Below are positions 1-64,000 of a stretch of 64,000 nucleotides of DNA, one piece after another. The notes beneath the pieces were generated by a model. The model did not search any database. It had not been told where the DNA came from and saw only the letters and a program-made list of their open reading frames with translations. Origin of the DNA: Elusimicrobiota bacterium (GTDB lineage: Bacteria; Elusimicrobiota; Elusimicrobia; F11); assembly GCA_022072025.1 (NCBI GenBank), contig JAJVIP010000006.1, forward strand, positions 1-64,000. The letters run 5' to 3'. Within the stretch, counting starts at the first letter, position 1, and the number at the start of each line of letters is the position of its first letter. Both the position numbers and the translations under genes were made by a program.

Positions 1-45
1 GCGCACCTCAGCGTTTGCTGGCGGCGTGAAAATAAAAAACAAAAC

Positions 46-63
46 TAAAAAATCGCGGGGCGA
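46..63 (-). terminator. Possible weak intrinsic terminator after the sigma-54-like gene
   Basis: On the minus strand a 4-bp stem TCGC/GCGA with a 3-nt loop is followed by a run of T. It lies about 70 nt past the stop of the sigma-54-like gene, where a terminator would be expected. The stem is short, so this is only a candidate. Nothing else is recognised in 1-129. Confidence 0.3.
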
Positions 64-129
64 CATCAAAAAAACGGTTCACTCTTAAAAGCCACAGATT
101 ATTGTCTTGCTACTGGGGAGTACTAAATG

Positions 130-1260
130 TTAAGCAGCTTTGGCGTGAGGAGGATGATCGAGAACGTGCCGGCAAGCCGTGATGGTTCGGCGAGAAACTT
201 TAACATGGAATCGTTCCTCGATTTCATGGGATAAAGCCATATCGGTCATATGCGCTTTTCCTTCGTCTCGCAACTTTTCAAGAATATTCAACACCACGTG
301 TCTTTGCCCGGGCATCAAATCAAGCAACAATATTTCACGGCCCCACGGGAGCAATACGCTTTTAGCCGCCAACACACGACTGAGCGTGCTCGGAGCGAAC
401 TCCAGCTTGGCGGCCACCTTTCGCAGTGATACGGGCGCCAGGAGAGAGGAATCGTTTGTTTCAAAATAGGATTTTTGCGCTTTCAGCAAATGGTCAATCA
501 CGCGCCAAAAAGCTCCTTGTTTCAAATTGGCAAGTTCCAAAAGGCCAATATACTTTCTCAATTTGGCGGCGGCAGAACGGTCCATCTTTTGGGCCTTTTG
601 CCACCGGCGAAGCGCTCCCCGATCAATATCATAGAGCCCGCGCGCCATATGGGGCGAGTAATATGAAATAGAAAAGGTGTTATCGTCGTTCTTCACAATT
701 TGCCCAATGACGGTGGGTTTGACCAGGTCGCTGGTTTGGAGTTTGGAGGGATGGTTAAACTCCGCCTGAACCGACATGTCCACCACAAAATCCTGAACTT
801 GTTTGGCCTCCTCCAGGGTGACACCACAAAGCTCGGCTATATGTTCGGCGGTATCTCCGTCTTCCCGATATAGAAAATAGCGTTCAAATTTTTCCTGACC
901 AATTTTCTGAATGAGCGCCATCAGGTGTTTTTTCTGTTCCAGAAGAGTTTCCGGGGAAAGTCCTGAACTTCCCACCACATCCATGTCCTGTGACTCGTAA
1001 AACTGGTTCGAAAGCCCCGTTCGTGAAAAACGTTTAAATTTGACGATGCGTTTCCCTTCCGCTCGGGCATTGACAAGCTCATGAAAAAGGGGGTCATGCT
1101 CAACTTCGGAAAGAAGCTTGGCCCATTCCCCCTCCGGCATTTTCAACGCCTGAGCCATTTTCACCCGGCCCACCAAGACGGTGCGCTGAATGACGTTGGG
1201 GCTCACCACTTGCTTAAAGTTAAGGTTTGGATCGGCCATCCTATTGCTTACCAGCAACAA
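130..1260 (-). CDS. Divergent sigma-54 (RpoN)-like protein
   Basis: The 376-residue protein has the layout of sigma-54. Residues about 18-62 resemble region I and its border (VVSPNVIQ, then KMPEGEW and a D-P-L-F stretch where RpoN has N-P-L-L). A helix-turn-helix at about 280-308 (LRKVAAKLEFAPSTLSRVL, then LPWG) matches the RpoN pattern LREVA..L..H.STVSR...K...TP.G. Residues 355-364 (VSRRTITACR) correspond to the RpoN box ARRTVAKYRE. The glutamine-rich character of region I and several invariant residues are missing, so promoter specificity may differ. The start is uncertain: the TTG at 1260 has an AAAGG five bases upstream, while the internal ATG at 1239 has no well-spaced ribosome site. It lies 66 nt after the 5,489-residue giant gene on the same strand, so the two may be cotranscribed. 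Family assignment is fairly secure; it is unclear whether it is the cell's main RpoN. Confidence 0.7.
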   Translation of the reverse strand: MLLVSNRMADPNLNFKQVVSPNVIQRTVLVGRVKMAQALKMPEGEWAKLLSEVEHDPLFHELVNARAEGKRIVKFKRFSRTGLSNQFYESQDMDVVGSSGLSPETLLEQKKHLMALIQKIGQEKFERYFLYREDGDTAEHIAELCGVTLEEAKQVQDFVVDMSVQAEFNHPSKLQTSDLVKPTVIGQIVKNDDNTFSISYYSPHMARGLYDIDRGALRRWQKAQKMDRSAAAKLRKYIGLLELANLKQGAFWRVIDHLLKAQKSYFETNDSSLLAPVSLRKVAAKLEFAPSTLSRVLAAKSVLLPWGREILLLDLMPGQRHVVLNILEKLRDEGKAHMTDMALSHEIEERFHVKVSRRTITACRHVLDHPPHAKAA

Positions 1261-1326
1261 GCCGGCCTTTCAAGCCCTTCGTGGCTTTTTCTTCTGTTCC
1301 TCTTTTGGCACGGGTATTGTCATATC

Positions 1327-4300
1327 CTATGCGGCGGTTGCGATGGCCTTCAGAATGGCCAAGACCTGCTCTTGCTGAGGCCCCAAATGAAGGAACTCTG
1401 GAATCAACTCATCAAGGTCAATGGCACGATGATGATGATCTTGAATCACCCAACCAGAATAAATGACAGAAGCGGGGCTTGCCTTTGAGTTGAACAAAGA
1501 ATTGAACTCTTTAAGGGACATGTTGGGTCTGCCCCCAGGGTCCCGCTTGGGACAGATTTCCGGGTCATAGGACCTCATTTCAACCCTAAGCAATTTGGCC
1601 AGTCTCTGATATTCCGCCTCTTGACCTTTCGGAACAAGGAATTGAACCTCTTTGCCAAGTCCAAGCCACCATTTGGCCAGTAAAATTCTTGTATCCGTGG
1701 GTTTAGACCCAAAAAAGGCGAACAATTGCGTCTTCGAATCATCCACAGAGGTATCCGAGTAGACAGCACTCAATATAAGCCTCAATGCGCTTTGAATGTT
1801 GGGGGTCCATTCAAATTCTTTCCCTTCCGTTTTACCAAGGCGGCGAAGTTCCTCTCCAACCAACGTTTGAAATTGCTCCGATTGGAACAAATGCCTCCAT
1901 GATAAGGGCTCCGTTTGAGACAACTTCGATATTTGGGCGTCCAAACCCAGCGAACTGGTTTGCATCAGAATTTTCAGCGCTTCATCCCAATCGTCTCTGG
2001 AAAGTGCAAGCGTCAATTGGGCTATGTTTGTCGCCTCCCCCCGAACGCGGTCCGAAGTGAGGTCTCTGTTTGACTGATGCTCCCTCTCCATTGGGGCCTG
2101 GTCTGCCTGATTTGATATTCGGTATATAAACCAAGCATGAACAACCAATAGAACCATCACAGCCGCAAAAATTGATACTGGCGCGATCATGACGTTGAGT
2201 GCCTCCCATAGGGTATCAATAACCAGTGAAATGCTCATCAGCGCACTCGTCATGTCGTTATTTGAATGATCGATCGGGGCAAAATTAATTACATTAAAAA
2301 TTTCAACAGGAGAAAAAAGGCCAAACAAAAAAGGTATCCCATTATTTGGAGGAGATGCCGCTTTGGGGGGTGTATCATTCAATGCTTTTTTAACCAATTG
2401 CGCTATGGTTTTTCCTGAACGGCGCTGTATCTGAGAAAGAGAAATAAATTCTCCATGGTGGGTTTGCAGATAAGGAGTATCAGCCCATGGTCTTTGCGCC
2501 ATAGCGGCATCAATAATGATCCTCAAAATTCTGGCAGGCCCTTTGTGTTGAACGTTATCTTTGCCTTTTTCATCCCTGACGGTGAGCACATGCGGAACAT
2601 GGCTCACAAGATCTTGGCGGCCGAGAAAATAAGAAAGTGAAAATTGCCCGCTGGAGACCTCGGGATGAAAGAGAAAGGTATCAAAACCAGAATCCCCTAA
2701 TTTTAAGATAACCCCGCGCTGCCTGGGCCAGAGCCCCATTTCAGCTCGCACCACCACCGATTTGTCCAGCCGAGTGACAATCAACATCGCATCACCGAAG
2801 ACAATCTGATAATCGTTGAAACCTGTCTGTCCTGTGAGCTGTTCTTCAATTTTCTTAGCAGCTTGACTCATATCAGGACACTTTTTCACATCATGTTCGC
2901 TGATGGAGATCAGTGCTCCTTTGTGATGAAACCGCAGAGTCTGATCGATTCCATATTGGGGCCCTCGCTCGTCTAGTATTCTCTTCAATTCAACGATAGA
3001 TTTGGCACCCTCGACTTCGTTGAGCAATTCCTTCCAATGCGAAATGAAGTCAGAAGAAACCCCAATCAAGTTACTCCGTCCCTCCAAATAAACTTTGATC
3101 AGGGCTTTGCTGATAATTAGACCATCCTCTTCAGAAATAACTCGATCAAGGTAACCACGCGTTGGGGGTAACATCAACCCATGATCAGAAAAAGCAACCC
3201 TTGTTCCATTTCCGGCAGTTTGAAGAACAAGTCGTTTCAATTGATCTTGTCTTCCAACAGACCGCATTTCCGTAAAAAGAGGATTGATCAATCTGTCCAT
3301 GAGTCCGCCCGTTTTTCCCAAGGGTGTTAATGAACTGCCGCTGACAATGAGAATTTGAGGAAGATTTTCCTGAGGATAATCCTCATACATGAGCCGCGCC
3401 ACTTGCCAAAGATTTTCAGGAAGAATAGGAGAGATTCCGTCTTCAGGTGCGTGAACACCGTCAAAATCAGTGGCCAATCCAGCGATTTCGACAGGTTGGT
3501 GTGGCTGAAAGTTTTCTGGAATAAGGAGATCCACATATTCTGGAGGGGCCTGTGGCGGAGCAATGTTGATTGTCATCACGCGCTCCCGAGGCACATCGGC
3601 TAAATCAATCAAACGTCCAACTGATCTATAGGATTGTTGATCTGCAACCGGATTATTAAACCGCTCTGGAAGAAGAGCTTCCTCTTTAAGAAATTCATAA
3701 AGAGCCATCGTCGCTTGTAAATAATACATCAAGGCGTCTCTGCCAGATGAATCCTGGTTAAAACGGTGGATGATATCGCTGGCATAATCAATCGCTTCAC
3801 CCAATCGCACATGACCAAACCAATCCGAAGTCACGCCTTCAAAAAGAGTTTGCACCGCTTGATTCGCTTTTAGCCGTTCTGGAAATTTCCGCCATGCCTC
3901 AAGATATTTTCTAACGCCCGGGGTGTTCTCAAAATGGAAATTGAAATGAAATGTTCCCAAATGACGTTCTGCATTCAATTGATAGTGTCTTTCCCTTACC
4001 AGCTCAAGAAAAAAAGAGTGGCAAATTTTTGCCAAATCGTACTCCACTGAGGTTTGACTGGGAGAACTGTGGTGAGAAAATTGGCCTCGGAGATCGGAGA
4101 GAACCAACCTTCCATCGGGCAGTCGAAGTACATTACGAAGAGGAAGATCTCCGTGTCCGTATCGACAATAATGACTGGGGCCAAATTTTTTCTGCAAATC
4201 CTGCAAATGATCGTAAAAAACATCCAGCAACACCGGAAGATTGGGATACCTCTGACCGTTAATCAAAATGTGATCATCCCTCATCAGATCTTGATAAAAG

Positions 4301-7300
4301 TAAGAAGCATCTATGTAATCAAGATTCCCCAAATGAAACCGTCTTCCCAATATCAACCTGCCATATACCTGTTCAGAACGGCTTGCCAACATTCTTATCC
4401 GATGCCGAACCCGCGCGGCGTAATTGCGATACAACTCATCCGGAAAGGGCTCCATATGATGGCGGTAATGGGTTTTAGCGATGAGGCCGACAATCCCATC
4501 AATCTCAGTCATCATATCGTCTGCGGTTAATTCATCACGGAAAAAATATTCCGTGATGTCTTCCGCTCCTTCCAAATATTCCAAGACCAGGTAGGCTTCA
4601 TCCCCACTGGGCCTTTCATAATAATCCAAGCTTCGGTAATACAGCGGTATGGCATCCGGCGGATAAGACTCCTGCAATTCCATCAAACGGCGATACTGAG
4701 CTCTAAGCCAAGGAACTCCATTCCCACTGATACCTGTCCAATTTGAATATTTGACAATCACCTTTTGACCTGAAGAGTTGAGAGCCAGAAACACTTGGGC
4801 AGAACTTCCCCCACGTGAAAAGGATTTCAATAGGGTGTAGCCGTTCTGAGTTAAAATGACCGGGAAAGTCGAATTTTCACCTTCTTGGGTCTGGTTTTTT
4901 TGTTTTCGTACCCGATTCGCTCCAAACGCAGCCCCGTACAGAAGTGGATGGTTCATCGCAGCAACCAGTTCCTGATCGGATCCAATATGAACCCAGTGTG
5001 CTTCTTCGCCTGCCTCAGCTATCGCAAAATGACCCGAGGACGCATCGAGCAGATCCTTTGCGGATCGCCAAATTTTGTTCCAAACTGCTGAAGCGACAGG
5101 TTTATCGCGTGCGGCAACGCCCCTCAGCGAGTTGTCATATCCATCTCTCGCAACATTTATCCACTCACGAGCTGTCATTAAGGCGGGCTCAAAAAGGGCC
5201 CGCAGCGTTAGATCTGCATTCTCTCCTCGCCACTGGTCCCACCTGTAATTATCAATCAATGTTTGTTCCGTGTGGGCGGGGAAAAAAGTGGGCCCCATGT
5301 TAACCGGATAGACCCGTCCAAAGGCGAATGATTTTTTAAAAAATTCTGGCCCCCTTTTCTCAATAAATCCCTCAACATAAAGGTGACCGTTCAATTCCCG
5401 TGTTTCCGTGACGACTCCGGAATTCGGAATATTGGGGTCTTCTGATGGCAAGTGATTGCACAGGATATTGATACGAGACGAATCAAAACGCGGCGGTTCA
5501 GACAGAGAGAATACGTTATCGGAGTTAATGACCCACCGTCCTCGAACCGTGCAATCGTACAGCTGGAGCATTTGCATGAGTTGCACATAGAGAAAGGGCA
5601 CTCCAAGTTTTCTGGTCGGCATCAACAATTTCCCAAAAGGAGCGAACAATTTGTTCCGACTGGCCAAACCAGAGGCCGGTATCATTAATCTGAACATTTG
5701 TTCTTGCCTTTGTTGCGATATCCCCAATTCCTCCAACAATTGTCGAGACTCAAGGATGGCATCGGCTACGGCCACCAACACACCCGGCCTAATCTCTTTG
5801 CAAGGGATGACCAAAAACAGGGGATGCCCGGGCTGATTCGCCAGTGTTCGAGTTTGGGAGTCAGGCATTTCGTCGGTTCGCAGAATAAGAGAGTCGCTGG
5901 GTATATAGCGTCCTCGAGCCTCGGTTAAGGCATTCACGATCTGGTTGGCTGTAACCTCCGGAACCAAGAGTTCCACGACATCGGGGTAATTTCCCAAAGG
6001 ATTTTGGAGCGCTCGCGCCAATTGTTGATACTGTCGAATAATTCCTTCCCATTTCCCATGCGAAATATCACCGTCGATCAAATCCTGTTTGTTGAGAACG
6101 GTTAAAGGGGGATCATCTCTTAAAGAAAACTCCACCGCTTCTGCGGATATGGCACGGGGTTCTTCGGACAACACCAAGACCGCTCGTTGCTGTTCATTTT
6201 TTTCAATAATAGATATGCGCTGGACTTTCAAACCCTCGCCATCTATAAGGGACGTTCCGATCCCGATAGGGCCCGTTTTTTTTAATGCCTCCCCTAGAGA
6301 GAGTATTGAAAGTTGTTTCTTTAACAGATCAGAGGGCCTAACCAAGATACCTTCCACAGGATAGGATTGACCCTCATGTTCCACTCGAAGATGATTTAAG
6401 AATGGCGCCAAATTCTTATCCAATGCCACAAGGTCGCTATCAATATTTTCGGACATCTCTTCATATTCAAGTTCCGCCATACCCCCCGGCGCCTTGTATC
6501 CAAAATCATATTCAAAGTTAAAAAAGGGAATATTATTGCGGTTAAGCCATAGTTTTTTATCACTCTCATGTTCGCTCTTGATCCAAGGGACAAATTCAAT
6601 GGCTCCCAAGCGAGAATTCCGACTGAGATGACGTTCAAGTTCATTCTGAGAAATCCGGCCTGAAACTATATAGGCCCCGGTGGCGGGCTCCCGTCTCAGC
6701 ACGCTTAAATAGTGAACGGGAACGTCACGGAATTCCAATTGGCCAGGAATTCGTGCATGAATAAAGACTGACAATTTAGCCAGTTCCACAACGCGGCTGA
6801 GGGGCACCTCGGGCCCTGACAAATGAACCTGAAATTCAAACTCTATTTCATATTTATCCGCGCGGCGGATATTAAACTGATTGGCATGGACCAGCGAAAA
6901 AATTCTCTGTTGAGGCAATTCTTCATCGGGTTTCTTAATCCCCCCCATTCCTACCACACCGTCCCACTTGAACGACAAAATATTTAGGATCCCATGCGAA
7001 ACCAACGCCACGGGAAGAGCGGCAAGAATGCTCCAAGCTCCAACAAATTGAAAGAGGTAAAAAATCACGGCAAGATAAAGCAGGCGGGGAATGAGCGCAA
7101 TGGTGAAAAACAGCTGGAGGCGTAGACGGGCTTCAACCGGCAAACGGTTGGGATCTTTTTCAGTCGGTGGTCCCCGAACAGTCAACTTACCTCTGTTCCA
7201 CACCATCATTTGATTCCAATGATCAAACATGACATGGCCGATCGATAAAAGAGCACCCCAAACAAACCCAAATTCGACCGGCCATCCAAGAGAATTGTTC

Positions 7301-10300
7301 AACATGAGTCCGATCAACCATCCAACCAAACCACCTGTGACCGCGCTGTAAATGAACTCTTCAGCTCCACCCAATGCGGAAATCTCCCTGTCCGTGAGAT
7401 GCGCAAAAAACCGATGGATAATGGGAATGAAGTGGTTCATAAACCAGGGAGAAAGTCCCACTGAACCAGATGATGTGGAAGAATCAGATTCTGCTGTTTC
7501 CTTACCCAACGAGACCCGCCTTATCGCAGTTTCACCCACCTGACTCTTTTTCGTGAACAATAGCGCGTGTGCAACAGGCCGTTGTTGATGGCCCCAGGCT
7601 GATCCGGTTCTTGCTTTGGCCCACCAAACGGACAACTCTTCACCTCTTGAGGCGCCTTGAAGTCCCCCACTTAAGGGGCCCAAGATGGCATTTTGGACCC
7701 CCAGGCTTAGGAGTACTCCCACAAGTTGGCGAACAGTGGGCTCAACGCCAGATGTCCGCGTAGATTCCTCTTTTCCAGGTGAATCCCACGTTGATGCAAG
7801 TTGTATCGCTATAAGTTGTCCATCCTGGTTATATCCCCACGCGGCCATAGCCACGGGTTCATCGAGAGTTTTCCACCAGATGTCGTTTCCGTTAATGGCA
7901 GGTTTTCTATCAAGAGAAATTCTTTGATCTGGGTCCGCATTCGAATCAAGGACACTTTTCCCATCCTTGATAAGGAGCATACCACCGAATCCATTTGCAG
8001 GTGGAGTATCGCCTTGATCAGGTTCCAACTTGCCTTCAAAAAGTCTGACCTTAACAACACGCGGCTGGTCCAAATCCAAAACCCAGAAGATTCCGTTGGG
8101 GAGTTCGTATCTTTCTTGTTCAATGCCCGGCGCTCCTTCTGAGCGTAAGATTAAGTTCCCATCCTGAAATGCAATTGCATTGGGCTTTAAGAAATCGGGC
8201 TGGGAACCGCTCAGTGCGACAATCGCCCGAGATTCATCTGCTCTATTAATATGTCCTTGGATAGGAAATCCAGGAATCGGTGTTCTGGGAAGATCTGATC
8301 TCCACGCGAGAACTTGTTCGTTAATACTTTGACTAATTGCCACTTGATGCGGATCGATGATGAACAGCTTTCCCGAAATCTTGGCGGATGTCCCTATGTG
8401 AAAGCCTTTGTATTTAAGACCAGGGATCAAGTCTAATTCCTCTGAAATGACCGGATCGGTATACAACTCTTTGACTTTCAGCAAAATACTGGAGGAGTGA
8501 GAATTGCGGTTTGCAATTCCATCCGCCACATCCTTGCCTTCGGCAAACAACAAAACATCCTTATAGCCGCGCTTTTTTAAACGAGCTTGCACAACGGCAA
8601 GAGAGCCACCGACAAATCGCGATTCTCCTGGAATTACAACGATATCTGTCTCTCCGTTCTCCTTGATGGCGATCAAACTCAAAGGGTTAAGACCAGGAAG
8701 CAATTTGATGAACACTGATTGCTCGTTAATCGAGTATTGGCCAGCGCGATCTATCAAATTTTCCTGTGCCACTTTGGTGTATCCAAATTCCTCAAATAAA
8801 TCAGGGAGGTTTTCTGTTCCAGCAAGCTCCAGAAGGCTCAGGGCGATTGTTTCCCCGCGCAGCGCCCTAACCAATTTATCTCGATCACTTAACAATTCAG
8901 ATGTTCCAAAATAAAGAAATTGCCCATTGCTCATAACGATGCGCGGCAAAGTGAAGAAATGGTTCATGTCCGCTACCTGGTCAACCAAAGAATCCAATGG
9001 AACAGAGTCATTTTCGAGAATCAGCGGCTGTCCGGAGTAAATAATAGACGTAGGATGTGTTAAGGGAACGAATCGAACGAATGATTTTTCACTCTTGTCA
9101 CGAATGAGGATTTTCCCACCCATAAATACATGAGGATGGTTGTTATCGTCAGAGGGAATAAATTCTTCGAAACGAAATTCTTCAATTGAACGGTGGCCCT
9201 CTTCCCATTGGACAAGCGCATAATAATGTCTTCTGGAAGAATAATAGACTCGATCACCGATGACATTTTTTTGAAGCTCCTCTGCATTTGCATAAAGACG
9301 TCCATCGGCATATAACACAGTCCCATCGTTCAAACCAAGGTTGGAATTGATTAACGGATTACCCAAAATCTGCACATTCGGGTTCTGTTGTTTAAATCTA
9401 TTCACCAAAGTGGCCACTGGTTCTTGAATGACTCTAAAACTATCGGTTGGTTTTCCCGCAATCGTCAATGACCGATGGACCCGATCAAAATAAAATTGAT
9501 TGATAGGTTGGTTGGATACGACCGCTAACAATTTATTGGCCGACTCCACTGGGCTGATTGTGTAGGCAGTTTCTTCTTGTTCTTTGAAACGGCCATCATG
9601 GCGAGGTTGGTCGGCGTTTTCAGCGATTAGGTAAGCGGCTCCCAAGAGCCCGTTAAACTTTAGTGCGTGCTCAGATTCGGCAAAGATACTCACTTCAACG
9701 CCTTCATCTGCGAGCAGTTGTCGCATCTTTTCGAAAACAATTTTTCCAGCGTTTCCATTGTAGAACTTTCCTCCAAGGACAAATTGTCTGATTCCATATT
9801 CCGCTTTGAGTTGCCTCGCCAATGCAGCCGTCCATACACCGACTTCTTCAAAAACAGCTTTCGCTTCTTGCCTTTTTATATCGGTCTCAGGATTTGCGTC
9901 ATCACTCTCAAGCCAGGCTTCCAGAGTGGTTTGGATATCTTTTTCCTGTGCAATCCCATACTTTGACACCAATCCATTTCTCGTCGCTATCATGTTAATT
10001 CCACGTACCGCCGTGTACTGTCCTGCTTTTCCTTTCGTTCCAACTTTGGGATGAACCAATGCGTCCGGACTCATGTCAACAATGACGCGAGTGAGTTCAT
10101 TGACGCCGTCAATAATCTTGCCGTGATTATCAACGACTCCGGGAGTCAAGAAACTTCCATGCCGCAAAAGAGCAAAGTCTCTCTTATCCGCCAATCCAGA
10201 TGTCGCCAGCGCCTGAAGATCACCATCATTAATACACCACGCTGGTTTCCCACCAAATTCGTTCGATAAATAATCGTCGAGTCTTGACACACTCTCTAAG

Positions 10301-13300
10301 AGGTCTCCAGAGACATTTTGAAAAACACCGGCTTGCTGAGGCGAAGCTCTTCCCTGAGGAGAAAAAACAGCCATTCCCACAACGATTCCGTCAATCTCCT
10401 CCGGCTTCAGCTTCGCTCTTTGGAGAGCCTTGCGGCCTTCCTCCGTTACTTGTCGAAGGAATTGGTCCACCGAATGAGAAGAGTTCTCAGGAGCCTTGGT
10501 CTGAATAGCTATTGGATTTCCAACAAACTTGGCTGGTTCATTTCCGGTTCGATGAACAACGGCCGTTTTGATTTCTGTGACCCCTACATTAATGACCAGA
10601 AGGTTTCCCGTATTTCTAGAAATGCGAGGTTGCGTATCCAGGCTCGACTCAATGGCTTGATACCGAGATTTAACTTCCAACAGATCCGTTTCGTTGTCTA
10701 CGATGCTGAAAGAATCCATTCCGTAGTTCGATTTAATAATCATCTGAACAGACCCCGGATTACGAAGGCGCACATAATCCGTTTCAACTGTATCGTGGAT
10801 TTCCTTAAAGAGTTTGGTTTGTTCGGTGTCGATCCAGACCGCGTAGGCGCCCTGCATCCAGAGCACATTGTGTATGGTCACAGCAACATATCGGATCAAA
10901 ACGCTTTCCGCTAAGCGCGAGAGCTTCTTGGGATAAGATATCGTCCGTTCCCAAATACGTCCATTCGCCGTTGCAAAATGGAGCGTAATTGATGAAAACC
11001 GTTGCGGACGTTGTTTGGATAAACGCCTGAATTGCTCGAAAGTCCCCATCCATTCATAGAAGAATTTTTCTTGATCGAGCGATTCAAGTCGATGAAGAAG
11101 ATTAATCCGAGGGTAATCATAAATGGCATGTGAAATGAGGAGAGCCAGAATGATGATGGCGCTGATGAATGGATGAGTCGGAATTAACACCGCACTTCCA
11201 AGGTATCCAACCATTAAGATGGTCAAAAGGCCGGTCGTTCGACCGTCTCGATGCGGATGATCAATGAAAATGAAATGGATCGCGTTGATGGCGGAAAGGA
11301 TCCATAGAACTGCCTGCGCACTGGGCCCAAACGAGCCGACGTTGGCAATCAAAAATGGAACAAACAATCGGCACCATTCCCATACCGCAGTGAACACGGT
11401 TTCGTTTGAAATGGAAGGGGATAAAATGTGGGAACCTATGTATTTCCATAGAAGAGAAGTTGAATCTGCTTGGGCAAGTTTTCCAGAGGCAAGGTTTTTT
11501 GGTTGCTCTATCTGATTGCCGTTCATGGATCCAGTATTGGAACGTTTATAAATTCCATTATTTTGAATGTACTCTCTTACTGTTTTTGGCAAGAGAGTCC
11601 AGCTGCTTGAAGTTCGAATATCTGAAGATCGCAAGGTTAAAATTGAGCGGTCCCGTAGTACGTCTAATTGATAAGAGGAATCAGTTTCATTGGCAGCCAA
11701 TACGTTAGAGGGATCTTGAAATACAATCATCCCAATATCAACGTTGGGTGTAGAAATTTTCTGCTCTCTTAAGAGGACATCAAAATTCGATTTCCATTTT
11801 TCATAAGTGTCAGGCCCTGCAACCAGATAAAACAGAACAGTCCCAGGTAATACATTATGGGGATCTTGATTCAATGAAAGAACTCTCAAAGCATTTTTTG
11901 TTCCAAAATCATTTGGATATTTCAAACTCATTTGCGACGTTCTAATAAGGGGAGCGAATATTGCTGTAAATTTTTCGCACATAGCATGACGCTCAAAGGA
12001 GGAGGTTTTGTTCAACTTCCAAACCGTTCCATCTGGGCCGGGGGAATGTTCCCCAACAGGAGCCAAGTAGGCCATATAGGTTATCCGTTCTCCTTGCCTT
12101 TGCTCAGATGCGTAAACCAAAGCATCTAATAGAAGAGAGATATGATTAAAACCGGGCGGATCAAAAGTACCCGGCAAAGCCAGCATCACAAGTTTGTTCG
12201 TTTTAGGAGGGAGCTGAGATGCCTGTTTACCTTCGGATAGGAGGAAACGATCATCAAGGACGACTTGTCCTGTCATAATTCGTGCCCATAGAGTTTTTAG
12301 GTTGTGATCGAACTTTGCCTTTATCCCAGAAAGGATTTGGATTTCTTCTTGATTGGCATGAGTGGCCATTTCTACAAGCGCTTCATTGTATTTGGAAAAT
12401 ACATCTTCTATGAATTTTAATGATTCCCTATCGGGCTCGAGTCCAGTGGGTTGTAGATCACCATCTTTCCATAAATAATTGCAGCCATTTTTATCTATGA
12501 ATCGTATCTCTATATCCTGCGTGTTTTTCGCTTCTCTTACGTCAAAAGTCAGAATATTTTTGAATGTATCAACCGATTTGGAGGCAATATCACGAATGAT
12601 CATTTCGACGCTTTCATCATTGTTGATATGAAGAATCACCTGATAACGACCTAAGGAACTATAAAAACAAATTCGTTTAACGGGAAAAGGATTCACGGGA
12701 TTTCCTGATAAAAATTTATCAATGGCCTTCTTCGATTCACTAAGGAATAAGGGGTCAAAGGCGTAAAATTGACCGGTCTTCGTAAATTCCTCAGGATTTT
12801 CTTGAATTCTCCTCACATATTCTTCCCAATCAACCCATTCGGCATTCGCCACCTTATTACTTATCGGGGTAATATCTCTAAATCGAATTTCAACCAAATA
12901 AAGTGAAATGAACTCACGATTATAAAGACTTTCATTCTCACGATATTTTTTAACAACACGAATCCATCCTTCTTTTCCAATTTGAATTGATCTCAAAATA
13001 TCAGAGAAGTGAAGCCCCAGTTCCTCTCTTAATCCTCTTTTTAAAGCCTCAGCGGGATTTCCTCGATCTTTCCCTATTAATTGTGTGGCGAGGCTTTGAT
13101 CGTATTTGCCTTTAGCGATATCAACAACATCAGACCTTTTTTGAATTAGAACCTTAACTTTTCCTTGGGAATCTTTAGAAACAATATAGGCTTGGATTCC
13201 TTTATGCCAATCACCATTCTCATGTACACGTGCTCTTTCCTCAAATCCAATGTGTTGGCGGACCGCAAAATCATAGATAGGAATCTGTTGCTCATTTTCT

Positions 13301-16300
13301 GGGGATATTTTTAAGGCGATTTCCTTTTGGACCAATGTTCTCAGAGAAGAATTTTTAATTTCCCATGGAAGCGAATAAAACGATTTTTGGGGCCTGAACA
13401 ACTCAAGTCGACGAAGAAGATTAATCCGAGGGTAATCATAAATGGCATGTGAAATGAGGAGAGCCAGAATGATGATGGCGCTGATGAATGGATGAGTCGG
13501 AATTAACACCGCACTTCCAAGGTATCCAACCATTAAGATGATCAAAAGGCCGGTCGTTCGACCGTCTCGATGCGGATGATCAATGAAAATGAAGTGGATC
13601 GCGTTGATGGCGGAAAGGATCCATAGAACTGCCTGCGCACTGGGCCCAAACGAGCCGACGTTGGCAATCAAAAATGGAACAAACAATCGGCACCATTCCC
13701 AGACCGCCGTGAACACGGTTTCGTTTGAAATGGTGGGAGATAAAACTCTCGAACCGATCTGCTTCCACAGAAAGGTTGTTGATTTAGCCTGAGCAGGGGG
13801 CTGGAATTCATCATATATCACTCCATCGCCTTTCCCTTCTCCGTTACCATTGGTGAAATATGCATGTCTCATTGCATCTTCACGTTCCGCCAATGGGATG
13901 AATTCTCGACTCCTAAAATCAGCGGCAGCTCTGCGGACACGCTGTTCTAAACGGCTCAATGAGTCAACGCTTCGATCATCAGCCAAACTGTTGAGATAAG
14001 ATTTCCAGTCGTCCGGCTCACTGAGACGAACTCCGAGAAGTGGCTCACTTAGGAACTGCAGCAAATAACGCTTCGCGATCTCATAATAGGGACTGTCGGA
14101 TTTTCCCTGCTTATAGATCAACGTAAACAGATCATCAAAACCTTGAGCATTCCCAACACTTAAGGATGCCAATTTTCCCTCTATTTCTAGGAATGCTATG
14201 ACGGCGACCCTTAAATCTGCATCCCCTAGCCTTTCGGCCCATCGAAAGAAATCATGAAGAGCCGCGTTCGGAGTAAGCATCGATTCTAAAAGCGGAAGAA
14301 GCGCTCGATACTCATTTGGTTGTAAACTGCTTAAATCCTTACCGGTTACTTCAAGAATTAATCGCGTCAGATCATAATGCGCCGTCTCCTCAGCAAGCGA
14401 AGCCTGCATGATCTGGGAAACTGTCGTTGCTGTCGCCTCGCGCGCCGCCATCGCACCCCACACCCACAGTGCAAATCCAAGAGGTTCATCTTCGAAATTG
14501 CCAAACGCAGAGGGATTTTTGCTTTTGCGAATCCACTCACCACGGATCTGATCCAAGATTTGGCGGACCGATTCCGTTCCAGCAATATCAACAGTAATGT
14601 GCCAAGGACTGGCTTCAGCATAGCCGCGGCCTCCAAAAGGGTATTGGAGGTAAAATACCTCGGCAATGTAACCAGCAGGGGTCTGCTCGATAGAGGCTTC
14701 TCGCACTATACCCGGATGAGCAATGTCAGTCATAAAAAGCCCTGCTGGCTCACAAATTTGGCGTTTTACTTCCGCGAGCAAGGTCCGAGTGTTTGGATGC
14801 TCTTCGATGAAGCTGGAATCAAATTCAGGGAAACGCGGCCGAACCAACTTATCGACAAATTCACGGAGTGATCGTTTATCCAAAAGCCCCATTGATTGGA
14901 ACGTGTAGAGTGTTTGAAATTCTGGCCCGTCCAACGACATAAGCCATTGATAGACATCATTTGGATCTGGAGTTGAAACAGCCGTTCGAGATCGATTTTC
15001 CCGTGCGCCCGAAATATTCGACCGGGCAGCCTGCCATAACCGACGGATGGCCTCCTCTTCCTCTGCTGATTTGAATTTATGGCGTCCACGTCGCAAGTCG
15101 ACCGCTTCATGTCGAAGGAGAGTTAATAGATCATTGTAGCCGCCGCGATAACCATGTGCCGCCGCGACGGTATTGAGGTGAAGGAAAATCGTGCCCTCAT
15201 ATATATTCCCTGATTTTTTCCCGGCTCCGGTATGAGCTAAGACCGCGCCATTTAAGAGTGGATTGGCACTTTCGGGTTTCTGCTCCTGTATAAGAAACAC
15301 AAGACGTCCGAAACCAATATCAGGCGCAGATCCTTGAACCGTCAAATCGAAAGCGAGCGACTGCGCCGTAAGTAAAGCGCGCTTAAGACACTGTCTTTGC
15401 TCAAAGTTCTTCAGGTAGTCAAGCAGCGTACGCTTTGCAGCATTTTTATCAGCTAAGGCCGCATCAGCTAAGAGCCTCTCCGCAATCGTCTCGTAAGGTC
15501 CAGCGAATAACTCCACAACATTAAGTGAGCGTAGGCGTTGAATCGATATAGCTACAGCTTTACCTTGCTCAATCGAGCTTGCTATCGATGGATTTGTGAC
15601 GGTTGATTCGAATTTTTTAGAGTTGTTATCGGCAACGTTCTTCGTTTGCCCTTCCTGATTACCGTTCCCATTCTCGGTCTCTTCTTCTCCAGTCTCACCC
15701 TCTCCTCGAAGGCCAGGAATCATAGCTGTCAGTTTTTCAACGAAACGTTGTGCAGGCGTAAGGTGTTTCCACTGGTTGGCGAGATGCCAGCCGGAGAACA
15801 GAACCGACTGCGCTCCCCAAATAATCCAGACGACCCATGTCATTTGTGAAGAACTCGTTGAAAGCAATGGAATCAACCAGGCGAACAGAAGTTCTCCTTG
15901 CGAGAATAGAAGTGCCCAGCTCCACCGCTGAATAGGAGAAACCCGCCAAAGGCTCGGCAGCTCACCCGGAATAACAGAGAACTCTATTGGGGGCTGAAGA
16001 AATGGCGGATTAACTTTCCTCAACCCTGAACGGATGGATTCCGAAACAGACCAAAAGCGAACCATCAACCCGGTCCAGCTGAAATTGTTGGTGGAAGGAT
16101 TAATGAAGAGGCGTTCCCCTTGGAAGAGTTTGTCGAGTGGCGTCTTGGCTTGGGCGAATAAAGAAAGATAACCAGCGCCATCTTTATCTTCGATCTTCGT
16201 CATCTTGGGCGAGAGGACGACGTACGATGTTTTCTTTCTACGCAACGCCGCCGCGATATCTGGCGTGTGAAAGCCGCCTGCAACCAGCACACGCGCCTTA

Positions 16301-17796
16301 TTGGTTCTTGCCGCAAGTAAGCGGGTAACCATCTTCTGGCTTCGCTTATCTGCTTCTCTGTAGAAGGATTCAAATGCAAGCAGTGATGGAATATTCTGGA
16401 GGGAGTCCTGACGATCGAGGAGTGCGCCCAATTCCTGCCACATCTCTGACAATGATCTATTCAATTGTTGATAACGAGTCCACTCTGTCGGAGAAAGTGA
16501 GAATTGCACCATTTTCTCGGTGAGAGAGAACTGATCGCAAAGACTGACCAACCGGTTCTCTTCTGGAGATTGGATGAGCTTCTGGAAGGTCCGTTTCTCT
16601 AGGCGTTCCAATTCTTCAAAGAGCATTTCTCCCTGCAAAGCATCGGCCAATAACACATAACGGATATATGAATTGAATTCCGGTGTCTTGCTTAGATCAA
16701 TTCTCCTTTGATGGCAAAGGTTCTGAAGCGCTGCGTAAAAATCTCCAAATTCAATTTGGCCACTTCTCAAGGCCAACCCACGGGATACCAAGTCGCCGGC
16801 TTCCTCAGTTGTTAAATTCGACGTAAGCCGTTCGAGAACCCTTTGTTTTTCACGTTCGACCAGAGGGAAGTCCAAGGTTTTTTCCAATCGATACGCCTCC
16901 AAGAATTGACTGAGAACCGGCCCAATCTCTTGGTTCCGATTGGCCAATGCCTGAACATAAGGACCAAGTCCCAAATTCCCTTTATGATAGGAGCTTTGAA
17001 GATTGTCGAGCTGGGACAATTCGAAGGAAAAATAAACTTTCTTGGCCTGAGAAAGTCTTTCTTGAAAACTGCGAAGATGCTGATTTACCGTTTCCTGAAT
17101 CTTTCGTGAATCAAGATAGGCTTTTACATTGAGGTGATAACTGTCTTTGTCATCCACCCCGATGATAAGAGGTGGCGCCAAACGGGACATGAGACCGGCA
17201 TAGGACGGAGCGGCCAGCAGACTTGCTTGTAAAAAGTCGTCGGCAACTTTCTGTTGAATTGCTTTGTCAGGGAATGTTCGAAGAAATGAAAAATCTATCG
17301 GCTGAAAAGCCCCTTCCACACCAATGACTCCAGCTCGATTGGTTTCTATTAAAGAAGTGAGAATTGAAGCGATATTGCTCTGCGCTTCTGGGTTCATGTG
17401 GATATCCTGAATGATCAAAACAGGGGAGTTTGTTTTTTCTTTTGAATCATATAGTTCCCGAATGGAACCATAGGAGAAGGAAATAGAATCTAGGATGGAC
17501 TGTAGATCATTGGATATTCTTTTATCTTTCCACCTGGATGGAGCCCGTGTGGAGTAAGAGAGCGGGGGCCTGCGAGCAACAGGAAATGAAGAGACAAGAG
17601 AATCGAGGTTTTTAGCAGGGACTTGACTGAACGAAGGAGGTAAGGAGGCATAGCTTTTCGCCTCCTCGTTTGCCTTCTCCGAAAGTCGGCGGCGTTCAGT
17701 CCAAAAATTTATTTCGGATGAATAGATGAAGCTGCACTGCGTAAAGAACAATGAAAAAGAAAGAAAAGCGGAAAAATATCTTTGCCAGTTTTTCAT
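1327..17796 (-). CDS. Giant 5,489-residue secreted/membrane multidomain protein (giant A)
   Basis: One uninterrupted frame. Order seen: N-terminal signal or anchor helix (residues 8-27); shared giant-protein module 125-550 (QDIH 130-133, GVEG about 160, VAGGFH about 505), which resembles the Tiki/TraB/ChaN hydrolase fold; membrane segment 615-690; HEAVDLRRG about 895; CPBP-like membrane module 1354-1465; Nudix domain about 1520-1650 (LREELGL box, IDI-like); NadD-like nucleotidyltransferase about 1868-2085 (GTFDPP, late S-S-x-I-R); second CPBP-like copy 2127-2238; ROK-like sugar-kinase fold about 2395-2720; phosphodiester-glycosidase (NAGPA)-like about 2750-3390; third CPBP-like module 3455-3600; weak nucleotidyltransferase-like stretch about 3900-4200; APH/kinase-like about 4322-4620 (HGDLPLRNV); HAD-like 4770-5100 (DFDG, VSGSS, GDSGFD); final membrane helices 5150-5225. 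Several active sites look altered. The membrane segments imply that soluble domains alternate between compartments. Overall function unknown; probably envelope glycan metabolism (inference). Confidence 0.85.
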   Translation of the reverse strand: MKNWQRYFSAFLSFSLFFTQCSFIYSSEINFWTERRRLSEKANEEAKSYASLPPSFSQVPAKNLDSLVSSFPVARRPPLSYSTRAPSRWKDKRISNDLQSILDSISFSYGSIRELYDSKEKTNSPVLIIQDIHMNPEAQSNIASILTSLIETNRAGVIGVEGAFQPIDFSFLRTFPDKAIQQKVADDFLQASLLAAPSYAGLMSRLAPPLIIGVDDKDSYHLNVKAYLDSRKIQETVNQHLRSFQERLSQAKKVYFSFELSQLDNLQSSYHKGNLGLGPYVQALANRNQEIGPVLSQFLEAYRLEKTLDFPLVEREKQRVLERLTSNLTTEEAGDLVSRGLALRSGQIEFGDFYAALQNLCHQRRIDLSKTPEFNSYIRYVLLADALQGEMLFEELERLEKRTFQKLIQSPEENRLVSLCDQFSLTEKMVQFSLSPTEWTRYQQLNRSLSEMWQELGALLDRQDSLQNIPSLLAFESFYREADKRSQKMVTRLLAARTNKARVLVAGGFHTPDIAAALRRKKTSYVVLSPKMTKIEDKDGAGYLSLFAQAKTPLDKLFQGERLFINPSTNNFSWTGLMVRFWSVSESIRSGLRKVNPPFLQPPIEFSVIPGELPSLWRVSPIQRWSWALLFSQGELLFAWLIPLLSTSSSQMTWVVWIIWGAQSVLFSGWHLANQWKHLTPAQRFVEKLTAMIPGLRGEGETGEEETENGNGNQEGQTKNVADNNSKKFESTVTNPSIASSIEQGKAVAISIQRLRSLNVVELFAGPYETIAERLLADAALADKNAAKRTLLDYLKNFEQRQCLKRALLTAQSLAFDLTVQGSAPDIGFGRLVFLIQEQKPESANPLLNGAVLAHTGAGKKSGNIYEGTIFLHLNTVAAAHGYRGGYNDLLTLLRHEAVDLRRGRHKFKSAEEEEAIRRLWQAARSNISGARENRSRTAVSTPDPNDVYQWLMSLDGPEFQTLYTFQSMGLLDKRSLREFVDKLVRPRFPEFDSSFIEEHPNTRTLLAEVKRQICEPAGLFMTDIAHPGIVREASIEQTPAGYIAEVFYLQYPFGGRGYAEASPWHITVDIAGTESVRQILDQIRGEWIRKSKNPSAFGNFEDEPLGFALWVWGAMAAREATATTVSQIMQASLAEETAHYDLTRLILEVTGKDLSSLQPNEYRALLPLLESMLTPNAALHDFFRWAERLGDADLRVAVIAFLEIEGKLASLSVGNAQGFDDLFTLIYKQGKSDSPYYEIAKRYLLQFLSEPLLGVRLSEPDDWKSYLNSLADDRSVDSLSRLEQRVRRAAADFRSREFIPLAEREDAMRHAYFTNGNGEGKGDGVIYDEFQPPAQAKSTTFLWKQIGSRVLSPTISNETVFTAVWEWCRLFVPFLIANVGSFGPSAQAVLWILSAINAIHFIFIDHPHRDGRTTGLLIILMVGYLGSAVLIPTHPFISAIIILALLISHAIYDYPRINLLRRLELFRPQKSFYSLPWEIKNSSLRTLVQKEIALKISPENEQQIPIYDFAVRQHIGFEERARVHENGDWHKGIQAYIVSKDSQGKVKVLIQKRSDVVDIAKGKYDQSLATQLIGKDRGNPAEALKRGLREELGLHFSDILRSIQIGKEGWIRVVKKYRENESLYNREFISLYLVEIRFRDITPISNKVANAEWVDWEEYVRRIQENPEEFTKTGQFYAFDPLFLSESKKAIDKFLSGNPVNPFPVKRICFYSSLGRYQVILHINNDESVEMIIRDIASKSVDTFKNILTFDVREAKNTQDIEIRFIDKNGCNYLWKDGDLQPTGLEPDRESLKFIEDVFSKYNEALVEMATHANQEEIQILSGIKAKFDHNLKTLWARIMTGQVVLDDRFLLSEGKQASQLPPKTNKLVMLALPGTFDPPGFNHISLLLDALVYASEQRQGERITYMAYLAPVGEHSPGPDGTVWKLNKTSSFERHAMCEKFTAIFAPLIRTSQMSLKYPNDFGTKNALRVLSLNQDPHNVLPGTVLFYLVAGPDTYEKWKSNFDVLLREQKISTPNVDIGMIVFQDPSNVLAANETDSSYQLDVLRDRSILTLRSSDIRTSSSWTLLPKTVREYIQNNGIYKRSNTGSMNGNQIEQPKNLASGKLAQADSTSLLWKYIGSHILSPSISNETVFTAVWEWCRLFVPFLIANVGSFGPSAQAVLWILSAINAIHFIFIDHPHRDGRTTGLLTILMVGYLGSAVLIPTHPFISAIIILALLISHAIYDYPRINLLHRLESLDQEKFFYEWMGTFEQFRRLSKQRPQRFSSITLHFATANGRIWERTISYPKKLSRLAESVLIRYVAVTIHNVLWMQGAYAVWIDTEQTKLFKEIHDTVETDYVRLRNPGSVQMIIKSNYGMDSFSIVDNETDLLEVKSRYQAIESSLDTQPRISRNTGNLLVINVGVTEIKTAVVHRTGNEPAKFVGNPIAIQTKAPENSSHSVDQFLRQVTEEGRKALQRAKLKPEEIDGIVVGMAVFSPQGRASPQQAGVFQNVSGDLLESVSRLDDYLSNEFGGKPAWCINDGDLQALATSGLADKRDFALLRHGSFLTPGVVDNHGKIIDGVNELTRVIVDMSPDALVHPKVGTKGKAGQYTAVRGINMIATRNGLVSKYGIAQEKDIQTTLEAWLESDDANPETDIKRQEAKAVFEEVGVWTAALARQLKAEYGIRQFVLGGKFYNGNAGKIVFEKMRQLLADEGVEVSIFAESEHALKFNGLLGAAYLIAENADQPRHDGRFKEQEETAYTISPVESANKLLAVVSNQPINQFYFDRVHRSLTIAGKPTDSFRVIQEPVATLVNRFKQQNPNVQILGNPLINSNLGLNDGTVLYADGRLYANAEELQKNVIGDRVYYSSRRHYYALVQWEEGHRSIEEFRFEEFIPSDDNNHPHVFMGGKILIRDKSEKSFVRFVPLTHPTSIIYSGQPLILENDSVPLDSLVDQVADMNHFFTLPRIVMSNGQFLYFGTSELLSDRDKLVRALRGETIALSLLELAGTENLPDLFEEFGYTKVAQENLIDRAGQYSINEQSVFIKLLPGLNPLSLIAIKENGETDIVVIPGESRFVGGSLAVVQARLKKRGYKDVLLFAEGKDVADGIANRNSHSSSILLKVKELYTDPVISEELDLIPGLKYKGFHIGTSAKISGKLFIIDPHQVAISQSINEQVLAWRSDLPRTPIPGFPIQGHINRADESRAIVALSGSQPDFLKPNAIAFQDGNLILRSEGAPGIEQERYELPNGIFWVLDLDQPRVVKVRLFEGKLEPDQGDTPPANGFGGMLLIKDGKSVLDSNADPDQRISLDRKPAINGNDIWWKTLDEPVAMAAWGYNQDGQLIAIQLASTWDSPGKEESTRTSGVEPTVRQLVGVLLSLGVQNAILGPLSGGLQGASRGEELSVWWAKARTGSAWGHQQRPVAHALLFTKKSQVGETAIRRVSLGKETAESDSSTSSGSVGLSPWFMNHFIPIIHRFFAHLTDREISALGGAEEFIYSAVTGGLVGWLIGLMLNNSLGWPVEFGFVWGALLSIGHVMFDHWNQMMVWNRGKLTVRGPPTEKDPNRLPVEARLRLQLFFTIALIPRLLYLAVIFYLFQFVGAWSILAALPVALVSHGILNILSFKWDGVVGMGGIKKPDEELPQQRIFSLVHANQFNIRRADKYEIEFEFQVHLSGPEVPLSRVVELAKLSVFIHARIPGQLEFRDVPVHYLSVLRREPATGAYIVSGRISQNELERHLSRNSRLGAIEFVPWIKSEHESDKKLWLNRNNIPFFNFEYDFGYKAPGGMAELEYEEMSENIDSDLVALDKNLAPFLNHLRVEHEGQSYPVEGILVRPSDLLKKQLSILSLGEALKKTGPIGIGTSLIDGEGLKVQRISIIEKNEQQRAVLVLSEEPRAISAEAVEFSLRDDPPLTVLNKQDLIDGDISHGKWEGIIRQYQQLARALQNPLGNYPDVVELLVPEVTANQIVNALTEARGRYIPSDSLILRTDEMPDSQTRTLANQPGHPLFLVIPCKEIRPGVLVAVADAILESRQLLEELGISQQRQEQMFRLMIPASGLASRNKLFAPFGKLLMPTRKLGVPFLYVQLMQMLQLYDCTVRGRWVINSDNVFSLSEPPRFDSSRINILCNHLPSEDPNIPNSGVVTETRELNGHLYVEGFIEKRGPEFFKKSFAFGRVYPVNMGPTFFPAHTEQTLIDNYRWDQWRGENADLTLRALFEPALMTAREWINVARDGYDNSLRGVAARDKPVASAVWNKIWRSAKDLLDASSGHFAIAEAGEEAHWVHIGSDQELVAAMNHPLLYGAAFGANRVRKQKNQTQEGENSTFPVILTQNGYTLLKSFSRGGSSAQVFLALNSSGQKVIVKYSNWTGISGNGVPWLRAQYRRLMELQESYPPDAIPLYYRSLDYYERPSGDEAYLVLEYLEGAEDITEYFFRDELTADDMMTEIDGIVGLIAKTHYRHHMEPFPDELYRNYAARVRHRIRMLASRSEQVYGRLILGRRFHLGNLDYIDASYFYQDLMRDDHILINGQRYPNLPVLLDVFYDHLQDLQKKFGPSHYCRYGHGDLPLRNVLRLPDGRLVLSDLRGQFSHHSSPSQTSVEYDLAKICHSFFLELVRERHYQLNAERHLGTFHFNFHFENTPGVRKYLEAWRKFPERLKANQAVQTLFEGVTSDWFGHVRLGEAIDYASDIIHRFNQDSSGRDALMYYLQATMALYEFLKEEALLPERFNNPVADQQSYRSVGRLIDLADVPRERVMTINIAPPQAPPEYVDLLIPENFQPHQPVEIAGLATDFDGVHAPEDGISPILPENLWQVARLMYEDYPQENLPQILIVSGSSLTPLGKTGGLMDRLINPLFTEMRSVGRQDQLKRLVLQTAGNGTRVAFSDHGLMLPPTRGYLDRVISEEDGLIISKALIKVYLEGRSNLIGVSSDFISHWKELLNEVEGAKSIVELKRILDERGPQYGIDQTLRFHHKGALISISEHDVKKCPDMSQAAKKIEEQLTGQTGFNDYQIVFGDAMLIVTRLDKSVVVRAEMGLWPRQRGVILKLGDSGFDTFLFHPEVSSGQFSLSYFLGRQDLVSHVPHVLTVRDEKGKDNVQHKGPARILRIIIDAAMAQRPWADTPYLQTHHGEFISLSQIQRRSGKTIAQLVKKALNDTPPKAASPPNNGIPFLFGLFSPVEIFNVINFAPIDHSNNDMTSALMSISLVIDTLWEALNVMIAPVSIFAAVMVLLVVHAWFIYRISNQADQAPMEREHQSNRDLTSDRVRGEATNIAQLTLALSRDDWDEALKILMQTSSLGLDAQISKLSQTEPLSWRHLFQSEQFQTLVGEELRRLGKTEGKEFEWTPNIQSALRLILSAVYSDTSVDDSKTQLFAFFGSKPTDTRILLAKWWLGLGKEVQFLVPKGQEAEYQRLAKLLRVEMRSYDPEICPKRDPGGRPNMSLKEFNSLFNSKASPASVIYSGWVIQDHHHRAIDLDELIPEFLHLGPQQEQVLAILKAIATAA
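11082..11415 (-). repeat. Internal duplication, copy 1 (CPBP-like membrane module)
   Basis: About 334 nt nearly identical to 13401-13734: six mismatches by my reading, no gaps. The offset is 2,319 nt, exactly 773 codons, so both copies are read in the same frame of the giant A gene. Each encodes a hydrophobic segment with AINAIHF and LLISHAIYDYP, resembling the CPBP FxxxH and HxxxN motifs. Flanking protein sequence is similar but diverged, so this is a recent duplication or gene conversion. Confidence 0.95.
13401..13734 (-). repeat. Internal duplication, copy 2 (CPBP-like membrane module)
   Basis: Partner of the copy at 11082-11415. The Nudix and NadD-like domains of giant A lie between the two copies, so the repeat unit at protein level is membrane module plus nucleotide domain. 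Confidence 0.95.
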
Positions 17797-17864
17797 ACCT
17801 CTAATTTTCTGAATTCCGTCTTAAGATCGCATGAAAAAGTTGTAAACATTGTCCGCTTTTTTTG

Positions 17865-17888
17865 TTGACAAAAATAACTGATTGTCAA
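17865..17888. promoter_or_regulatory. Inverted repeat TTGACA-N12-TGTCAA upstream of giant A
   Basis: A perfect 6-bp inverted repeat lies about 70 nt upstream of the giant A start. The distal half reads TTGACA on the minus strand and could be a -35 box, but no convincing -10 follows at 16-18 nt. It could be an operator. In the rest of 17797-18253 I see only the dispersed element and the terminator listed separately. Confidence 0.3.
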
Positions 17889-18073
17889 TTACTTTAGAGC
17901 ACTTGTAACAGCCCGGCCATCTATTTCGATTCAAGAAAATATTTTTCGACAGGTAGCGCGGTTTCTGGGCTCTCGGTGAGGAGGAAAGTTTAAAATTTGT
18001 TGTTCATTTCAAAGGAAAAAAGAGATGGCCTCACCATCAGTATCTCTTTAGAATTCTGAGTTCTCCGACGAAA

Positions 18074-18171
18074 TGTCATCCCGAACATAGTGAGGGATCT
18101 CTTGATTCATATGCCAATGGTAATAACTTGGAAAAGATCCTTCGTCGGAAAAAACCCTCCTCAGGATGACA
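18074..18171. repeat. Dispersed element with TGTCATCC/GGATGACA ends, copy 1
   Basis: A 98-bp noncoding segment bounded by TGTCATCC and its reverse complement, with inner GAGGGATCT and AGATCC arms. A second segment with the same ends and the same GAGGGATCTCT arm lies at 32511-32599. Short intergenic elements of this type occur in many bacterial genomes and resemble MITE/REP elements. No coding capacity is seen. Confidence 0.6.
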
Positions 18172-18235
18172 AATTGTCTTAATGCCTGATGAATGAACTT
18201 AAAATGCTAAAGAGTTGCCTACAGCATTGTCCGCT

Positions 18236-18254
18236 AAAACCCCGTGTGAGGGGT
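18236..18254 (-). terminator. Terminator after tRNA-Arg(TCT)
   Basis: On the minus strand ACCCC and GGGGT form a 5-bp stem with a 6-nt loop followed by TTT, directly behind the tRNA. It would end transcription running through rdgB and the tRNA before giant A. Confidence 0.5.
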
Positions 18255-18326
18255 GTGCCCGGCAGGAATCGAACCTGCGACAACCGGCTTAGAAGGCCGG
18301 TGCTCTTCCAACTGAGCTACGGGCAC
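18254..18326 (-). tRNA. tRNA-Arg (anticodon TCT)
   Basis: A cloverleaf folds completely: 7-bp acceptor GTGCCCG/CGGGCAC, D arm GCTC/GAGC, anticodon stem CCGGC/GCCGG with loop CTTCTAA (anticodon TCT), T arm GCAGG/CCTGC with TTCGATT. Length is 73 nt with discriminator A; CCA is not encoded. It sits 23 nt downstream of rdgB on the same strand. Confidence 0.95.
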
Positions 18327-18349
18327 GAAGGGAAAAGAATCCTACAAAA

Positions 18350-18961
18350 TCACCTGGAAGCTTTGAGGAGCTTATGCAATAGGTCAGGAACTTGAGTGAA
18401 AGCGTTGGCGCGGTGACTGATCCGGTTTTTGATGTTGGGACTTAGTTCAGCGAAGGTTTTTTTTAGGTGGGGAACGAGAAAAATGGGATCGTAACCAAAA
18501 CCAGAAGACCCTTTGGGTTTTTCTGAAATAAGACCGTCTATTCGCCCTTCAACTGAAACCACTTTTCCCTTGGGTGAAGCCAGAGCGGCCACGCAACGAA
18601 AGGAAGCCTGCCTATTTTTGGGGGGAACATTTTTCATCAAACGCAAAACTTTTCTGTTGTTGTCTGCGAACGTGCAATTCGGACCGGCAAACCGCGCCGA
18701 ATAAACTCCGGGACGGCCTTGGAGGGCTTTTATAAACAGGCCCGTGTCATCGGCCAAGGCCCAATGACCTGTTCTCTTCGCCACTTCCCTGGCCTTTTTG
18801 GCGGCATTGCCGCGAATGGTTTCGAGGTTTTCTACCACGGGAGGAAACTTGGGAAAAGCCTCCAACGTCAGAATTTTCACCTTCAGATGGGCTTTTTTAA
18901 GGATTTGCTGAATCTCACGAACCTTATGTGAATTGTGGGTGGCGAGGACGAGGGTGATCAT
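18350..18961 (-). CDS. rdgB: XTP/dITP diphosphatase (RdgB/HAM1)
   Basis: A 203-residue protein that hydrolyses noncanonical purine triphosphates (XTP, ITP, dITP) to monophosphates, keeping them out of DNA and RNA. Family hallmarks visible: LATHNSHKVREI near the N terminus (usual (A/S)(S/T)xNxxKxxE), ALADDTGLFI at about 68-77, the G-x-P-G-V-Y-S-A-R-F-A-G signature at about 82-93, SSGFGYDPIF near 150, and a late ISHRANA. Length is normal. Its start overlaps the RNase PH stop by ATGA, which indicates translational coupling; the rph-rdgB pairing is common in bacteria. Confidence 0.95.
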   Translation of the reverse strand: MITLVLATHNSHKVREIQQILKKAHLKVKILTLEAFPKFPPVVENLETIRGNAAKKAREVAKRTGHWALADDTGLFIKALQGRPGVYSARFAGPNCTFADNNRKVLRLMKNVPPKNRQASFRCVAALASPKGKVVSVEGRIDGLISEKPKGSSGFGYDPIFLVPHLKKTFAELSPNIKNRISHRANAFTQVPDLLHKLLKASR

Positions 18962-19680
18962 TTTTTCGAGGGAACAGGGAGAGGACCCAAAACTTTCTTT
19001 TGAGCCAAATGAATGGAACGAATCCCTCTTTGAGCAAGATTCAACAAGGTATCCAGCTCCCGTTTTGAAAAAGGGGAACCTTCGGCTGTTCCCTGAACCT
19101 CTATGAATTGTCCTCGCCCTGTCATCACGACATTCATATCCGAATCAGCATCTTTGTCCTCTTCATAGGCCAAATCCAACACGGGTTTGCCTTTGTACAG
19201 CCCCACCGATACCGCTCCAACAAAATTTTTTAATGGCCATTGGGGCAAAAGTCCTCGGTGACGCAAGTGCATCAACGCTTGAACCAAGGCCACAAACCCG
19301 CCATTGATTGAAGCCGTGCGCGTTCCACCATCGGCGCGAATGACGTCGCAGTCAATCGTGAGGGTTCGGGGACCCAGCAGGGATAAATCAACCGCCGATC
19401 GGAGAGAACGCCCCACCAACCGGGAAATCTCCTGAACGCGCCCGCCACTGTTCACTTTGCTCCGAGGGCTTCGACTCTCTCCGGCCCGCGGAAGCATGGC
19501 ATACTCGGCCGTGATCCAGCCGGTCCCTTTCTCTTCGGCGTGCTTCGGAACGGCGTCTTCGACCGAGGCAACGCAAAGAACTTGGGTTTTGCCCATCGTC
19601 ACCAGGCAAGATCCTTCCGCATGGCTGAGAAAAGATTTTTGTAATCGAAAATTGCGAAGCTTCACACGCGACATCAACAT
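18958..19680 (-). CDS. rph: Ribonuclease PH
   Basis: A 240-residue phosphorolytic 3'-5' exoribonuclease that trims tRNA 3' ends. Recognised from EKGTGWITAEYAMLPRA, the R-x-x-x-SGGRVQEISRLVGRSLR stretch (phosphate and RNA binding), TIDCDVIRADGGTRTASI and LDLAYEEDKDADSDMN. Length matches the family. The ATG at 19680 has a GGAG about six bases upstream and overlaps the end of the transporter gene by 7 nt; a second ATG six bases in is also possible. It is followed by rdgB with an ATGA overlap, so transporter, rph and rdgB form a tight operon. Confidence 0.95.
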   Translation of the reverse strand: MLMSRVKLRNFRLQKSFLSHAEGSCLVTMGKTQVLCVASVEDAVPKHAEEKGTGWITAEYAMLPRAGESRSPRSKVNSGGRVQEISRLVGRSLRSAVDLSLLGPRTLTIDCDVIRADGGTRTASINGGFVALVQALMHLRHRGLLPQWPLKNFVGAVSVGLYKGKPVLDLAYEEDKDADSDMNVVMTGRGQFIEVQGTAEGSPFSKRELDTLLNLAQRGIRSIHLAQKKVLGPLPVPSKK

Positions 19681-21656
19681 CCCTGAACTCCAACGCTTTT
19701 TTTAGAAGAGGTTTGCAACCGAACACGAATGGGCAAAATAACAACCTCCAATCCTTTGAAAAGAAGTTTGCGCTGCAACGAAAACGCTGTTTGATTGTGA
19801 AGCAATCGGTTCCACAAAGTTTCGTGCTCAAAAACCAATTGCCCCGTAAAAAACATTTTTCGAGAGTAACGGGGCCCCACTTCTTGACAGAGGGTTTCAA
19901 GGCCTTCAGTGACATCCGTTTCCAACGTCATACATGATTCGGCGAAAAACCCCATTCGCTGAGAAAGGACCACGTATTTTTCCAAGTCTTTGGTCAGAGA
20001 TTCTTTCAAATTATCCAGTTCGGACACCCCTTTGAAGCGATCGGTATCGATAACGCCTACGGAGAGAAACACAAAGTTTTTGTAATACCCCGGGAATGAT
20101 TTGTGAATGGCCAAAAAGGAGTGAATGCCCATTCCATTGTATCCAGTGACCATAAGGACTGCCGTCGGCTCATTGGGCTTGCGTTGAACTTTGGGAGCTT
20201 CTTCAGGCAGAGGAAGATCGGTGAGGATCTCATCCAAATGACGCAAAGCCGCCGAGGTTTGCCCATAATGATGGTGGACCCACAGACAGAAAAGAATAAA
20301 CCCCCCCGTGATGAGGAGGGTAACCCATCCCCCTTCTGAGAATTTAATCGTTGCGGTTACAATCAAGATACTGGCGGTGACCAAAAGCCCTGTTCCGCTC
20401 ACGCACAACTTTTTTTTCCATTGAGGTCCCCGCTCTTGAACCCAATGTTTCACCATGGCGAATTGAGAAAGAGAAAAGGTCAAAAACACATTGATGCTGT
20501 ACATGACGACGAGAATCCGAACGGAAGCGTGCGTATAAAGAAGCATGACCAACGCCGCGATTCCAATCGTTAGAATCCCGTCTTTGATCACAAGGCGGTC
20601 ACTTAAATTTTTAAACCGGCGTGGCAACCAATTGTCGATGGCCATGTTCGACATCACCCGAGGGCCGTCCAAAAAACCCGCCTGCGCCGCCACCAGCAAA
20701 AGGGCTCCTTCAGAAAGCATTGTGATCAGGAAAAACGGCCGCCCCAAGGACCAGGAATCTGTTAACACATGAACCAAGGTGGCGTTCAAGGTTTGCCCAG
20801 GAACTTCTCGAATATCATTCAGTAAATAGTTAATGAGGATGCCGCCGGCGGTGAAAGCCAAGGAACAGGCCATGAAAAGCATGGTTTTTTTCCCAGTCGC
20901 AACCCGCGGCTCGCGTAAAATTTGAAGTCCATTGCTAACGGCCTCGATTCCTGTAAAAGTACCGCCTCCCAATGCAAAGGCGCGCATGAAAATGAAGGCC
21001 ATCCCAAATAAACCCATATGCGAGAGCCCCTGCTGAGTTTCCGTAACCGTGTCGGCCACCATCCCATGCAAGTCCGCTCCATGGGAGGCAATCCCGTAGA
21101 CGATAATGAAGGTATGCGTAAAGACAAAAACAAGAAAAATGGGAGTCAAGATCATAACCGACTCTTTGATTCCTCTGAGATTTAAGGTGAGAAGAACCAG
21201 GAGAAAAACAATGGCGGCGAAAAATTTATAAGGAAGAAAATGGGAAGGTAAAAAACTAAATATCGCATCGGCGCTCGAAGCGATTGAAATGGCGACTGTC
21301 AAAATATAATCCACCAATAAAGCGCAACCCGAAACAAGACCTGGAAACGGCCCCAGCAATTTTGAGGCCACCAAATAGCCTCCGCCTCCAGAAGGAAAGA
21401 GTTCGATGATTTGAGTGTAACTGGCAGAGAGGATAAACACGGTGGCGGCCACGGCGATGGCCAATAAAATGGCCAGGTGAGTATACTCGCCCAAGGACCG
21501 AAACGCTTCTTCAGGACCGTAACAAGAAGAGCTCAAACCATCGGCCCCCAAACCCACCCAAGCAAAAAAGGCGATCAGAGACAGATTATGGAAAACCTGA
21601 GGATCCAGTGGATTTTTGGGTTTCCCGAAAAAGAGTTCTTTGAGATTTTTAATCAA
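19674..21656 (-). CDS. APC-superfamily permease resembling the KimA potassium transporter
   Basis: A 660-residue membrane protein with about 12 hydrophobic segments (residues 25-475) and a C-terminal cytoplasmic domain of about 170 residues. It follows the KimA (YdaO) layout: GADGLSSSCYGPEEAF near 38, YTQIIELFPSGGGGY near 83, LLVDYILTVAISI near 112, GTFTGIEAVSNG near 237. KimA imports potassium by proton symport and is controlled by c-di-AMP in Firmicutes; here the substrate may be potassium or an amino acid. The soluble tail (VLMVTGYNGMGIHSF onward) resembles a nucleotide-binding or USP-like fold and may be regulatory. It starts with TTG; no strong ribosome site is visible and no better upstream start exists. 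It overlaps rph downstream. Confidence 0.8.
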   Translation of the reverse strand: MIKNLKELFFGKPKNPLDPQVFHNLSLIAFFAWVGLGADGLSSSCYGPEEAFRSLGEYTHLAILLAIAVAATVFILSASYTQIIELFPSGGGGYLVASKLLGPFPGLVSGCALLVDYILTVAISIASSADAIFSFLPSHFLPYKFFAAIVFLLVLLTLNLRGIKESVMILTPIFLVFVFTHTFIIVYGIASHGADLHGMVADTVTETQQGLSHMGLFGMAFIFMRAFALGGGTFTGIEAVSNGLQILREPRVATGKKTMLFMACSLAFTAGGILINYLLNDIREVPGQTLNATLVHVLTDSWSLGRPFFLITMLSEGALLLVAAQAGFLDGPRVMSNMAIDNWLPRRFKNLSDRLVIKDGILTIGIAALVMLLYTHASVRILVVMYSINVFLTFSLSQFAMVKHWVQERGPQWKKKLCVSGTGLLVTASILIVTATIKFSEGGWVTLLITGGFILFCLWVHHHYGQTSAALRHLDEILTDLPLPEEAPKVQRKPNEPTAVLMVTGYNGMGIHSFLAIHKSFPGYYKNFVFLSVGVIDTDRFKGVSELDNLKESLTKDLEKYVVLSQRMGFFAESCMTLETDVTEGLETLCQEVGPRYSRKMFFTGQLVFEHETLWNRLLHNQTAFSLQRKLLFKGLEVVILPIRVRLQTSSKKSVGVQGC

Positions 21657-21748
21657 GGTAAAAGTGAGGTTTTTTCTTCATTTTTTTGCAGGAACCCCAG
21701 ATTCATACCATTTCGATATGAGAAGGTGAACAGGCCCCATGAAAAGAA

Positions 21749-21787
21749 ATCGGCCCTCCCACCGGATTATTTGGCGGGAGGGCCGAT
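21749..21787 (-). terminator. Strong intrinsic terminator of amtB-glnB
   Basis: A 12-bp perfect stem (ATCGGCCCTCCC and its complement) is followed on the minus strand by TTTCTTTT. It lies 25 nt past the glnB stop and separates the ammonium operon from the transporter-rph-rdgB operon. Confidence 0.9.
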
Positions 21788-21811
21788 GTTGAACAGACTG
21801 TCTTTCAGCGA

Positions 21812-22153
21812 TTAATTCAGAGCGCTGTCGCCCCGTTCACCGGTCCGTATGCGGACCGCTTCAGCCAGATTGGTGATGAATATCTTCCCATCTCCAATTT
21901 GACCTGTTTTGGTCACCTTACTGATGGTCGCAACAATCTCTTCGACTTCTTTATCACTGACCACCACTTCAAGTTTCACTTTTGGCAACAAGTCCACTTT
22001 GTATTCTTGGCCGCGCCATTGCTGGCTGACCCCCTTTTGCTTTCCATGGCCTTCAATTTCCGTGACCATGATGCCGGGATACCCCTTTTGTTCCAAGGCC
22101 GCCAATACAGAATCTAAACTATCGGGTCGAATAACGGCTTCAATTTTTTTCAT
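21812..22153 (-). CDS. glnB: PII nitrogen regulatory protein (GlnB/GlnK)
   Basis: A 113-residue trimeric signal protein that senses ATP/ADP and 2-oxoglutarate and, when encoded beside amtB, usually plugs the ammonium channel. The T-loop carries WRGQEYKVDLLPKVK with tyrosine 51 conserved, the site uridylylated in Proteobacteria. The C-terminal half has TGQIGDGKIFI and VRIRTGERG, both PII signatures. The start overlaps the amtB stop by ATGA, giving an amtB-glnB pair; by context GlnK is the likelier role. Terminated by the hairpin at 21749-21787. Confidence 0.95.
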   Translation of the reverse strand: MKKIEAVIRPDSLDSVLAALEQKGYPGIMVTEIEGHGKQKGVSQQWRGQEYKVDLLPKVKLEVVVSDKEVEEIVATISKVTKTGQIGDGKIFITNLAEAVRIRTGERGDSALN

Positions 22154-23640
22154 TTGGATACTCCTTCCATCATTATAGGAATTGCTTGATGGGTGGCTTT
22201 TCTTGACACGAATTCGGGATAGGCCAACTGTCCATGTTCTCCGATATCGAGTCCTTCAATTTCTTCCTGAAGCGATACACGCAATCCATACACCATTTTA
22301 ATCACATAAAATGTGATGAAAGCACCAATGAATGTGAAAGCGGCCACGGAACCCACTCCGGTTAACTGAGTCATGAGCAATTTGGTTCCGCCTCCATAGA
22401 AGAGTCCATTTCCAGTTGTATTGGGCAAGAAGACATCCTGCGCGAATAAACCGACGCAGATGGTTCCAAATACACCACAAACCAAATGAACCGAAAGCGC
22501 TCCTACAGGATCATCAAGTTTCAATTTATCAAACATGATAACGGCAAACACGACAATGACCCCAGCAATCGCGCCAATCACAAAAGAACTGCCCACACTG
22601 ATAAATGCGCAAGGCGCGGTGACCGCAACCAAACCGGCCAAACAACCATTGATGGACATTCCAAGATCAGGTTTTTTAAGGAATACCCAAGAGGTAAGGG
22701 TCGAGGTCAATAAGGCGGCAGCAGCGGCGGTGTTGGTCGTCACACAAATGCGAGCAATATCGCCTGCTACAGCGGCCATGGTGGATCCAGGGTTAAAACC
22801 AAACCAACCCAACCACAGAATCAAGGCCCCAACGGTGCCCGATGTCAAGTTGTGCCCAGGGATGGGGTTCACTTTTCCATCTTTCCCATATTTTCCAAAC
22901 CGAGGTCCCAATACAATCACTCCCGCCAATGCGGCCCATCCACCAACAGAGTGAACGGCTGTGGAACCGGCAAAATCCCAGAAACCGGCTTTGGCCAGCC
23001 ACCCTCCACCCCAAATCCAATGGCCCGTGATGGGATACAAAAGTCCCACCAACACAAATGAGAAAATGATAAAGGATCCATATCTAATACGTTCAGCCAC
23101 CGCTCCTGAAACAATCGTTGCCGCGGTTCCAGCAAACACCAATTGAAAGAAGAACTTGGCCAAGAAGGGAACCGTGGCCCAAGAAATGGCACTGTAAACA
23201 CCTTGATAAGCATCACCAGAAGCGGGACTGTTGTCGGCACCGCCAAGGAAAAAGAGCCCATTAAGACCCATAAACCCATTGCCATCACCGAACATCAACC
23301 CCCACCCAATGATCCAAAAGGCAATCGAAGAGGCGGCGAACACGATGAAATTCTTCGAAAGAATATTCACGCAGTTCTTGGCTCTCGCAAACCCGGATTC
23401 CACCATGGCAAACCCCAAGTTCATAAAAAACACCAACATTCCAGTCACCAGGACCCAGATGGTGTCCATGGCCACTTTGCTATCCATCGCTTTTGTTTGA
23501 AGCTCCGCAATTTGAGCGGCCATATCAGGCGTGGCAGCCACCACGGTAGTTACCTCTTCAGCGCGGACAAGACCCATGACTCCAAGGCTCAAGGTCGTCA
23601 ACACAAAGAAGAGGGTCAGTCTTTTTTTCAGATGTCTCAT
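22150..23640 (-). CDS. amtB: Ammonium transporter AmtB
   Basis: A 496-residue protein, chosen to start at MRHLKKRLTLFF because the ATG at 23640 has AAGGGGG five bases upstream; the open frame runs 15 codons further up without a better site. It has a signal peptide (about 1-27, ending VRAEE), then 11 membrane helices of the Amt/Rh channel. Visible signatures: GFAMVESGFARAKN at the start of the core, AVHSVGGW (first pore histidine), WFGFNPGS and the DDPVGALSVHLVCGVFGT stretch with the second pore histidine. It conducts ammonium across the inner membrane and is gated by the PII protein encoded next. A leader terminator upstream suggests conditional expression. Confidence 0.95.
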   Translation of the reverse strand: MRHLKKRLTLFFVLTTLSLGVMGLVRAEEVTTVVAATPDMAAQIAELQTKAMDSKVAMDTIWVLVTGMLVFFMNLGFAMVESGFARAKNCVNILSKNFIVFAASSIAFWIIGWGLMFGDGNGFMGLNGLFFLGGADNSPASGDAYQGVYSAISWATVPFLAKFFFQLVFAGTAATIVSGAVAERIRYGSFIIFSFVLVGLLYPITGHWIWGGGWLAKAGFWDFAGSTAVHSVGGWAALAGVIVLGPRFGKYGKDGKVNPIPGHNLTSGTVGALILWLGWFGFNPGSTMAAVAGDIARICVTTNTAAAAALLTSTLTSWVFLKKPDLGMSINGCLAGLVAVTAPCAFISVGSSFVIGAIAGVIVVFAVIMFDKLKLDDPVGALSVHLVCGVFGTICVGLFAQDVFLPNTTGNGLFYGGGTKLLMTQLTGVGSVAAFTFIGAFITFYVIKMVYGLRVSLQEEIEGLDIGEHGQLAYPEFVSRKATHQAIPIMMEGVSK

Positions 23641-23691
23641 AACATCCCCCTTAATTTTTTTGACGGCATCCATTTTGAGCCTCATTGCCCG

Positions 23692-23733
23692 AAATTAAAA
23701 AAGCCCTCTTCCAACTATCTTGGAAGAAGGCTT
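23692..23733 (-). terminator. Intrinsic terminator in the amtB leader (possible attenuator)
   Basis: On the minus strand a stem AAGCC-TCTTCCAA pairs with TTGGAAGA-GGCTT (one mismatch, 5-nt loop), followed by TTTTTT. It sits about 50 nt upstream of the amtB start with no gene before it on that strand, so it ends a short leader transcript. A second hairpin, ATCCGC/GCGGAT, lies just upstream at 23754-23771. Confidence 0.75.
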
Positions 23734-23753
23734 CATTGCCGTTTGTACATATT

Positions 23754-23771
23754 ATCCGCTTCACTGCGGAT
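23754..23771 (-). promoter_or_regulatory. Leader hairpin upstream of the amtB attenuator
   Basis: A perfect 6-bp stem ATCCGC/GCGGAT with a 6-nt loop lies 20 nt before the leader terminator in the transcript. A TTGACA at 23803-23808 (minus) could be the -35 of its promoter, but the -10 is poor. Confidence 0.4.
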
Positions 23772-23973
23772 GGGCCGTTAACTACCATAAGCCCACAATG
23801 CCTGTCAACAACAACTTCGGCAACTCCGAACACGGACTTCTCCACCCCCATGACAAACAGGTGGCAAATTGAAGGCAAATTGATGACAAAAAATTCTCAT
23901 TGATTTTCCGACGTGGACAGGGAATATTCTTCCCAAGCACCCAACAACATAAGAAAACGCTCGGGAGGTTGCC

Positions 23974-24666
23974 ATGGACGCACTCAAATCCAAAGTTCTC
24001 GCCATAGACGACGATGAATCAATTCTGATGCTCTTTGATACCATCCTCCCCAAAGAAGGGTTCAGCGTGGTTTCAACCCCGCGAGGTGGAACCGGCATCA
24101 CCATGGCCCATGATGAAAAACCCGATCTCATCATTCTCGACCTGGGCCTCCCCGACATCCCCGGCATGGAAGTGTGCCGAGTCATGAGACAAGACCCCGC
24201 CATCCGGCATATCCCCATCTTGATGCTGACCGCGCAAGCCAATGTTCAAGACAAAGTGAAGGGTCTCGAGCTTGGCGCGGATGATTATTTACCCAAACCC
24301 TTTGAACCCAAGGAATTGGTGGCGCGAATTCGAGCCATCTTGCGTAGGACGCTGCATGAAAACCCCACCGAAAAAATATTGGAGCGTGCCAATGTGCGCA
24401 TCTTGGTGGATCAAATCACCGTGGAAGTGGATGGAGTTCAAAAAGGAAGGCTGACGAGGAAAGAGTTTGATTTGTTGTACGTCTTGATGAAGAAATGCCC
24501 TCAAGTTCTCAGTCGAAGTTATCTGGTAGAAACGGTATGGGGAACCGATTATCCTGTGACCGATAGAACCGTTGACGCCACCATCAAACGGCTACGCCAA
24601 AAACTGGGTCCTGAAGGGGCCCGACATGTCACCACCATCGAAGGATTCGGTTATAAATTCGAATGA
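23974..24666 (+). CDS. OmpR/PhoB-family response regulator
   Basis: A 230-residue two-component regulator. The receiver domain (about 7-122) has the acidic pair IDDDE at 11-15, phosphoacceptor aspartate 56 (LIILDLGLPD), threonine 86 and lysine 108 in YLPKPFEP. The winged-helix DNA-binding domain (about 138-230) has LTRKEFDLLYVLMKK and DRTVDATIKRLRQKLG, then [17 protein letters not shown] five bases before the ATG supports the start. No histidine kinase gene is adjacent, so it is an orphan here. It is divergent from amtB, with 333 nt between the two starts, so the shared region may hold its own operator. Its 3' end overlaps the convergent membrane-protein gene by 16 nt. Confidence 0.95.
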   Translation: MDALKSKVLAIDDDESILMLFDTILPKEGFSVVSTPRGGTGITMAHDEKPDLIILDLGLPDIPGMEVCRVMRQDPAIRHIPILMLTAQANVQDKVKGLELGADDYLPKPFEPKELVARIRAILRRTLHENPTEKILERANVRILVDQITVEVDGVQKGRLTRKEFDLLYVLMKKCPQVLSRSYLVETVWGTDYPVTDRTVDATIKRLRQKLGPEGARHVTTIEGFGYKFE

Positions 24667-25250
24667 CGCCGACGTTTGAGCATATAGTTAAACACCATCA
24701 CGCCCAAGATTGAAAAAGACACCAATATTAAAGGTCCCAACGCATGCGCCAACGCCTTGGTTAGGCCTTTTTGCCCCCCCACCAGGGCCGCCTCCCAAAG
24801 AGAATGAGCCAAATAAGTCACAATGCCCATCCAAGGCAAAATTCCGATCATGGTTCCCGTAATAAAATCGGTTTGCCGAACCCCCGAAAACCCCAGCGCG
24901 TAGTTTGAAACAATAAACGGCGGAACCCCAATTAATCGAAGCAGAAGAATTGTTTTAAATCCCTCCATCTTTGAAAACTTCTCCCACGCTTTGAACTCTT
25001 TGCGAAAAAACGTTCCCACACTTCGTTCTCCCCATTTGCGAGTCACCATAAAAGACAACCAGGCGCCAGTGGTGGCGGCAAATATATTCATCGGCAAAGC
25101 CACCCAGAAAGGAAATAACACGCCGCCAATAATCGGGAAGAGCGTAATGGGGAGTCCCATGACCCCCACCACAAAAATGACGTAAAAAGCCAATGAAAAC
25201 CAAAAACTGGCTTGAGCCAACTCAACCCAATGAATCGCCAAATCTAACAT
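24651..25250 (-). CDS. TVP38/TMEM64 (VTT/DedA-type) membrane protein
   Basis: A 199-residue inner-membrane protein with about five hydrophobic segments. It has the VTT-domain pattern: a glycine-rich [18 protein letters not shown] stretch near 29, [18 protein letters not shown] near 58, and [21 protein letters not shown] near 104 followed by [16 protein letters not shown] proteins are linked to lipid scrambling or transport (undecaprenyl-phosphate or phosphatidylethanolamine flipping in DedA relatives), but the substrate here is unknown. It overlaps the peroxiredoxin gene by 7 nt upstream and is convergent with the response regulator. Confidence 0.85.
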
Positions 25251-25735
25251 GGGTTACATTCCCGCAAGATCATGAGCGCCTGCTCAACGTGAGATTTGGG
25301 GTTGAACTGTGAATTGAAAACATGTTGAACGGTTCCTTTTTTATCAATTACAAAGGTGACACGGCCAGGAATTACTCCCATGGTTGAAGGAACACCATAA
25401 AGACGCCGCACCTGATTGGATTGATCACTCAATAACGTGAAAGGAAGTTTGTACTTTTGAATAAACCGCAGATGGGATTCGGGGGAATCCGAACTAATCC
25501 CAATGACTTCCGCCCCTTTTTCCTTAAAAACTTCATAATGATCGCGAAAACTGCACGACTCCGCAATGCAACCATAGGTGTCATCTTTGGGATAAAAGTA
25601 GAGGACCACGCATTTTTTTCCAAGAAAATCACTCAAACGAACCGTTTTGCCTTCATGTGAAGACAGAGAGAAATCAGGGGCTTGATCGCCGGTTTCGACT
25701 TTGGAATGAAAAAATCTTTTGAATAACTTGATCAT
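25244..25735 (-). CDS. bcp: Peroxiredoxin of the Bcp/PrxQ type
   Basis: A 163-residue thiol peroxidase that reduces hydrogen and organic peroxides. [19 protein letters not shown] opens the thioredoxin fold, and the active site reads [15 protein letters not shown], giving peroxidatic cysteine 56 and resolving cysteine 61 in the C-x4-C spacing of Bcp. The usual proline of T-P-G-C is tyrosine here, a small departure. The R of the catalytic triad is in [12 protein letters not shown]. About ten extra basic residues precede the domain; no signal peptide is seen. It lies 59 nt downstream of tmRNA. Confidence 0.9.
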
Positions 25736-25740
25736 TAATT

Positions 25741-25775
25741 ATGGTCCATGGTCCATAGACTATTGTCCATAGACC
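25741..25775. repeat. Short direct repeat GTCCATAGAC
   Basis: Two copies of GTCCATAGAC are separated by TATT, preceded by GGTCCATG. A related stretch (TAGTCCATGGACTAT) occurs at 32439-32453, just upstream of the dus gene. These are probably low-complexity dispersed intergenic repeats. Confidence 0.5.
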
Positions 25776-25794
25776 AAATTTTTCTTTGAAATTT

Positions 25795-26145
25795 TGGAGG
25801 TGGCGGGAATCGAACCCGCGTCCGATGGGGCGCTTGTGTTGTCGCTACAGGCTTAGCCTCGTCTTTTATCTCGCCGCATCGTTGTCACGAGACAGAACCG
25901 CGGCGCGGCCAGCCTCGTTGTTTTTAAGTTATTTGAGACGAGACTCGCTCAAACAACCGATCCCGGTAATGGCGTTCCGACCCCGATACCGGGCGTTTCG
26001 GGCGGAACGTCACAGCGTATTAGGCTGCGAGAGCCAACTCTTCGTTGGCAGTTACTAGTTTGGGCGACTTGATAACGGAGCCGTCGACCAACTCCGACCT
26101 GCGACAGGCACTTACACAACCACCGTCGAAACCAATGTCACCCCC
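25795..26145 (-). ncRNA. ssrA: Transfer-messenger RNA (tmRNA)
   Basis: About 351 nt. The 5' end GGGGGTGACATTGGTTTCGA pairs with the 3' end CACCTCC, giving a 7-bp acceptor stem (one G-T). The T arm GCGGG-TTCGATT-CCCGC is intact and CCA is not encoded. Inside, an open frame followed by TAA encodes a tag ending ANEELALAA, matching the usual A(N/D)...LAA degradation tag; the exact resume codon (ACT or GCC) is not certain. Several pseudoknot stems are visible, for example the CCGGTATCGG and CCATTACCGG region. It releases stalled ribosomes with SmpB and tags the nascent protein for proteolysis. Confidence 0.97.
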
Positions 26146-26167
26146 GGTTTTCGCACTATGGTGAAGG

Positions 26168-26704
26168 CTATGAATTAAAGTGAAGAGGAGCCCGTTTCAA
26201 CTGACGTCTTTTCTTAAAAAACGTTCTCAACAACCCCACTGATTCTTCAGCCAAGACCCCTTTTACAACAATAGGACGATGATTGAGTTTCCGGTTCGGT
26301 AATATTTTAAATACCGAGCCACACGCCCCCGCCTTGGGATCTTTGGCCCCAAAAACCACCTGAGGGATTCGGGCCTGAACAATAGCTCCAGCGCACATGG
26401 CGCAGGGCTCCAAGGTGACATAGAGAATCGTATTTAGAAATCGCTCATTTTTTAACTTTTTAACCGCCTCCTGAATCACCACGACTTCAGCATGCGCGGT
26501 TGGATCCCTTTTGGTTCGGGTTAAATTGTGACCCTTGGCGATGACATGCCCGTCACGCACCAATAGAGCCCCCACGGGAACTTCCCCTTTTCTTGCCGCG
26601 GACGCCGCCCCTGCAAGAGCCCGCTGCATGAAAGGCAAATGTTCAACCCCTTTGGGAGGCGATGACTTCTTTTTCAGAGGAGAGGGCATGCTCCAACGTT
26701 GCAC
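26168..26704 (-). CDS. tadA: tRNA adenosine(34) deaminase TadA
   Basis: A 178-residue zinc deaminase converting A34 to inosine in tRNA-Arg(ACG); that substrate tRNA is encoded 1.5 kb upstream at 28194-28266. The catalytic H-A-E is in DPTAHAEVVV and the zinc cysteines are in EPCAMCAGAI; VPVGALLVRDG is also typical. The listed start (GTG 26704) overlaps the upstream gene by 62 nt and adds about 20 basic residues before the conserved domain. An ATG at 26629 (MQRALAG) would give a normal-length protein. Neither start has a clear ribosome site. It ends 22 nt before tmRNA. Confidence 0.93.
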   Translation of the reverse strand: MQRWSMPSPLKKKSSPPKGVEHLPFMQRALAGAASAARKGEVPVGALLVRDGHVIAKGHNLTRTKRDPTAHAEVVVIQEAVKKLKNERFLNTILYVTLEPCAMCAGAIVQARIPQVVFGAKDPKAGACGSVFKILPNRKLNHRPIVVKGVLAEESVGLLRTFFKKRRQLKRAPLHFNS

Positions 26705-28184
26705 TGGGGGTGGTCAAGGGGACCGCTTCGAATAAGATTTGGTAGGAAAAAAGTTTCGGCGCGAGACGAATCAAAAAGATATTTATTCGTTCCATCCATT
26801 GAGCGATTCGCCGGGAAAACCCCAGCGTTCGAAAGGGAAATGGAATGAAATGTTCTTTTTGAACCACAAAACCTGTCTGAATCATCAAATTCCTGAATGT
26901 GTGCAGAGAAAACAGGCGTTTGTGAGTCACGTCGAGAATTCCTTTTCGGGCGTAATTAAAATGTCCCATCAACATCATAAGCCGAACCACAAAAAAAGCG
27001 ACATTGGCGGTGCTGCACACATATCGAGGAGGAGTTTTGTAACCCAATCGCGCTAAGCCGAGCAAAAACTTTTCCGGGAAAGATACATGCTCAATCACGT
27101 CTAGCAGTAAAATAGCGTCAAAATTTTCAGCCAGAATCAATCGATGAAGCCGCTCCGCCTCCTGCTCCAAATTGATTTGCTCATAACGAAGCATCGTCGG
27201 TTTCACTTCCGTTGGTGGAATCATATCGACGCCGATGACCCGGCAAGAAAATTTTTTCGTTAATTGTTCAGCGACATATCCGCCCGAACAGCCGATATCC
27301 AATACTTTTGATTGAGGAGGAACAATCCCCGCCTCTCCACAAACCAGAGAATGCGGACTGATGGATTCAAATTTTTCCTCGTACACGGAGGCTTCTTGGT
27401 GGTCCAGCGGCGCATCGCTTAAAAGGCCTGGATGATAGCGAGCGTCATAAAAAAGCTGATATTTCTGGAGGAAAAACTTAAGACTGGCTTTGACAACATC
27501 TTTTGCGTATTTCATGCCGTTGACATGACATATCTCATCTCCATACCGGGTTGGGATATTGATCTCCAAAAACTTGGCGCCGCTTTGAATCAATTGGAGA
27601 ATAATTTCGGTGTCAAAATGAAAATCGTTCGTGTTGAGTTCAAAAGCGACTTGTGACAAAGCCTTGGTGCTGTAAGCCCGGTACCCCGTGTGCCATTCGC
27701 TCAAAGCGACACCCGCCAGCTTGTTTTGAATTTTCGTCAGAATGCGGTTACCAACAAATTTATAGAGGGGCATCCCTCCTTTTAAAGGAGAATACTTCTG
27801 CCCGAACCGCACGCCCAACACACATCCCACACTGGAATTCTGCTCAAAAGGAGCCACCAACTCCGGCAAGGCCTTGGGGGTGTATTGATTATCCCCGTGA
27901 AGCATCACCACCACATCAAACCCATAGTTCACCGCATAGCGGTATCCCACTTTTTGATTGCCCCCATAGCCTTGATTGACTTTGTTCTTTAAAACACGGG
28001 CATTGGTGAGCTTCTCTCGCTTTACATATTCACGCGCCACCTCAACCGTTCGGTCTTTGGACGCGTCATCGATGAGCAATATTTCGGCGTTGGAGGTGTT
28101 CTTGTACTGGGGAGGAATGTCGTTGAAAACCGACTCAATATGCTTTTCGGCATTGTATGAGAGAATGAATATAAGGAGCTTCAT
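26643..28184 (-). CDS. Fused GT2 glycosyltransferase and SAM methyltransferase
   Basis: A 513-residue two-domain protein. Residues 1-240 are a GT2 family A domain like dolichyl/polyprenyl-phosphate sugar transferases: LLIFILSYNAEKHI at the start, EILLIDDASKDRT near 34, NQGYGGNQKVGYRYA near 69, and HGDNQY (DxD-like) near 96. Residues about 285-440 are a class I methyltransferase: VLDIGCSGGYVAEQL (SAM site), VIGVDM and ILLLDVIEHVSFPEKFL. The C terminus (about 460-513) has one hydrophobic segment. It could attach and methylate a lipid-linked sugar. The ATG at 28184 lies nine bases from the 3' end of tRNA-Arg(ACG) with no Shine-Dalgarno sequence, yet the protein begins correctly there. The end overlaps tadA. 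Confidence 0.88.
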   Translation of the reverse strand: MKLLIFILSYNAEKHIESVFNDIPPQYKNTSNAEILLIDDASKDRTVEVAREYVKREKLTNARVLKNKVNQGYGGNQKVGYRYAVNYGFDVVVMLHGDNQYTPKALPELVAPFEQNSSVGCVLGVRFGQKYSPLKGGMPLYKFVGNRILTKIQNKLAGVALSEWHTGYRAYSTKALSQVAFELNTNDFHFDTEIILQLIQSGAKFLEINIPTRYGDEICHVNGMKYAKDVVKASLKFFLQKYQLFYDARYHPGLLSDAPLDHQEASVYEEKFESISPHSLVCGEAGIVPPQSKVLDIGCSGGYVAEQLTKKFSCRVIGVDMIPPTEVKPTMLRYEQINLEQEAERLHRLILAENFDAILLLDVIEHVSFPEKFLLGLARLGYKTPPRYVCSTANVAFFVVRLMMLMGHFNYARKGILDVTHKRLFSLHTFRNLMIQTGFVVQKEHFIPFPFRTLGFSRRIAQWMERINIFLIRLAPKLFSYQILFEAVPLTTPSATLEHALSSEKEVIASQRG

Positions 28185-28193
28185 ATTAAAATT

Positions 28194-28266
28194 TGTGGCC
28201 AGTAGGATTTGAACCTACGGCCTTCTCGTTCGTAGCGAGACGCTCTTCCAGCTGAGCTATGGCCAC
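28194..28266 (-). tRNA. tRNA-Arg (anticodon ACG)
   Basis: The acceptor GTGGCCA/TGGCCAC, D arm GCTC/GAGC, anticodon stem TCTCG/CGAGA with loop CTACGAA (anticodon ACG) and T arm GTAGG/CCTAC fold cleanly. Length is 73 nt and CCA is not encoded. The A34 is the target of TadA. It is 45 nt downstream of the cardiolipin synthase gene and 9 nt upstream of the GT2-methyltransferase start. Confidence 0.95.
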
Positions 28267-28311
28267 TAAATAGATGTTTTTCAATGGGGGCGCGAGTGTA
28301 TCAAAATATTC

Positions 28312-29736
28312 TCAGAGCATCGGCGAGAAAAGCCGAGCGATGCCATCTCGAATCTTTTGAGGCAAGGGTCGACCATCCACCATCTCCAATGTGATAGGCC
28401 GCGCGGTTGAAATGAGCTGGTTGACATAGGAATCCAAGGGGCCAGCCAATTCCCGGCCATAACACTCCACATTAAACTCGAAGTTGAGCCTTAAACTGCG
28501 ATGATCCCAATTGCTGGATCCAAACAAGGTCCAAGCTCCATCGACCACCATCAGTTTGGCGTGATTGAATGGCGCCGGAACCCGCCAGACATGAACGCCT
28601 CTCTGAAGAATCTGCCACAACAGGGCCTCCGTCGCCCAATTCACCATCGCCATATCAGAATGGGCCGGCAACACCACATCCACCCGAAGTCCGCTCATCG
28701 CGGCCAAGTTGAGCCCCGAAATGAGGGCCATATCTGGAATCAGATAGGGCGTGACAATACGAATGGACTGCTTGGCTTGCGCCATCGCCCCCAAGAGAAC
28801 CAATTTGGTTTTTTCGAAATCTTCATCGGGACCGTCTGAAATCCCCCGGGCATAAGTTAAACCCTCTTCGAAAAGAGAAGGGAACCAGGCCTCTCCACCC
28901 AAATCTTCGCCGCTTGTAAAATGCCAATCAAGACGGAATGTGTCTTGAATTTGATTGACCACGGGACCCTCAACTTGGAAATGCACATCTTTTGCAGGGT
29001 TTTTGGGATTGAGTTTGAGCAGGTGATTGGAGGTGATATTCATTCCTCCGGTAAACGCCAAACGACCATCCACCGTGAGTATTTTTCGGTGATTACGCAA
29101 ATTGAAATAAACCATTCTCCAAGGAACCAGGGTCGGCATGAAGGTTTCGGCTGGAATTTGTTGTCTGGAAAATTCTTTAAAGATCGACCGCCATTTAAAA
29201 CCAGACCCCACATCATCAATGAGCACCCGAACCTGAACACCTCGTTTGACGGCCCGTCCCAAGGATTCGATAAATTGCTGGCCCACCGGATCAAACTCGA
29301 AAATATAGGTTGATAAACCAACTGAGTGCTCCGCGCGATCGATGGCGGAGAGCATGGCTGGAAAGGCTTGATCTCCGTTAAAAAGAGGTGTGATGCGGTT
29401 GCCTCGAGTCAAAGGAAGCCTGGTAATTTTCTCTCCCATTCTCCTCAATGTGTTCAAGTGGAAACCATCAAATACAGCGGACGGTTCGTGATCCGTGGCG
29501 GAAGGAACGAGGCTGGGAATTTGAGTTCGAGGGAGAGCCGCCCGTCTCAAACGGGCCGCTTTGCGTTCAATGCGATTGATTCCGAAGAAATAATACAGAA
29601 CCGCTCCCCCGATGGGGAACACCCAAGCCACGCCGATCCACCAGAGAGCCGCGTAGGGATTTCGTCGTCTAAGAATCGCGTGAAGTGAAACCGACAAGCC
29701 TGAGATAATCGCAATGGATAAGAAAAGGAAACGCAA
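28312..29736 (-). CDS. cls: Cardiolipin synthase (phospholipase D family)
   Basis: A 474-residue membrane enzyme that joins two phosphatidylglycerols, or a related pair, to make cardiolipin. The N-terminal helices (residues 1-20 and about 30-52, with NPYAALWWIGVAWVFPIGG) match the ClsA-type anchor. Two HKD motifs are intact: NHRKILTVDGRLAFTGG near 214 and NHAKLMVVDGAWTLFGSSN near 388, each H-x-K-x4-D followed by GG or GSSN. Length is normal. The start lies 3 nt after the stop of the DUF3307 gene, so the two are cotranscribed. Confidence 0.93.
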   Translation of the reverse strand: MRFLFLSIAIISGLSVSLHAILRRRNPYAALWWIGVAWVFPIGGAVLYYFFGINRIERKAARLRRAALPRTQIPSLVPSATDHEPSAVFDGFHLNTLRRMGEKITRLPLTRGNRITPLFNGDQAFPAMLSAIDRAEHSVGLSTYIFEFDPVGQQFIESLGRAVKRGVQVRVLIDDVGSGFKWRSIFKEFSRQQIPAETFMPTLVPWRMVYFNLRNHRKILTVDGRLAFTGGMNITSNHLLKLNPKNPAKDVHFQVEGPVVNQIQDTFRLDWHFTSGEDLGGEAWFPSLFEEGLTYARGISDGPDEDFEKTKLVLLGAMAQAKQSIRIVTPYLIPDMALISGLNLAAMSGLRVDVVLPAHSDMAMVNWATEALLWQILQRGVHVWRVPAPFNHAKLMVVDGAWTLFGSSNWDHRSLRLNFEFNVECYGRELAGPLDSYVNQLISTARPITLEMVDGRPLPQKIRDGIARLFSPML

Positions 29737-29739
29737 GGA

Positions 29740-30438
29740 TTAGAAGTGAAAATTCAACACGAATCGCGAGAAAATCCCACAGATAACAGCGATGGAATTC
29801 CCCATGATAACGCTGGCCCAACTGAAGTCCACGCGCCGCGTCCAGACATGCCGAAAAAAACTAATCAACACAAAAAGGAGAATGAAAATCCACCATGGAT
29901 GAGGCAAGAAAAACGAGAGCCAAACCACCAACCGCTGAAGAATGGAAATATACTTTTCTTCGGTCTCAGGGAATTCTTTCCCGTAAATATCTTTTTCGAT
30001 GAACCAAATGGTCACCGTCGCGCAATGGGTAACCACCACAAACAAAATGCCCAGAATGGGCCAATCATTGACAAGAGGGTATCCGTTGACCGGGGCTAAA
30101 AACCACATGGCCACGAGATGAACGAACTGGTCCCAAAAATAGAAAAAGGTGTTATCGTTGGCTCCTCGCGAGATGGCCAGCACACGAAACCAGTCCTCAA
30201 TAAAGTGAACCAGGGTGATAAGCGCCACACAAACCCACCCATTTAAAGCCACGGGACCATAAACCCGCCACGTTTCACCCAAATAGGGCCAGGTTAGAGC
30301 CAAATAGAAGACAGGATGAAGAAACACATGGAATAAAAGCCCCGTAAATCGGCGTCGTTTCCAGTCGGCGATGAAGTTGGTTTGGAAGGTGAAATCGGCC
30401 AATAGATGGCCAAAGAGTAGGCGGCAAAAGATCTCCAT
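29740..30438 (-). CDS. DUF3307-family membrane protein
   Basis: A 232-residue polytopic membrane protein with six or seven hydrophobic segments. The N terminus LLFGHLLADFTFQTNFIADWK matches the conserved L-x-A-H-x-L-x-D-F-x-x-Q-T-x-x-x-x-x-K pattern of DUF3307, and LLFHVFLH and VHFIEDWFR follow. No biochemical function is established for the family. It sits 3 nt upstream of cls, which hints at a membrane-lipid connection but does not prove one. Confidence 0.75.
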   Translation of the reverse strand: MEIFCRLLFGHLLADFTFQTNFIADWKRRRFTGLLFHVFLHPVFYLALTWPYLGETWRVYGPVALNGWVCVALITLVHFIEDWFRVLAISRGANDNTFFYFWDQFVHLVAMWFLAPVNGYPLVNDWPILGILFVVVTHCATVTIWFIEKDIYGKEFPETEEKYISILQRLVVWLSFFLPHPWWIFILLFVLISFFRHVWTRRVDFSWASVIMGNSIAVICGIFSRFVLNFHF

Positions 30439-30497
30439 GATCGGTCGAAGCTTACTAGATCACCTTTTTCAAAACAAGGTGACGTTTTTCATCGATT

Positions 30498-31424
30498 TTA
30501 ACACCCACAGGGCCCCAGAGGCATGTCGAGAGGACGAAATCCCTCTTCTCCGCCTTCCAATACCATCTGATATGGACATCCTTGGTGAACCCCTGACATC
30601 CACAAGTCAAAAAAACCATTTCCATTGAAATCCAAGGCCGCTTCCACCTGGAAATGTCCGGATCCCTTTTTTATATCCACCCGTTCCTCCCATACTTTTT
30701 CGACCTTGGTGTCCTGTTCCATGAAAAGAATCTGATGGGGAAGCCCATTATCTTCCAACTGGGCCACTTTTCGGCGAAGCATGATCAATTTGCGAGGCGA
30801 TAAATCTGGCAGGTCAATAAAACTGAGCCGGAATTCATCTTGATCCGGCAAAACATTTTTTACGGCGGCGCGCCATGCTTGTTCAAAAGGTCCAGGGTTT
30901 TGCTCCGTCAAGGCCACAAAATGATTATCCCCTTCTGCCCATGTATCTTGAGTAACGAAGAAAAGGGGCGTTGACAAGAGCGGCTCCGAAAACGTGCCCC
31001 ACAGTGAAAAGGGAGACCCTCCCCGGCACGCGGGAGCATCCTGTCGGACAACAAAATCTTTGAGAGGCAATCGAACCTGTGTTCCAGCCTGAATGGCCAA
31101 AACTTCATCTCCCGGGCGAAGCAGGCAGATGGTTTCAAGTATCTCTCGAACCCGGGGAATATCCAAATTGAGAACAGTTTCACGGTCGCTGGCCTGGCCT
31201 CGGGAAAGTTCGATGAGTTCATCGTAGGGAATGGGTTGGCAGATTAAATCAGATTGAATTTTCAATCCGTTTTTGTCTCCCAAAAAAACAACGAAAGGGA
31301 GTTCCTCCGCGCCTTGGGTCCATTCTTCCTTGGTCTTTATTTCCTCCTCGATGAGATTTTCTATGGGATCCTGTGCGAAAAGAGGACCGCCGCTCAGAAT
31401 GAGAAAAAGGAGGAGAAAGGTCAT
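30498..31424 (-). CDS. Secreted protein of unknown function
   Basis: A 308-residue protein with a clear signal peptide (1-17, ending PLFAQ, cleavage before DPIEN). I do not recognise a family. Visible features are two acidic helices after the signal, VRLPLKDFVV near 120 and a C-terminal segment with ALDFNGNGFFDLWMSG, which resembles the D-x-N-x-D/N-G calcium-binding loop of FG-GAP/VCBS repeats. The last residues are PLGPCGC. Four cysteines beyond the signal region may form disulfides. The ATG overlaps the dus stop by ATGA, so it is translationally coupled to a tRNA-modifying enzyme, probably by operon packing rather than shared function. Confidence 0.8.
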   Translation of the reverse strand: MTFLLLFLILSGGPLFAQDPIENLIEEEIKTKEEWTQGAEELPFVVFLGDKNGLKIQSDLICQPIPYDELIELSRGQASDRETVLNLDIPRVREILETICLLRPGDEVLAIQAGTQVRLPLKDFVVRQDAPACRGGSPFSLWGTFSEPLLSTPLFFVTQDTWAEGDNHFVALTEQNPGPFEQAWRAAVKNVLPDQDEFRLSFIDLPDLSPRKLIMLRRKVAQLEDNGLPHQILFMEQDTKVEKVWEERVDIKKGSGHFQVEAALDFNGNGFFDLWMSGVHQGCPYQMVLEGGEEGFRPLDMPLGPCGC

Positions 31425-32434
31425 TGTCCCTCAGTCAATGTGGAAGGAACCACACGAAATTCTTTTGACGTGGAAAGCGCTTTGAGCAGAACTTCGCGAA
31501 CTTGAGGAACCGTCTGACAGCGGATTAATTCTGCCCGATAGCTGGAGGCATGGGTGACCCCGGCTATATACCACGACCCGATTCTTCGCATATGAAACAC
31601 CGCTTTTTGCTCTCCCACATGTTCCACTTCAAGGGCCAAATGCTCGAGAACCGCCTGAATACGCTCTTCGCGGGTGGGCGGCTCAGGATTTTTCCCCTCA
31701 AAAAGCTGCTCATGAATTTGCCGATAGATCCACGGGTTCCCCAACCCTCCTCTTCCAATCATGACTCCATCACAACCGCTCACCTCTTGAAGCCGCTTGG
31801 CGTCTTCAGCCGTAGAGACGTCTCCATTCCCCAACACAGGGATCTTAATTGCTCGTTTTACTTTTCCAATCGCTTCCCAATTCGATTTTCCGGTATACCC
31901 TTGGGCCCGGGTCCGACCATGAACGGTAATCATGGAGAGTCCCTCACCCTCAGCGATTTTGGCAATTGAAACGGCCTCTTCCCCTGAATCATCTTCATAT
32001 CCCAATCTCATTTTGATGGTCACTGGGATCTTTTTGATGGCCGACATTACTTTTTTAAACACTTGCTCCGTGTTTTTGGGATCTCTCAGCATGGCAGCAC
32101 CCGCGCCCGCGGCAGTTACCTTGCGGACAGGACAACCCAAATTCATATCCAGCAAATCAAAACCCATGGCTTCAGCTCTTTGCGCGGCCTTTGCCATGAT
32201 ATCGGGGTCACAGCCCATGAGTTGAATTCCCAAGGGCCGGTCTTCCGCCACTGTTTTCATGAGCTCGTGCGTCCGATGACTTTCATGCATGAACCCATTG
32301 GCGGAAATCATCTCGAGGAAACAAAATTCGAGGCCCCGTTTTCGAGCCACCAGGCGATAAGCCAAGTCGGTGCAACCGGCCATGGGAGATTGAATGATGG
32401 GGGATTTGAGAGTGAGTGATTTTAACTGAAACAT
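31421..32434 (-). CDS. dus: tRNA-dihydrouridine synthase
   Basis: A 337-residue FMN enzyme reducing uridine to dihydrouridine in the tRNA D-loop. It begins with IIQSPMAGCTDLAYR and carries DMNLGCPVRKVTAAGAGAAML with catalytic cysteine 101, TIKMRLGYED, TVHGRTRAQGYTG and VLGNGDVSTAEDA, then GVMIGRGGLGNPW. Overall it is closest to the DusB/Dus3-type bacterial enzymes. The length is normal. No strong ribosome site is seen, but the start fits the family. Confidence 0.93.
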   Translation of the reverse strand: MFQLKSLTLKSPIIQSPMAGCTDLAYRLVARKRGLEFCFLEMISANGFMHESHRTHELMKTVAEDRPLGIQLMGCDPDIMAKAAQRAEAMGFDLLDMNLGCPVRKVTAAGAGAAMLRDPKNTEQVFKKVMSAIKKIPVTIKMRLGYEDDSGEEAVSIAKIAEGEGLSMITVHGRTRAQGYTGKSNWEAIGKVKRAIKIPVLGNGDVSTAEDAKRLQEVSGCDGVMIGRGGLGNPWIYRQIHEQLFEGKNPEPPTREERIQAVLEHLALEVEHVGEQKAVFHMRRIGSWYIAGVTHASSYRAELIRCQTVPQVREVLLKALSTSKEFRVVPSTLTEGQ

Positions 32435-32510
32435 AAATTAGTCCATGGACTATCGTGTATATGATGACATCGCATTTTCTTTTTTTCTTACGAAGAAAAC
32501 TTCAGATTTT

Positions 32511-32599
32511 TGTCATCCCGAGGTCGCCGTGGCGACCGAGGGATCTCTATAGAATATTTAATAATCCCATAGAAATTCTTCACTTCGTTCAGAATGACA
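32511..32599. repeat. Dispersed element with TGTCATCC/ATGACA ends, copy 2
   Basis: An 89-bp intergenic segment starting TGTCATCCCGAGG and ending AGAATGACA, with the GAGGGATCTCT arm shared with the element at 18074-18171. It contains the palindrome GGTCGCC-GTGGCGACC. Confidence 0.55.
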
Positions 32600-32650
32600 A
32601 ATTCTTTGGTTGCGATGGAGTTGCGTGTGGAATGAACTATTGAAAAAAAA

Positions 32651-32830
32651 TAATAGCGCGGGGCGTCCCAACCAATCCATGCTTGCGCATGGTTGCGACA
32701 GCCCCGATTTGGGACTGTCCCGGCATAAATTGGAAAGAAATAATAGCGCGGGGCGTCCCAACCAATCCATGCTTGCGCATGGTTGCGACAGCCCCGACTT
32801 GGGACTGTCCCGGCATAAATTGAAAAGAAA
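32651..32830. repeat. Two 90-bp tandem repeats capped by a tRNA-Met 3' end sequence
   Basis: Units at 32651-32740 and 32741-32830 differ at two positions by my reading. Each begins TAATAGCGCGGGGCG, and the same 15 bases at 32831-32845 form the 3' end of tRNA-Met (minus strand). Each unit holds nested stems: CCATGC/GCATGG at 32677-32692, GTCCCAA/TTGGGAC, GGGGC/GCCCC and GACAG/CTGTC. It is noncoding as far as I can see and would be transcribed as a tRNA trailer. Confidence 0.9.
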
Positions 32831-32833
32831 TAA

Positions 32834-32906
32834 TAGCGCGGGGCGGAATCGAACCGCCGACCCTGGGCTTATGAGTCCCATGCTCTGCCAACTGAGCTAC
32901 CGCGCC
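32834..32906 (-). tRNA. tRNA-Met, elongator type (anticodon CAT)
   Basis: The acceptor GGCGCGG/CCGCGCT (terminal G-T), D arm GCTC/GAGC, anticodon stem TGGGA/GCCCA (closing A-G) with loop CTCATAA, and T arm GGCGG/CCGCC are present. Length is 73 nt without CCA. It lacks the initiator's three G-C pairs, so it is elongator Met; an Ile-CAU tRNA (lysidine) cannot be fully excluded. Confidence 0.92.
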
Positions 32907-32990
32907 GAAAATCGTATGAAGAAAAATTGCCCTCTAGGAGGGATGAAAACACAGAACAGAAAATAAAAAAACAGGAGATCGGGAGAGTAC

Positions 32991-33010
32991 AAAAAACCCG
33001 GGCCGCCCGT
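32991..33010 (-). terminator. Possible terminator after the toxin gene
   Basis: On the minus strand a CGGG/CCCG hairpin with a 3-nt loop is followed by GGTTTTTT, about 40 nt past the toxin stop. The stem is short but the T run is clear. Confidence 0.4.
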
Positions 33011-33046
33011 CAGGCAACGTTGGTTTATTCTGACGAATTACCAAAA

Positions 33047-33340
33047 TCACTTTTTTGATTTTTTCTTTTGACGAGTGCTGACAACAGTCAAGAGAAGAAC
33101 CTTTCTTTCCTTCGTTATTCGGTAAAAAACACGGTATTCCCCTACCAATAACTCTCGATAATCTAAACGCTGAAACTCAGGAACTTGTTTTCCCATATAT
33201 GGGAAAAAACGCAAATTACCTGCGACATGATAAATATGAGCAACTTCTTGCGAAGCGAAACGGAATGATTTCCTGGAAAGAAATTTATGTATCCGTATTA
33301 AATCAAGGCCAAATTGGCGCGTCCACCTGACTGGAACCAT
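33047..33340 (-). CDS. ParE/RelE-family toxin
   Basis: A 97-residue protein with the ParE/RelE pattern: a helical N-terminal half, then LRFFPYMGKQVPEFQ, YRELLVGEYRVFYRI and VLLLTVVSTRQ, matching the usual YR-x-L...-x-Y-R-V-x-Y-x-I...-x-V-x-H-x-R. Members poison gyrase or cut mRNA at ribosomes; which applies here is not visible. The C-terminal tail is lysine-rich. It starts 43 nt inside the antitoxin gene, with a GGAG eight bases upstream of the ATG, the usual coupled layout. Confidence 0.82.
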   Translation of the reverse strand: MVPVRWTRQFGLDLIRIHKFLSRKSFRFASQEVAHIYHVAGNLRFFPYMGKQVPEFQRLDYRELLVGEYRVFYRITKERKVLLLTVVSTRQKKKSKK

Positions 33341-33531
33341 TTTTCGATCTCCTTCACAGCCTTTGCATGAGGGATCGTGCGTCCTTTTCGGATATCTTCT
33401 TCTGCATTTTCTATTTTTACTTTCAAATAAAGCCGATAAATGAGTTCATCAAACTCTATTGATTGGGGAAAGTCCTCTATTACTTTCATGACTTGTTTTT
33501 TGGTGAGCGTCATTTTTTTCCTCTTATGCAT
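33298..33531 (-). CDS. Antitoxin of the ParE/RelE pair
   Basis: A 77-residue protein upstream of and overlapping the toxin. The core FDELIYRLYLKVKIENAEEDI followed by GRTIPHAKAVKEIEKW is typical of short addiction-module antitoxins, with a C-terminal region that would wrap the toxin. No clear DNA-binding motif is seen in the first 20 residues. GGAG five bases before the ATG at 33531 supports the start. It is divergent from the MarC-type gene, with 105 nt between the starts. Confidence 0.78.
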   Translation of the reverse strand: MHKRKKMTLTKKQVMKVIEDFPQSIEFDELIYRLYLKVKIENAEEDIRKGRTIPHAKAVKEIEKWFQSGGRANLALI

Positions 33532-33636
33532 GTTATCTCCGGAGGGTGGAGTGATGAATCGGCCAGATTATACATGAGATGAATATCGAGATTCTAAACT
33601 CTTGCAATCCCCGCCATTCTTCATAAACTCAAAGCC

Positions 33637-34224
33637 ATGGAACTGTTCCTGCTCTCTTTTATTCCGCTCTTTGTGGCCATTGACCCCATCGGGGCCATTC
33701 CGCTCTTTTTGGGTTCCACTGAAGGTTTCTCCACGTCTGAAAAACGACAACTGGCGCTTCAAGCGGTTATAACAGCCTTTTTGGTAGGGGTTTTGTTTAT
33801 TTTGACAGGCCACCATATATTTTCATTTTTGGGGATCACCCCGTCCGACTTTAAAATCGCAGGGGGGTTGCTGCTTCTTATCTTCTCCATTCGAGAAATC
33901 TATGGAAATTCCCCCAAACTCACCCAGGGTTCCACCCGCGATTCGTTTATCGGCATTGTTCCCTTGGGGATTCCCTTGATCGCAGGCCCCGCCATGATCA
34001 CCACACTCCTTATTTTGCATGACTTGCACAGCGAAGGGGCCATTCTTTTGGCATTGGTCGCCAATTTGCTGATCACGTTGGGGCTTTTTGTTTATTCCGA
34101 CAAAATCATCCGGCTCACCGGTGAAGCGTTTGGAAAAGTCGTGGCCAAGGTGGTGGCTATTTTCTTAGCGGCCATTGCGATCATGATGATTCGCAAAGGG
34201 TTTGAAAGTTTTCTGATGAGATGA
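33637..34224 (+). CDS. MarC-family integral membrane protein
   Basis: A 195-residue protein with six membrane helices. SFIPLFVAIDPIGAIPLFL at the N terminus, DFKIAGGLLLLIFSI near 72 and GIVPLGIPLIAGPAMITTLLI near 109 are MarC (UPF0056) signatures. Despite the name, MarC is not required for multidrug resistance and its substrate is unknown. No ribosome site is obvious before the ATG. It is one of only three plus-strand genes in the window and is convergent with the TPR gene, with a 3-nt gap. Confidence 0.88.
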   Translation: MELFLLSFIPLFVAIDPIGAIPLFLGSTEGFSTSEKRQLALQAVITAFLVGVLFILTGHHIFSFLGITPSDFKIAGGLLLLIFSIREIYGNSPKLTQGSTRDSFIGIVPLGIPLIAGPAMITTLLILHDLHSEGAILLALVANLLITLGLFVYSDKIIRLTGEAFGKVVAKVVAIFLAAIAIMMIRKGFESFLMR

Positions 34225-34227
34225 GGG

Positions 34228-36129
34228 CTAAGAAACAATCGAGACAGGCATAATTTCACAAAGATTTTGCCGATCAGGAATTAATTTAATGTCGGAATCT
34301 GATCGGGAAAGAAAAGTAATTAATTCTTTTTGAAAAATCATGGCCTCATCTGTCCTGTTGTTTTTTTGACACAAATCAATAAATAACTCCAAAAATTGTT
34401 TTTTCAATAAAACCAATCCTGCTTCTTCAACTATTTGCAATGCTTGTCTGGGCAAACGCATATCAAAAAATCCACTTATTTCATGCTTTACAATAGATTC
34501 GAGGACCATAAATTTTGCTTTTAACTTTCTTGAGGTTGAATTTCGGATATATTTTTCCAACTCTTGCAAACGAGACAAGATGAGTTTGGAGTTTTTCATG
34601 GCACGATAAGCCTGCAATAGGCCCATATTGGCTTCAATCCATGAAATCCGATTGTCATGAAATTCTGAAGATTGAACCACCTCAATGAAAACCTGAGATG
34701 CCTCTTCTGGCTTTCCCTTTAACATGAACAACTCAGCCAAACACAATCTCAATATGGGGAGAAGTCTATTGACTCCAAGCTTTTCAATAATTTCTCTTGC
34801 TTGATTAATATTCTTCTCAGCATTCGCCAATTCTTTTTTAACCAAGGCAAGCCGGGATTTGAATATCAAAGCATCCGCGGTGATGTCGAACGCTTTGTAT
34901 TTTTCACTTAGTTGCAAAGATGATTCAATGGCTAAATCTGCTGAACGAACATACCCCAAACTTAAAAAAACGTTTGCCTGGCATTTTTCCACTTCTGACT
35001 TCAATGGAATAATTTCAAGCCGATCGGCCAATCCTTTGGCTTTTATAAAACACTCGCGGGCATGAGATAAATCAGCCAATAGATAGTAAATCTCTCCCAA
35101 TTCACATTCAGCCCAGCCTGTTCCTTTTTGACTGGCAATGTGATTGTAAAGGTTCAAGGATTGTCTTACCAATTGCCAAGCTTGGGTTAAACGACCTTTG
35201 TCCCTGAGGATACGAGCATTCTGGAAGGTACCCCAAGCAAGGCCATCGTTGTTTCTTAGCCGAGTAAAAAACTGAAGGGCCTTCTTATTTAATGCCTCTG
35301 CCTCTATAAGTTTTCCCTGGGCCCATTTTATCCCCGCAATATTTAAAACAGCCCATCCCGCTCTATCAGTCAAGTTTAATGATTCAAAAATCTTCCAAGC
35401 TTTCCGAAGATATTGCTCAGATTCTTTAAACTCCGTTTGCAAACGGGCCACTGTCCCCAAACAAAGAATGGCCCAAGCCAATCCCTGCTTTATTTTAAGG
35501 TCTGCGAAATTTTTTTCAGCCTCCTGATATAAACTCTTGGCTTCTTGATATTGCCCCATTTCTTGGTACAAATTCCCGAGGTTGCAGGCATTCCAAGCCA
35601 ATGAAAGAGTGTTTTTTTCTGAAATGAATATGGCGCGGGCTTTTTTGGCATAGGAAAGACTTTCGGATCGATTGAATTGATTTAAATGAATAATAGACAA
35701 GTTGTCATAGGCGGAGGCCATTTCCATCTTATGCTGACCACTTTCAAATATTTGAAGGGCCTTAAAAACATAATCCAAAGCAAGGGCATTCCTGTCTATC
35801 TCACGGTTAATACAGGAAAGTTCGTTATAGACAATCCCCAACCCAATTTCATTTGCCCCTTGTGAGAAAATGGCTCCCGCTTTTTCAAGGTTATGATAGG
35901 CATCGGAATATTTGCGCTGCCCCTTCAGTATCATTGCGATACCCAGAAAAGCCCATGCCGCTTCTTCTCTATATCCCGACTGTTTTCGCTTGCCAATCTT
36001 TTTGCGGATTTTTTGTATAGCCACTTGTGCAAATGCAGACGACATTGATTCAACAGATTCCCTAAAACCTTGCCCCAAATGCTGGTCAACCAAACCTTTT
36101 AAAGGTGGCAACTCGGTTTTATTATGCAT
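34228..36129 (-). CDS. Tetratricopeptide-repeat protein
   Basis: A 633-residue soluble protein without a signal peptide, made almost wholly of helical repeats. At least ten TPR-like units of 34-40 residues run from about 45 to 480 (for example AWAFLGIAMILKGQRKYSDA, ACNLGNLYQEMGQYQEA, CLGTVARLQTEFKESEQ), the longer spacing resembling the LGN/PINS and Rapsyn types. It is a scaffold, with no catalytic motif seen. The ATG overlaps the stop of the 1,710-residue giant by 8 nt, so it is coupled to that gene and is a good candidate cytoplasmic partner of the giant-protein system (inference). Confidence 0.85.
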   Translation of the reverse strand: MHNKTELPPLKGLVDQHLGQGFRESVESMSSAFAQVAIQKIRKKIGKRKQSGYREEAAWAFLGIAMILKGQRKYSDAYHNLEKAGAIFSQGANEIGLGIVYNELSCINREIDRNALALDYVFKALQIFESGQHKMEMASAYDNLSIIHLNQFNRSESLSYAKKARAIFISEKNTLSLAWNACNLGNLYQEMGQYQEAKSLYQEAEKNFADLKIKQGLAWAILCLGTVARLQTEFKESEQYLRKAWKIFESLNLTDRAGWAVLNIAGIKWAQGKLIEAEALNKKALQFFTRLRNNDGLAWGTFQNARILRDKGRLTQAWQLVRQSLNLYNHIASQKGTGWAECELGEIYYLLADLSHARECFIKAKGLADRLEIIPLKSEVEKCQANVFLSLGYVRSADLAIESSLQLSEKYKAFDITADALIFKSRLALVKKELANAEKNINQAREIIEKLGVNRLLPILRLCLAELFMLKGKPEEASQVFIEVVQSSEFHDNRISWIEANMGLLQAYRAMKNSKLILSRLQELEKYIRNSTSRKLKAKFMVLESIVKHEISGFFDMRLPRQALQIVEEAGLVLLKKQFLELFIDLCQKNNRTDEAMIFQKELITFLSRSDSDIKLIPDRQNLCEIMPVSIVS

Positions 36130-39100
36130 CGCTCATGGTTCTCCGTATCGCCCAGATTTTCCCAGCGCTCTTGATTAATTTTCGGTTTCCTGACAATTCG
36201 TTATTATCGCTTTCCATCCTATGGGTAAATTGATTTACAATAAAATTGTAAAAAGTAACTAAGCTCGAAATGGCTTTTTTAATAATCATCATTGGACCTT
36301 GAGTGGCAGGCTTCATTTCCGGAATATCAAACTGGCTTCGATCATTTGTTGGATAATCGGAAACTCCCTTATTCTCAACATCTAATCTTCCAATGGGCCC
36401 GTTCAATTCTTGCATAAATTTATTTTCTACAGTTAATGTGTTGTGTCTTAATGTTATTGATAAATGCTTCAGACCTGGAGCGATGACAAGATTCGCACTG
36501 GAATCTATATCAAACGATGAGGTTTCAGACCCTTCAAGAATTTGATGGTCGGCTCGCTCCTGCCCTTGAAGCACATATTTCTTCACCCTGGCTGCATCTT
36601 TTTGATCGATGATTAACACTCCAATAGCTGAATATCCGATCACCAATCCTTCAACTCCCCCTTTCAATTTTACTTTCATTCCATGATCCGCATAAATCAC
36701 ATTATTCTTCGATACTTCATCGACCTCAATATCAGTATTGATCCCAAGCAAAATATTACTGCGGCCCCTTCCCCATCTTGAAGAATCTCCGTTCATTAAA
36801 CGAATAATGGCGGACCAAGAACCAATGTCGTGAAAGTAGATATCTGTTGGAATAACAGCCATTCGAACAGTGGAAATCTTATGAACATTATCGTTAAGAC
36901 GCATTGAAATAAGATAATCAAATATAGGATAAATTCTCTCTCCTTGAACAAACGGATGAGGAACCATTTCTGACATTTCCCCATATAAATCCTGGGCCAG
37001 TATGTTGTTAGATTGAGCCAAAGCGGAAACCATCTTTTCATAAATATCAAATAATCTCGGTTCGCAATGTTTAACGGCATTCTCTATGGTTTCCAACCTT
37101 CCCACAACAACACCCATGTTCCAATACCATTGACCTTTTTGAGCCTGCATTTCCAACGCTTCATCTTGAGGGGGTTTTTCAATAAAAGTCTTTGAATAGA
37201 ACCCCTCTCCTAAAGGCTCATCTTGATTTATTTGGATTGAACCAAATCGCATCCAGTCAGACACCTGAGAATTATTTGGAGGAATTTGGCCTAACAAAAC
37301 AATGGCATTCGGATCCAACTGGGTGGCTTGAACAGCTTGGTGCAAGAATTTCCTGTACCGTTGGGGCGTGCGGACAATGGTGTCTCCTGGAAGGATAATA
37401 AGTGTTTTGTCACGAACATCTTGTTGTCTTGATTTTATATTGGCCATGGCCCATAGAATTCCATTTAAATCACCCGAAGCTGAGGTGGGGATGGTGAGAA
37501 TATTGTCACCTGGAAGACTTCCGAGTGTTTGAGTGTTGACCGTGGTTTCAATTTCTTTTGATGGAACAACAAAAACATCCTCCCCCTTGAGGAAGGAAGA
37601 AAAACCCCCTTCCTCAAAACGATGAATGAGTCGTTCAACGGTGGCAATCAAACTATTGGCAAATTCTCCAACAGGCAATAAAAGTTTAAGGGCCGGAAAA
37701 GCGCCCAAGCTCTTACCCCCTGCCAAAATAACCGCGTTGATGTTATTTAAAGGGGTGGATCCCTCATTTAAGTCATCAACACTCTCTAGCGGCTCAACAT
37801 TAGAGCGCCTATGGGGTGAAACCAACTGTCCATAGTGATATAGCTCAACAAAACCATCTTGAGACAAATTTTGTGCGCGGGCACGATTCAATTCTTCTAT
37901 TAAAACATCATATCCTCTTTGATTATTTTCTTTGCGTTTTCTTGTTTGTTGAGATTCGTAGAAATTAATACCAACCTTTTTCTCCTTCATTTCGTCATGG
38001 CCAAAAACCAAATGAATATTCGGATCGACACCCTCCGTATCGAAACTAACGTGTCTTTCGGGAACCTCGTAAAAAAGGATAGGCCCGGTGTAATTGAATT
38101 CAGCAAGAAGACGGAAAAGGGTATCCACCGCTAATTTATGATGAGGGTGGCAAACATGCTTTGTATTTTGACCTGGTGCCTTTTTGGAAAACGGGTATGG
38201 AATAACAAAGAGTGCGCCCCTTTTCACCCAATCTCTGACGTATCTTGTTAGTTTCCTCAAATCAGATTCAGAAAGGGAGAAAAAATCATTATTTAAAGGA
38301 TTAAATTTCCCCTGGTCATCAAGAATAACAGGCTCACTTGCCTCTGAGGAAATTTCCATGTCCATGTATTTAATCCCACGATGGGCAGCGTGCGAATTAC
38401 TCTCAAACCTTCTGGTAGTCTTCTTAAATTCTTTTTTTGTTTCAGAACGCTCCATTACCCCATATCTTATCTCGATGAATTCATCACTTACTCCCATCGC
38501 ATCATCGAACAAGGAAACCAGGGTGGTCGAAACATTTGGGTCCTGAGCAAGACCATATAAAAGTCCTCCTGCACCAACAGCCCCATCATCAGGATGAGGC
38601 TCAATAAACACAATATCCTTGGGATTACCAAGGAATGACAAAAAGGCTCGAATATTCTTTGGAGTAAATTGATTCTTTCTGACATCCGGCACAAATGAAA
38701 CTCCGCCCTCAAAAACCAATTCGGCGGGCTGATGAATCGTAAAATATTTTTGGCGCAAATCTGAAAAATCATCGTCGTGAATGTTGACATTGTTCTGCAA
38801 AATTTCAGGTTCCATTATAAACTCAGGCGTAAGATCAGAATAAATTCTTGTCTTTAAATAAAAATTTCTCAAAACTTTTATTCTTACCAACTCATTACCG
38901 TTCAAATTCGGCACTATATTTAATGCAATCTGATGCCCAGCGGAATTCAATTTCTTCCCCATCTTCTTTCTTCGATCGGCGGGCAAACAACCCAGCAGCA
39001 AGTGGTGAAATTTGTGTTCATCAAAGCCCGTCATTAATATTTGAAGAATATTTTCCTGAACCAAAAAATCTAATTGAGAAAAATAATTTAGTTTATGGAG

Positions 39101-41254
39101 ATCCGTGGAGAGTTCTTCTAACGCCAACTCTTTTAAGGTGGGCTGCCTGTTTTCAATGGTCAAAACCAGCCGATGAAACAACAAATGATGTAACTCTTCC
39201 CGCAGTTCCATTTTTAATAACTCAGGGAACTCCAACAATCTTTGATCCAAAACCAACTTGTCATTTTCAATATTTGCAATCGTTCGCCCCCCCTCGCGCA
39301 ACACCAAAACGATTGGGCTATGGCTTAGTTCTGGATACTCATTCAAGACGGATTCAAAAGCTTCTTCTAAATTCTGAGCCTCCTCCTTTTTCTCCAAATC
39401 CCTAAACTCATTAACCACTTTCTGCCATGGTCCCTCGAAATGGTCCATGGGTGAGGGCAGAATACTTCTTCTCAGGTTGTGTATGGCTGAGGTTATTGTC
39501 CTTGGAAAAGGAATTGATAATTCACGCCGCCTGTTCAAGACCCCTTCTTCAAAATGAAAGGAAATACATCCCAATCCTGACCTGTTCAAAACAAAAGTAT
39601 AGACACGGTTTGAAAACTTGCCGGCCCATGTTAAACCTCGGTTAAAGTAATGGGACAAGGAGCGGAATGCGACCGTTTTACGACCAGACATATCTGCCAC
39701 CGCCAGCACACAATTGGCCAACAATCGTTGGACGAAGGGTGAGTCGGGGGTTTGAGAGAGAAACAACCTATCTTGTCCAAATAAGACTTCAAGAGGAGAC
39801 TTCTCTTTCGTAAAAATACTCAAATGCTCTTGTCCGGCTTTGCTCTCAATAGTGGAAATGGTGGGCACATAGGTGATGACGCTGACCCCTTCACGCACCA
39901 AATAATCCGTTATCCCTTGCGAATGAAACCCCCCCGCAACCACCAACCCTTTTTTGGCATTCACCTGAGTCATGGTATTCAAAAAGTTTGAGGCCATTTT
40001 TATATCACGCAGTTCCGCGTATTTATAAAAGTTCTCATAAGGTTCTAAATCATGAAATTCTTGAACCCATTTAGTCACATTTGAATTTGTTGGATTTATT
40101 CGATAGTCATCCCACTCATCCTTACTGAACGAAAATTCCAATAGTTTTCCAACTTCACAGAGGGAATAAAACTCCTCCACCATATTTTTTTCTTTTTCAG
40201 AGGCGATCAGAGGACCGTACATCTGACTCTCAACCAATTTCAATTCCTGAAAAAGTTTTTGCAGGTCAATTTTTTCCGTCAACTTCACATAGGCCAAATA
40301 AGAATCAAGGGCCGGATATTTTTTTAGATCAATTTCCTTTCGAGAAGAAACTTCACCGTGAAGTTTCTCAATGAGATTTTTCTTTTCTTCCTCAACAAGG
40401 GATAGGTTTATTTTCTTCTCGAAATTTATGGCCTGATGAAACATCAGGGCATTGGGAGAAAACCGGCGCACCACCTCGGGAGATATTCGAAGAAGGGACG
40501 AAATATAATCACCCAGTCTCCCCCCTTGAAGACGAAAGGACGAAACAACTTCATGAAACTTATACAGCTCTGTATGAAATTCGGACTTTGTTCGACGTTT
40601 AAGATCTCCCGCCCAAAACCCCCATTTTTCTCTGTTGGCTTTATGATAGGGAGCTGATTTCTTATAGGCCTCAACATTCAATTGATAAAGATTTTTATCG
40701 TCAATCCCAATATAAGGAACAGGTTCCGATTGACACCTTAAGCCTGCGGCATAGGCACCCGTTAACTCGCCGGTCTTCAATAAGTAATTTGCCGCCTGTT
40801 CGACATCCTCTGGATAGGGATATTGTTGGAATGGTTTTAAATTAATTGAACCGAATCCACCCTCCAAACCAACCAAATCCACCTGTTGGTTTTTAATCAA
40901 TAGTTCCAAGGTCTTTCGTATTTGAGATTGCGCCTCATAATGCCGATGAATATCCTGAACCAAGACAACGATCTTGTCTGACTTTTTTCCATTGGAATTG
41001 GCATAACGAATTGAACGGATCTTCCCGTTTTTATTTTGGAGAAGCGACACAAGGCGTTGCATTTCTGGTTGGGAAATGGAAGGCAAAAGCGATGAGGAGT
41101 GAAAAGGTGAGCTCAAATCACTCTTTTTCCGATCTGACCATATCATGGGGAAACCCACATTTATTCCAAATGTGTTGGTAAAAAACATCACCCCACAAAT
41201 GAAAAATGTAATGATTTTATTGATCTTTTTATTTCTGTAGAAGTTCGGAGGCAT
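36122..41254 (-). CDS. Giant 1,710-residue secreted protein with PIG-L-like and sugar-nucleotidyltransferase-like domains (giant B)
   Basis: Domain order: N-terminal hydrophobic signal/anchor (about 12-30); the shared module 95-490 with QDIH at 100-103, GLEGGFG, GIDDKNLYQLNVEAY and VAGGFH near 440; a helical stretch with REELHHLLFH near 686; a PIG-L/LmbE deacetylase-like domain about 875-1090, with the zinc/catalytic PHPDD near 888 and HPHHK near 1034 both intact; and a mannose-1-phosphate guanylyltransferase-like domain about 1170-1550, with VILAGGKS near 1175, FIEKPP, WYWNMG near 1376, DIGSWSAI near 1476 and a late VLIIDQKDA. The usual G-T-R and P-K residues of the guanylyltransferase signature are missing, so activity is doubtful. 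The PIG-L part could deacetylate an N-acetyl sugar. The TPR gene overlaps its end. No Shine-Dalgarno is seen. Confidence 0.85.
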   Translation of the reverse strand: MPPNFYRNKKINKIITFFICGVMFFTNTFGINVGFPMIWSDRKKSDLSSPFHSSSLLPSISQPEMQRLVSLLQNKNGKIRSIRYANSNGKKSDKIVVLVQDIHRHYEAQSQIRKTLELLIKNQQVDLVGLEGGFGSINLKPFQQYPYPEDVEQAANYLLKTGELTGAYAAGLRCQSEPVPYIGIDDKNLYQLNVEAYKKSAPYHKANREKWGFWAGDLKRRTKSEFHTELYKFHEVVSSFRLQGGRLGDYISSLLRISPEVVRRFSPNALMFHQAINFEKKINLSLVEEEKKNLIEKLHGEVSSRKEIDLKKYPALDSYLAYVKLTEKIDLQKLFQELKLVESQMYGPLIASEKEKNMVEEFYSLCEVGKLLEFSFSKDEWDDYRINPTNSNVTKWVQEFHDLEPYENFYKYAELRDIKMASNFLNTMTQVNAKKGLVVAGGFHSQGITDYLVREGVSVITYVPTISTIESKAGQEHLSIFTKEKSPLEVLFGQDRLFLSQTPDSPFVQRLLANCVLAVADMSGRKTVAFRSLSHYFNRGLTWAGKFSNRVYTFVLNRSGLGCISFHFEEGVLNRRRELSIPFPRTITSAIHNLRRSILPSPMDHFEGPWQKVVNEFRDLEKKEEAQNLEEAFESVLNEYPELSHSPIVLVLREGGRTIANIENDKLVLDQRLLEFPELLKMELREELHHLLFHRLVLTIENRQPTLKELALEELSTDLHKLNYFSQLDFLVQENILQILMTGFDEHKFHHLLLGCLPADRRKKMGKKLNSAGHQIALNIVPNLNGNELVRIKVLRNFYLKTRIYSDLTPEFIMEPEILQNNVNIHDDDFSDLRQKYFTIHQPAELVFEGGVSFVPDVRKNQFTPKNIRAFLSFLGNPKDIVFIEPHPDDGAVGAGGLLYGLAQDPNVSTTLVSLFDDAMGVSDEFIEIRYGVMERSETKKEFKKTTRRFESNSHAAHRGIKYMDMEISSEASEPVILDDQGKFNPLNNDFFSLSESDLRKLTRYVRDWVKRGALFVIPYPFSKKAPGQNTKHVCHPHHKLAVDTLFRLLAEFNYTGPILFYEVPERHVSFDTEGVDPNIHLVFGHDEMKEKKVGINFYESQQTRKRKENNQRGYDVLIEELNRARAQNLSQDGFVELYHYGQLVSPHRRSNVEPLESVDDLNEGSTPLNNINAVILAGGKSLGAFPALKLLLPVGEFANSLIATVERLIHRFEEGGFSSFLKGEDVFVVPSKEIETTVNTQTLGSLPGDNILTIPTSASGDLNGILWAMANIKSRQQDVRDKTLIILPGDTIVRTPQRYRKFLHQAVQATQLDPNAIVLLGQIPPNNSQVSDWMRFGSIQINQDEPLGEGFYSKTFIEKPPQDEALEMQAQKGQWYWNMGVVVGRLETIENAVKHCEPRLFDIYEKMVSALAQSNNILAQDLYGEMSEMVPHPFVQGERIYPIFDYLISMRLNDNVHKISTVRMAVIPTDIYFHDIGSWSAIIRLMNGDSSRWGRGRSNILLGINTDIEVDEVSKNNVIYADHGMKVKLKGGVEGLVIGYSAIGVLIIDQKDAARVKKYVLQGQERADHQILEGSETSSFDIDSSANLVIAPGLKHLSITLRHNTLTVENKFMQELNGPIGRLDVENKGVSDYPTNDRSQFDIPEMKPATQGPMMIIKKAISSLVTFYNFIVNQFTHRMESDNNELSGNRKLIKSAGKIWAIRRTMSDA

Positions 41255-41335
41255 AGGTTTAATTGTCGACCATGATAGGTCATATCCCCTTAAATTCTCA
41301 TGAAGATCTTGTAAACAATAGGTAACAAATATTTA

Positions 41336-41363
41336 TTGTGGCGTTTGCGGATCGGGATATACT
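41336..41363 (+). promoter_or_regulatory. Promoter TTGTGG-N16-TATACT of a leaderless small gene
   Basis: The -35 TTGTGG (41336-41341) and -10 TATACT (41358-41363) are 16 nt apart. The ATG of the small plus-strand gene begins 6 nt after the -10, where transcription should start, so the message would be leaderless. Confidence 0.55.
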
Positions 41364-41369
41364 CGCCCC

Positions 41370-41579
41370 ATGAAAAATTTCGACGGAATGTCTTGGGTGG
41401 CAGGTCCAGAAACACCAACCGATGTTTACGTCACACGCGTATTCAATTACGGAACCTTAGAAGAATGGCGGCAGATGAAGAAGAGGCTCAGTCTGCTCGA
41501 ACCTTTCCATCACGCTGAAAATTTGTACGGTAAATTTGAAGCGGGGTTAAGAGGGCGTTGCAGTGGAGCCAGGCGTTAG
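41370..41579 (+). CDS. Small protein of unknown function, probably leaderless
   Basis: A 69-residue plus-strand gene in the gap between giants B and C. YVTRVFNYGTLEEWRQMKKR resembles small bacterial proteins that carry a W-E-E-W-R type motif and often sit near nucleotidyltransferase or toxin-like loci; I cannot name the family with certainty. The C terminus (GLRGRCSGARR) looks atypical and the stop overlaps the convergent end of giant C by 3 nt, so it may be a truncated copy. Evidence that it is real: a good promoter ending exactly at its ATG and a recognisable motif. No ribosome site is present. Confidence 0.5.
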   Translation: MKNFDGMSWVAGPETPTDVYVTRVFNYGTLEEWRQMKKRLSLLEPFHHAENLYGKFEAGLRGRCSGARR

Positions 41580-44500
41580 GCGAAATGCAGGGACTCGACC
41601 GCCGATTTCAGATGACCTTCCAGTCGATGTATTTCCCCTGTGGCGAAATCCAAATGTTCAACAATATATTCACGGACCATGTCCGGATTTAACTCAAGAA
41701 GTCTTTGATAGGACGTAAAGTCCCAATTCTCCAGTTGGATGGGCAAAGAAACCAAGGTTTTCACAGTTGAAAGTTGACCCATTGACTTCAGCAATTCAAC
41801 TGGATCGGCCTTGTCTGACTGGTGCACGAAGACTTGAGTTAATCCAAATTTAATTTTGGCTCTCAATTTGGGCTGTATCCTATGTTGGTCCATGAGAGCC
41901 ATCATCTGAGAAACAAATTCATCAGGAGCCATATTCACCGGAATAGCAAAGGCCACTTTTGACCGGGAAGCCTCTCCTTCTTCGCTTTCAAAATGTCCGT
42001 GACCCGCAACTGTGTTTGTGGCGATTTCTTCAAGCCGGCCTCTCAAGCGCGCGGTTATAGACTCATCCCCTTCAGCCATTTGGGCCCGGGATTGAATATC
42101 TTGAAAGCTATAGTATCGAGTGACTGGCTGGCCTATTTTCTGATTGGGTCTTCGGGCGAGCATTTCTGATTTAAAGTGATTCGCTGCTCTTTCAATTTTT
42201 GTGGCGAATTGACGATGGGACACCCCTGTGGTACGAAGCCCCAAACCAACCGCCAACCCCGTCAATAGCGTGGCATAGGGTTCAACATCACTCCCTTCAA
42301 TGGCGACTTGGTATCCCAAGACGCCTGTCATTTGGTCAAGAATTTCTTGTCTTGATTTTGCATTGTTGGTTTCCAACAAGGCCTTGTCCAAAGACTCAAT
42401 GTGCCTTTGAAGAATAGGCGACACCCCTTGCGCCAGAGATCGATGCGCAAAGTCCGTGTGCTGAGGAATCAATTCTCTCCGTCTTCTCTCACTCATCAAA
42501 GTGATGAGATCTCCTGTCATTGTTGCCAAATTAAAAGATTCAACAGAAGGAAGTTGTCCCCCAGAGAAAACAGTCAATTGTTGAATCTGCGATGATGACA
42601 ACAGCTCATTTTCACGAGCCCTCTTAAGACCTTGCCCAAGAATATCTTCTATCGAAGATGAACCGATGACGGAAGGTTGATTCGCTGTGGATCGGCTGAT
42701 GGAGATCAGGAAAAGCCCAGTCATTGCCATAAGAAGGATGGGAAGATCCACTTGCCCCCCGAGAAACGGGGCCACCAAAAGGCTCAAAGACGCCAACAAA
42801 AACAAAGTCACGGTATGACTCACCAACTCAATTCTGGAGCCCCGCAAAATGAAATGAGAAAATTCCTCCAAACGATGGGGAACCATAAAAAGGAACGGAA
42901 CATTTTGATAAGGCGCGGAGACCTGGCCAAACAGAGTGGACTTCCCGTCCGTGGTGGCAACGGGGGTATTCCAATGGGAAAAGCCGCCTTGTTGCAAGGC
43001 CGCCAATGCCGCAAGAAAGGCCCAAAAACCCGCTAGAAACAGCGCCACCGGAAATATCTCGGGAGCTCCCATTTGACCAAGCGCCCAAGCAAGAACAACA
43101 GCAACCGCCCCAGTGGAAAACATATCACGGATCAGAGAGGGAGAATCTATTCCTTTGAAGAGCGGAATTAAATTCACACCAAATTGTGTGGACATGAAAT
43201 TTGTTAGGTGATCAGGAGATGTCAGTGAAACTCCTTCTATATTGGTGCGACCCACAAAAAAAGTTACATCCCCCGTTAGAGTATCAACTTTAATTCCCCG
43301 ATCATATTTGTGGCCCTGCGAATCCGCTTCAGGTTGAACCACAATCTGCCAACCTTTCTGATACAGTTCCAACACAAGTAAATTCACATATCGAAAAATT
43401 GAATCCGTTTTTAGATTTTCTCTTAAGGTTCCGTGGCTCCCTTCAAATTCCTTAAATCTCTCTTCAGATAAATGTTGCCGAATAAATGACAAAACATCCT
43501 GTTTCCGTAAGGTAATTTTGGCCTCGGCAGAAGGGTCCGGTTTTTCCGAATGTTGAAGCGGAAGACCCCATGTATTTGGAACAATATATTCTCGGCCCAA
43601 AGCCAAACTTCCCTGTATGAACAGCATCATTACACTGGAAACGGAATTGAAATGTGGGGGAGGTATTTCATATTTGGTTATTGTCTCCGCTGGAATAAGA
43701 TCTCGAAGAAGATGGGCCATCCGTTCCAAGACCTCTGGTTTTGTCATCCCATCCGCATCTTTAATTGTTTGATAAGCACTTCTTGTCCTGATTCCATCTC
43801 TATCTATCACGAGAAACCCCGAGCTCACCACGGACATAATGTCGGCAAGCTTCCAAATGACTTTATCGAACACCTCCGAACTCCCAGCGGATAATTCAGA
43901 GGGGTCCAATATAGGAGGAATTGGTTCCATCAACTCAGATATTGTCTTGACTCGTTCCTCCAAGCTCATTTTCCTTGCTTTGCTTAGGGCTTGTCGCGGC
44001 GGGGTCTGCTCGTCCCCTTCCCAAAATCCCAATTCTCTGAGAAACCGTATCAGATGAATATTGGCTTGGTTGGTATTAAATTGGGTGATGGCCAAACGCA
44101 TTTTATCAGCCGCAAATTTTTGGGCAGTCCAGTGAGCACGGCCTTCTGGGTCGGAGGGAGGAGTGTCTCCCTTTGGAACTATTTCTTTGTCATCTTTGAT
44201 GACGGCTCGATTGGCCCGAACATCCCAAACAGGTGTGCCTCCCGATTCAAAGGACACGCCCAATATTTTCAGAGGAACACGCTGGCCTTCTTGTTCGATA
44301 ACAGGAACCCGCAGAGATTCGAGTTCTTCTTGATCCAATAAGCTGGGCCACTTAAGAGAGGCCACATCCCAAGCCTTTGTATTGCTCTCAAATTCTGGGG
44401 TTCCTGAAGTTCCAGGAACTGTCCGGAAGGAGTATCCAATTGGAAGATCATTTGGATTCAAGACATGTTTGGTCCCTTCAAATTTAATCTGAACCGTCTT

Positions 44501-47500
44501 GTCACCCACTTGTATCGTATAGGTAATAACCCGATCAATCAGTGAAAAGAATACAGATCGATCGGATTGCTCAATTGCGCGCATCTCATTTCCATCTGGA
44601 AGACCGCCCACGTCATCACCATTGGTAACCTTAACATAACGGACCCCCTTTTCAGCCCAATCAAAAAAACATCCATCAACGACCAATTGAAAAATCGAAG
44701 CGATGGCTCCAGGAGGAGACGTTAACATCTGAAAATCTTGCTCATGGCCGTCCATATGTAACTGCTGAGGGCTGAACCACTTGATCCCTCCTTTTTTATT
44801 GATGGCGGGAATTCCACGAAGTGAATGAACCGTGGTTTCAATTTTTGCATTGTCGTCATAGTTCTCATCTACTATGAAATGTTTGCCCAGACGATTGGGA
44901 TCATGGAGAAGCATGTCTTTTATGTATTCATCATTGGTGTCTTGAGTTACCACAGCGACAAAAGCTTTCCCTCCAGTGGGGATGCGAGCCATCAACGCAT
45001 TGAGAGTAATGGTTAATGCATTTTGCAATCCATAAATTCCAGCGATATTAAAAAGAAACATAAAAAGCATGGATTTGCTAATCACTTCCTTAACACGGGC
45101 AGATTTGCCAACCGCGCGACGGCCAGCCCCGCCATTCATACTGACTTTGCCCCATTTATTATTCTCGAGAGCTCGATTCACAAAATTATCACCTTCTTCA
45201 AGACTCCAAACCTGATTGTCTGTTAGATCAATGACGGGAACCTGCTTAGGAAGAGGAGAAAAACTTGTGGGGACTTGTGGAATATTCCCCTTGTTTTCTG
45301 CGTGACGAACCAGGTCCCGATAAAAAGATCTAAAGTTGATAGGGGGGGTGGAATGTATGGGAGGAAAGGCCCTGATGATAATTTGAGCTTTTTCAGGGGA
45401 GGTTTTGTTTGAGTCAGACAATAACTCGCTAAGAGGTCTTATATCGAAATCACCAGAGGTAAAAGGAAAAATGGTTTTCGGATTGGAGTCAAGAAAATCC
45501 AGGTCATCTGGTTTATATCGGCCCGACGGTCCTCTATAATCCTCAAGATAACGCCTCATAGTTGGGTCCAATATGCGCGTTCGACGCCATATGCCAATCC
45601 AAGTGTTCAAATCCACCAAAATAACCGCAATAAAATAGATAGGTAAAGTCGGAACCGACAAAACAAGCGCGGGAATAAACGAGAGGTTATTGACAGCAAC
45701 AATGACCCAAGAGAGTAGAGGGGATTGGGTTTTCGTTGGAAGGTAGAAAAATTTATTTTGAATAAAGAAGGTCCAAAATCCAAGAATTTGAATTAAAGGA
45801 TGAGCATTCGACTCATTCACGACAATAATTTTTTTCCCCTCCTTATTTGGGTCCAGACTGGGATGGAGATCCGCTAAAAAAACTTCTTTCATGAAAGGGA
45901 TTTTGTTGTAAAGGCTTTCATTACTCGTTAAATTTTTTTCAAAGAGAAAAGGTTGGCGCCCAAGAACAGGATAATCCATTTTTAACCAAGAAATTTTCTT
46001 TGCATTTAAATACCGCAGGGGACCAATTAGTCGATAAGTGATTTTGGATAGTGATTTGGCAGGAAAAAAGACCATGCAAAAATGGACCATTCCAAATTGA
46101 GCCATCAATAAACCAATGGGGATCAGCGTCAATAATTTAATTGTGAATAGGAAAGGCGAAGAAAATAACAAGGACTCAATGGAGAAAAAATGGAAAAAAA
46201 CATCGAGCGAAAAGAAAATCAACCACTGGGTCACAAGAGAAACAATTGTAAGTCCCTGACCAGGACCCGAAAGATAGTGATCCCGCTCGTTTCGAGTAGG
46301 GACTCCGAACGTTAAAGAGGAAAGGTTCCACAGCATTGAAATCAGATTAAAAAGGGAATGAAGAGGAATAGAAAGAAGGTATATACCAAGAGCAGCCCCC
46401 AGGGTGAATGACTGAAAATAATTTCCAATCCCGAATGTTTGAGCCATCAAAACCAATAGAATCATGGGTGAAAAAAGGGAAAGAACTCCCAACGCACGCC
46501 ACAGTACATTGGTGACGAAGGGGCTTCCGCGGGTGCCATTTGTTTTTGAGAAGAGGGTGCTTAAACTCAATTCTCCAGACAAGAAATCTTCAATGATGTG
46601 CGAGAGATAAAAGGCGATGGCGGTACACACAGCAGCTGAAACAAACGCGACAGGAACTGAAAAACCCACAACGATCAAAATCCCATAGGACGTCAAAGAA
46701 ACCGGGACCAGGAAGAAAATTAACTCAAAGAGCGCGGCGCCATTCCACGCACTCTTGTAATTCTCAAATCCTTCTTCTCCCCGAAACCGCGGAAACAACC
46801 AGGCAGCCAAAGAATATATCGAACGCAGAGTTAAGGGTTGAAAAGCAGGGGTTATTGTTGGGGATAAATTTATGGCGTCTTTGGCCGCACGGTCATATAG
46901 GGCGATGTATTCATCTGTTGGATCGGACCAATAGGAATCAACCCGCATCGCATTGTCCATGATTTTAAACCACAGCCCATCCTGGTTACGACGGGAAAAA
47001 ACGTCATAGGCTTCATCTATTTTCTCACGAATGAGAGTACCGACATGTTCCAGGTTGGGCCTTCGTACAGATTCATCTTCCGACATCGCCCGAAACAATT
47101 CCACCGAATCAACGCCTTGCACCAAAAACCCAGTGGCTTGATCCCGAAATAATTTCGGATCCTTAATTACTGAGATACCCCCCACAGGTGTCCCAAGCGG
47201 TACCATACCCGCCACCATGGCCTCCAAATGGACCAAACCACACGGTTCGAAGAGGGAAGATGTTATCGTCAAGTCTCCCCCGAGGGTTAAATTAGCGAAG
47301 TCGGTGTCAAAAGAAATGTATGAGTAAACATGGTGGGGAAAATCTTCCTGAAGTTTTTCGGCAGACGTTTGAATATCTCGAGCTCCAGTGCCCAGTAAAA
47401 CGAAAAATATTTTTTTATCTTTGTTTATTTTCCGGATGGCATCAATGGCCACATTCCACCCTTTTTCATCCACCATTCGGCCCACCAAGGTCACCACAAA

Positions 47501-50500
47501 TGTGTCGGAATCGAAAGCAACTCCTGCGTTTGCGTATAAATCCTGAACCTGCGCCAATTTTCCTAGCAACTTTTCTTTTTTCTCAGAGTCGATATTTAAA
47601 CCATCTATTTCTTGTTTGATTTTGTCAGCCACATCGACTTCATTAATCCATTGATCTCTTAGGTGCTTTATCTCATTGGCAAGGGTCTTCCTTTTCTCCC
47701 CTTTGTGAGCTTGAATTTCGAGCAACAATTCATTTAATTTCTTATCAAAACCCGCTCGCATTCTCGCGATCCGCCGGGCCAATCGCATTTTATTTCTGGG
47801 TTTCACTTCGTGAACGTTACTGGCCGTATAAGGTTCTACCCCTGAAAGATGGGAGGGTTCCCTTTCATAACCGATGCCATTCATGATCCCGGTGAACCGT
47901 CCTTGAGAGGCAAGATCACGAAACATATCGGAGAGATACCTGTAGCCGCCGTCTCGGCCAGAGACTTGCAGTTCATGGGCATGGCCAGAACTGACCGTAT
48001 TCACTTGTTGACGGGCAAAGGAAGGGGCCAGTCCTCTCAGAAAATTAAATTGGCTGAAATATTCCAGGCTTTTTTCGCCTCCGGGGATGAAATACGGGTC
48101 CCTGGGAATACCAAGCATTTGAAAGAGGTGGTAGGACAAGCGGGTCACATGACTGTCAAATTTTTGGAATCGCGAAGGAGATGAAAAAAGGCCCTGATAG
48201 GCGGCATTGTGAACGGTGCTCACAACAGCGGTGCGTAAATAAAAGTTTTGTAGCCGGGCAAACATCTGGGGCGTTAGACCCAACATATGTTCATTTCCTG
48301 GCTTCCCTTGATCTGAGATGAATTTATCAACAGAGTTGGATTTCAGGTAATCCATCCAGGGCGCCATGAGCGAGCTGTGCCAGTCGTTTAAATGAAGAAC
48401 TTCAGGGGGGCTTTGCCCAAGGGCCTCGGCCAGAACCATATTCGCAATCAAAGTCGCCTTGGAAAAAAAGACAAACCGTTCCAAAGCAGAGGCCTCGGCA
48501 TCGGTAAAATCCGCTTCGGTTGAAAAATAAGGATTCGGACTGGCCTCGGCGATTCTTTGTCCATTCTTGTCCAAAGGTTTACCCATCTTGTCCGCTGAAA
48601 AATATTCATCCGCTTCGATCAGATTCACCGGGGGTCCGTCAGATCGTTCGACCTGAATGATTCGGGCCCTTACTTGTTTTTCTCCCATCGGCACCCAAAA
48701 ATCTTCACCTATTTGCGAACGACTTGCCCTCTCAATTTTATCTTCGATGCCAACGCCCTTATAAAAAGGCATGAATTGAGTAACTTCATGGCCAAAACCC
48801 CAAAGGGATTTGCAAAAAGCGTCCGCAACCATTCCGATGCCGCCAGAATGCCAGAACCCTCGAATTTCACTTGAGACATACGAAATCTTGCGTATTCTGG
48901 CTCGAATGATTCTTTCAGCGATACTACTGGTCAGAATCCTTAAAAGTTTTTGAACCTCCTCCCTTTTTCCATCTCGCTCAAATTGACCAATGATTCTCCA
49001 CGCCTTCGCATAACGATTGTAATTTTGGTTCTTGTCTGATTTCTCCATCAGGGGGTTTTTTAAGAGCCAGGCCACATTCTCATACCCCGCCTTTTGGTCC
49101 AGGAGGTCGGTTAACTCAGCTTTTAAATGATCTGGGGAACTGGAATGCCAGTATTCCCATATTTTCTGATGAACGGCCATGAGCGTGTCCGCATCCAATC
49201 CTCTTTCAACAGCGAGATACCCGTGCGCCTTAAAATATTTCCACAACTCTTTTGATGACATGGTCGCCACAGGATTTTTGGGTCCCATAGAAGAGTCATT
49301 GAAAGCGGTTGAAAACAAACCAGCAATCCCAAATATGGAACCCAAAATAGCGATTAGCATGGCCACCACACCCGCCCCGACAAGCACCGTCCTATACGCC
49401 AGAGTTTTTCCATTAAAAACTCCAATCTCAGTGCTTCCCTCACCAGCTATATCGGAACCAACAATTAAACGAGTGGCCGCAATTCTGATAACAGCCACAT
49501 CTTTCCGAAGGGCCTCTAGGCGAGCCAGCCCATTGGACGCTGAATGAACCGCTGCCTGAACAACCGCCAAAGACAAATTTTTACCGATAGACAAGCCCGC
49601 GATGAGAAGCGTCATCATCCCTGTGGCCGGTTTGTTTTCATATCCAGGGATATTGGCGGGTGCTCCCAGAAGGCGATCGGCCATCATCAATGTTAATTTT
49701 TTGCCTTCGAAAAGCTTGGACAGCGGGGTTCGCTCTTGAAGAAAGGCGTGAAGATAATTTGAATTCTCCGCTAATGAAAATTTCGGAGAAAGGACCACAT
49801 AGGAAACACCTTCATTTCTTAGGATATTCAACAACCCATCGCTGTGAAATCCACCAGCCACAAGAACCGAAAATTCGCTTTGGGTTGACCGATGATTCAC
49901 CAATAGATTCTTCGCCATTTTTTCATTGCGAGCTTCGGCCACTTTATAGAAGACCTCAAAAGAAGCCATGGCAGGATCGGAGGGAAGGTTTTGATAAGCA
50001 ACCCATTCCTCGGGAGTCAATTTAAACGCGATTAACTTTTTCTTTAACTGAAGCTGGAGGAGTTGGTGAATCAATTTTCTCTCCGTCCCTGAGATCAAAG
50101 AACTTTCAAGAGCTTCTTTTTCCATTTCATGAATCTGAGAAAAAACTTGTTTTTGATTAACCGCATCGGCAGCGTCAATGTAGTGAATGTAGGTTACAAG
50201 GGCTGGATAGGCATTCATTTGAATTCCAGCTTTCAGGGCCAAACGTTTCAACTCGGTGTAAAAAGAACGATGGGTCAGTTGGCCATTTTTAAAGGCCCTC
50301 CCCATTTCCGTCAAGGCTCTGAGAGAATCACCACTTTTTTCGGACAATAACCCGACAAGGGAGTCTCGTTCTTTTTGTGTTCTGACTGGGTCCAGGGCCT
50401 TCTCCAATTCCACGGCTGTCATAAATTTCATAAGGCTGTGGCGCGTCTCACCCTTTGAAAAAAGAACCAAATGTGGAATGTATTGGGCGATGGAAGTTTG

Positions 50501-51280
50501 CCCTTCGTGATAGGAATAAATGTGTTTGAAAAGTCTCTGGGCGGATTCCCCCATCGTTTCCACGCCTTTATTCAATTCAACCAAACGACGTCGAATGTCA
50601 GATTCAGCTTTGGTTTTAAGCGTGGCTGATTGCCGATAGGCATTTACATTCTGGAGATACAAGGAAGGATCATCGACGCCGACAATTTGAGGGACCGGAT
50701 CTTGCGTGGTTAAACCGAACCAGGAAACACCCGCAATGAGGTTTTCATGAAGTAGGTGGTCGGCCACACTCCTCTTGATTTCTTTATCCGGGAGAATCCG
50801 ATAGGGTGAAAATTTAAAATTTCCAGAAGCAGCTTCCACGCCAATGAGGAATTGTTTCTTGGTTCCTTCACGGATCGTTTGCAAAATCTTTCCGATATTT
50901 TTCTGCGCCTCCACATTCATATGGATGTCCTGGACAAGGAAAACCAATGGAGCCTCATTTTTTCCTCGGTATTCCTCTCCAACATAGGCATGGGCAGAAA
51001 TATTTTTGAGAAGAGGTTTTAAATACGGAAAGGGACCGGACGGTTGGCTCGCTGTGGATTTTGAAGACTCAACCCCAAATTCCGAGGATGCCGCTTTGGT
51101 TCTCAAACCCATGGTACGGGTGTCCCATATAGAAATTGATTTTGGAGAAGGAAGGGACACGGAGGCTGTTGCATATTGAACAAAACCAGGGTTCAATAAG
51201 ATCTGCGTCACAAAAAACAGCACCGCCACGACGGTGGCTAAAAGTTTACTGGGTTTCATGACTCGAGAATGATTCATCAT
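41576..51280 (-). CDS. Giant 3,234-residue membrane protein with GT5-like and UDPGP-like domains (giant C)
   Basis: Order: signal/anchor helix (about 12-30); shared module 112-530 (QDIH 117-120, GVDDPSLYLQNVNAY, VAGGFH near 475); membrane helix near 635-660; GT5 glycogen/starch-synthase-like catalytic region about 797-1380; CPBP-like membrane module about 1517-1647 followed by more helices to about 1900; UDP-glucose-pyrophosphorylase (UDPGP)-like domain about 2005-2445 (MNGGAGRRA near 2048, VTNGDDVGGLPDG near 2220); further membrane helices about 2717-2860; helical C terminus. GT5 motifs are well kept (LHLNDWHSSL, TVHNAAYQG, LVGRM..EKG, FEPCGLVHLEA), but the family's K-x-G-G lysine is histidine (WHSGG). 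It could couple sugar activation to glucan synthesis at the membrane (inference). ATG at 51280 has AAGG six bases upstream, inside a hairpin. It lies 79 nt after giant D. Confidence 0.87.
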   Translation of the reverse strand: MMNHSRVMKPSKLLATVVAVLFFVTQILLNPGFVQYATASVSLPSPKSISIWDTRTMGLRTKAASSEFGVESSKSTASQPSGPFPYLKPLLKNISAHAYVGEEYRGKNEAPLVFLVQDIHMNVEAQKNIGKILQTIREGTKKQFLIGVEAASGNFKFSPYRILPDKEIKRSVADHLLHENLIAGVSWFGLTTQDPVPQIVGVDDPSLYLQNVNAYRQSATLKTKAESDIRRRLVELNKGVETMGESAQRLFKHIYSYHEGQTSIAQYIPHLVLFSKGETRHSLMKFMTAVELEKALDPVRTQKERDSLVGLLSEKSGDSLRALTEMGRAFKNGQLTHRSFYTELKRLALKAGIQMNAYPALVTYIHYIDAADAVNQKQVFSQIHEMEKEALESSLISGTERKLIHQLLQLQLKKKLIAFKLTPEEWVAYQNLPSDPAMASFEVFYKVAEARNEKMAKNLLVNHRSTQSEFSVLVAGGFHSDGLLNILRNEGVSYVVLSPKFSLAENSNYLHAFLQERTPLSKLFEGKKLTLMMADRLLGAPANIPGYENKPATGMMTLLIAGLSIGKNLSLAVVQAAVHSASNGLARLEALRKDVAVIRIAATRLIVGSDIAGEGSTEIGVFNGKTLAYRTVLVGAGVVAMLIAILGSIFGIAGLFSTAFNDSSMGPKNPVATMSSKELWKYFKAHGYLAVERGLDADTLMAVHQKIWEYWHSSSPDHLKAELTDLLDQKAGYENVAWLLKNPLMEKSDKNQNYNRYAKAWRIIGQFERDGKREEVQKLLRILTSSIAERIIRARIRKISYVSSEIRGFWHSGGIGMVADAFCKSLWGFGHEVTQFMPFYKGVGIEDKIERASRSQIGEDFWVPMGEKQVRARIIQVERSDGPPVNLIEADEYFSADKMGKPLDKNGQRIAEASPNPYFSTEADFTDAEASALERFVFFSKATLIANMVLAEALGQSPPEVLHLNDWHSSLMAPWMDYLKSNSVDKFISDQGKPGNEHMLGLTPQMFARLQNFYLRTAVVSTVHNAAYQGLFSSPSRFQKFDSHVTRLSYHLFQMLGIPRDPYFIPGGEKSLEYFSQFNFLRGLAPSFARQQVNTVSSGHAHELQVSGRDGGYRYLSDMFRDLASQGRFTGIMNGIGYEREPSHLSGVEPYTASNVHEVKPRNKMRLARRIARMRAGFDKKLNELLLEIQAHKGEKRKTLANEIKHLRDQWINEVDVADKIKQEIDGLNIDSEKKEKLLGKLAQVQDLYANAGVAFDSDTFVVTLVGRMVDEKGWNVAIDAIRKINKDKKIFFVLLGTGARDIQTSAEKLQEDFPHHVYSYISFDTDFANLTLGGDLTITSSLFEPCGLVHLEAMVAGMVPLGTPVGGISVIKDPKLFRDQATGFLVQGVDSVELFRAMSEDESVRRPNLEHVGTLIREKIDEAYDVFSRRNQDGLWFKIMDNAMRVDSYWSDPTDEYIALYDRAAKDAINLSPTITPAFQPLTLRSIYSLAAWLFPRFRGEEGFENYKSAWNGAALFELIFFLVPVSLTSYGILIVVGFSVPVAFVSAAVCTAIAFYLSHIIEDFLSGELSLSTLFSKTNGTRGSPFVTNVLWRALGVLSLFSPMILLVLMAQTFGIGNYFQSFTLGAALGIYLLSIPLHSLFNLISMLWNLSSLTFGVPTRNERDHYLSGPGQGLTIVSLVTQWLIFFSLDVFFHFFSIESLLFSSPFLFTIKLLTLIPIGLLMAQFGMVHFCMVFFPAKSLSKITYRLIGPLRYLNAKKISWLKMDYPVLGRQPFLFEKNLTSNESLYNKIPFMKEVFLADLHPSLDPNKEGKKIIVVNESNAHPLIQILGFWTFFIQNKFFYLPTKTQSPLLSWVIVAVNNLSFIPALVLSVPTLPIYFIAVILVDLNTWIGIWRRTRILDPTMRRYLEDYRGPSGRYKPDDLDFLDSNPKTIFPFTSGDFDIRPLSELLSDSNKTSPEKAQIIIRAFPPIHSTPPINFRSFYRDLVRHAENKGNIPQVPTSFSPLPKQVPVIDLTDNQVWSLEEGDNFVNRALENNKWGKVSMNGGAGRRAVGKSARVKEVISKSMLFMFLFNIAGIYGLQNALTITLNALMARIPTGGKAFVAVVTQDTNDEYIKDMLLHDPNRLGKHFIVDENYDDNAKIETTVHSLRGIPAINKKGGIKWFSPQQLHMDGHEQDFQMLTSPPGAIASIFQLVVDGCFFDWAEKGVRYVKVTNGDDVGGLPDGNEMRAIEQSDRSVFFSLIDRVITYTIQVGDKTVQIKFEGTKHVLNPNDLPIGYSFRTVPGTSGTPEFESNTKAWDVASLKWPSLLDQEELESLRVPVIEQEGQRVPLKILGVSFESGGTPVWDVRANRAVIKDDKEIVPKGDTPPSDPEGRAHWTAQKFAADKMRLAITQFNTNQANIHLIRFLRELGFWEGDEQTPPRQALSKARKMSLEERVKTISELMEPIPPILDPSELSAGSSEVFDKVIWKLADIMSVVSSGFLVIDRDGIRTRSAYQTIKDADGMTKPEVLERMAHLLRDLIPAETITKYEIPPPHFNSVSSVMMLFIQGSLALGREYIVPNTWGLPLQHSEKPDPSAEAKITLRKQDVLSFIRQHLSEERFKEFEGSHGTLRENLKTDSIFRYVNLLVLELYQKGWQIVVQPEADSQGHKYDRGIKVDTLTGDVTFFVGRTNIEGVSLTSPDHLTNFMSTQFGVNLIPLFKGIDSPSLIRDMFSTGAVAVVLAWALGQMGAPEIFPVALFLAGFWAFLAALAALQQGGFSHWNTPVATTDGKSTLFGQVSAPYQNVPFLFMVPHRLEEFSHFILRGSRIELVSHTVTLFLLASLSLLVAPFLGGQVDLPILLMAMTGLFLISISRSTANQPSVIGSSSIEDILGQGLKRARENELLSSSQIQQLTVFSGGQLPSVESFNLATMTGDLITLMSERRRRELIPQHTDFAHRSLAQGVSPILQRHIESLDKALLETNNAKSRQEILDQMTGVLGYQVAIEGSDVEPYATLLTGLAVGLGLRTTGVSHRQFATKIERAANHFKSEMLARRPNQKIGQPVTRYYSFQDIQSRAQMAEGDESITARLRGRLEEIATNTVAGHGHFESEEGEASRSKVAFAIPVNMAPDEFVSQMMALMDQHRIQPKLRAKIKFGLTQVFVHQSDKADPVELLKSMGQLSTVKTLVSLPIQLENWDFTSYQRLLELNPDMVREYIVEHLDFATGEIHRLEGHLKSAVESLHFA

Positions 51281-51301
51281 AGGGTACCTTAGAGATACCC
51301 T
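51280..51301 (-). promoter_or_regulatory. Hairpin enclosing the ribosome site of giant C
   Basis: In the transcript AGGGTA and TACCCT form a 6-bp stem with a 9-nt loop that contains the AAGG Shine-Dalgarno; the 3' arm ends directly at the ATG. Such placement could modulate initiation of the giant C gene. Confidence 0.5.
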
Positions 51302-51359
51302 AACAATAGCGGAGTGAGATTAAGACCGCATTAAATTCCGGTAAATTTTCTGTAACAAT

Positions 51360-54300
51360 TTACGCTTGGGAGGCGATTAATTGGAACCTCCTGAGAACTT
51401 GAATATCGTCAATATCCAGGTTCACGATGGCCATTTTTCCAAGAATTAACATGGCAATTTCGATTTGATTATTCAGCTTGTTTTTAAGGCCAGCGCATAT
51501 CTCGTGATAATTGTCGGGTCTAGGGGCCCCATCGGCCATCAGGAACACGGCCGTTCCGGCGGGCCCTTGAGTGGTTTGGAGCAAATCGACCGGCTGCAGA
51601 TCCGGGAGACTCCCCCACAATTCTCTTGTGACCTCAGTAATCTCAATGACCTTGCCTGTATACATGATCTGCAGTTGCCCTTTTAATCGCAATATTTCTG
51701 AGTCTATCTCCTGACGAACGGTTGACTGAGGGGCATAATAAACTTTGATCAGATCGGCCGATTGAGATCTAAAAAATTGGAAGGCGGGAACGGTTTGTTT
51801 GCTAGTCAAAGCCACATAGGATTGATCGATCAACGAATCCCGATGTTGACGAAGGTGCCCAGCGAGATCGGTGTTTTCTCTAAAACTTTGCAACCCCAAA
51901 GGCAATGTCTGTGCGGTTTCAATCTCACTCAAAATCTGAATAATTTCTTCATTCGATCCAGTCGGTCCATAAGCTTTTTTAAATAGCCGGTTGAGCCGCT
52001 GGGCCGAGACCGTCAACTCCCCTTCCCCCACAGGAGCAACCAAAGACGGTAACGAAGGCTTCGGACCCGCCACACTTTCCAACCTTTTTAAAATCTCACG
52101 TTCCCAATCTTGTTGTTCTTGTTCGGGATTTTCTCCGCGTAACCCTTCACGTTGAAGCGCCTGAAGTGCTTCATCTCGGTTTTTGGGCTGAGCCTTTAAG
52201 ATAACTTCGACTTCACGATCAAACCGCGATGGATTTTGTGGATCAAATTTCAACAACAAGACATGCCTGAAAGTGATCTTCAGTTTGGGTCCAATTCCAT
52301 ATTCCAACGAACGGTTGTATTTTCTCCGGCTCTCTTCATTGAAGTCCCGGATGGTTTCATCTCCTGAATTGGGTAGAACAACCATTATTTCATGGGATTG
52401 TTCCGCCGCAGGGCCTTGAGGAAATACTGCAAACACCAACCCCTTCAAGTATTTCTCTTTCGAACCCGGGAAATCGCCGCTGGCCGCCCATTTCGGATTC
52501 GAAGTAACCGCCGTAAAATCCGGGCGCCCTTCCTTGTTCCTGACATTGAAGAGCACATCGTCCCAATTCAAGCCTTCTGTCTTGGAACGGCTTAAAAACT
52601 CAACGGCCTGAAGTATGGAGGGATTTCTAAAAACCACACCCAACCCTTCACGGCCAATCCGGTCTTTCTCGATGGACTCAAATTCTTCTTCGCGAGGTGG
52701 CAATTGATAAAGCGCGACCCCATTCGTTACATCGGTTTCTTTCAGACGGAAATCCAGCGTCCCAAACCCTAGATATGAGATTGAAATATTTCCCTGTGGT
52801 ATTTCGCCCTTTGTTGTTGGAAGAAGTAACACATCACTTCCGGGGAGATCCTTACCTTCTCTCGTAACCACGCTTGCAAAAAAGGCGCCGCTGGAATCAC
52901 GAGAACCAATTCGAAAATATTGTCCCGGTAAAATCAATTCGACTACTTTCCCTGTTATCAGCTTTGAAATTTCCTTGGGTGGAAATTCCGTGTTGGTGGA
53001 AGCGTAGGGGACCAACCTCCCCAAAGAAGGAGACAAATTTTTGATCACCAAGGCCGCCGCATTGTAAGCGGAGTGGAAAGCAATGGCCCTTAAAAAGGCC
53101 TCAACCATAGAGGCACTCAGATTCCAGAAGGGGAACCCCACCGCCAGTCCCACAAGGAAAAGCACCACGCGGTTTTGAAATGAGACTGGGTGCTTCTTAG
53201 AAAACCAAAGAGCGGAAAGCACCCAAACCACAGTGGGCGCCCAATCGGGGATATTGATCAGTGTGACCAATATTTGAGACAAAGGAATGAGAATGAAGAA
53301 AAGGACTTCAATAATGGGGCGAGAAAAAAGATACGTCCACAACAGATCCATTTGGAAAAGGGGAGGCGCCGTTGCATGGGGGATATTTATGAGCCTGACT
53401 TGCTCGTCGACGTTCACCTCAGCGAACACATCGAACACGATTTTTAGCTCTCCCAAAAGTTGAAAATGAACTTGTTGTAAGAAGTTGGGAGTGACTCTCT
53501 CAGAAAACTTTGTTTTAGTTCTTAATTTAATTAATTCATCAATCAGAGCGTCGGGGGCCTTATCCCCCAAGCCCTGAAGCCGAGCTTTGTGAATATTCAT
53601 CAACTCGGTGAAAGCATGAATATATTCTTTAACCGCGCTTTCCCACGCAGCCCAGTCGCTTCGTTTTTCATGGAACTGGCCCGCCAAGGACTTCGCCAGA
53701 AGCGCATTTTCCAATTCTTGAATTCGCTTGAGATCTTCGGCTCTAACTTGACCCACGATCGCTTTCACCAATTTTCGATCCGCCTCAATCTCCAGGATCG
53801 GGCCCAATAGCCCTTGAACTCGATTTTCAAGTTGATTCTTTTGCGTTTGGGTTGCGTCATCTTCCGCCGTCAATGTGGCCAATTGTGTCTCAAGCTGGAT
53901 AATTTCTCGCATTTCCGTTGCGAACCGGGCTTTTAACCGCATTGACTTTTTGGCGATCGACTTTTCCTTGACTTCCACTCCTCTCTGATTCTCAACCACC
54001 GATCGTACCGCTTGGACCAAAAGATTTTTGGCCTCTTCAATGGAAGGAACCGCTTGTGTTAATTGATCAGCTTTGCCATCCAATTCACTCCACACTGTTT
54101 CTTTGAGGGCTTGGGCCTGCTCATCACTCATGCCCCCCTCACTTAAAGCCATGAACTTCTCTTTGTATTTATCGGCCAATACAGGGGCGACTTGATAAAT
54201 CACTTGGAGGACTTTGGGTGCATGACCATTCAACCCCGCGTTGGCCTGAGCGCCAATATTCCCCGGATTCCCCACGGGCTCTTTGGGTGAAACCACCAAG

Positions 54301-57300
54301 GCTGGGACAGAGGCATGCCCAGAAAGTTTCATTTTGAGCGAACGGACTCTCTCTCCAAAATATTGTTTAGCTTGGATGAAATCATTGTTGTTGACATCCA
54401 TTAAAACCCCATAAAGCGTTAGAGCCTCCGGAGTGGCCCACAATTCTTCATTCGTATTGTTTGTTGGGTTCCCGTTGGCATCCAGAGTCGTTTCAGGCAA
54501 GTTTTCAATAAACGTGAGACCGTCCACCCAAAAGAACCGATCGATCTTTAATTGAGACTCCGCCAACGCATAGGCATTGATCCGCTGGAACAAATCTCTC
54601 TGGGCTCTCTTAGTGGCTATGGTCCTTTCTTCATTCGTAATGGGGATATAGGCGTCAACCAAAACAGCACGTTCCGCCCTGGATAGTTTTTTCCACACAT
54701 ATCTCTCGACCATCAACCGCTGGCAATAATCTTCTTTTGGTTCTTGAGCCTGGCGTTCTCGCGGCAAATTGTCCCATTCCATCTGAATTTGTCTGCGCAG
54801 ATGGCCCCAGTCTCCTTGCACTTGGCGCAAAAGACGCGCCATTTGGCGGTTGCTCTTGAGGGGCCAGAAGGGTTTAACATCAGCGAAACCAAAAGTTATT
54901 TCTCGCTCCGCATTGTGATAGGCGTTTTCATAGGCTTCCAAATTGGGTACTTGGGCTTGAAGGACGGCTTCAACCTTTTTGGTGTGTTCTTCCACAAGTT
55001 TTAAATGAACCACAGAAGGATTCTGCCAGGAAGGCCCCTGCATCATTGCGCCCAAACCATGGTAGTAATAACCGGTCCCCAACGGCGCACCAGCGAAGGC
55101 GCCTGGATATTGCCAACCACTATAAAGCCCCAGAGGAGCCAGGTCAGGATTTTGGGGTCCCTTCACTCCCAAAATATCCGACATCTTTTGAACACGAAGC
55201 GCGTTTCTGTAAATCTTTTGGTCCCTTCCCCACATTCGCGTAAAAGAGGGAATGTTTCGATGGGGCACCACCCGTTTGATCCGGCGGGCCACCCTTTTCC
55301 CGAAGTCGATTCCCACCCAAGGCAACAAGCCCTCCCCTATTATTTCAACGAAAGTGATGAAGGGCACCGTCACCACTTTGATGAGAGAGGGAAGGTTATT
55401 GAGCAAATCAAGAAAAACATATTTCACCGCCAAAAGAATATGAGCCAAGTTTTCTTGGCGATCTTTCCAGGAAAAAGTGGGGTTAAAATAGAACGGCCCA
55501 ATCCACCATCCAAAAGAAACCGTCAAAATCTGAGGGAGCCAAATAACGAACTTAAGCGGGTCAAAATTGGAAAGAAACACCACCATGAGGGTAAGGACCA
55601 CTCCGCGAATAATGGTGTATTGCATCATGTAATACAACTGATCAAAAGTCATTCGTTCAAGCGGCCCGCCTTTTCCACCTGTTTTCAAGAATTGAGTTTT
55701 CTTTTCAATTCCTTTTTGAACAGCATCCGCATATTGAGGAGTAATGGCGGTGGCGAACGGGAATATTTTGAAGGGCAGGTCCCAAAAATAATATTGAGCA
55801 GCCCCCTTCCACCACCCCTTGCGGTCCACATAAAGCATGAGAGCGCCATACCCAATGGCTTGAGATATAATCAAACTGACCACCCAGGACAAATAGGGCA
55901 ACCCAAACCAGGGGTTCAGATTTAAGAAATAGAAAATGATTAAGACCATGCTGGTGACCCGAACCACCGATGGCTTTTTCAAATAGAACCCATAACTCAT
56001 CAAAGCGTCTAGTTTCACAGTCCAGTGGAGATGAGGCGAATACATCAACTTTGAGAAGATCGGGCCATAGACGGACTCGGGCGCATCCCCCGACCATTTT
56101 CTCAACGGATTCAAAGATCCCGCCCATTGATTGCTCAGTCCCTTCCCCGGTTTGTAATAGGTCAAATGGGTGGTTCGCCCCCCCGCCAGCAACACCCTCT
56201 CCGCGGTTTTCGCATCTTCAGCCACATAGTGATCCGGCAGTCCTTCCAAATAACGAATCATCGAGCGCCGAAATACAAATTTTCCATAGGCTTCCAACGC
56301 TCCCACCTCGCGTTTTGTGGGTTGTTCTCCCCACAACCAGCCTTCTTCCATGGTCGCCATCACAAACGCCTGCGGTGACAAAGGTTTGGTGAAAATATCG
56401 CCGGTATATACCGCCACTCCCAAACGTGGGTCCATATCAAACTCCCGACCAATACAGGGGACCCCCCAGGCTTCGTGAATCGGAAGACGCATGTCAAAAT
56501 CATTGGCAATGACAAGTTCGCCTCGCAAATCTTTCAAGACGTGCATCCACCCTTGATATTTCTCCATATGAATATCGGCCTTCCCGGTTCTTGCGCCATA
56601 ATAGATGCCAATGTCATGTTTCACCATGAGCTCCATATATTTCCTGTAACTGTTGTAGTCTCCGGAATTGGGGAAAGGAGCCAAATTTACTCCGTTGGTC
56701 CCATTCGGTGGGAATTGAATAATGTTTTTCGAGATCAAATCCCGATATTCGTTTAATGACAATCCTTGGTATCTGGGATCATTGGCAAAAACCCCTCTCA
56801 AAAAATCAACCATGGATTTGGCGACCATGGTGTGAATCACAACAATTTGAACTTTTTTCCGGGCCATCCCCTCAATCTCTTCTGCGGATTTCTCTGGATT
56901 GAACTTCTTAAGGTAATAGGCATAGGTTTTCCTGGCATTGAGGGCTCCCATAAAATTGGCATAGATCGTTTGAGATCTCATATTGAACCAATGTTCGATG
57001 GTGGCAATGGCTGGGGCATGATCCGAATTGTTCTCTACAAATGTTGTCAATATGTGATTGGGTTTCTTTTTCAATAATTCCAATTCGGTGAGTTGCGCTG
57101 CATTAATAAGCCCCTGATCTTTCATTTTATCCAGCAACATCTGGAACTCTTCAGGATAAGAAACTGCCAACATTCCCAACTGCGTCTGTTTAGCAGCTCC
57201 ATCCAACTTATTGAATAGGTTGTACATCACATAGCCATTCTCACCGAACCCTGCCAACTGGTAAGAAACTGACCGCAATTCTTCATTGTTGGTAGGGGCG

Positions 57301-60300
57301 GGAGGCATGTCATTGCGGAAAAAGGTGTTGACCCAATCTTGAATGTATCCCTGGGTACGTTTCGCTTTTATTTTTTTCACCGCCGACTGGATATTTTGAA
57401 CGGCTTGGTTATACCCAGCCAAATTATTTGCGGCTTTGGCCTGTTTGGCTGCCTGAATCGCCCCATTAATTTCCCGGTATTCCGCCGGGCTTAACCAGGT
57501 TTCTTCGGCCCAACCGTTCACGTTGATCTCAAACATTTCCAAGTATTGAGGTTCATTTGGACCTTTCTCAAAGTCCCCTTCAAATAACTTGGGCAAAAGT
57601 TGAACCGCACCAAGCGTGTGGGGCTTTGCATTTCGAATCGCCATGAAAACAATCCACACAACCAAGGTGACGAGCACATAGGTCATGGTGTTGAATCCAA
57701 AAACGAAAAGCGAAGAAACGCCCAAGGTCAGCATGACGTAGTTGAACACGCGCTCCGCCCTCCCCCAAGCGGGACTGGTGCTAAACGACTGGGCTTGCGC
57801 GAAATTATAATTTTGCCCCGCCCCCACACGCACAAAGCCCTTTAAAACATTGGTGATCCCAAAATAGGTCAGCACATACATGTCGGGCAAAACGCTCAAT
57901 GAAAGAACGATCAAAAGCGGTTTTGTCCACCACCCCAACATCAGACTGGCCACCGAAACGGGGATGGGCATGAAAATGATCTGATAGAAAATAAAAACCG
58001 AAACAAATGTCGCGAAAGCCATGGAGAGCGCAATGGAATAACCCCAATGGAAAGAAGCGCGCTTTTCTTTCAAAGTCAAAGACCGGAAGGATAACCAGAG
58101 AAGAAGCAAAGCCAACAATGGGCCAAAATAAACAGCCGCTCCCAAGAGCACCCAACCCAAGGGCACACCCGCCACTATCGCCGCCACCGCGCCCACGGGA
58201 ACCAACACACTTGACAGCAGAATTAAGGGCCCCCACCCACTTCTCCAAAACCGCCTGTCCAAAACATATTTGAGAACAACTCCCAATAATTTCCATTCTC
58301 CGCGCTCCGCTCTAACATCAGGGAAACGGTAAAAATCCATGCGAACATTTTCCACCATGGGTTGCATATGTTGGTTGACGATAGATTGGATGAGGTCTGA
58401 ACTTAAATTGTTTTTGGCATTGTTCGGAGCTTGATAAACGCCCAATCCAATTCGTTTGAGCAAAAGATCAAATTGCCCACGGGCCTCCGTATATTCAGGG
58501 CGCTGCATGAACCGCTGAGGCAAACGGCCGTCAGTTTCTAGCTCAGACTCTCCCATATAAAATCGGAAAGCATCATTGAGATCTTCCCAGGTTAACAAGA
58601 ATTCCCAACGACGGTCTTCATCATCCACATAGGCCTGCGCCACACGACGCATATCACGGTTGCTTTCCAACCGCATATGTTGGTCCTTTAAAACTTGGTA
58701 CCAAAATTGTTCATGTCGGTTGATAAAGGCTTGAATCTGGGCGGGGGTATTATTTGCCATCAACAAACCTTGGATTTCTCTGGTTAGCCATTTGACCACC
58801 GGGTAATTGCTGTCGATATATCCAATGATTCGGGGTATAACCGCATTTTGAATCACATATTCTTCCAACGATACGGTCTTCCACCCCATTTGCTGATTGG
58901 GAACAAAGAAACTGGGCCCTGTCACTTGTCCCATCACCGGCTCAGGCAAATCCATCGCGTCCATTGGAATTTCTTTTGAAATGATCTCGATCAAACCATC
59001 CACATAGTTCGTGTTGTCGAATTGATCTTTCCCTTGAAGCGGAAGGCCCACACGATCAAACACAAGCGCAATTTCACTGCGGAGGCTTGCTCTCACTTGC
59101 GGTTTCATGGCCCCCCTTTCATCCCAATAGGCCGCGCGGAACATATCCCGAAGTATTCTTCTTTCAAACCAGTTTTGAGATACGGAGTGTGGACTTAATT
59201 TCCCGGCCAGTGTGCGAACAAGGCCGTTTATTTGATCTTGGGTCAGCAGATTGAGGCCAATGAAATTATCCATTTGCGCTTGTAATTGAGGAAGCGCCTC
59301 TCGGGGAGTGTCAAGAAGGACTTTAAGGTTTTCAGCTGTGAGCGCATCCGGAGCGCGGGATCTGAACACCACTTTCTTTCGCAAACTTTTCATTGCTGCT
59401 TCAAAATTCACATATTGATGTCGATCCTCGCGAAGCAAGGGAACAATTTCATCGAAACTCTGAATCACTCCCACTTGATTTCGATAAGTCACGATTCTTG
59501 CCACCGCTCTATGGGAAAACACTTGCTCCAACTGTTCAGCGGAAGCCCTGTTGATCTCCACTCTTCTCACCGTCAAAGTTAAAAACCGCCACATAAACAT
59601 TCCAAAAGCGGTGAGAGCGGCGACAATCAAAGCCACAATCTGAGATAAAAACAGGAACCGCTCCATCCGCGCCCAAGCATTAATTTTCACATCAGCAGGA
59701 AGGGAGGCATCGGAGAAAAGCTTATCACGTTCCGCGATGGCGATAATTTTCTCTGCCTCCGCTATTTCTTGAGCTTTGAGGAAAAACCTCAACCCCAAGG
59801 AATTCAAAATATTGTCCTTGAAACTCCACTCGGCTCGATATTCAACCGTGCGTCTTTCCCCTTCCTGTTCTTTCGCCATCACCACGCCATTCTTGTAAAC
59901 AATCCAGCCAGGGGCGGGATACAAGAGTCTAATGAACCATGATCTTGCTGGATCGTTTTCACGGATGACCAAGTATCGATCTTGACCCGCTCGCACTGTG
60001 GCATGCGAAAATGTTCGCCATATCTCTTGACGATCCCCTGTTATTCCCAAGCAATAGGCCGGCAATCCGTTGGCATTGTAAACCAACCGAATTCGATCGG
60101 GTTCACCGGGCATACCCTTCCACTCAATGTATTTCGGCGTTCCAAAGGTGGTCACCGCCACTTCCAAAAGCGCCCCGCCCTCGCGGCGGTCCTTGGCTTC
60201 ATAGGCCATGTAATATCCATTTTGATCTTTTCTGAATTTCAACTGACTGAGCGAACCGATAAAATCTGCATCGCTATAACTGCTGCGGTCCAACTGCCCT

Positions 60301-63300
60301 GGTTTGAAGACAAAGATGTCACTGCCCTCGGAAATCGATTCATGCCATAAACTGGCCAAGTCCAGAAGCATCGAGTAGTTAAGGAAATTGATGTATTTCC
60401 CATCCCGAATATTTTTCACATAGCCATCTGGACCGATCTCACTCTCTTCAAAACCAGAAATAATTTTTGTCAATTCGCCCCGTTCATTTTTGACCTCCAC
60501 ATAACTAAGGGTCAACGCGTCAAATGAAATCGTTTTCACTTGTTGTTGCAGATATTTAAATTTGTCGAAATCGTCCTTGACCCAATCCGGATACACAAGG
60601 GGGGCAAAGCTTATCCCTCTTTGGGTTTTGTAGAGAATTCCGCGAGGGATCATTTCCGTGGAATTGGCTTTTTGGAAAAGAGTTCGTTGGCCGGTTTTGG
60701 GATCCACGTTCAGGGTGAGGGTTTTATCAGCGATGTTGTAGATGTAATTGGGACCCATATCAGGACCCACAAACGCGAAGAAGTGTTTTTCACATTTAAA
60801 ATTATCTCGTCGCTGCTCAAATGTGTTCCCTATTGATCCACCATACAGAATTTCTTTTTTCCTTCCTTCCTCATCTGTTATGAACTTCTGATCGGTTTCA
60901 AGAGGATCGCCAGAATAGGTGCTGTCGCAATGCCGGAAGGTTTCTATACGCATTCCTTTTCCAGGAACCATTTCCAACCCTGTGAGCTCAGAGGTGCTCG
61001 CGGCTTTTGTTTCAGGTTCGCCATTGTTCCCATTGTTTTTGGGTGTGAAGAGATGGGCTTCTGTTCTAAAGGCCACTCCCAAAGCTCTTAGATGAGACGC
61101 ACTAAAACCATTCCACTCTTTGTAAATATAATTTAAACGGGCAAAACCCTGATAACCACGGCTGATTCGCTCGCGGGCCTTTTCCACTTGACCTGATTTG
61201 ATGAAGGCCAACACCTCATTTCTTCGCAACAAGTCCTGAATTTCGATTTGGTCAAGATTTAACACCAACGGCTGTCCATTCTCGTCTTTAAGGACATCCC
61301 CTTTGGTGTTTGTTGCCAAATAGCTCCCTTCATCACGCGCTTCAACCCCATATTTTGAGCGATATTCGATGAACGAAGCGCCCATTCCCGCATCCAAAAC
61401 ATGAACAGCTTGAGTGCCAGGGATGGATGAATCCACTCCATGGTTGACAACCACGGACATACTGAGAACCCGTCCCATTTGTTTATTCGCAAAACTCATC
61501 ACGAGTCCCATGGAATTTACCCACGGCTGACCCTCATCGTAAAAATTCAAATTGAGCTTTTCTTTATCTGGGGTCCAGTCTATTTCAGCCAAAAGTTGAT
61601 GATTGCGGAAATAGGCCGTACGCGTTTTCCTGGGATGTTCCACACCATCATCACCGGAGGGATACAGAGGTTCAATATCGTAAGCGACGGCATTTTCCAA
61701 TTCTTTGGCCAATACGGGATAATCATCTTTTAATTGGGAAATGAGGGATTGACGGAGGGCGGCGTCTTTGTTGATGCGGGTGCGATCTGTTTTTTGACCC
61801 ACGTCCTTATTATTGAGTTCATAGGCATTTTCTCCTTGAGACACCAAATTCTCATCATAGGAAGGAATCAACAAACGCTCCTGCCCTTGGGAGCCTTCAA
61901 TGCGCGCGATGTATTTGTCTCCATGTTCATTGTCAAAGAAATCAATGAAAGTGTGCGCATTCCTCTTATCGGTGATTTTAAAGGCCATCACCTCCGGGCG
62001 ATCCAGAAGATCTTGGACTTCTTTCTTGCTGGAAAAATTAAGGAGAGAAGCTGGATCAACACGAACCGCTGTTCCAATCGGGACATTTTGGCCGGTGTTG
62101 TCTTTCTGAAAATTAATGGTTTTTGTTTTCGGGTCAAACAAATAGGTTTGACGTCCTTCGACTGTGCCCAACATCTTATTGAGGAAGGAACCCTTGTAAT
62201 CGATCAGGTCGATCACTTGCTTATCCGGCGAGAAATAGAGCGGATCTTTTTTAACTTCGGCCAGCGTGACGCCCCGCGAATCCAAGAGAGCCGATTGTTT
62301 CCAGTGGAACCGTTTGTCTTTCGGTTCGAATTGATAGACCTGAAAAGCCGCCCGAGCGTCGGCCAACTCCGGCGGCTCTTGAGCCAGAACATCCGGGACC
62401 AAAGCGTCCACGCTATAAAGCCCCAGTTCCTCGCGGTGTCCGGTTGAAACATCCTTCCCATCTCTGAGAAACCGGTATTCGTCCCACCCCGCCTTCTCCC
62501 GGTTCGGCATGGTCGGATCGACAGTGTATTCTCCCCCCGTCCGTTTGACGGACAAAACCCCTTTGTCCCAATCGATCCGGCCCACCAACGTCAAGCCGTT
62601 ATAAAATTCGATGGTCCGGCGGCGGACATATTCCCCTTTTTTTTCGTTGTATCCCCATTCGAAGCGTTCGCTGGGAACGGTTCCTGAAAACAAACTCCGG
62701 TCTGCGTCATTGGAGAAGAAAGAATCAACAGACAGATGTTTGACCGAATGGCCCAATTTGCGCGCCGTGCCATTTTCATAAACAAAACTCTGTCGTCCAA
62801 TTTCCCCATGGTCGGAGGGACTGTTTTGACGGCCCGAGGCTTGGGCGCTGTTGCGAATATCTTCCGGAATGGCCGCGCCTTCATTTTCGTAATACACCTG
62901 TTCAATGATTTGGGTAACCCGATTTCCATTTTCAATTTTTCCTTGGAAAATTTTCTTGAGTTGAAGCGCCGGGTTTTGCCCCAGGTCGTCTTCATATTTC
63001 TCCGGGGCTTCCCTATATTCTTCGCCCATCCAGGTCTGATCCGCATTGTCCCGACGAATTTGCAACAACTTGATATCTTTATTTTCGATTTGGTGACGCG
63101 TCGTGAACGTGGCCAGTTTATCGCCCAATGTGCCATCGGGATTCAAAGCATAGGCCTCTTTGGGAATGGGCACATATTTTCGGGTCAAGTGAAATATGGA
63201 TCGTTGTTTTTCGAGGTCCATGATGATTCGTTCTTTTCGAGAGAGGTCGTCTTTGCGGGGAACGTCCATGTAAACCACTTGCCCGTCCACTTCCATGCTG

Positions 63301-64000
63301 TCGTTATCGAACGACATGACTTTTCCATGATCATCAGCCTGAAGGTACTTGGTTATAAAACGAGGCCGTCCCTCAGCATCTTTGACGATTTGACCTTTGG
63401 GATCCAATTCAATTTCTCGAGTCCGATAAAGTTTTCCAAAACGGTAGATCTCCACCCGACCGGAAATCCATTCGGCCGCTTCGGGACTGAACACATGCTT
63501 CGAATGCACCTCCACGCGGCCGTCGTCAAAACGTTTTTGCAATAGAACCGCGTCCGGCAGTGCCGGCGTAGGGACAGAATAGCCGGCCAGATAACTTTCT
63601 CCCTCTTTCTCTTTCATCGCCACCCAATCAATCATGGGCGATTGCGGGGACAACGCTTCAGCTCCGTCTGGCCCTTTGGCATTCGAGCTGGCGGTTTCAA
63701 TGGGCTGATCTTTTTGGAGCTTTTTCAAGGTCTGATAGTAAAATTCTTTGGCGGGGAGGGCGGAGTCGCCTCCGATCACATAGAGCTCTTCGCCCTCTTT
63801 GGCGCCATTGGCATTGAGGAGCGATTTTCGAAAACCACCCGCTTCAATTTGGTCTTTATCTCCCAGCGAACGAATGGCTCCGGTCACAGGAACCCCATTC
63901 ACGGTAATTTGGCCGTCCACATGCGCCACTTTGCGTCCTGCCACGTCAAATATTTCGAAGTGAGAAAATTTTCCGGTCGCTCGGTTGATGACAGCCGTCC
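51360..64000 (-). CDS. Giant membrane protein with a GT48 (beta-1,3-glucan synthase)-like region, 5' end outside window (giant D)
   Basis: The frame is open to the window edge: at least 4,212 residues, with the true start beyond 64000. Residues below are counted from the GTG at 63944. About 1-1400 is a beta-rich region with many Y-F/D-G turns, unrecognised. Next come a membrane helix 1430-1452, a ComEA-type helix-hairpin-helix (VEINRASAEQLEQVF, 1458 on), helical stretches, six or more membrane helices about 1895-2110, a GT48-like region about 2240-2620, and membrane helices about 2655-2960. A soluble, partly coiled-coil segment with glutamine and lysine-rich helices covers about 3000-3500, then a CPBP-like module about 3535-3634 (AFHSAYNAAALV), then a soluble C terminus. 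GT48 similarity: IEHWFNMRSQTIY near 2315, MARKK near 2355, GKADIHMEKY near 2453, EDAKTAERVLLAGGRTTH near 2575, YKPGKG near 2597. It is followed 79 nt on by giant C. Confidence 0.85.
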   Translation of the reverse strand, partial: TAVINRATGKFSHFEIFDVAGRKVAHVDGQITVNGVPVTGAIRSLGDKDQIEAGGFRKSLLNANGAKEGEELYVIGGDSALPAKEFYYQTLKKLQKDQPIETASSNAKGPDGAEALSPQSPMIDWVAMKEKEGESYLAGYSVPTPALPDAVLLQKRFDDGRVEVHSKHVFSPEAAEWISGRVEIYRFGKLYRTREIELDPKGQIVKDAEGRPRFITKYLQADDHGKVMSFDNDSMEVDGQVVYMDVPRKDDLSRKERIIMDLEKQRSIFHLTRKYVPIPKEAYALNPDGTLGDKLATFTTRHQIENKDIKLLQIRRDNADQTWMGEEYREAPEKYEDDLGQNPALQLKKIFQGKIENGNRVTQIIEQVYYENEGAAIPEDIRNSAQASGRQNSPSDHGEIGRQSFVYENGTARKLGHSVKHLSVDSFFSNDADRSLFSGTVPSERFEWGYNEKKGEYVRRRTIEFYNGLTLVGRIDWDKGVLSVKRTGGEYTVDPTMPNREKAGWDEYRFLRDGKDVSTGHREELGLYSVDALVPDVLAQEPPELADARAAFQVYQFEPKDKRFHWKQSALLDSRGVTLAEVKKDPLYFSPDKQVIDLIDYKGSFLNKMLGTVEGRQTYLFDPKTKTINFQKDNTGQNVPIGTAVRVDPASLLNFSSKKEVQDLLDRPEVMAFKITDKRNAHTFIDFFDNEHGDKYIARIEGSQGQERLLIPSYDENLVSQGENAYELNNKDVGQKTDRTRINKDAALRQSLISQLKDDYPVLAKELENAVAYDIEPLYPSGDDGVEHPRKTRTAYFRNHQLLAEIDWTPDKEKLNLNFYDEGQPWVNSMGLVMSFANKQMGRVLSMSVVVNHGVDSSIPGTQAVHVLDAGMGASFIEYRSKYGVEARDEGSYLATNTKGDVLKDENGQPLVLNLDQIEIQDLLRRNEVLAFIKSGQVEKARERISRGYQGFARLNYIYKEWNGFSASHLRALGVAFRTEAHLFTPKNNGNNGEPETKAASTSELTGLEMVPGKGMRIETFRHCDSTYSGDPLETDQKFITDEEGRKKEILYGGSIGNTFEQRRDNFKCEKHFFAFVGPDMGPNYIYNIADKTLTLNVDPKTGQRTLFQKANSTEMIPRGILYKTQRGISFAPLVYPDWVKDDFDKFKYLQQQVKTISFDALTLSYVEVKNERGELTKIISGFEESEIGPDGYVKNIRDGKYINFLNYSMLLDLASLWHESISEGSDIFVFKPGQLDRSSYSDADFIGSLSQLKFRKDQNGYYMAYEAKDRREGGALLEVAVTTFGTPKYIEWKGMPGEPDRIRLVYNANGLPAYCLGITGDRQEIWRTFSHATVRAGQDRYLVIRENDPARSWFIRLLYPAPGWIVYKNGVVMAKEQEGERRTVEYRAEWSFKDNILNSLGLRFFLKAQEIAEAEKIIAIAERDKLFSDASLPADVKINAWARMERFLFLSQIVALIVAALTAFGMFMWRFLTLTVRRVEINRASAEQLEQVFSHRAVARIVTYRNQVGVIQSFDEIVPLLREDRHQYVNFEAAMKSLRKKVVFRSRAPDALTAENLKVLLDTPREALPQLQAQMDNFIGLNLLTQDQINGLVRTLAGKLSPHSVSQNWFERRILRDMFRAAYWDERGAMKPQVRASLRSEIALVFDRVGLPLQGKDQFDNTNYVDGLIEIISKEIPMDAMDLPEPVMGQVTGPSFFVPNQQMGWKTVSLEEYVIQNAVIPRIIGYIDSNYPVVKWLTREIQGLLMANNTPAQIQAFINRHEQFWYQVLKDQHMRLESNRDMRRVAQAYVDDEDRRWEFLLTWEDLNDAFRFYMGESELETDGRLPQRFMQRPEYTEARGQFDLLLKRIGLGVYQAPNNAKNNLSSDLIQSIVNQHMQPMVENVRMDFYRFPDVRAERGEWKLLGVVLKYVLDRRFWRSGWGPLILLSSVLVPVGAVAAIVAGVPLGWVLLGAAVYFGPLLALLLLWLSFRSLTLKEKRASFHWGYSIALSMAFATFVSVFIFYQIIFMPIPVSVASLMLGWWTKPLLIVLSLSVLPDMYVLTYFGITNVLKGFVRVGAGQNYNFAQAQSFSTSPAWGRAERVFNYVMLTLGVSSLFVFGFNTMTYVLVTLVVWIVFMAIRNAKPHTLGAVQLLPKLFEGDFEKGPNEPQYLEMFEINVNGWAEETWLSPAEYREINGAIQAAKQAKAANNLAGYNQAVQNIQSAVKKIKAKRTQGYIQDWVNTFFRNDMPPAPTNNEELRSVSYQLAGFGENGYVMYNLFNKLDGAAKQTQLGMLAVSYPEEFQMLLDKMKDQGLINAAQLTELELLKKKPNHILTTFVENNSDHAPAIATIEHWFNMRSQTIYANFMGALNARKTYAYYLKKFNPEKSAEEIEGMARKKVQIVVIHTMVAKSMVDFLRGVFANDPRYQGLSLNEYRDLISKNIIQFPPNGTNGVNLAPFPNSGDYNSYRKYMELMVKHDIGIYYGARTGKADIHMEKYQGWMHVLKDLRGELVIANDFDMRLPIHEAWGVPCIGREFDMDPRLGVAVYTGDIFTKPLSPQAFVMATMEEGWLWGEQPTKREVGALEAYGKFVFRRSMIRYLEGLPDHYVAEDAKTAERVLLAGGRTTHLTYYKPGKGLSNQWAGSLNPLRKWSGDAPESVYGPIFSKLMYSPHLHWTVKLDALMSYGFYLKKPSVVRVTSMVLIIFYFLNLNPWFGLPYLSWVVSLIISQAIGYGALMLYVDRKGWWKGAAQYYFWDLPFKIFPFATAITPQYADAVQKGIEKKTQFLKTGGKGGPLERMTFDQLYYMMQYTIIRGVVLTLMVVFLSNFDPLKFVIWLPQILTVSFGWWIGPFYFNPTFSWKDRQENLAHILLAVKYVFLDLLNNLPSLIKVVTVPFITFVEIIGEGLLPWVGIDFGKRVARRIKRVVPHRNIPSFTRMWGRDQKIYRNALRVQKMSDILGVKGPQNPDLAPLGLYSGWQYPGAFAGAPLGTGYYYHGLGAMMQGPSWQNPSVVHLKLVEEHTKKVEAVLQAQVPNLEAYENAYHNAEREITFGFADVKPFWPLKSNRQMARLLRQVQGDWGHLRRQIQMEWDNLPRERQAQEPKEDYCQRLMVERYVWKKLSRAERAVLVDAYIPITNEERTIATKRAQRDLFQRINAYALAESQLKIDRFFWVDGLTFIENLPETTLDANGNPTNNTNEELWATPEALTLYGVLMDVNNNDFIQAKQYFGERVRSLKMKLSGHASVPALVVSPKEPVGNPGNIGAQANAGLNGHAPKVLQVIYQVAPVLADKYKEKFMALSEGGMSDEQAQALKETVWSELDGKADQLTQAVPSIEEAKNLLVQAVRSVVENQRGVEVKEKSIAKKSMRLKARFATEMREIIQLETQLATLTAEDDATQTQKNQLENRVQGLLGPILEIEADRKLVKAIVGQVRAEDLKRIQELENALLAKSLAGQFHEKRSDWAAWESAVKEYIHAFTELMNIHKARLQGLGDKAPDALIDELIKLRTKTKFSERVTPNFLQQVHFQLLGELKIVFDVFAEVNVDEQVRLINIPHATAPPLFQMDLLWTYLFSRPIIEVLFFILIPLSQILVTLINIPDWAPTVVWVLSALWFSKKHPVSFQNRVVLFLVGLAVGFPFWNLSASMVEAFLRAIAFHSAYNAAALVIKNLSPSLGRLVPYASTNTEFPPKEISKLITGKVVELILPGQYFRIGSRDSSGAFFASVVTREGKDLPGSDVLLLPTTKGEIPQGNISISYLGFGTLDFRLKETDVTNGVALYQLPPREEEFESIEKDRIGREGLGVVFRNPSILQAVEFLSRSKTEGLNWDDVLFNVRNKEGRPDFTAVTSNPKWAASGDFPGSKEKYLKGLVFAVFPQGPAAEQSHEIMVVLPNSGDETIRDFNEESRRKYNRSLEYGIGPKLKITFRHVLLLKFDPQNPSRFDREVEVILKAQPKNRDEALQALQREGLRGENPEQEQQDWEREILKRLESVAGPKPSLPSLVAPVGEGELTVSAQRLNRLFKKAYGPTGSNEEIIQILSEIETAQTLPLGLQSFRENTDLAGHLRQHRDSLIDQSYVALTSKQTVPAFQFFRSQSADLIKVYYAPQSTVRQEIDSEILRLKGQLQIMYTGKVIEITEVTRELWGSLPDLQPVDLLQTTQGPAGTAVFLMADGAPRPDNYHEICAGLKNKLNNQIEIAMLILGKMAIVNLDIDDIQVLRRFQLIASQA

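Follow-up and report, generated by a model that had tools for sequence, protein, structure and literature searches.

A near-identical pair of hydrophobic modules brackets a segment of deviant base composition in a giant gene of an Elusimicrobiota bacterium

We analysed a stretch of 64,000 nt (the window), which forms part of contig C6 of an Elusimicrobiota bacterium. The best RNase PH matches come mostly from Elusimicrobia and Endomicrobium MAGs (67% for the nearest), and by this single marker Elusimicrobiota is the probable phylum. An ORF of 5489 codons with a signal-like N-terminus lies on the minus strand at 1327..17796 and is termed giant A. With 5489 aa it is longer than the 5000 aa above which ORFs of Elusimicrobiota and Omnitrophota are counted as giant. 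Because the signal-like N-terminus is combined with hydrophobic modules, the protein most likely has a general role as a membrane-anchored multi-domain protein. A conserved N-terminal region of ~440-590 aa (27-41% identity) is common to several giants: those at window positions 1327-17796, 36122-41254 and 41576-51280, and those at C6:51363-73946 and C5:55842-61913. In the 3234-aa giant, a Pfam search gave a sub-threshold ChaN-like match. The giant at 41576-51280 includes a starch/glycogen synthase-like region (Glyco_transf_5, 89.5 bits; Glycos_transf_1, 57.1 bits).

Giant A contains two copies of a 334-nt sequence, at 11082-11415 and 13401-13734. The first-pass annotation had reported about six differences between them; near-identity was confirmed, and the exact count is 7 mismatches in 334 nt. 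The copies are 2319 nt apart, which is a whole number of codons (773), and both are in frame within the minus-strand ORF 1327-17796, as had been stated before. Most of the repeat belongs to a core with 5 mismatches in 327 nt, found at 13405..13731 (copy A, minus strand, codons 1356-1464) and 11086..11412 (copy B, minus strand, codons 2129-2237). The GC3 of both cores is host-like (0.505 in copy A and 0.476 in copy B). No other 300-bp direct repeat occurs in the 64,000-nt window. Used as a query against the 3.64-Mb genome, the repeat matched these two places only, making it the sole near-identical pair. An assembly error behind the pair is unlikely. With a core longer than typical short reads and an assembly of 43 contigs, one might suspect that a copy is spurious or that a real repeat led to a chimeric join. 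Against this, a spurious copy would not show 7 differences and distinct flanks on both sides, and the frame is open throughout. We regard such an artefact as very improbable.

Comparable pairs were sought by aligning sequences against themselves with blastn (E 1e-8). The whole of C6, 40 kb of C5 and parts of the contigs of five relatives were covered, and no second pair of similar length and identity was present there inside a giant frame. The nearest other pair inside a giant was a 144-bp tandem (84%) at C6 69271-69558, in the giant C6:51363-73946. That giant (window 51360-64000) has 7528 codons and carries an old internal duplication of ~820 codons with 46% aa identity, in which 40-column bins revealed no conversion-like patch. 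Many diverged internal repeats occur in a 9977-codon frame at C6:178957-208887. At window positions 32639-32818, two adjoining 90-bp copies are 97% identical, and a related stretch (83%) is present on C5.

The core is hydrophobic and has several hydropathy peaks. The earlier description as a membrane module agrees with hydropathy, and the name is used here in that sense only; a Pfam search with the module matched no family. An AlphaFold2 model of the module was poor (mean pLDDT 56.6), and a PADLOC search gave no match at E 0.01. A CPBP (Rce1-like) intramembrane protease (PF02517) was considered for the module and rejected, as Pfam gave no match and a motif resemblance seen by eye is only a lead; the one sub-threshold PF02517 match in the genome falls within another frame, of 5007 aa. 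At C5:57714-58118, a 2024-aa frame contains a remote relative of the module (~25% identical), which formed the third row of a three-row module alignment. Seven other hydrophobic segments of the same genome were compared with this alignment as single sequences. Giant A supplied three of them and the 3234-aa giant two, and one each came from the window part (4212 codons) of the next giant and from the 5007-aa frame on C2. In profile comparison, neither these seven nor the module of the relatives G010 and G011 described below matched convincingly. The best of the seven, a short segment of giant A itself, reached an hhalign probability of 8.6% and was also a weak phmmer match.

Outside the cores, similarity falls off abruptly. 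On the N side, the flank of copy A (13732..13794, minus strand, codons 1335-1355) is identical to that of copy B (11413..11475, minus strand, codons 2108-2128) at 14 of 21 aa. These 21 codons, aligned in register, had a BLOSUM62 score of 74; none of 5338 other offsets exceeded 24. The C-side flanks (13372..13404, codons 1465-1475, in copy A; 11053..11085, codons 2238-2248, in copy B; both on the minus strand) share 4 of 11 aa, a weaker similarity that 2 of 5348 offsets equalled in score. The neighbouring sequence had been described as loosely similar at the protein level, and this applies to ~21 codons on the N side and ~11 on the C side; beyond these limits, no similarity was seen between the surroundings of the copies.

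A jump in divergence is seen at synonymous positions. In the N-side flank, 10 of 13 synonymous codons differed and were thus saturated, compared with 3 of 103 in the core (Fisher p=9e-10). NG86 estimates of dS were 0.04 for the core and 2.4 for the N-side flank, the latter being near saturation and based on 21 codons. When the mismatch positions were shuffled 20,000 times over the 423-nt homologous stretch, no 327-nt window held fewer than 19 mismatches; the observed number was 5. Selection on the nucleotide sequence itself, e.g. on an RNA element, might in principle keep the cores alike without recent exchange. The core lies in minus-strand coding sequence and no point in support of such selection was found, and it would have to account for 100 of 103 synonymous codons being identical over more than 100 codons up to a sharp edge. 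We give this explanation almost no weight.

A near-identical paralogous segment with homologous, diverged flanks is the pattern expected of gene conversion, and it was found on the N side; on the C side, the flank is weak. Since the N-side flank is homologous yet synonymously saturated, both modules appear to have been old and separate before their cores were homogenised. This disfavours a plain recent duplication, in which a module-sized piece would have been inserted beside a short related sequence. Near-identity of the core and in-frame spacing would suit such an event, but the diverged N-side flank is clearly homologous and in register, with a weaker counterpart on the C side, showing that both module ends predate it. 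We consider plain duplication improbable. The first-pass annotation had left gene conversion and recent duplication side by side; the step in synonymous divergence at the core edges supports conversion well, and duplication alone lacks support, since the flanks reveal modules that were already old.

The sequence between the copies differs in composition from the remainder of giant A. This segment, X (11476..13398, minus strand, codons 1467-2107, 641 codons), has a GC content of 39% and a GC3 of about 0.31-0.33; outside X, the GC3 of the gene is about 0.44-0.46. Its GC3 of 0.31 is below that of all 111 sampled ORFs (lowest value 0.363), a reference consisting of ORFs of at least 200 codons from 274 kb of the same genome only. 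Among 205 windows of 300 codons, the two with the lowest GC3 were both in X. A scan for two change points that was blind to the repeat positions placed them at codons 1448/1470 and 2121 (2-lnL support intervals 1421-1528 and 2083-2152), which coincide with the inner edges of the two copies. The LLR was 20.7, and the maximum in 300 block shuffles was 12.1. A low GC3 like that of X is not found in the C-side flank of copy A (7/11, host-like); the compositions of the other flanks are uninformative.

X encodes a NUDIX domain at 12790..13191 (minus strand; PF00293, 24.6 bits at a cut-off of 21.1). An NMNAT (NadD)-like domain is indicated at 11548..12171 (minus strand) by a TIGR00482 match with E 2e-4, whose 21.4 bits are far under the cut-off of 112. 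Searches of viral contigs with X and of plasmids with X and the modules gave no match. When X and the following region were compared with PDB sequences, no match above chance was obtained.

Because the compositional edges coincide with the inner edges of the copies, we infer that recombination at the modules brought X into the gene. X is probably an acquired soluble cassette between recombining modules. For the combined reading of conversion and acquisition, the host-like GC3 of both cores was counted in favour, and the shortness of the homologous flanks (21 and 11 codons) and the composition of the C-side flank of copy A against. Gene conversion between old modules could also have taken place around a long-resident native segment that is AT-rich by chance, and the evidence for conversion does not require X to be foreign. 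Composition does vary among native genes, a 1710-aa giant having 300-codon windows down to a GC3 of 0.33. On the other hand, the GC3 of X lies under that of every sampled gene, and the composition step meets the inner edges of the copies on both sides. We consider a native origin of X rather unlikely.

Searches for orthologues, made for the module, X and the wider gene, covered the genus (1 genome), the family and order (4 genomes) and the class (235 genomes) and found none; outside the genome itself, they returned only scattered domain similarity. A contig scan of genomes with the module gave no relative either. An orthologous giant could be compared between the congeneric genomes G010 (L120) and G011 (L119), in which three aligned stretches were 86.4%, 86.3% and 80.6% identical at the aa level. 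At a first site, 1834 nt in G011 correspond to 16 nt in G010, a net difference of 1818 nt or 606 codons. At a second site, G011 has an extra 948 nt (316 codons) and G010 has none; by eye, this segment contains a kinase-like stretch. Both extra segments adjoin hydrophobic stretches and resemble their surroundings in composition. Flanking direct repeats of at least 10 bases were absent from the junctions except for one 10-base match.

As the G010 and G011 orthologues differ by two segments, internal segment gain or loss does take place in such giants. These cases do not show a repeat-mediated route. The more general claim that giants grow by swapping internal modules is supported indirectly by a composition outlier bounded by the two copies in giant A and by the two internal differences between G010 and G011. 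It needs to be qualified in that the G010/G011 changes concern mainly soluble sequence beside hydrophobic stretches, and not the membrane module itself.

Taken together, we propose with moderate confidence that old modules were homogenised by recent gene conversion and that X was acquired by recombination at these modules. Two membrane modules of common, old descent would thus flank a soluble segment with NUDIX-like and NMNAT-like parts. In a recent gene conversion, homologous recombination would have overwritten the 327-bp core of one module with that of the other; the core would have lost its synonymous differences, and the short flanks would have kept theirs. For X, the most likely origin is a donor with another base composition, the modules being the sites of recombination. 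Conversion and integration may have been one event, with gap repair during integration, or two. Recombination between the copies could delete X in frame: joining the host halves, with X and one core removed, gives an open frame of 4716 aa. By extension, the homogenised modules could act as a pair of recombination sites for the in-frame gain and loss of soluble enzyme cassettes, and the population could be mixed for versions with and without X; this is a speculative extension that we think rather doubtful.

To our knowledge, segment gain and loss with maintenance of the frame is poorly documented in bacterial genes of at least 10 kb. A conversion tract at the edges of an acquired-looking segment, together with segment differences between congeneric genomes, makes module-guided recombination a testable route. 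It also offers a clue to how poorly understood giant proteins may be rebuilt.

Giant genes are reported to be common in Omnitrophota and Elusimicrobia, and according to the available parts of the reports they encode transmembrane helices and have no known function (PMC12057145, PMC11573180, PMC10066038). Giant A resembles the giant ORFs described there in being thousands of residues long, poorly conserved and sparse in annotated domains, and its hydropathy peaks may correspond to the multiple transmembrane helices predicted in them; conversion tracts or internal segment differences are not described in those parts (PMC12057145, PMC11573180, PMC10066038). The Giant1-5 surface proteins of Apilactobacillus kunkeei are likewise products of very large bacterial genes shaped by recombination, but have a tandem-repeat architecture, and according to the authors of that study the giant genes show no sign of recent conversion among themselves (PMC12863079). 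Interlocus gene conversion between duplicated genes (reviewed in PMC3924818) shares with our locus a near-identical paralogous tract with diverged flanking homology. In contrast to that system, both segments of giant A lie in one giant frame and bracket a composition outlier. What is new here is the low-GC3 block between the copies, with its edges at their inner edges.

Follow-up and report, generated by a model that had tools for sequence, protein, structure and literature searches.

GT48 enzymes make callose in plants and the beta-1,3-glucan of fungal walls and are the target of the echinocandins, and to our knowledge CAZy lists the family as essentially eukaryotic. It has been described as a fungal and plant family, FKS/CalS, separate from and convergent with GT2 (PMC6821405). 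The yeast GT48 enzymes Fks1 and Fks2 (PDB 7xe4, 9wzv, 8jzn) carry a GT domain between two blocks of membrane helices, and the active site of Fks1 comprises Y849, E851, K1082, N1085, D1102-A-N1104 and E1221-D1222 (PMC12715860). The bacterial route to beta-1,3-glucan represented by the curdlan synthase CrdS, which we set beside our protein by description only, belongs to GT2 and not to GT48 (PMC6821405). Very large ORFs with helix blocks have been described from Omnitrophota and Elusimicrobiota, for example the 39,678-aa protein of Ca. Velamenicoccus archaeovorus (PMC10066038, PMC11573180). Such giants have been read as adhesins or as predatory or cell-wall-degrading proteins (PMC10066038, PMC11573180, PMC12057145), and both GT48 and glucan synthesis are absent from PMC10066038 and PMC11573180.

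Giant ORF D, which shares the length and the helix blocks of those giants, runs for 7,528 codons without a stop (contig C6:51360-73946, minus strand) and leaves the window, by which we mean the whole 64,000-nucleotide stretch that was analysed. Its homologue in a genome of the same family (G003) has an open frame of at least 5,602 codons. The source is a member of the Elusimicrobiota and not, as an earlier sequence-only reading of the window had supposed, of the Omnitrophota. That reading had also picked out in D a series of motifs recalling fungal Fks1; all of those that it quoted are present at their proposed place on the minus strand, between the two hydrophobic blocks of the following layout:

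51360..63998, minus: in-window part of giant ORF D (residues 3317-7528), which continues to contig C6:73946
57621..58238, minus: hydrophobic block that precedes the GT domain, with about six helices, at the position of Fks1 TM1-6 (Fks1 topology: PMC12715860)
55467..58067, minus: GT48-like region (D residues 5294-6160), one continuous match to a 36-member HMM
55971..57620, minus: soluble GT-A-type domain, corresponding to Fks1 ~744-1300
55305..55970, minus: hydrophobic block that follows the GT domain, with about 5-6 helices, where the family profile matches Fks1 1371-1492

At or beyond the window edge lies a GH76-like (alpha/alpha) module of D (L001:988-2310, equivalent to contig C6 ~63987-65309, minus strand), assigned by sequence similarity only, the AlphaFold model being too poor (pLDDT 43.7). 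Homologous modules precede the GT48-like domain in two other genomes, G093 and G344, and D may plausibly pair a synthase with a trimming partner.

Four giants of the locus share a homologous N-terminal Tiki/ChaN-like module of ~480 residues (32-42% identity to D's), with the motifs VLVQDIHxNxEAQ, GxDD and VLVAGGFH and a weak ChaN/Tiki match. After this module comes a different enzyme domain in each: a NUDIX domain in one neighbouring giant, a nucleotidyltransferase and a GT5 domain in two others, and the GT48-like domain in D.

41576..51280, minus: giant C (3,234 aa), with a GT5 domain of the glycogen/starch-synthase type (PF08323, 3.5e-25; PF00534, 2.1e-15)
36122..41254, minus: neighbouring giant (1,710 aa), with a PF00483 nucleotidyltransferase and a weak PIG-L match, by domain match
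15997-17559, 39725-41077 and 49601-51022 in the window, and L001:9088-10650, all minus: Tiki/ChaN-like modules

The cluster had been proposed to encode both GT5-like and UDPGP-like domains. The GT5 domain is confirmed, but no member of the UDPGP family was detected in D's neighbours or confirmed in giant C, though the PF00483 nucleotidyltransferase does lie in a neighbour. The window also holds a tmRNA gene (25795-26145; tag ANEELALAA).

Searched alone, D did not match PF02364, either with hmmscan or in a profile search of its own genome, at the curated cut-off of 37.2 bits. Pfam, NCBIfam and PDB sequence searches (phmmer for PDB) likewise gave no match, whether started from D by itself or from D together with only G003, and PF13632 and PF00535 found no match in D. 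Because a direct negative with PF02364 would by itself speak against the GT48 assignment, we collected relatives. The GT region of D is 54% identical to that of G003 and 27% identical to that of a protein from the same class and another family (G093). D and G093 align over 610 residues, and G093 matches PF02364 with an E-value of 5.1e-26 (91.6 bits, profile positions 5-501); G348 scores 322.6 bits against the same profile, and the strongest relative matches to 7.5e-96. The 36-member HMM, built from bacterial GT48-like proteins with D, G003, G093 and G007 left out, gave 242.7 bits for D, 312.9 for Fks1 and -0.3 for reversed D. An Omnitrophota-only HMM, made from 25 proteins recruited solely with PF02364 and hence independent of D, gave 182.4 bits for D (match 55476-57524) and 314 for Fks1, and with both HMMs reversed D and all other window ORFs of at least 100 codons stayed below 1 bit. 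In profile–profile comparison, hhalign aligned D plus G003 with the Omnitrophota GT48 set at 100% probability (1.8e-44, 655 columns) as against 55% (1.2e-4) with 16 GT2 enzymes, reversed controls remaining below 1%. A family profile with D as its first row found Fks1 at 9.7e-52 (residues 744-1318 and 1371-1492) and BcsA at 1.6e-5. The homology covers the catalytic region throughout, and the block that precedes the GT core belongs to it.

The structural model agrees. AlphaFold2, run on window 55119-58271 with neither templates nor eukaryotic sequences as input, returned a model with pLDDT 75.8 and pTM 0.79, in which the aspartate of the DFD motif follows a strand and the ED pair stands at a helix start, as in GT-A enzymes. 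Fks1/Fks2 structures fill the first six places among its PDB matches (E 4.8e-13, with a TM of only ~0.50), and BcsA and the hyaluronan and cellulose synthases come next. Taken together, the HMM scores, the profile–profile match, the Fks1 profile match and the fold ranking lead us to regard D as almost certainly a GT48 homologue, on a divergent branch. Judged by these profiles, the failure of the D-alone and D-plus-G003 searches was a limit of sensitivity and not an absence of homology. The proposal that D is a bacterial relative of GT48 is thus upheld by HMM matches of 182-243 bits, by the hhalign result and by Fks1/Fks2 as the nearest solved structures to the predicted fold; the expected link to PF02364 does not appear for D by itself, but HMM–HMM comparison ties D (100%) to relatives that do match.

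The motifs of the GT48-like region lie as follows:

57240..57242, minus: glutamate (in FGEN), counterpart of Fks1 E851 in the UDP-glucose site (role: PMC12715860)
56961..56999, minus: IEHWFNMRSQTIY, counterpart of Fks1 W-A-S-L-R-S-Q, a GT48-specific block absent from GT2
56877-56900, minus: NPE
56853-56867, minus: MARKK
56568-56585, minus: GKADIH
56559..56561, minus: lysine of MEKYQGW, counterpart of K1082 by Fks1 spacing and invariance
56511-56528, minus: LRGE
56493..56501, minus: DFD at the position of Fks1 D1102-A-N1104, a DxD as in GT2
56166-56219, minus: EDAKTAERVLLAGGRTTH
56214..56219, minus: the catalytic ED, equivalent to Fks1 E1221-D1222
56139-56156, minus: YKPGKG
56094..56102, minus: RKW, at the position of TK-IGAGM in GT48 and QxxRW in GT2

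In a 40-member alignment the W and Q of the IEHWFNMRSQTIY block are nearly invariant. At the Fks1 active-site positions D has F for Y849 and keeps E851, K1082, D1102 and E1221-D1222. The lysine of MEKYQGW is invariant and precedes the aspartate by 20 residues, the same spacing as in Fks1. The lysine of GKADIH, which had first been equated with that of Fks1 GKSDNQ, is out of register (21 residues before RGE versus 12), and G003 has NQGDVH there, with no lysine. NPE and MARKK are present in D but are not kept in G003, so their resemblance to Fks1 is partly coincidental.

Several nearly invariant GT48 positions have changed in D: N1085 is I or another residue, YGHPD reads YGKFV, the GKGRD of Fks1 reads GKGLS, and the DAN of Fks1, which is metal-independent, reads DFD. 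The same position is DTD in G003 and DCD in L073, while in canonical bacterial members it is DxN, as in Fks1. D further differs from Fks1 in having ~5-6 rather than 11 helices after the GT domain, and in its flanks, which are Tiki-like and GH76-like within a bacterial ORF of 7,528 codons. Between D and G003 the E, K, D and ED residues and the RKW and GKG stretches are invariant, and differences fall at 28% of second as against 61% of third codon positions, indicating purifying selection. With the core residues E, K, D and ED retained and the pair under purifying selection, the D domain is probably an active synthase.

Its likely function, on this comparison, would be to polymerise a UDP-sugar and thread the chain outward. 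The GT domain would face the cytosol, as the function requires; the lysine and glutamate would bind an NDP-sugar, most likely UDP-glucose; DFD, unlike its Fks1 counterpart, would hold a divalent metal; and the aspartate of the ED pair would deprotonate the acceptor. The flanking helices would then pass the growing chain to the cell surface, where the rest of D (signal peptide, Tiki/ChaN-like and GH76-like modules) may bind or trim it. We suggest beta-1,3-glucan as the product only tentatively. It is quite possible, if short of probable, that D is an active GT48-type synthase for a sugar or linkage other than beta-1,3-glucose: N1085, the substrate asparagine, is not retained, DFD makes for a different metal site, and GT2 relatives that share the fold produce cellulose, hyaluronan, chitin and mannan. 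Nothing direct opposes this, while the substrate lysine, the glutamate and the ED pair are kept as in Fks1.

D appears to be the divergent outlier of a bacterial GT48-like family that is apparently unreported; our literature search found no report of a bacterial GT48, with an earlier mention possible in West-Roberts et al. 2023 (bioRxiv, on giant genes) or Kizina et al. 2022. PF02364 matches 11 of 341 Elusimicrobiota genomes (best 1.8e-64), and a profile that includes D matches 26 of them, some weakly; among 384 Omnitrophota genomes PF02364 matches 36, 32 of them above cut-off (best 6.5e-89). Named members come from Ca. Proruminimicrobium quisquiliarum (G309) and Ca. Endomicrobium embiratermitis (G290) in the Elusimicrobiota, the GTDB phylum that these two share with the window, and from Ca. 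Zapsychrus exili and another bacterium in the Omnitrophota. Most of these domains sit inside very large ORFs, amounting to dozens of giant proteins, and in Omnitrophota the open frames with a PF02364 match reach 42,913 codons (G422:C2:421273, L099); further PF02364 domains lie in open frames of 32,526 (G718:C5:87261, L098) and 21,496 codons (G341:C16:16512, L074). Eukaryotic contamination is ruled out by intron-free giant ORFs in ~60 genomes of two phyla. Searches with a canonical bacterial member brought up no relatives in the plasmid and phage collections.

Not all copies are intact. Both the ED pair and the KGR region are lost in the G007 member (L008:12303-14792), which is likely a dead copy, so some family members may be dead; on its contig the start of a GT5-like ORF was recognised by eye (L009:2-3694), and a Tiki-like module lies at L009:3779-10603. 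In L103 (G596:C102:3950-5242) a GT48-like ORF contains one in-frame TAA, from decay or an assembly error, and in G001 and G002 only partial remnants of the domain were detected.

The closest relative of D outside its own family is L073 (G344:C110), from a 0.8-Mb genome of another phylum, probably Patescibacteria; it has KYGGW and DCD and lies downstream of TPR repeats and a GH76-like module. Trees built with GT2 outgroups unite D, G003 and L073 (93/76, 95/78) towards the GT2 side of the family and place Fks1 within the canonical bacterial clade (100/100). Several basal members match both PF02364 and PF13632, and these dual matches connect GT48 statistically with GT2. We read D (residues ~5,290-6,160), with a probability of roughly 0.7, as lying between canonical GT48 and GT2, as a divergent bacterial branch of GT48-type, membrane-embedded processive glycan synthases.

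These trees, with long branches and Fks1 as their one eukaryotic sequence, speak for a bacterial origin of GT48 but fall short of proving it. Acquisition of GT48 by bacteria from a eukaryote through horizontal transfer, with the bacterial family derived, seems unlikely. The bacterial spread is indeed patchy (26/341 and 36/384 genomes), and forcing Fks1 outside all bacterial members, at a cost of 21.7 log units, falls just short of rejection at 5% in the AU test (p 0.063). With the GT2 outgroup, however, Fks1 stays within the bacterial clade, the basal members (G093, G461, G359, D and L073) are all bacterial, and the family occurs in two phyla and probably a third. We would put forward a fuller version of bacterial origin with some reserve: GT48 would have arisen in bacteria, the giant proteins of Elusimicrobiota and Omnitrophota would keep a graded series from GT2-like (DxD, R/K-W) to canonical GT48 (DxN, K-IGAGM type) in which D branches among the deepest, and the glucan and callose synthases of fungi and plants would descend from a bacterial donor.

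A pseudo-enzyme within a giant surface protein, either decayed or with a structural role only, is an improbable reading of the D domain: the changes at N1085, YGH and KGR, the G007 homologue without ED and KGR and the remnants in G001 and G002 would fit such a fate, but D and G003, at 51% identity, do not differ in the E, K, D, ED, RKW and GKG residues, and purifying selection acts on the pair. Least credible is an ordinary divergent GT2 synthase of the cellulose-synthase superfamily, like GT48 through shared GT-A ancestry: BcsA and other processive GT2 enzymes do share with D a GT-A synthase fold (as second-best matches), channel helices, DxD, ED and R/K-W (DFD, ED and an RKW without the Q of QxxRW in D), D's group is nearest GT2 in the trees and some relatives match PF13632 beside PF02364, but the hhalign match to GT2 is far weaker (55% versus 100%), the match to GT48 extends N-terminally beyond the GT core into a part (Fks1 ~747-1007, with W..LRSQ) that GT2 lacks, the fold search places Fks1/Fks2 above BcsA, and no PilZ was found in D.

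Read as a divergent GT48-type branch, D gives some Omnitrophota and Elusimicrobiota giants, whose domains are mostly unannotated, a predicted enzymatic function, and GT48 in such proteins points to polymer synthesis and not solely to adhesion or predation. The intermediate motifs of the bacterial branch make the origin of GT48 directly testable, and with it the step from DxD, which binds a metal, to DAN, which does not. If GT48 did originate in bacteria, many giants now read as predatory wall-degrading weapons would instead be glycan-synthesising surface machines.
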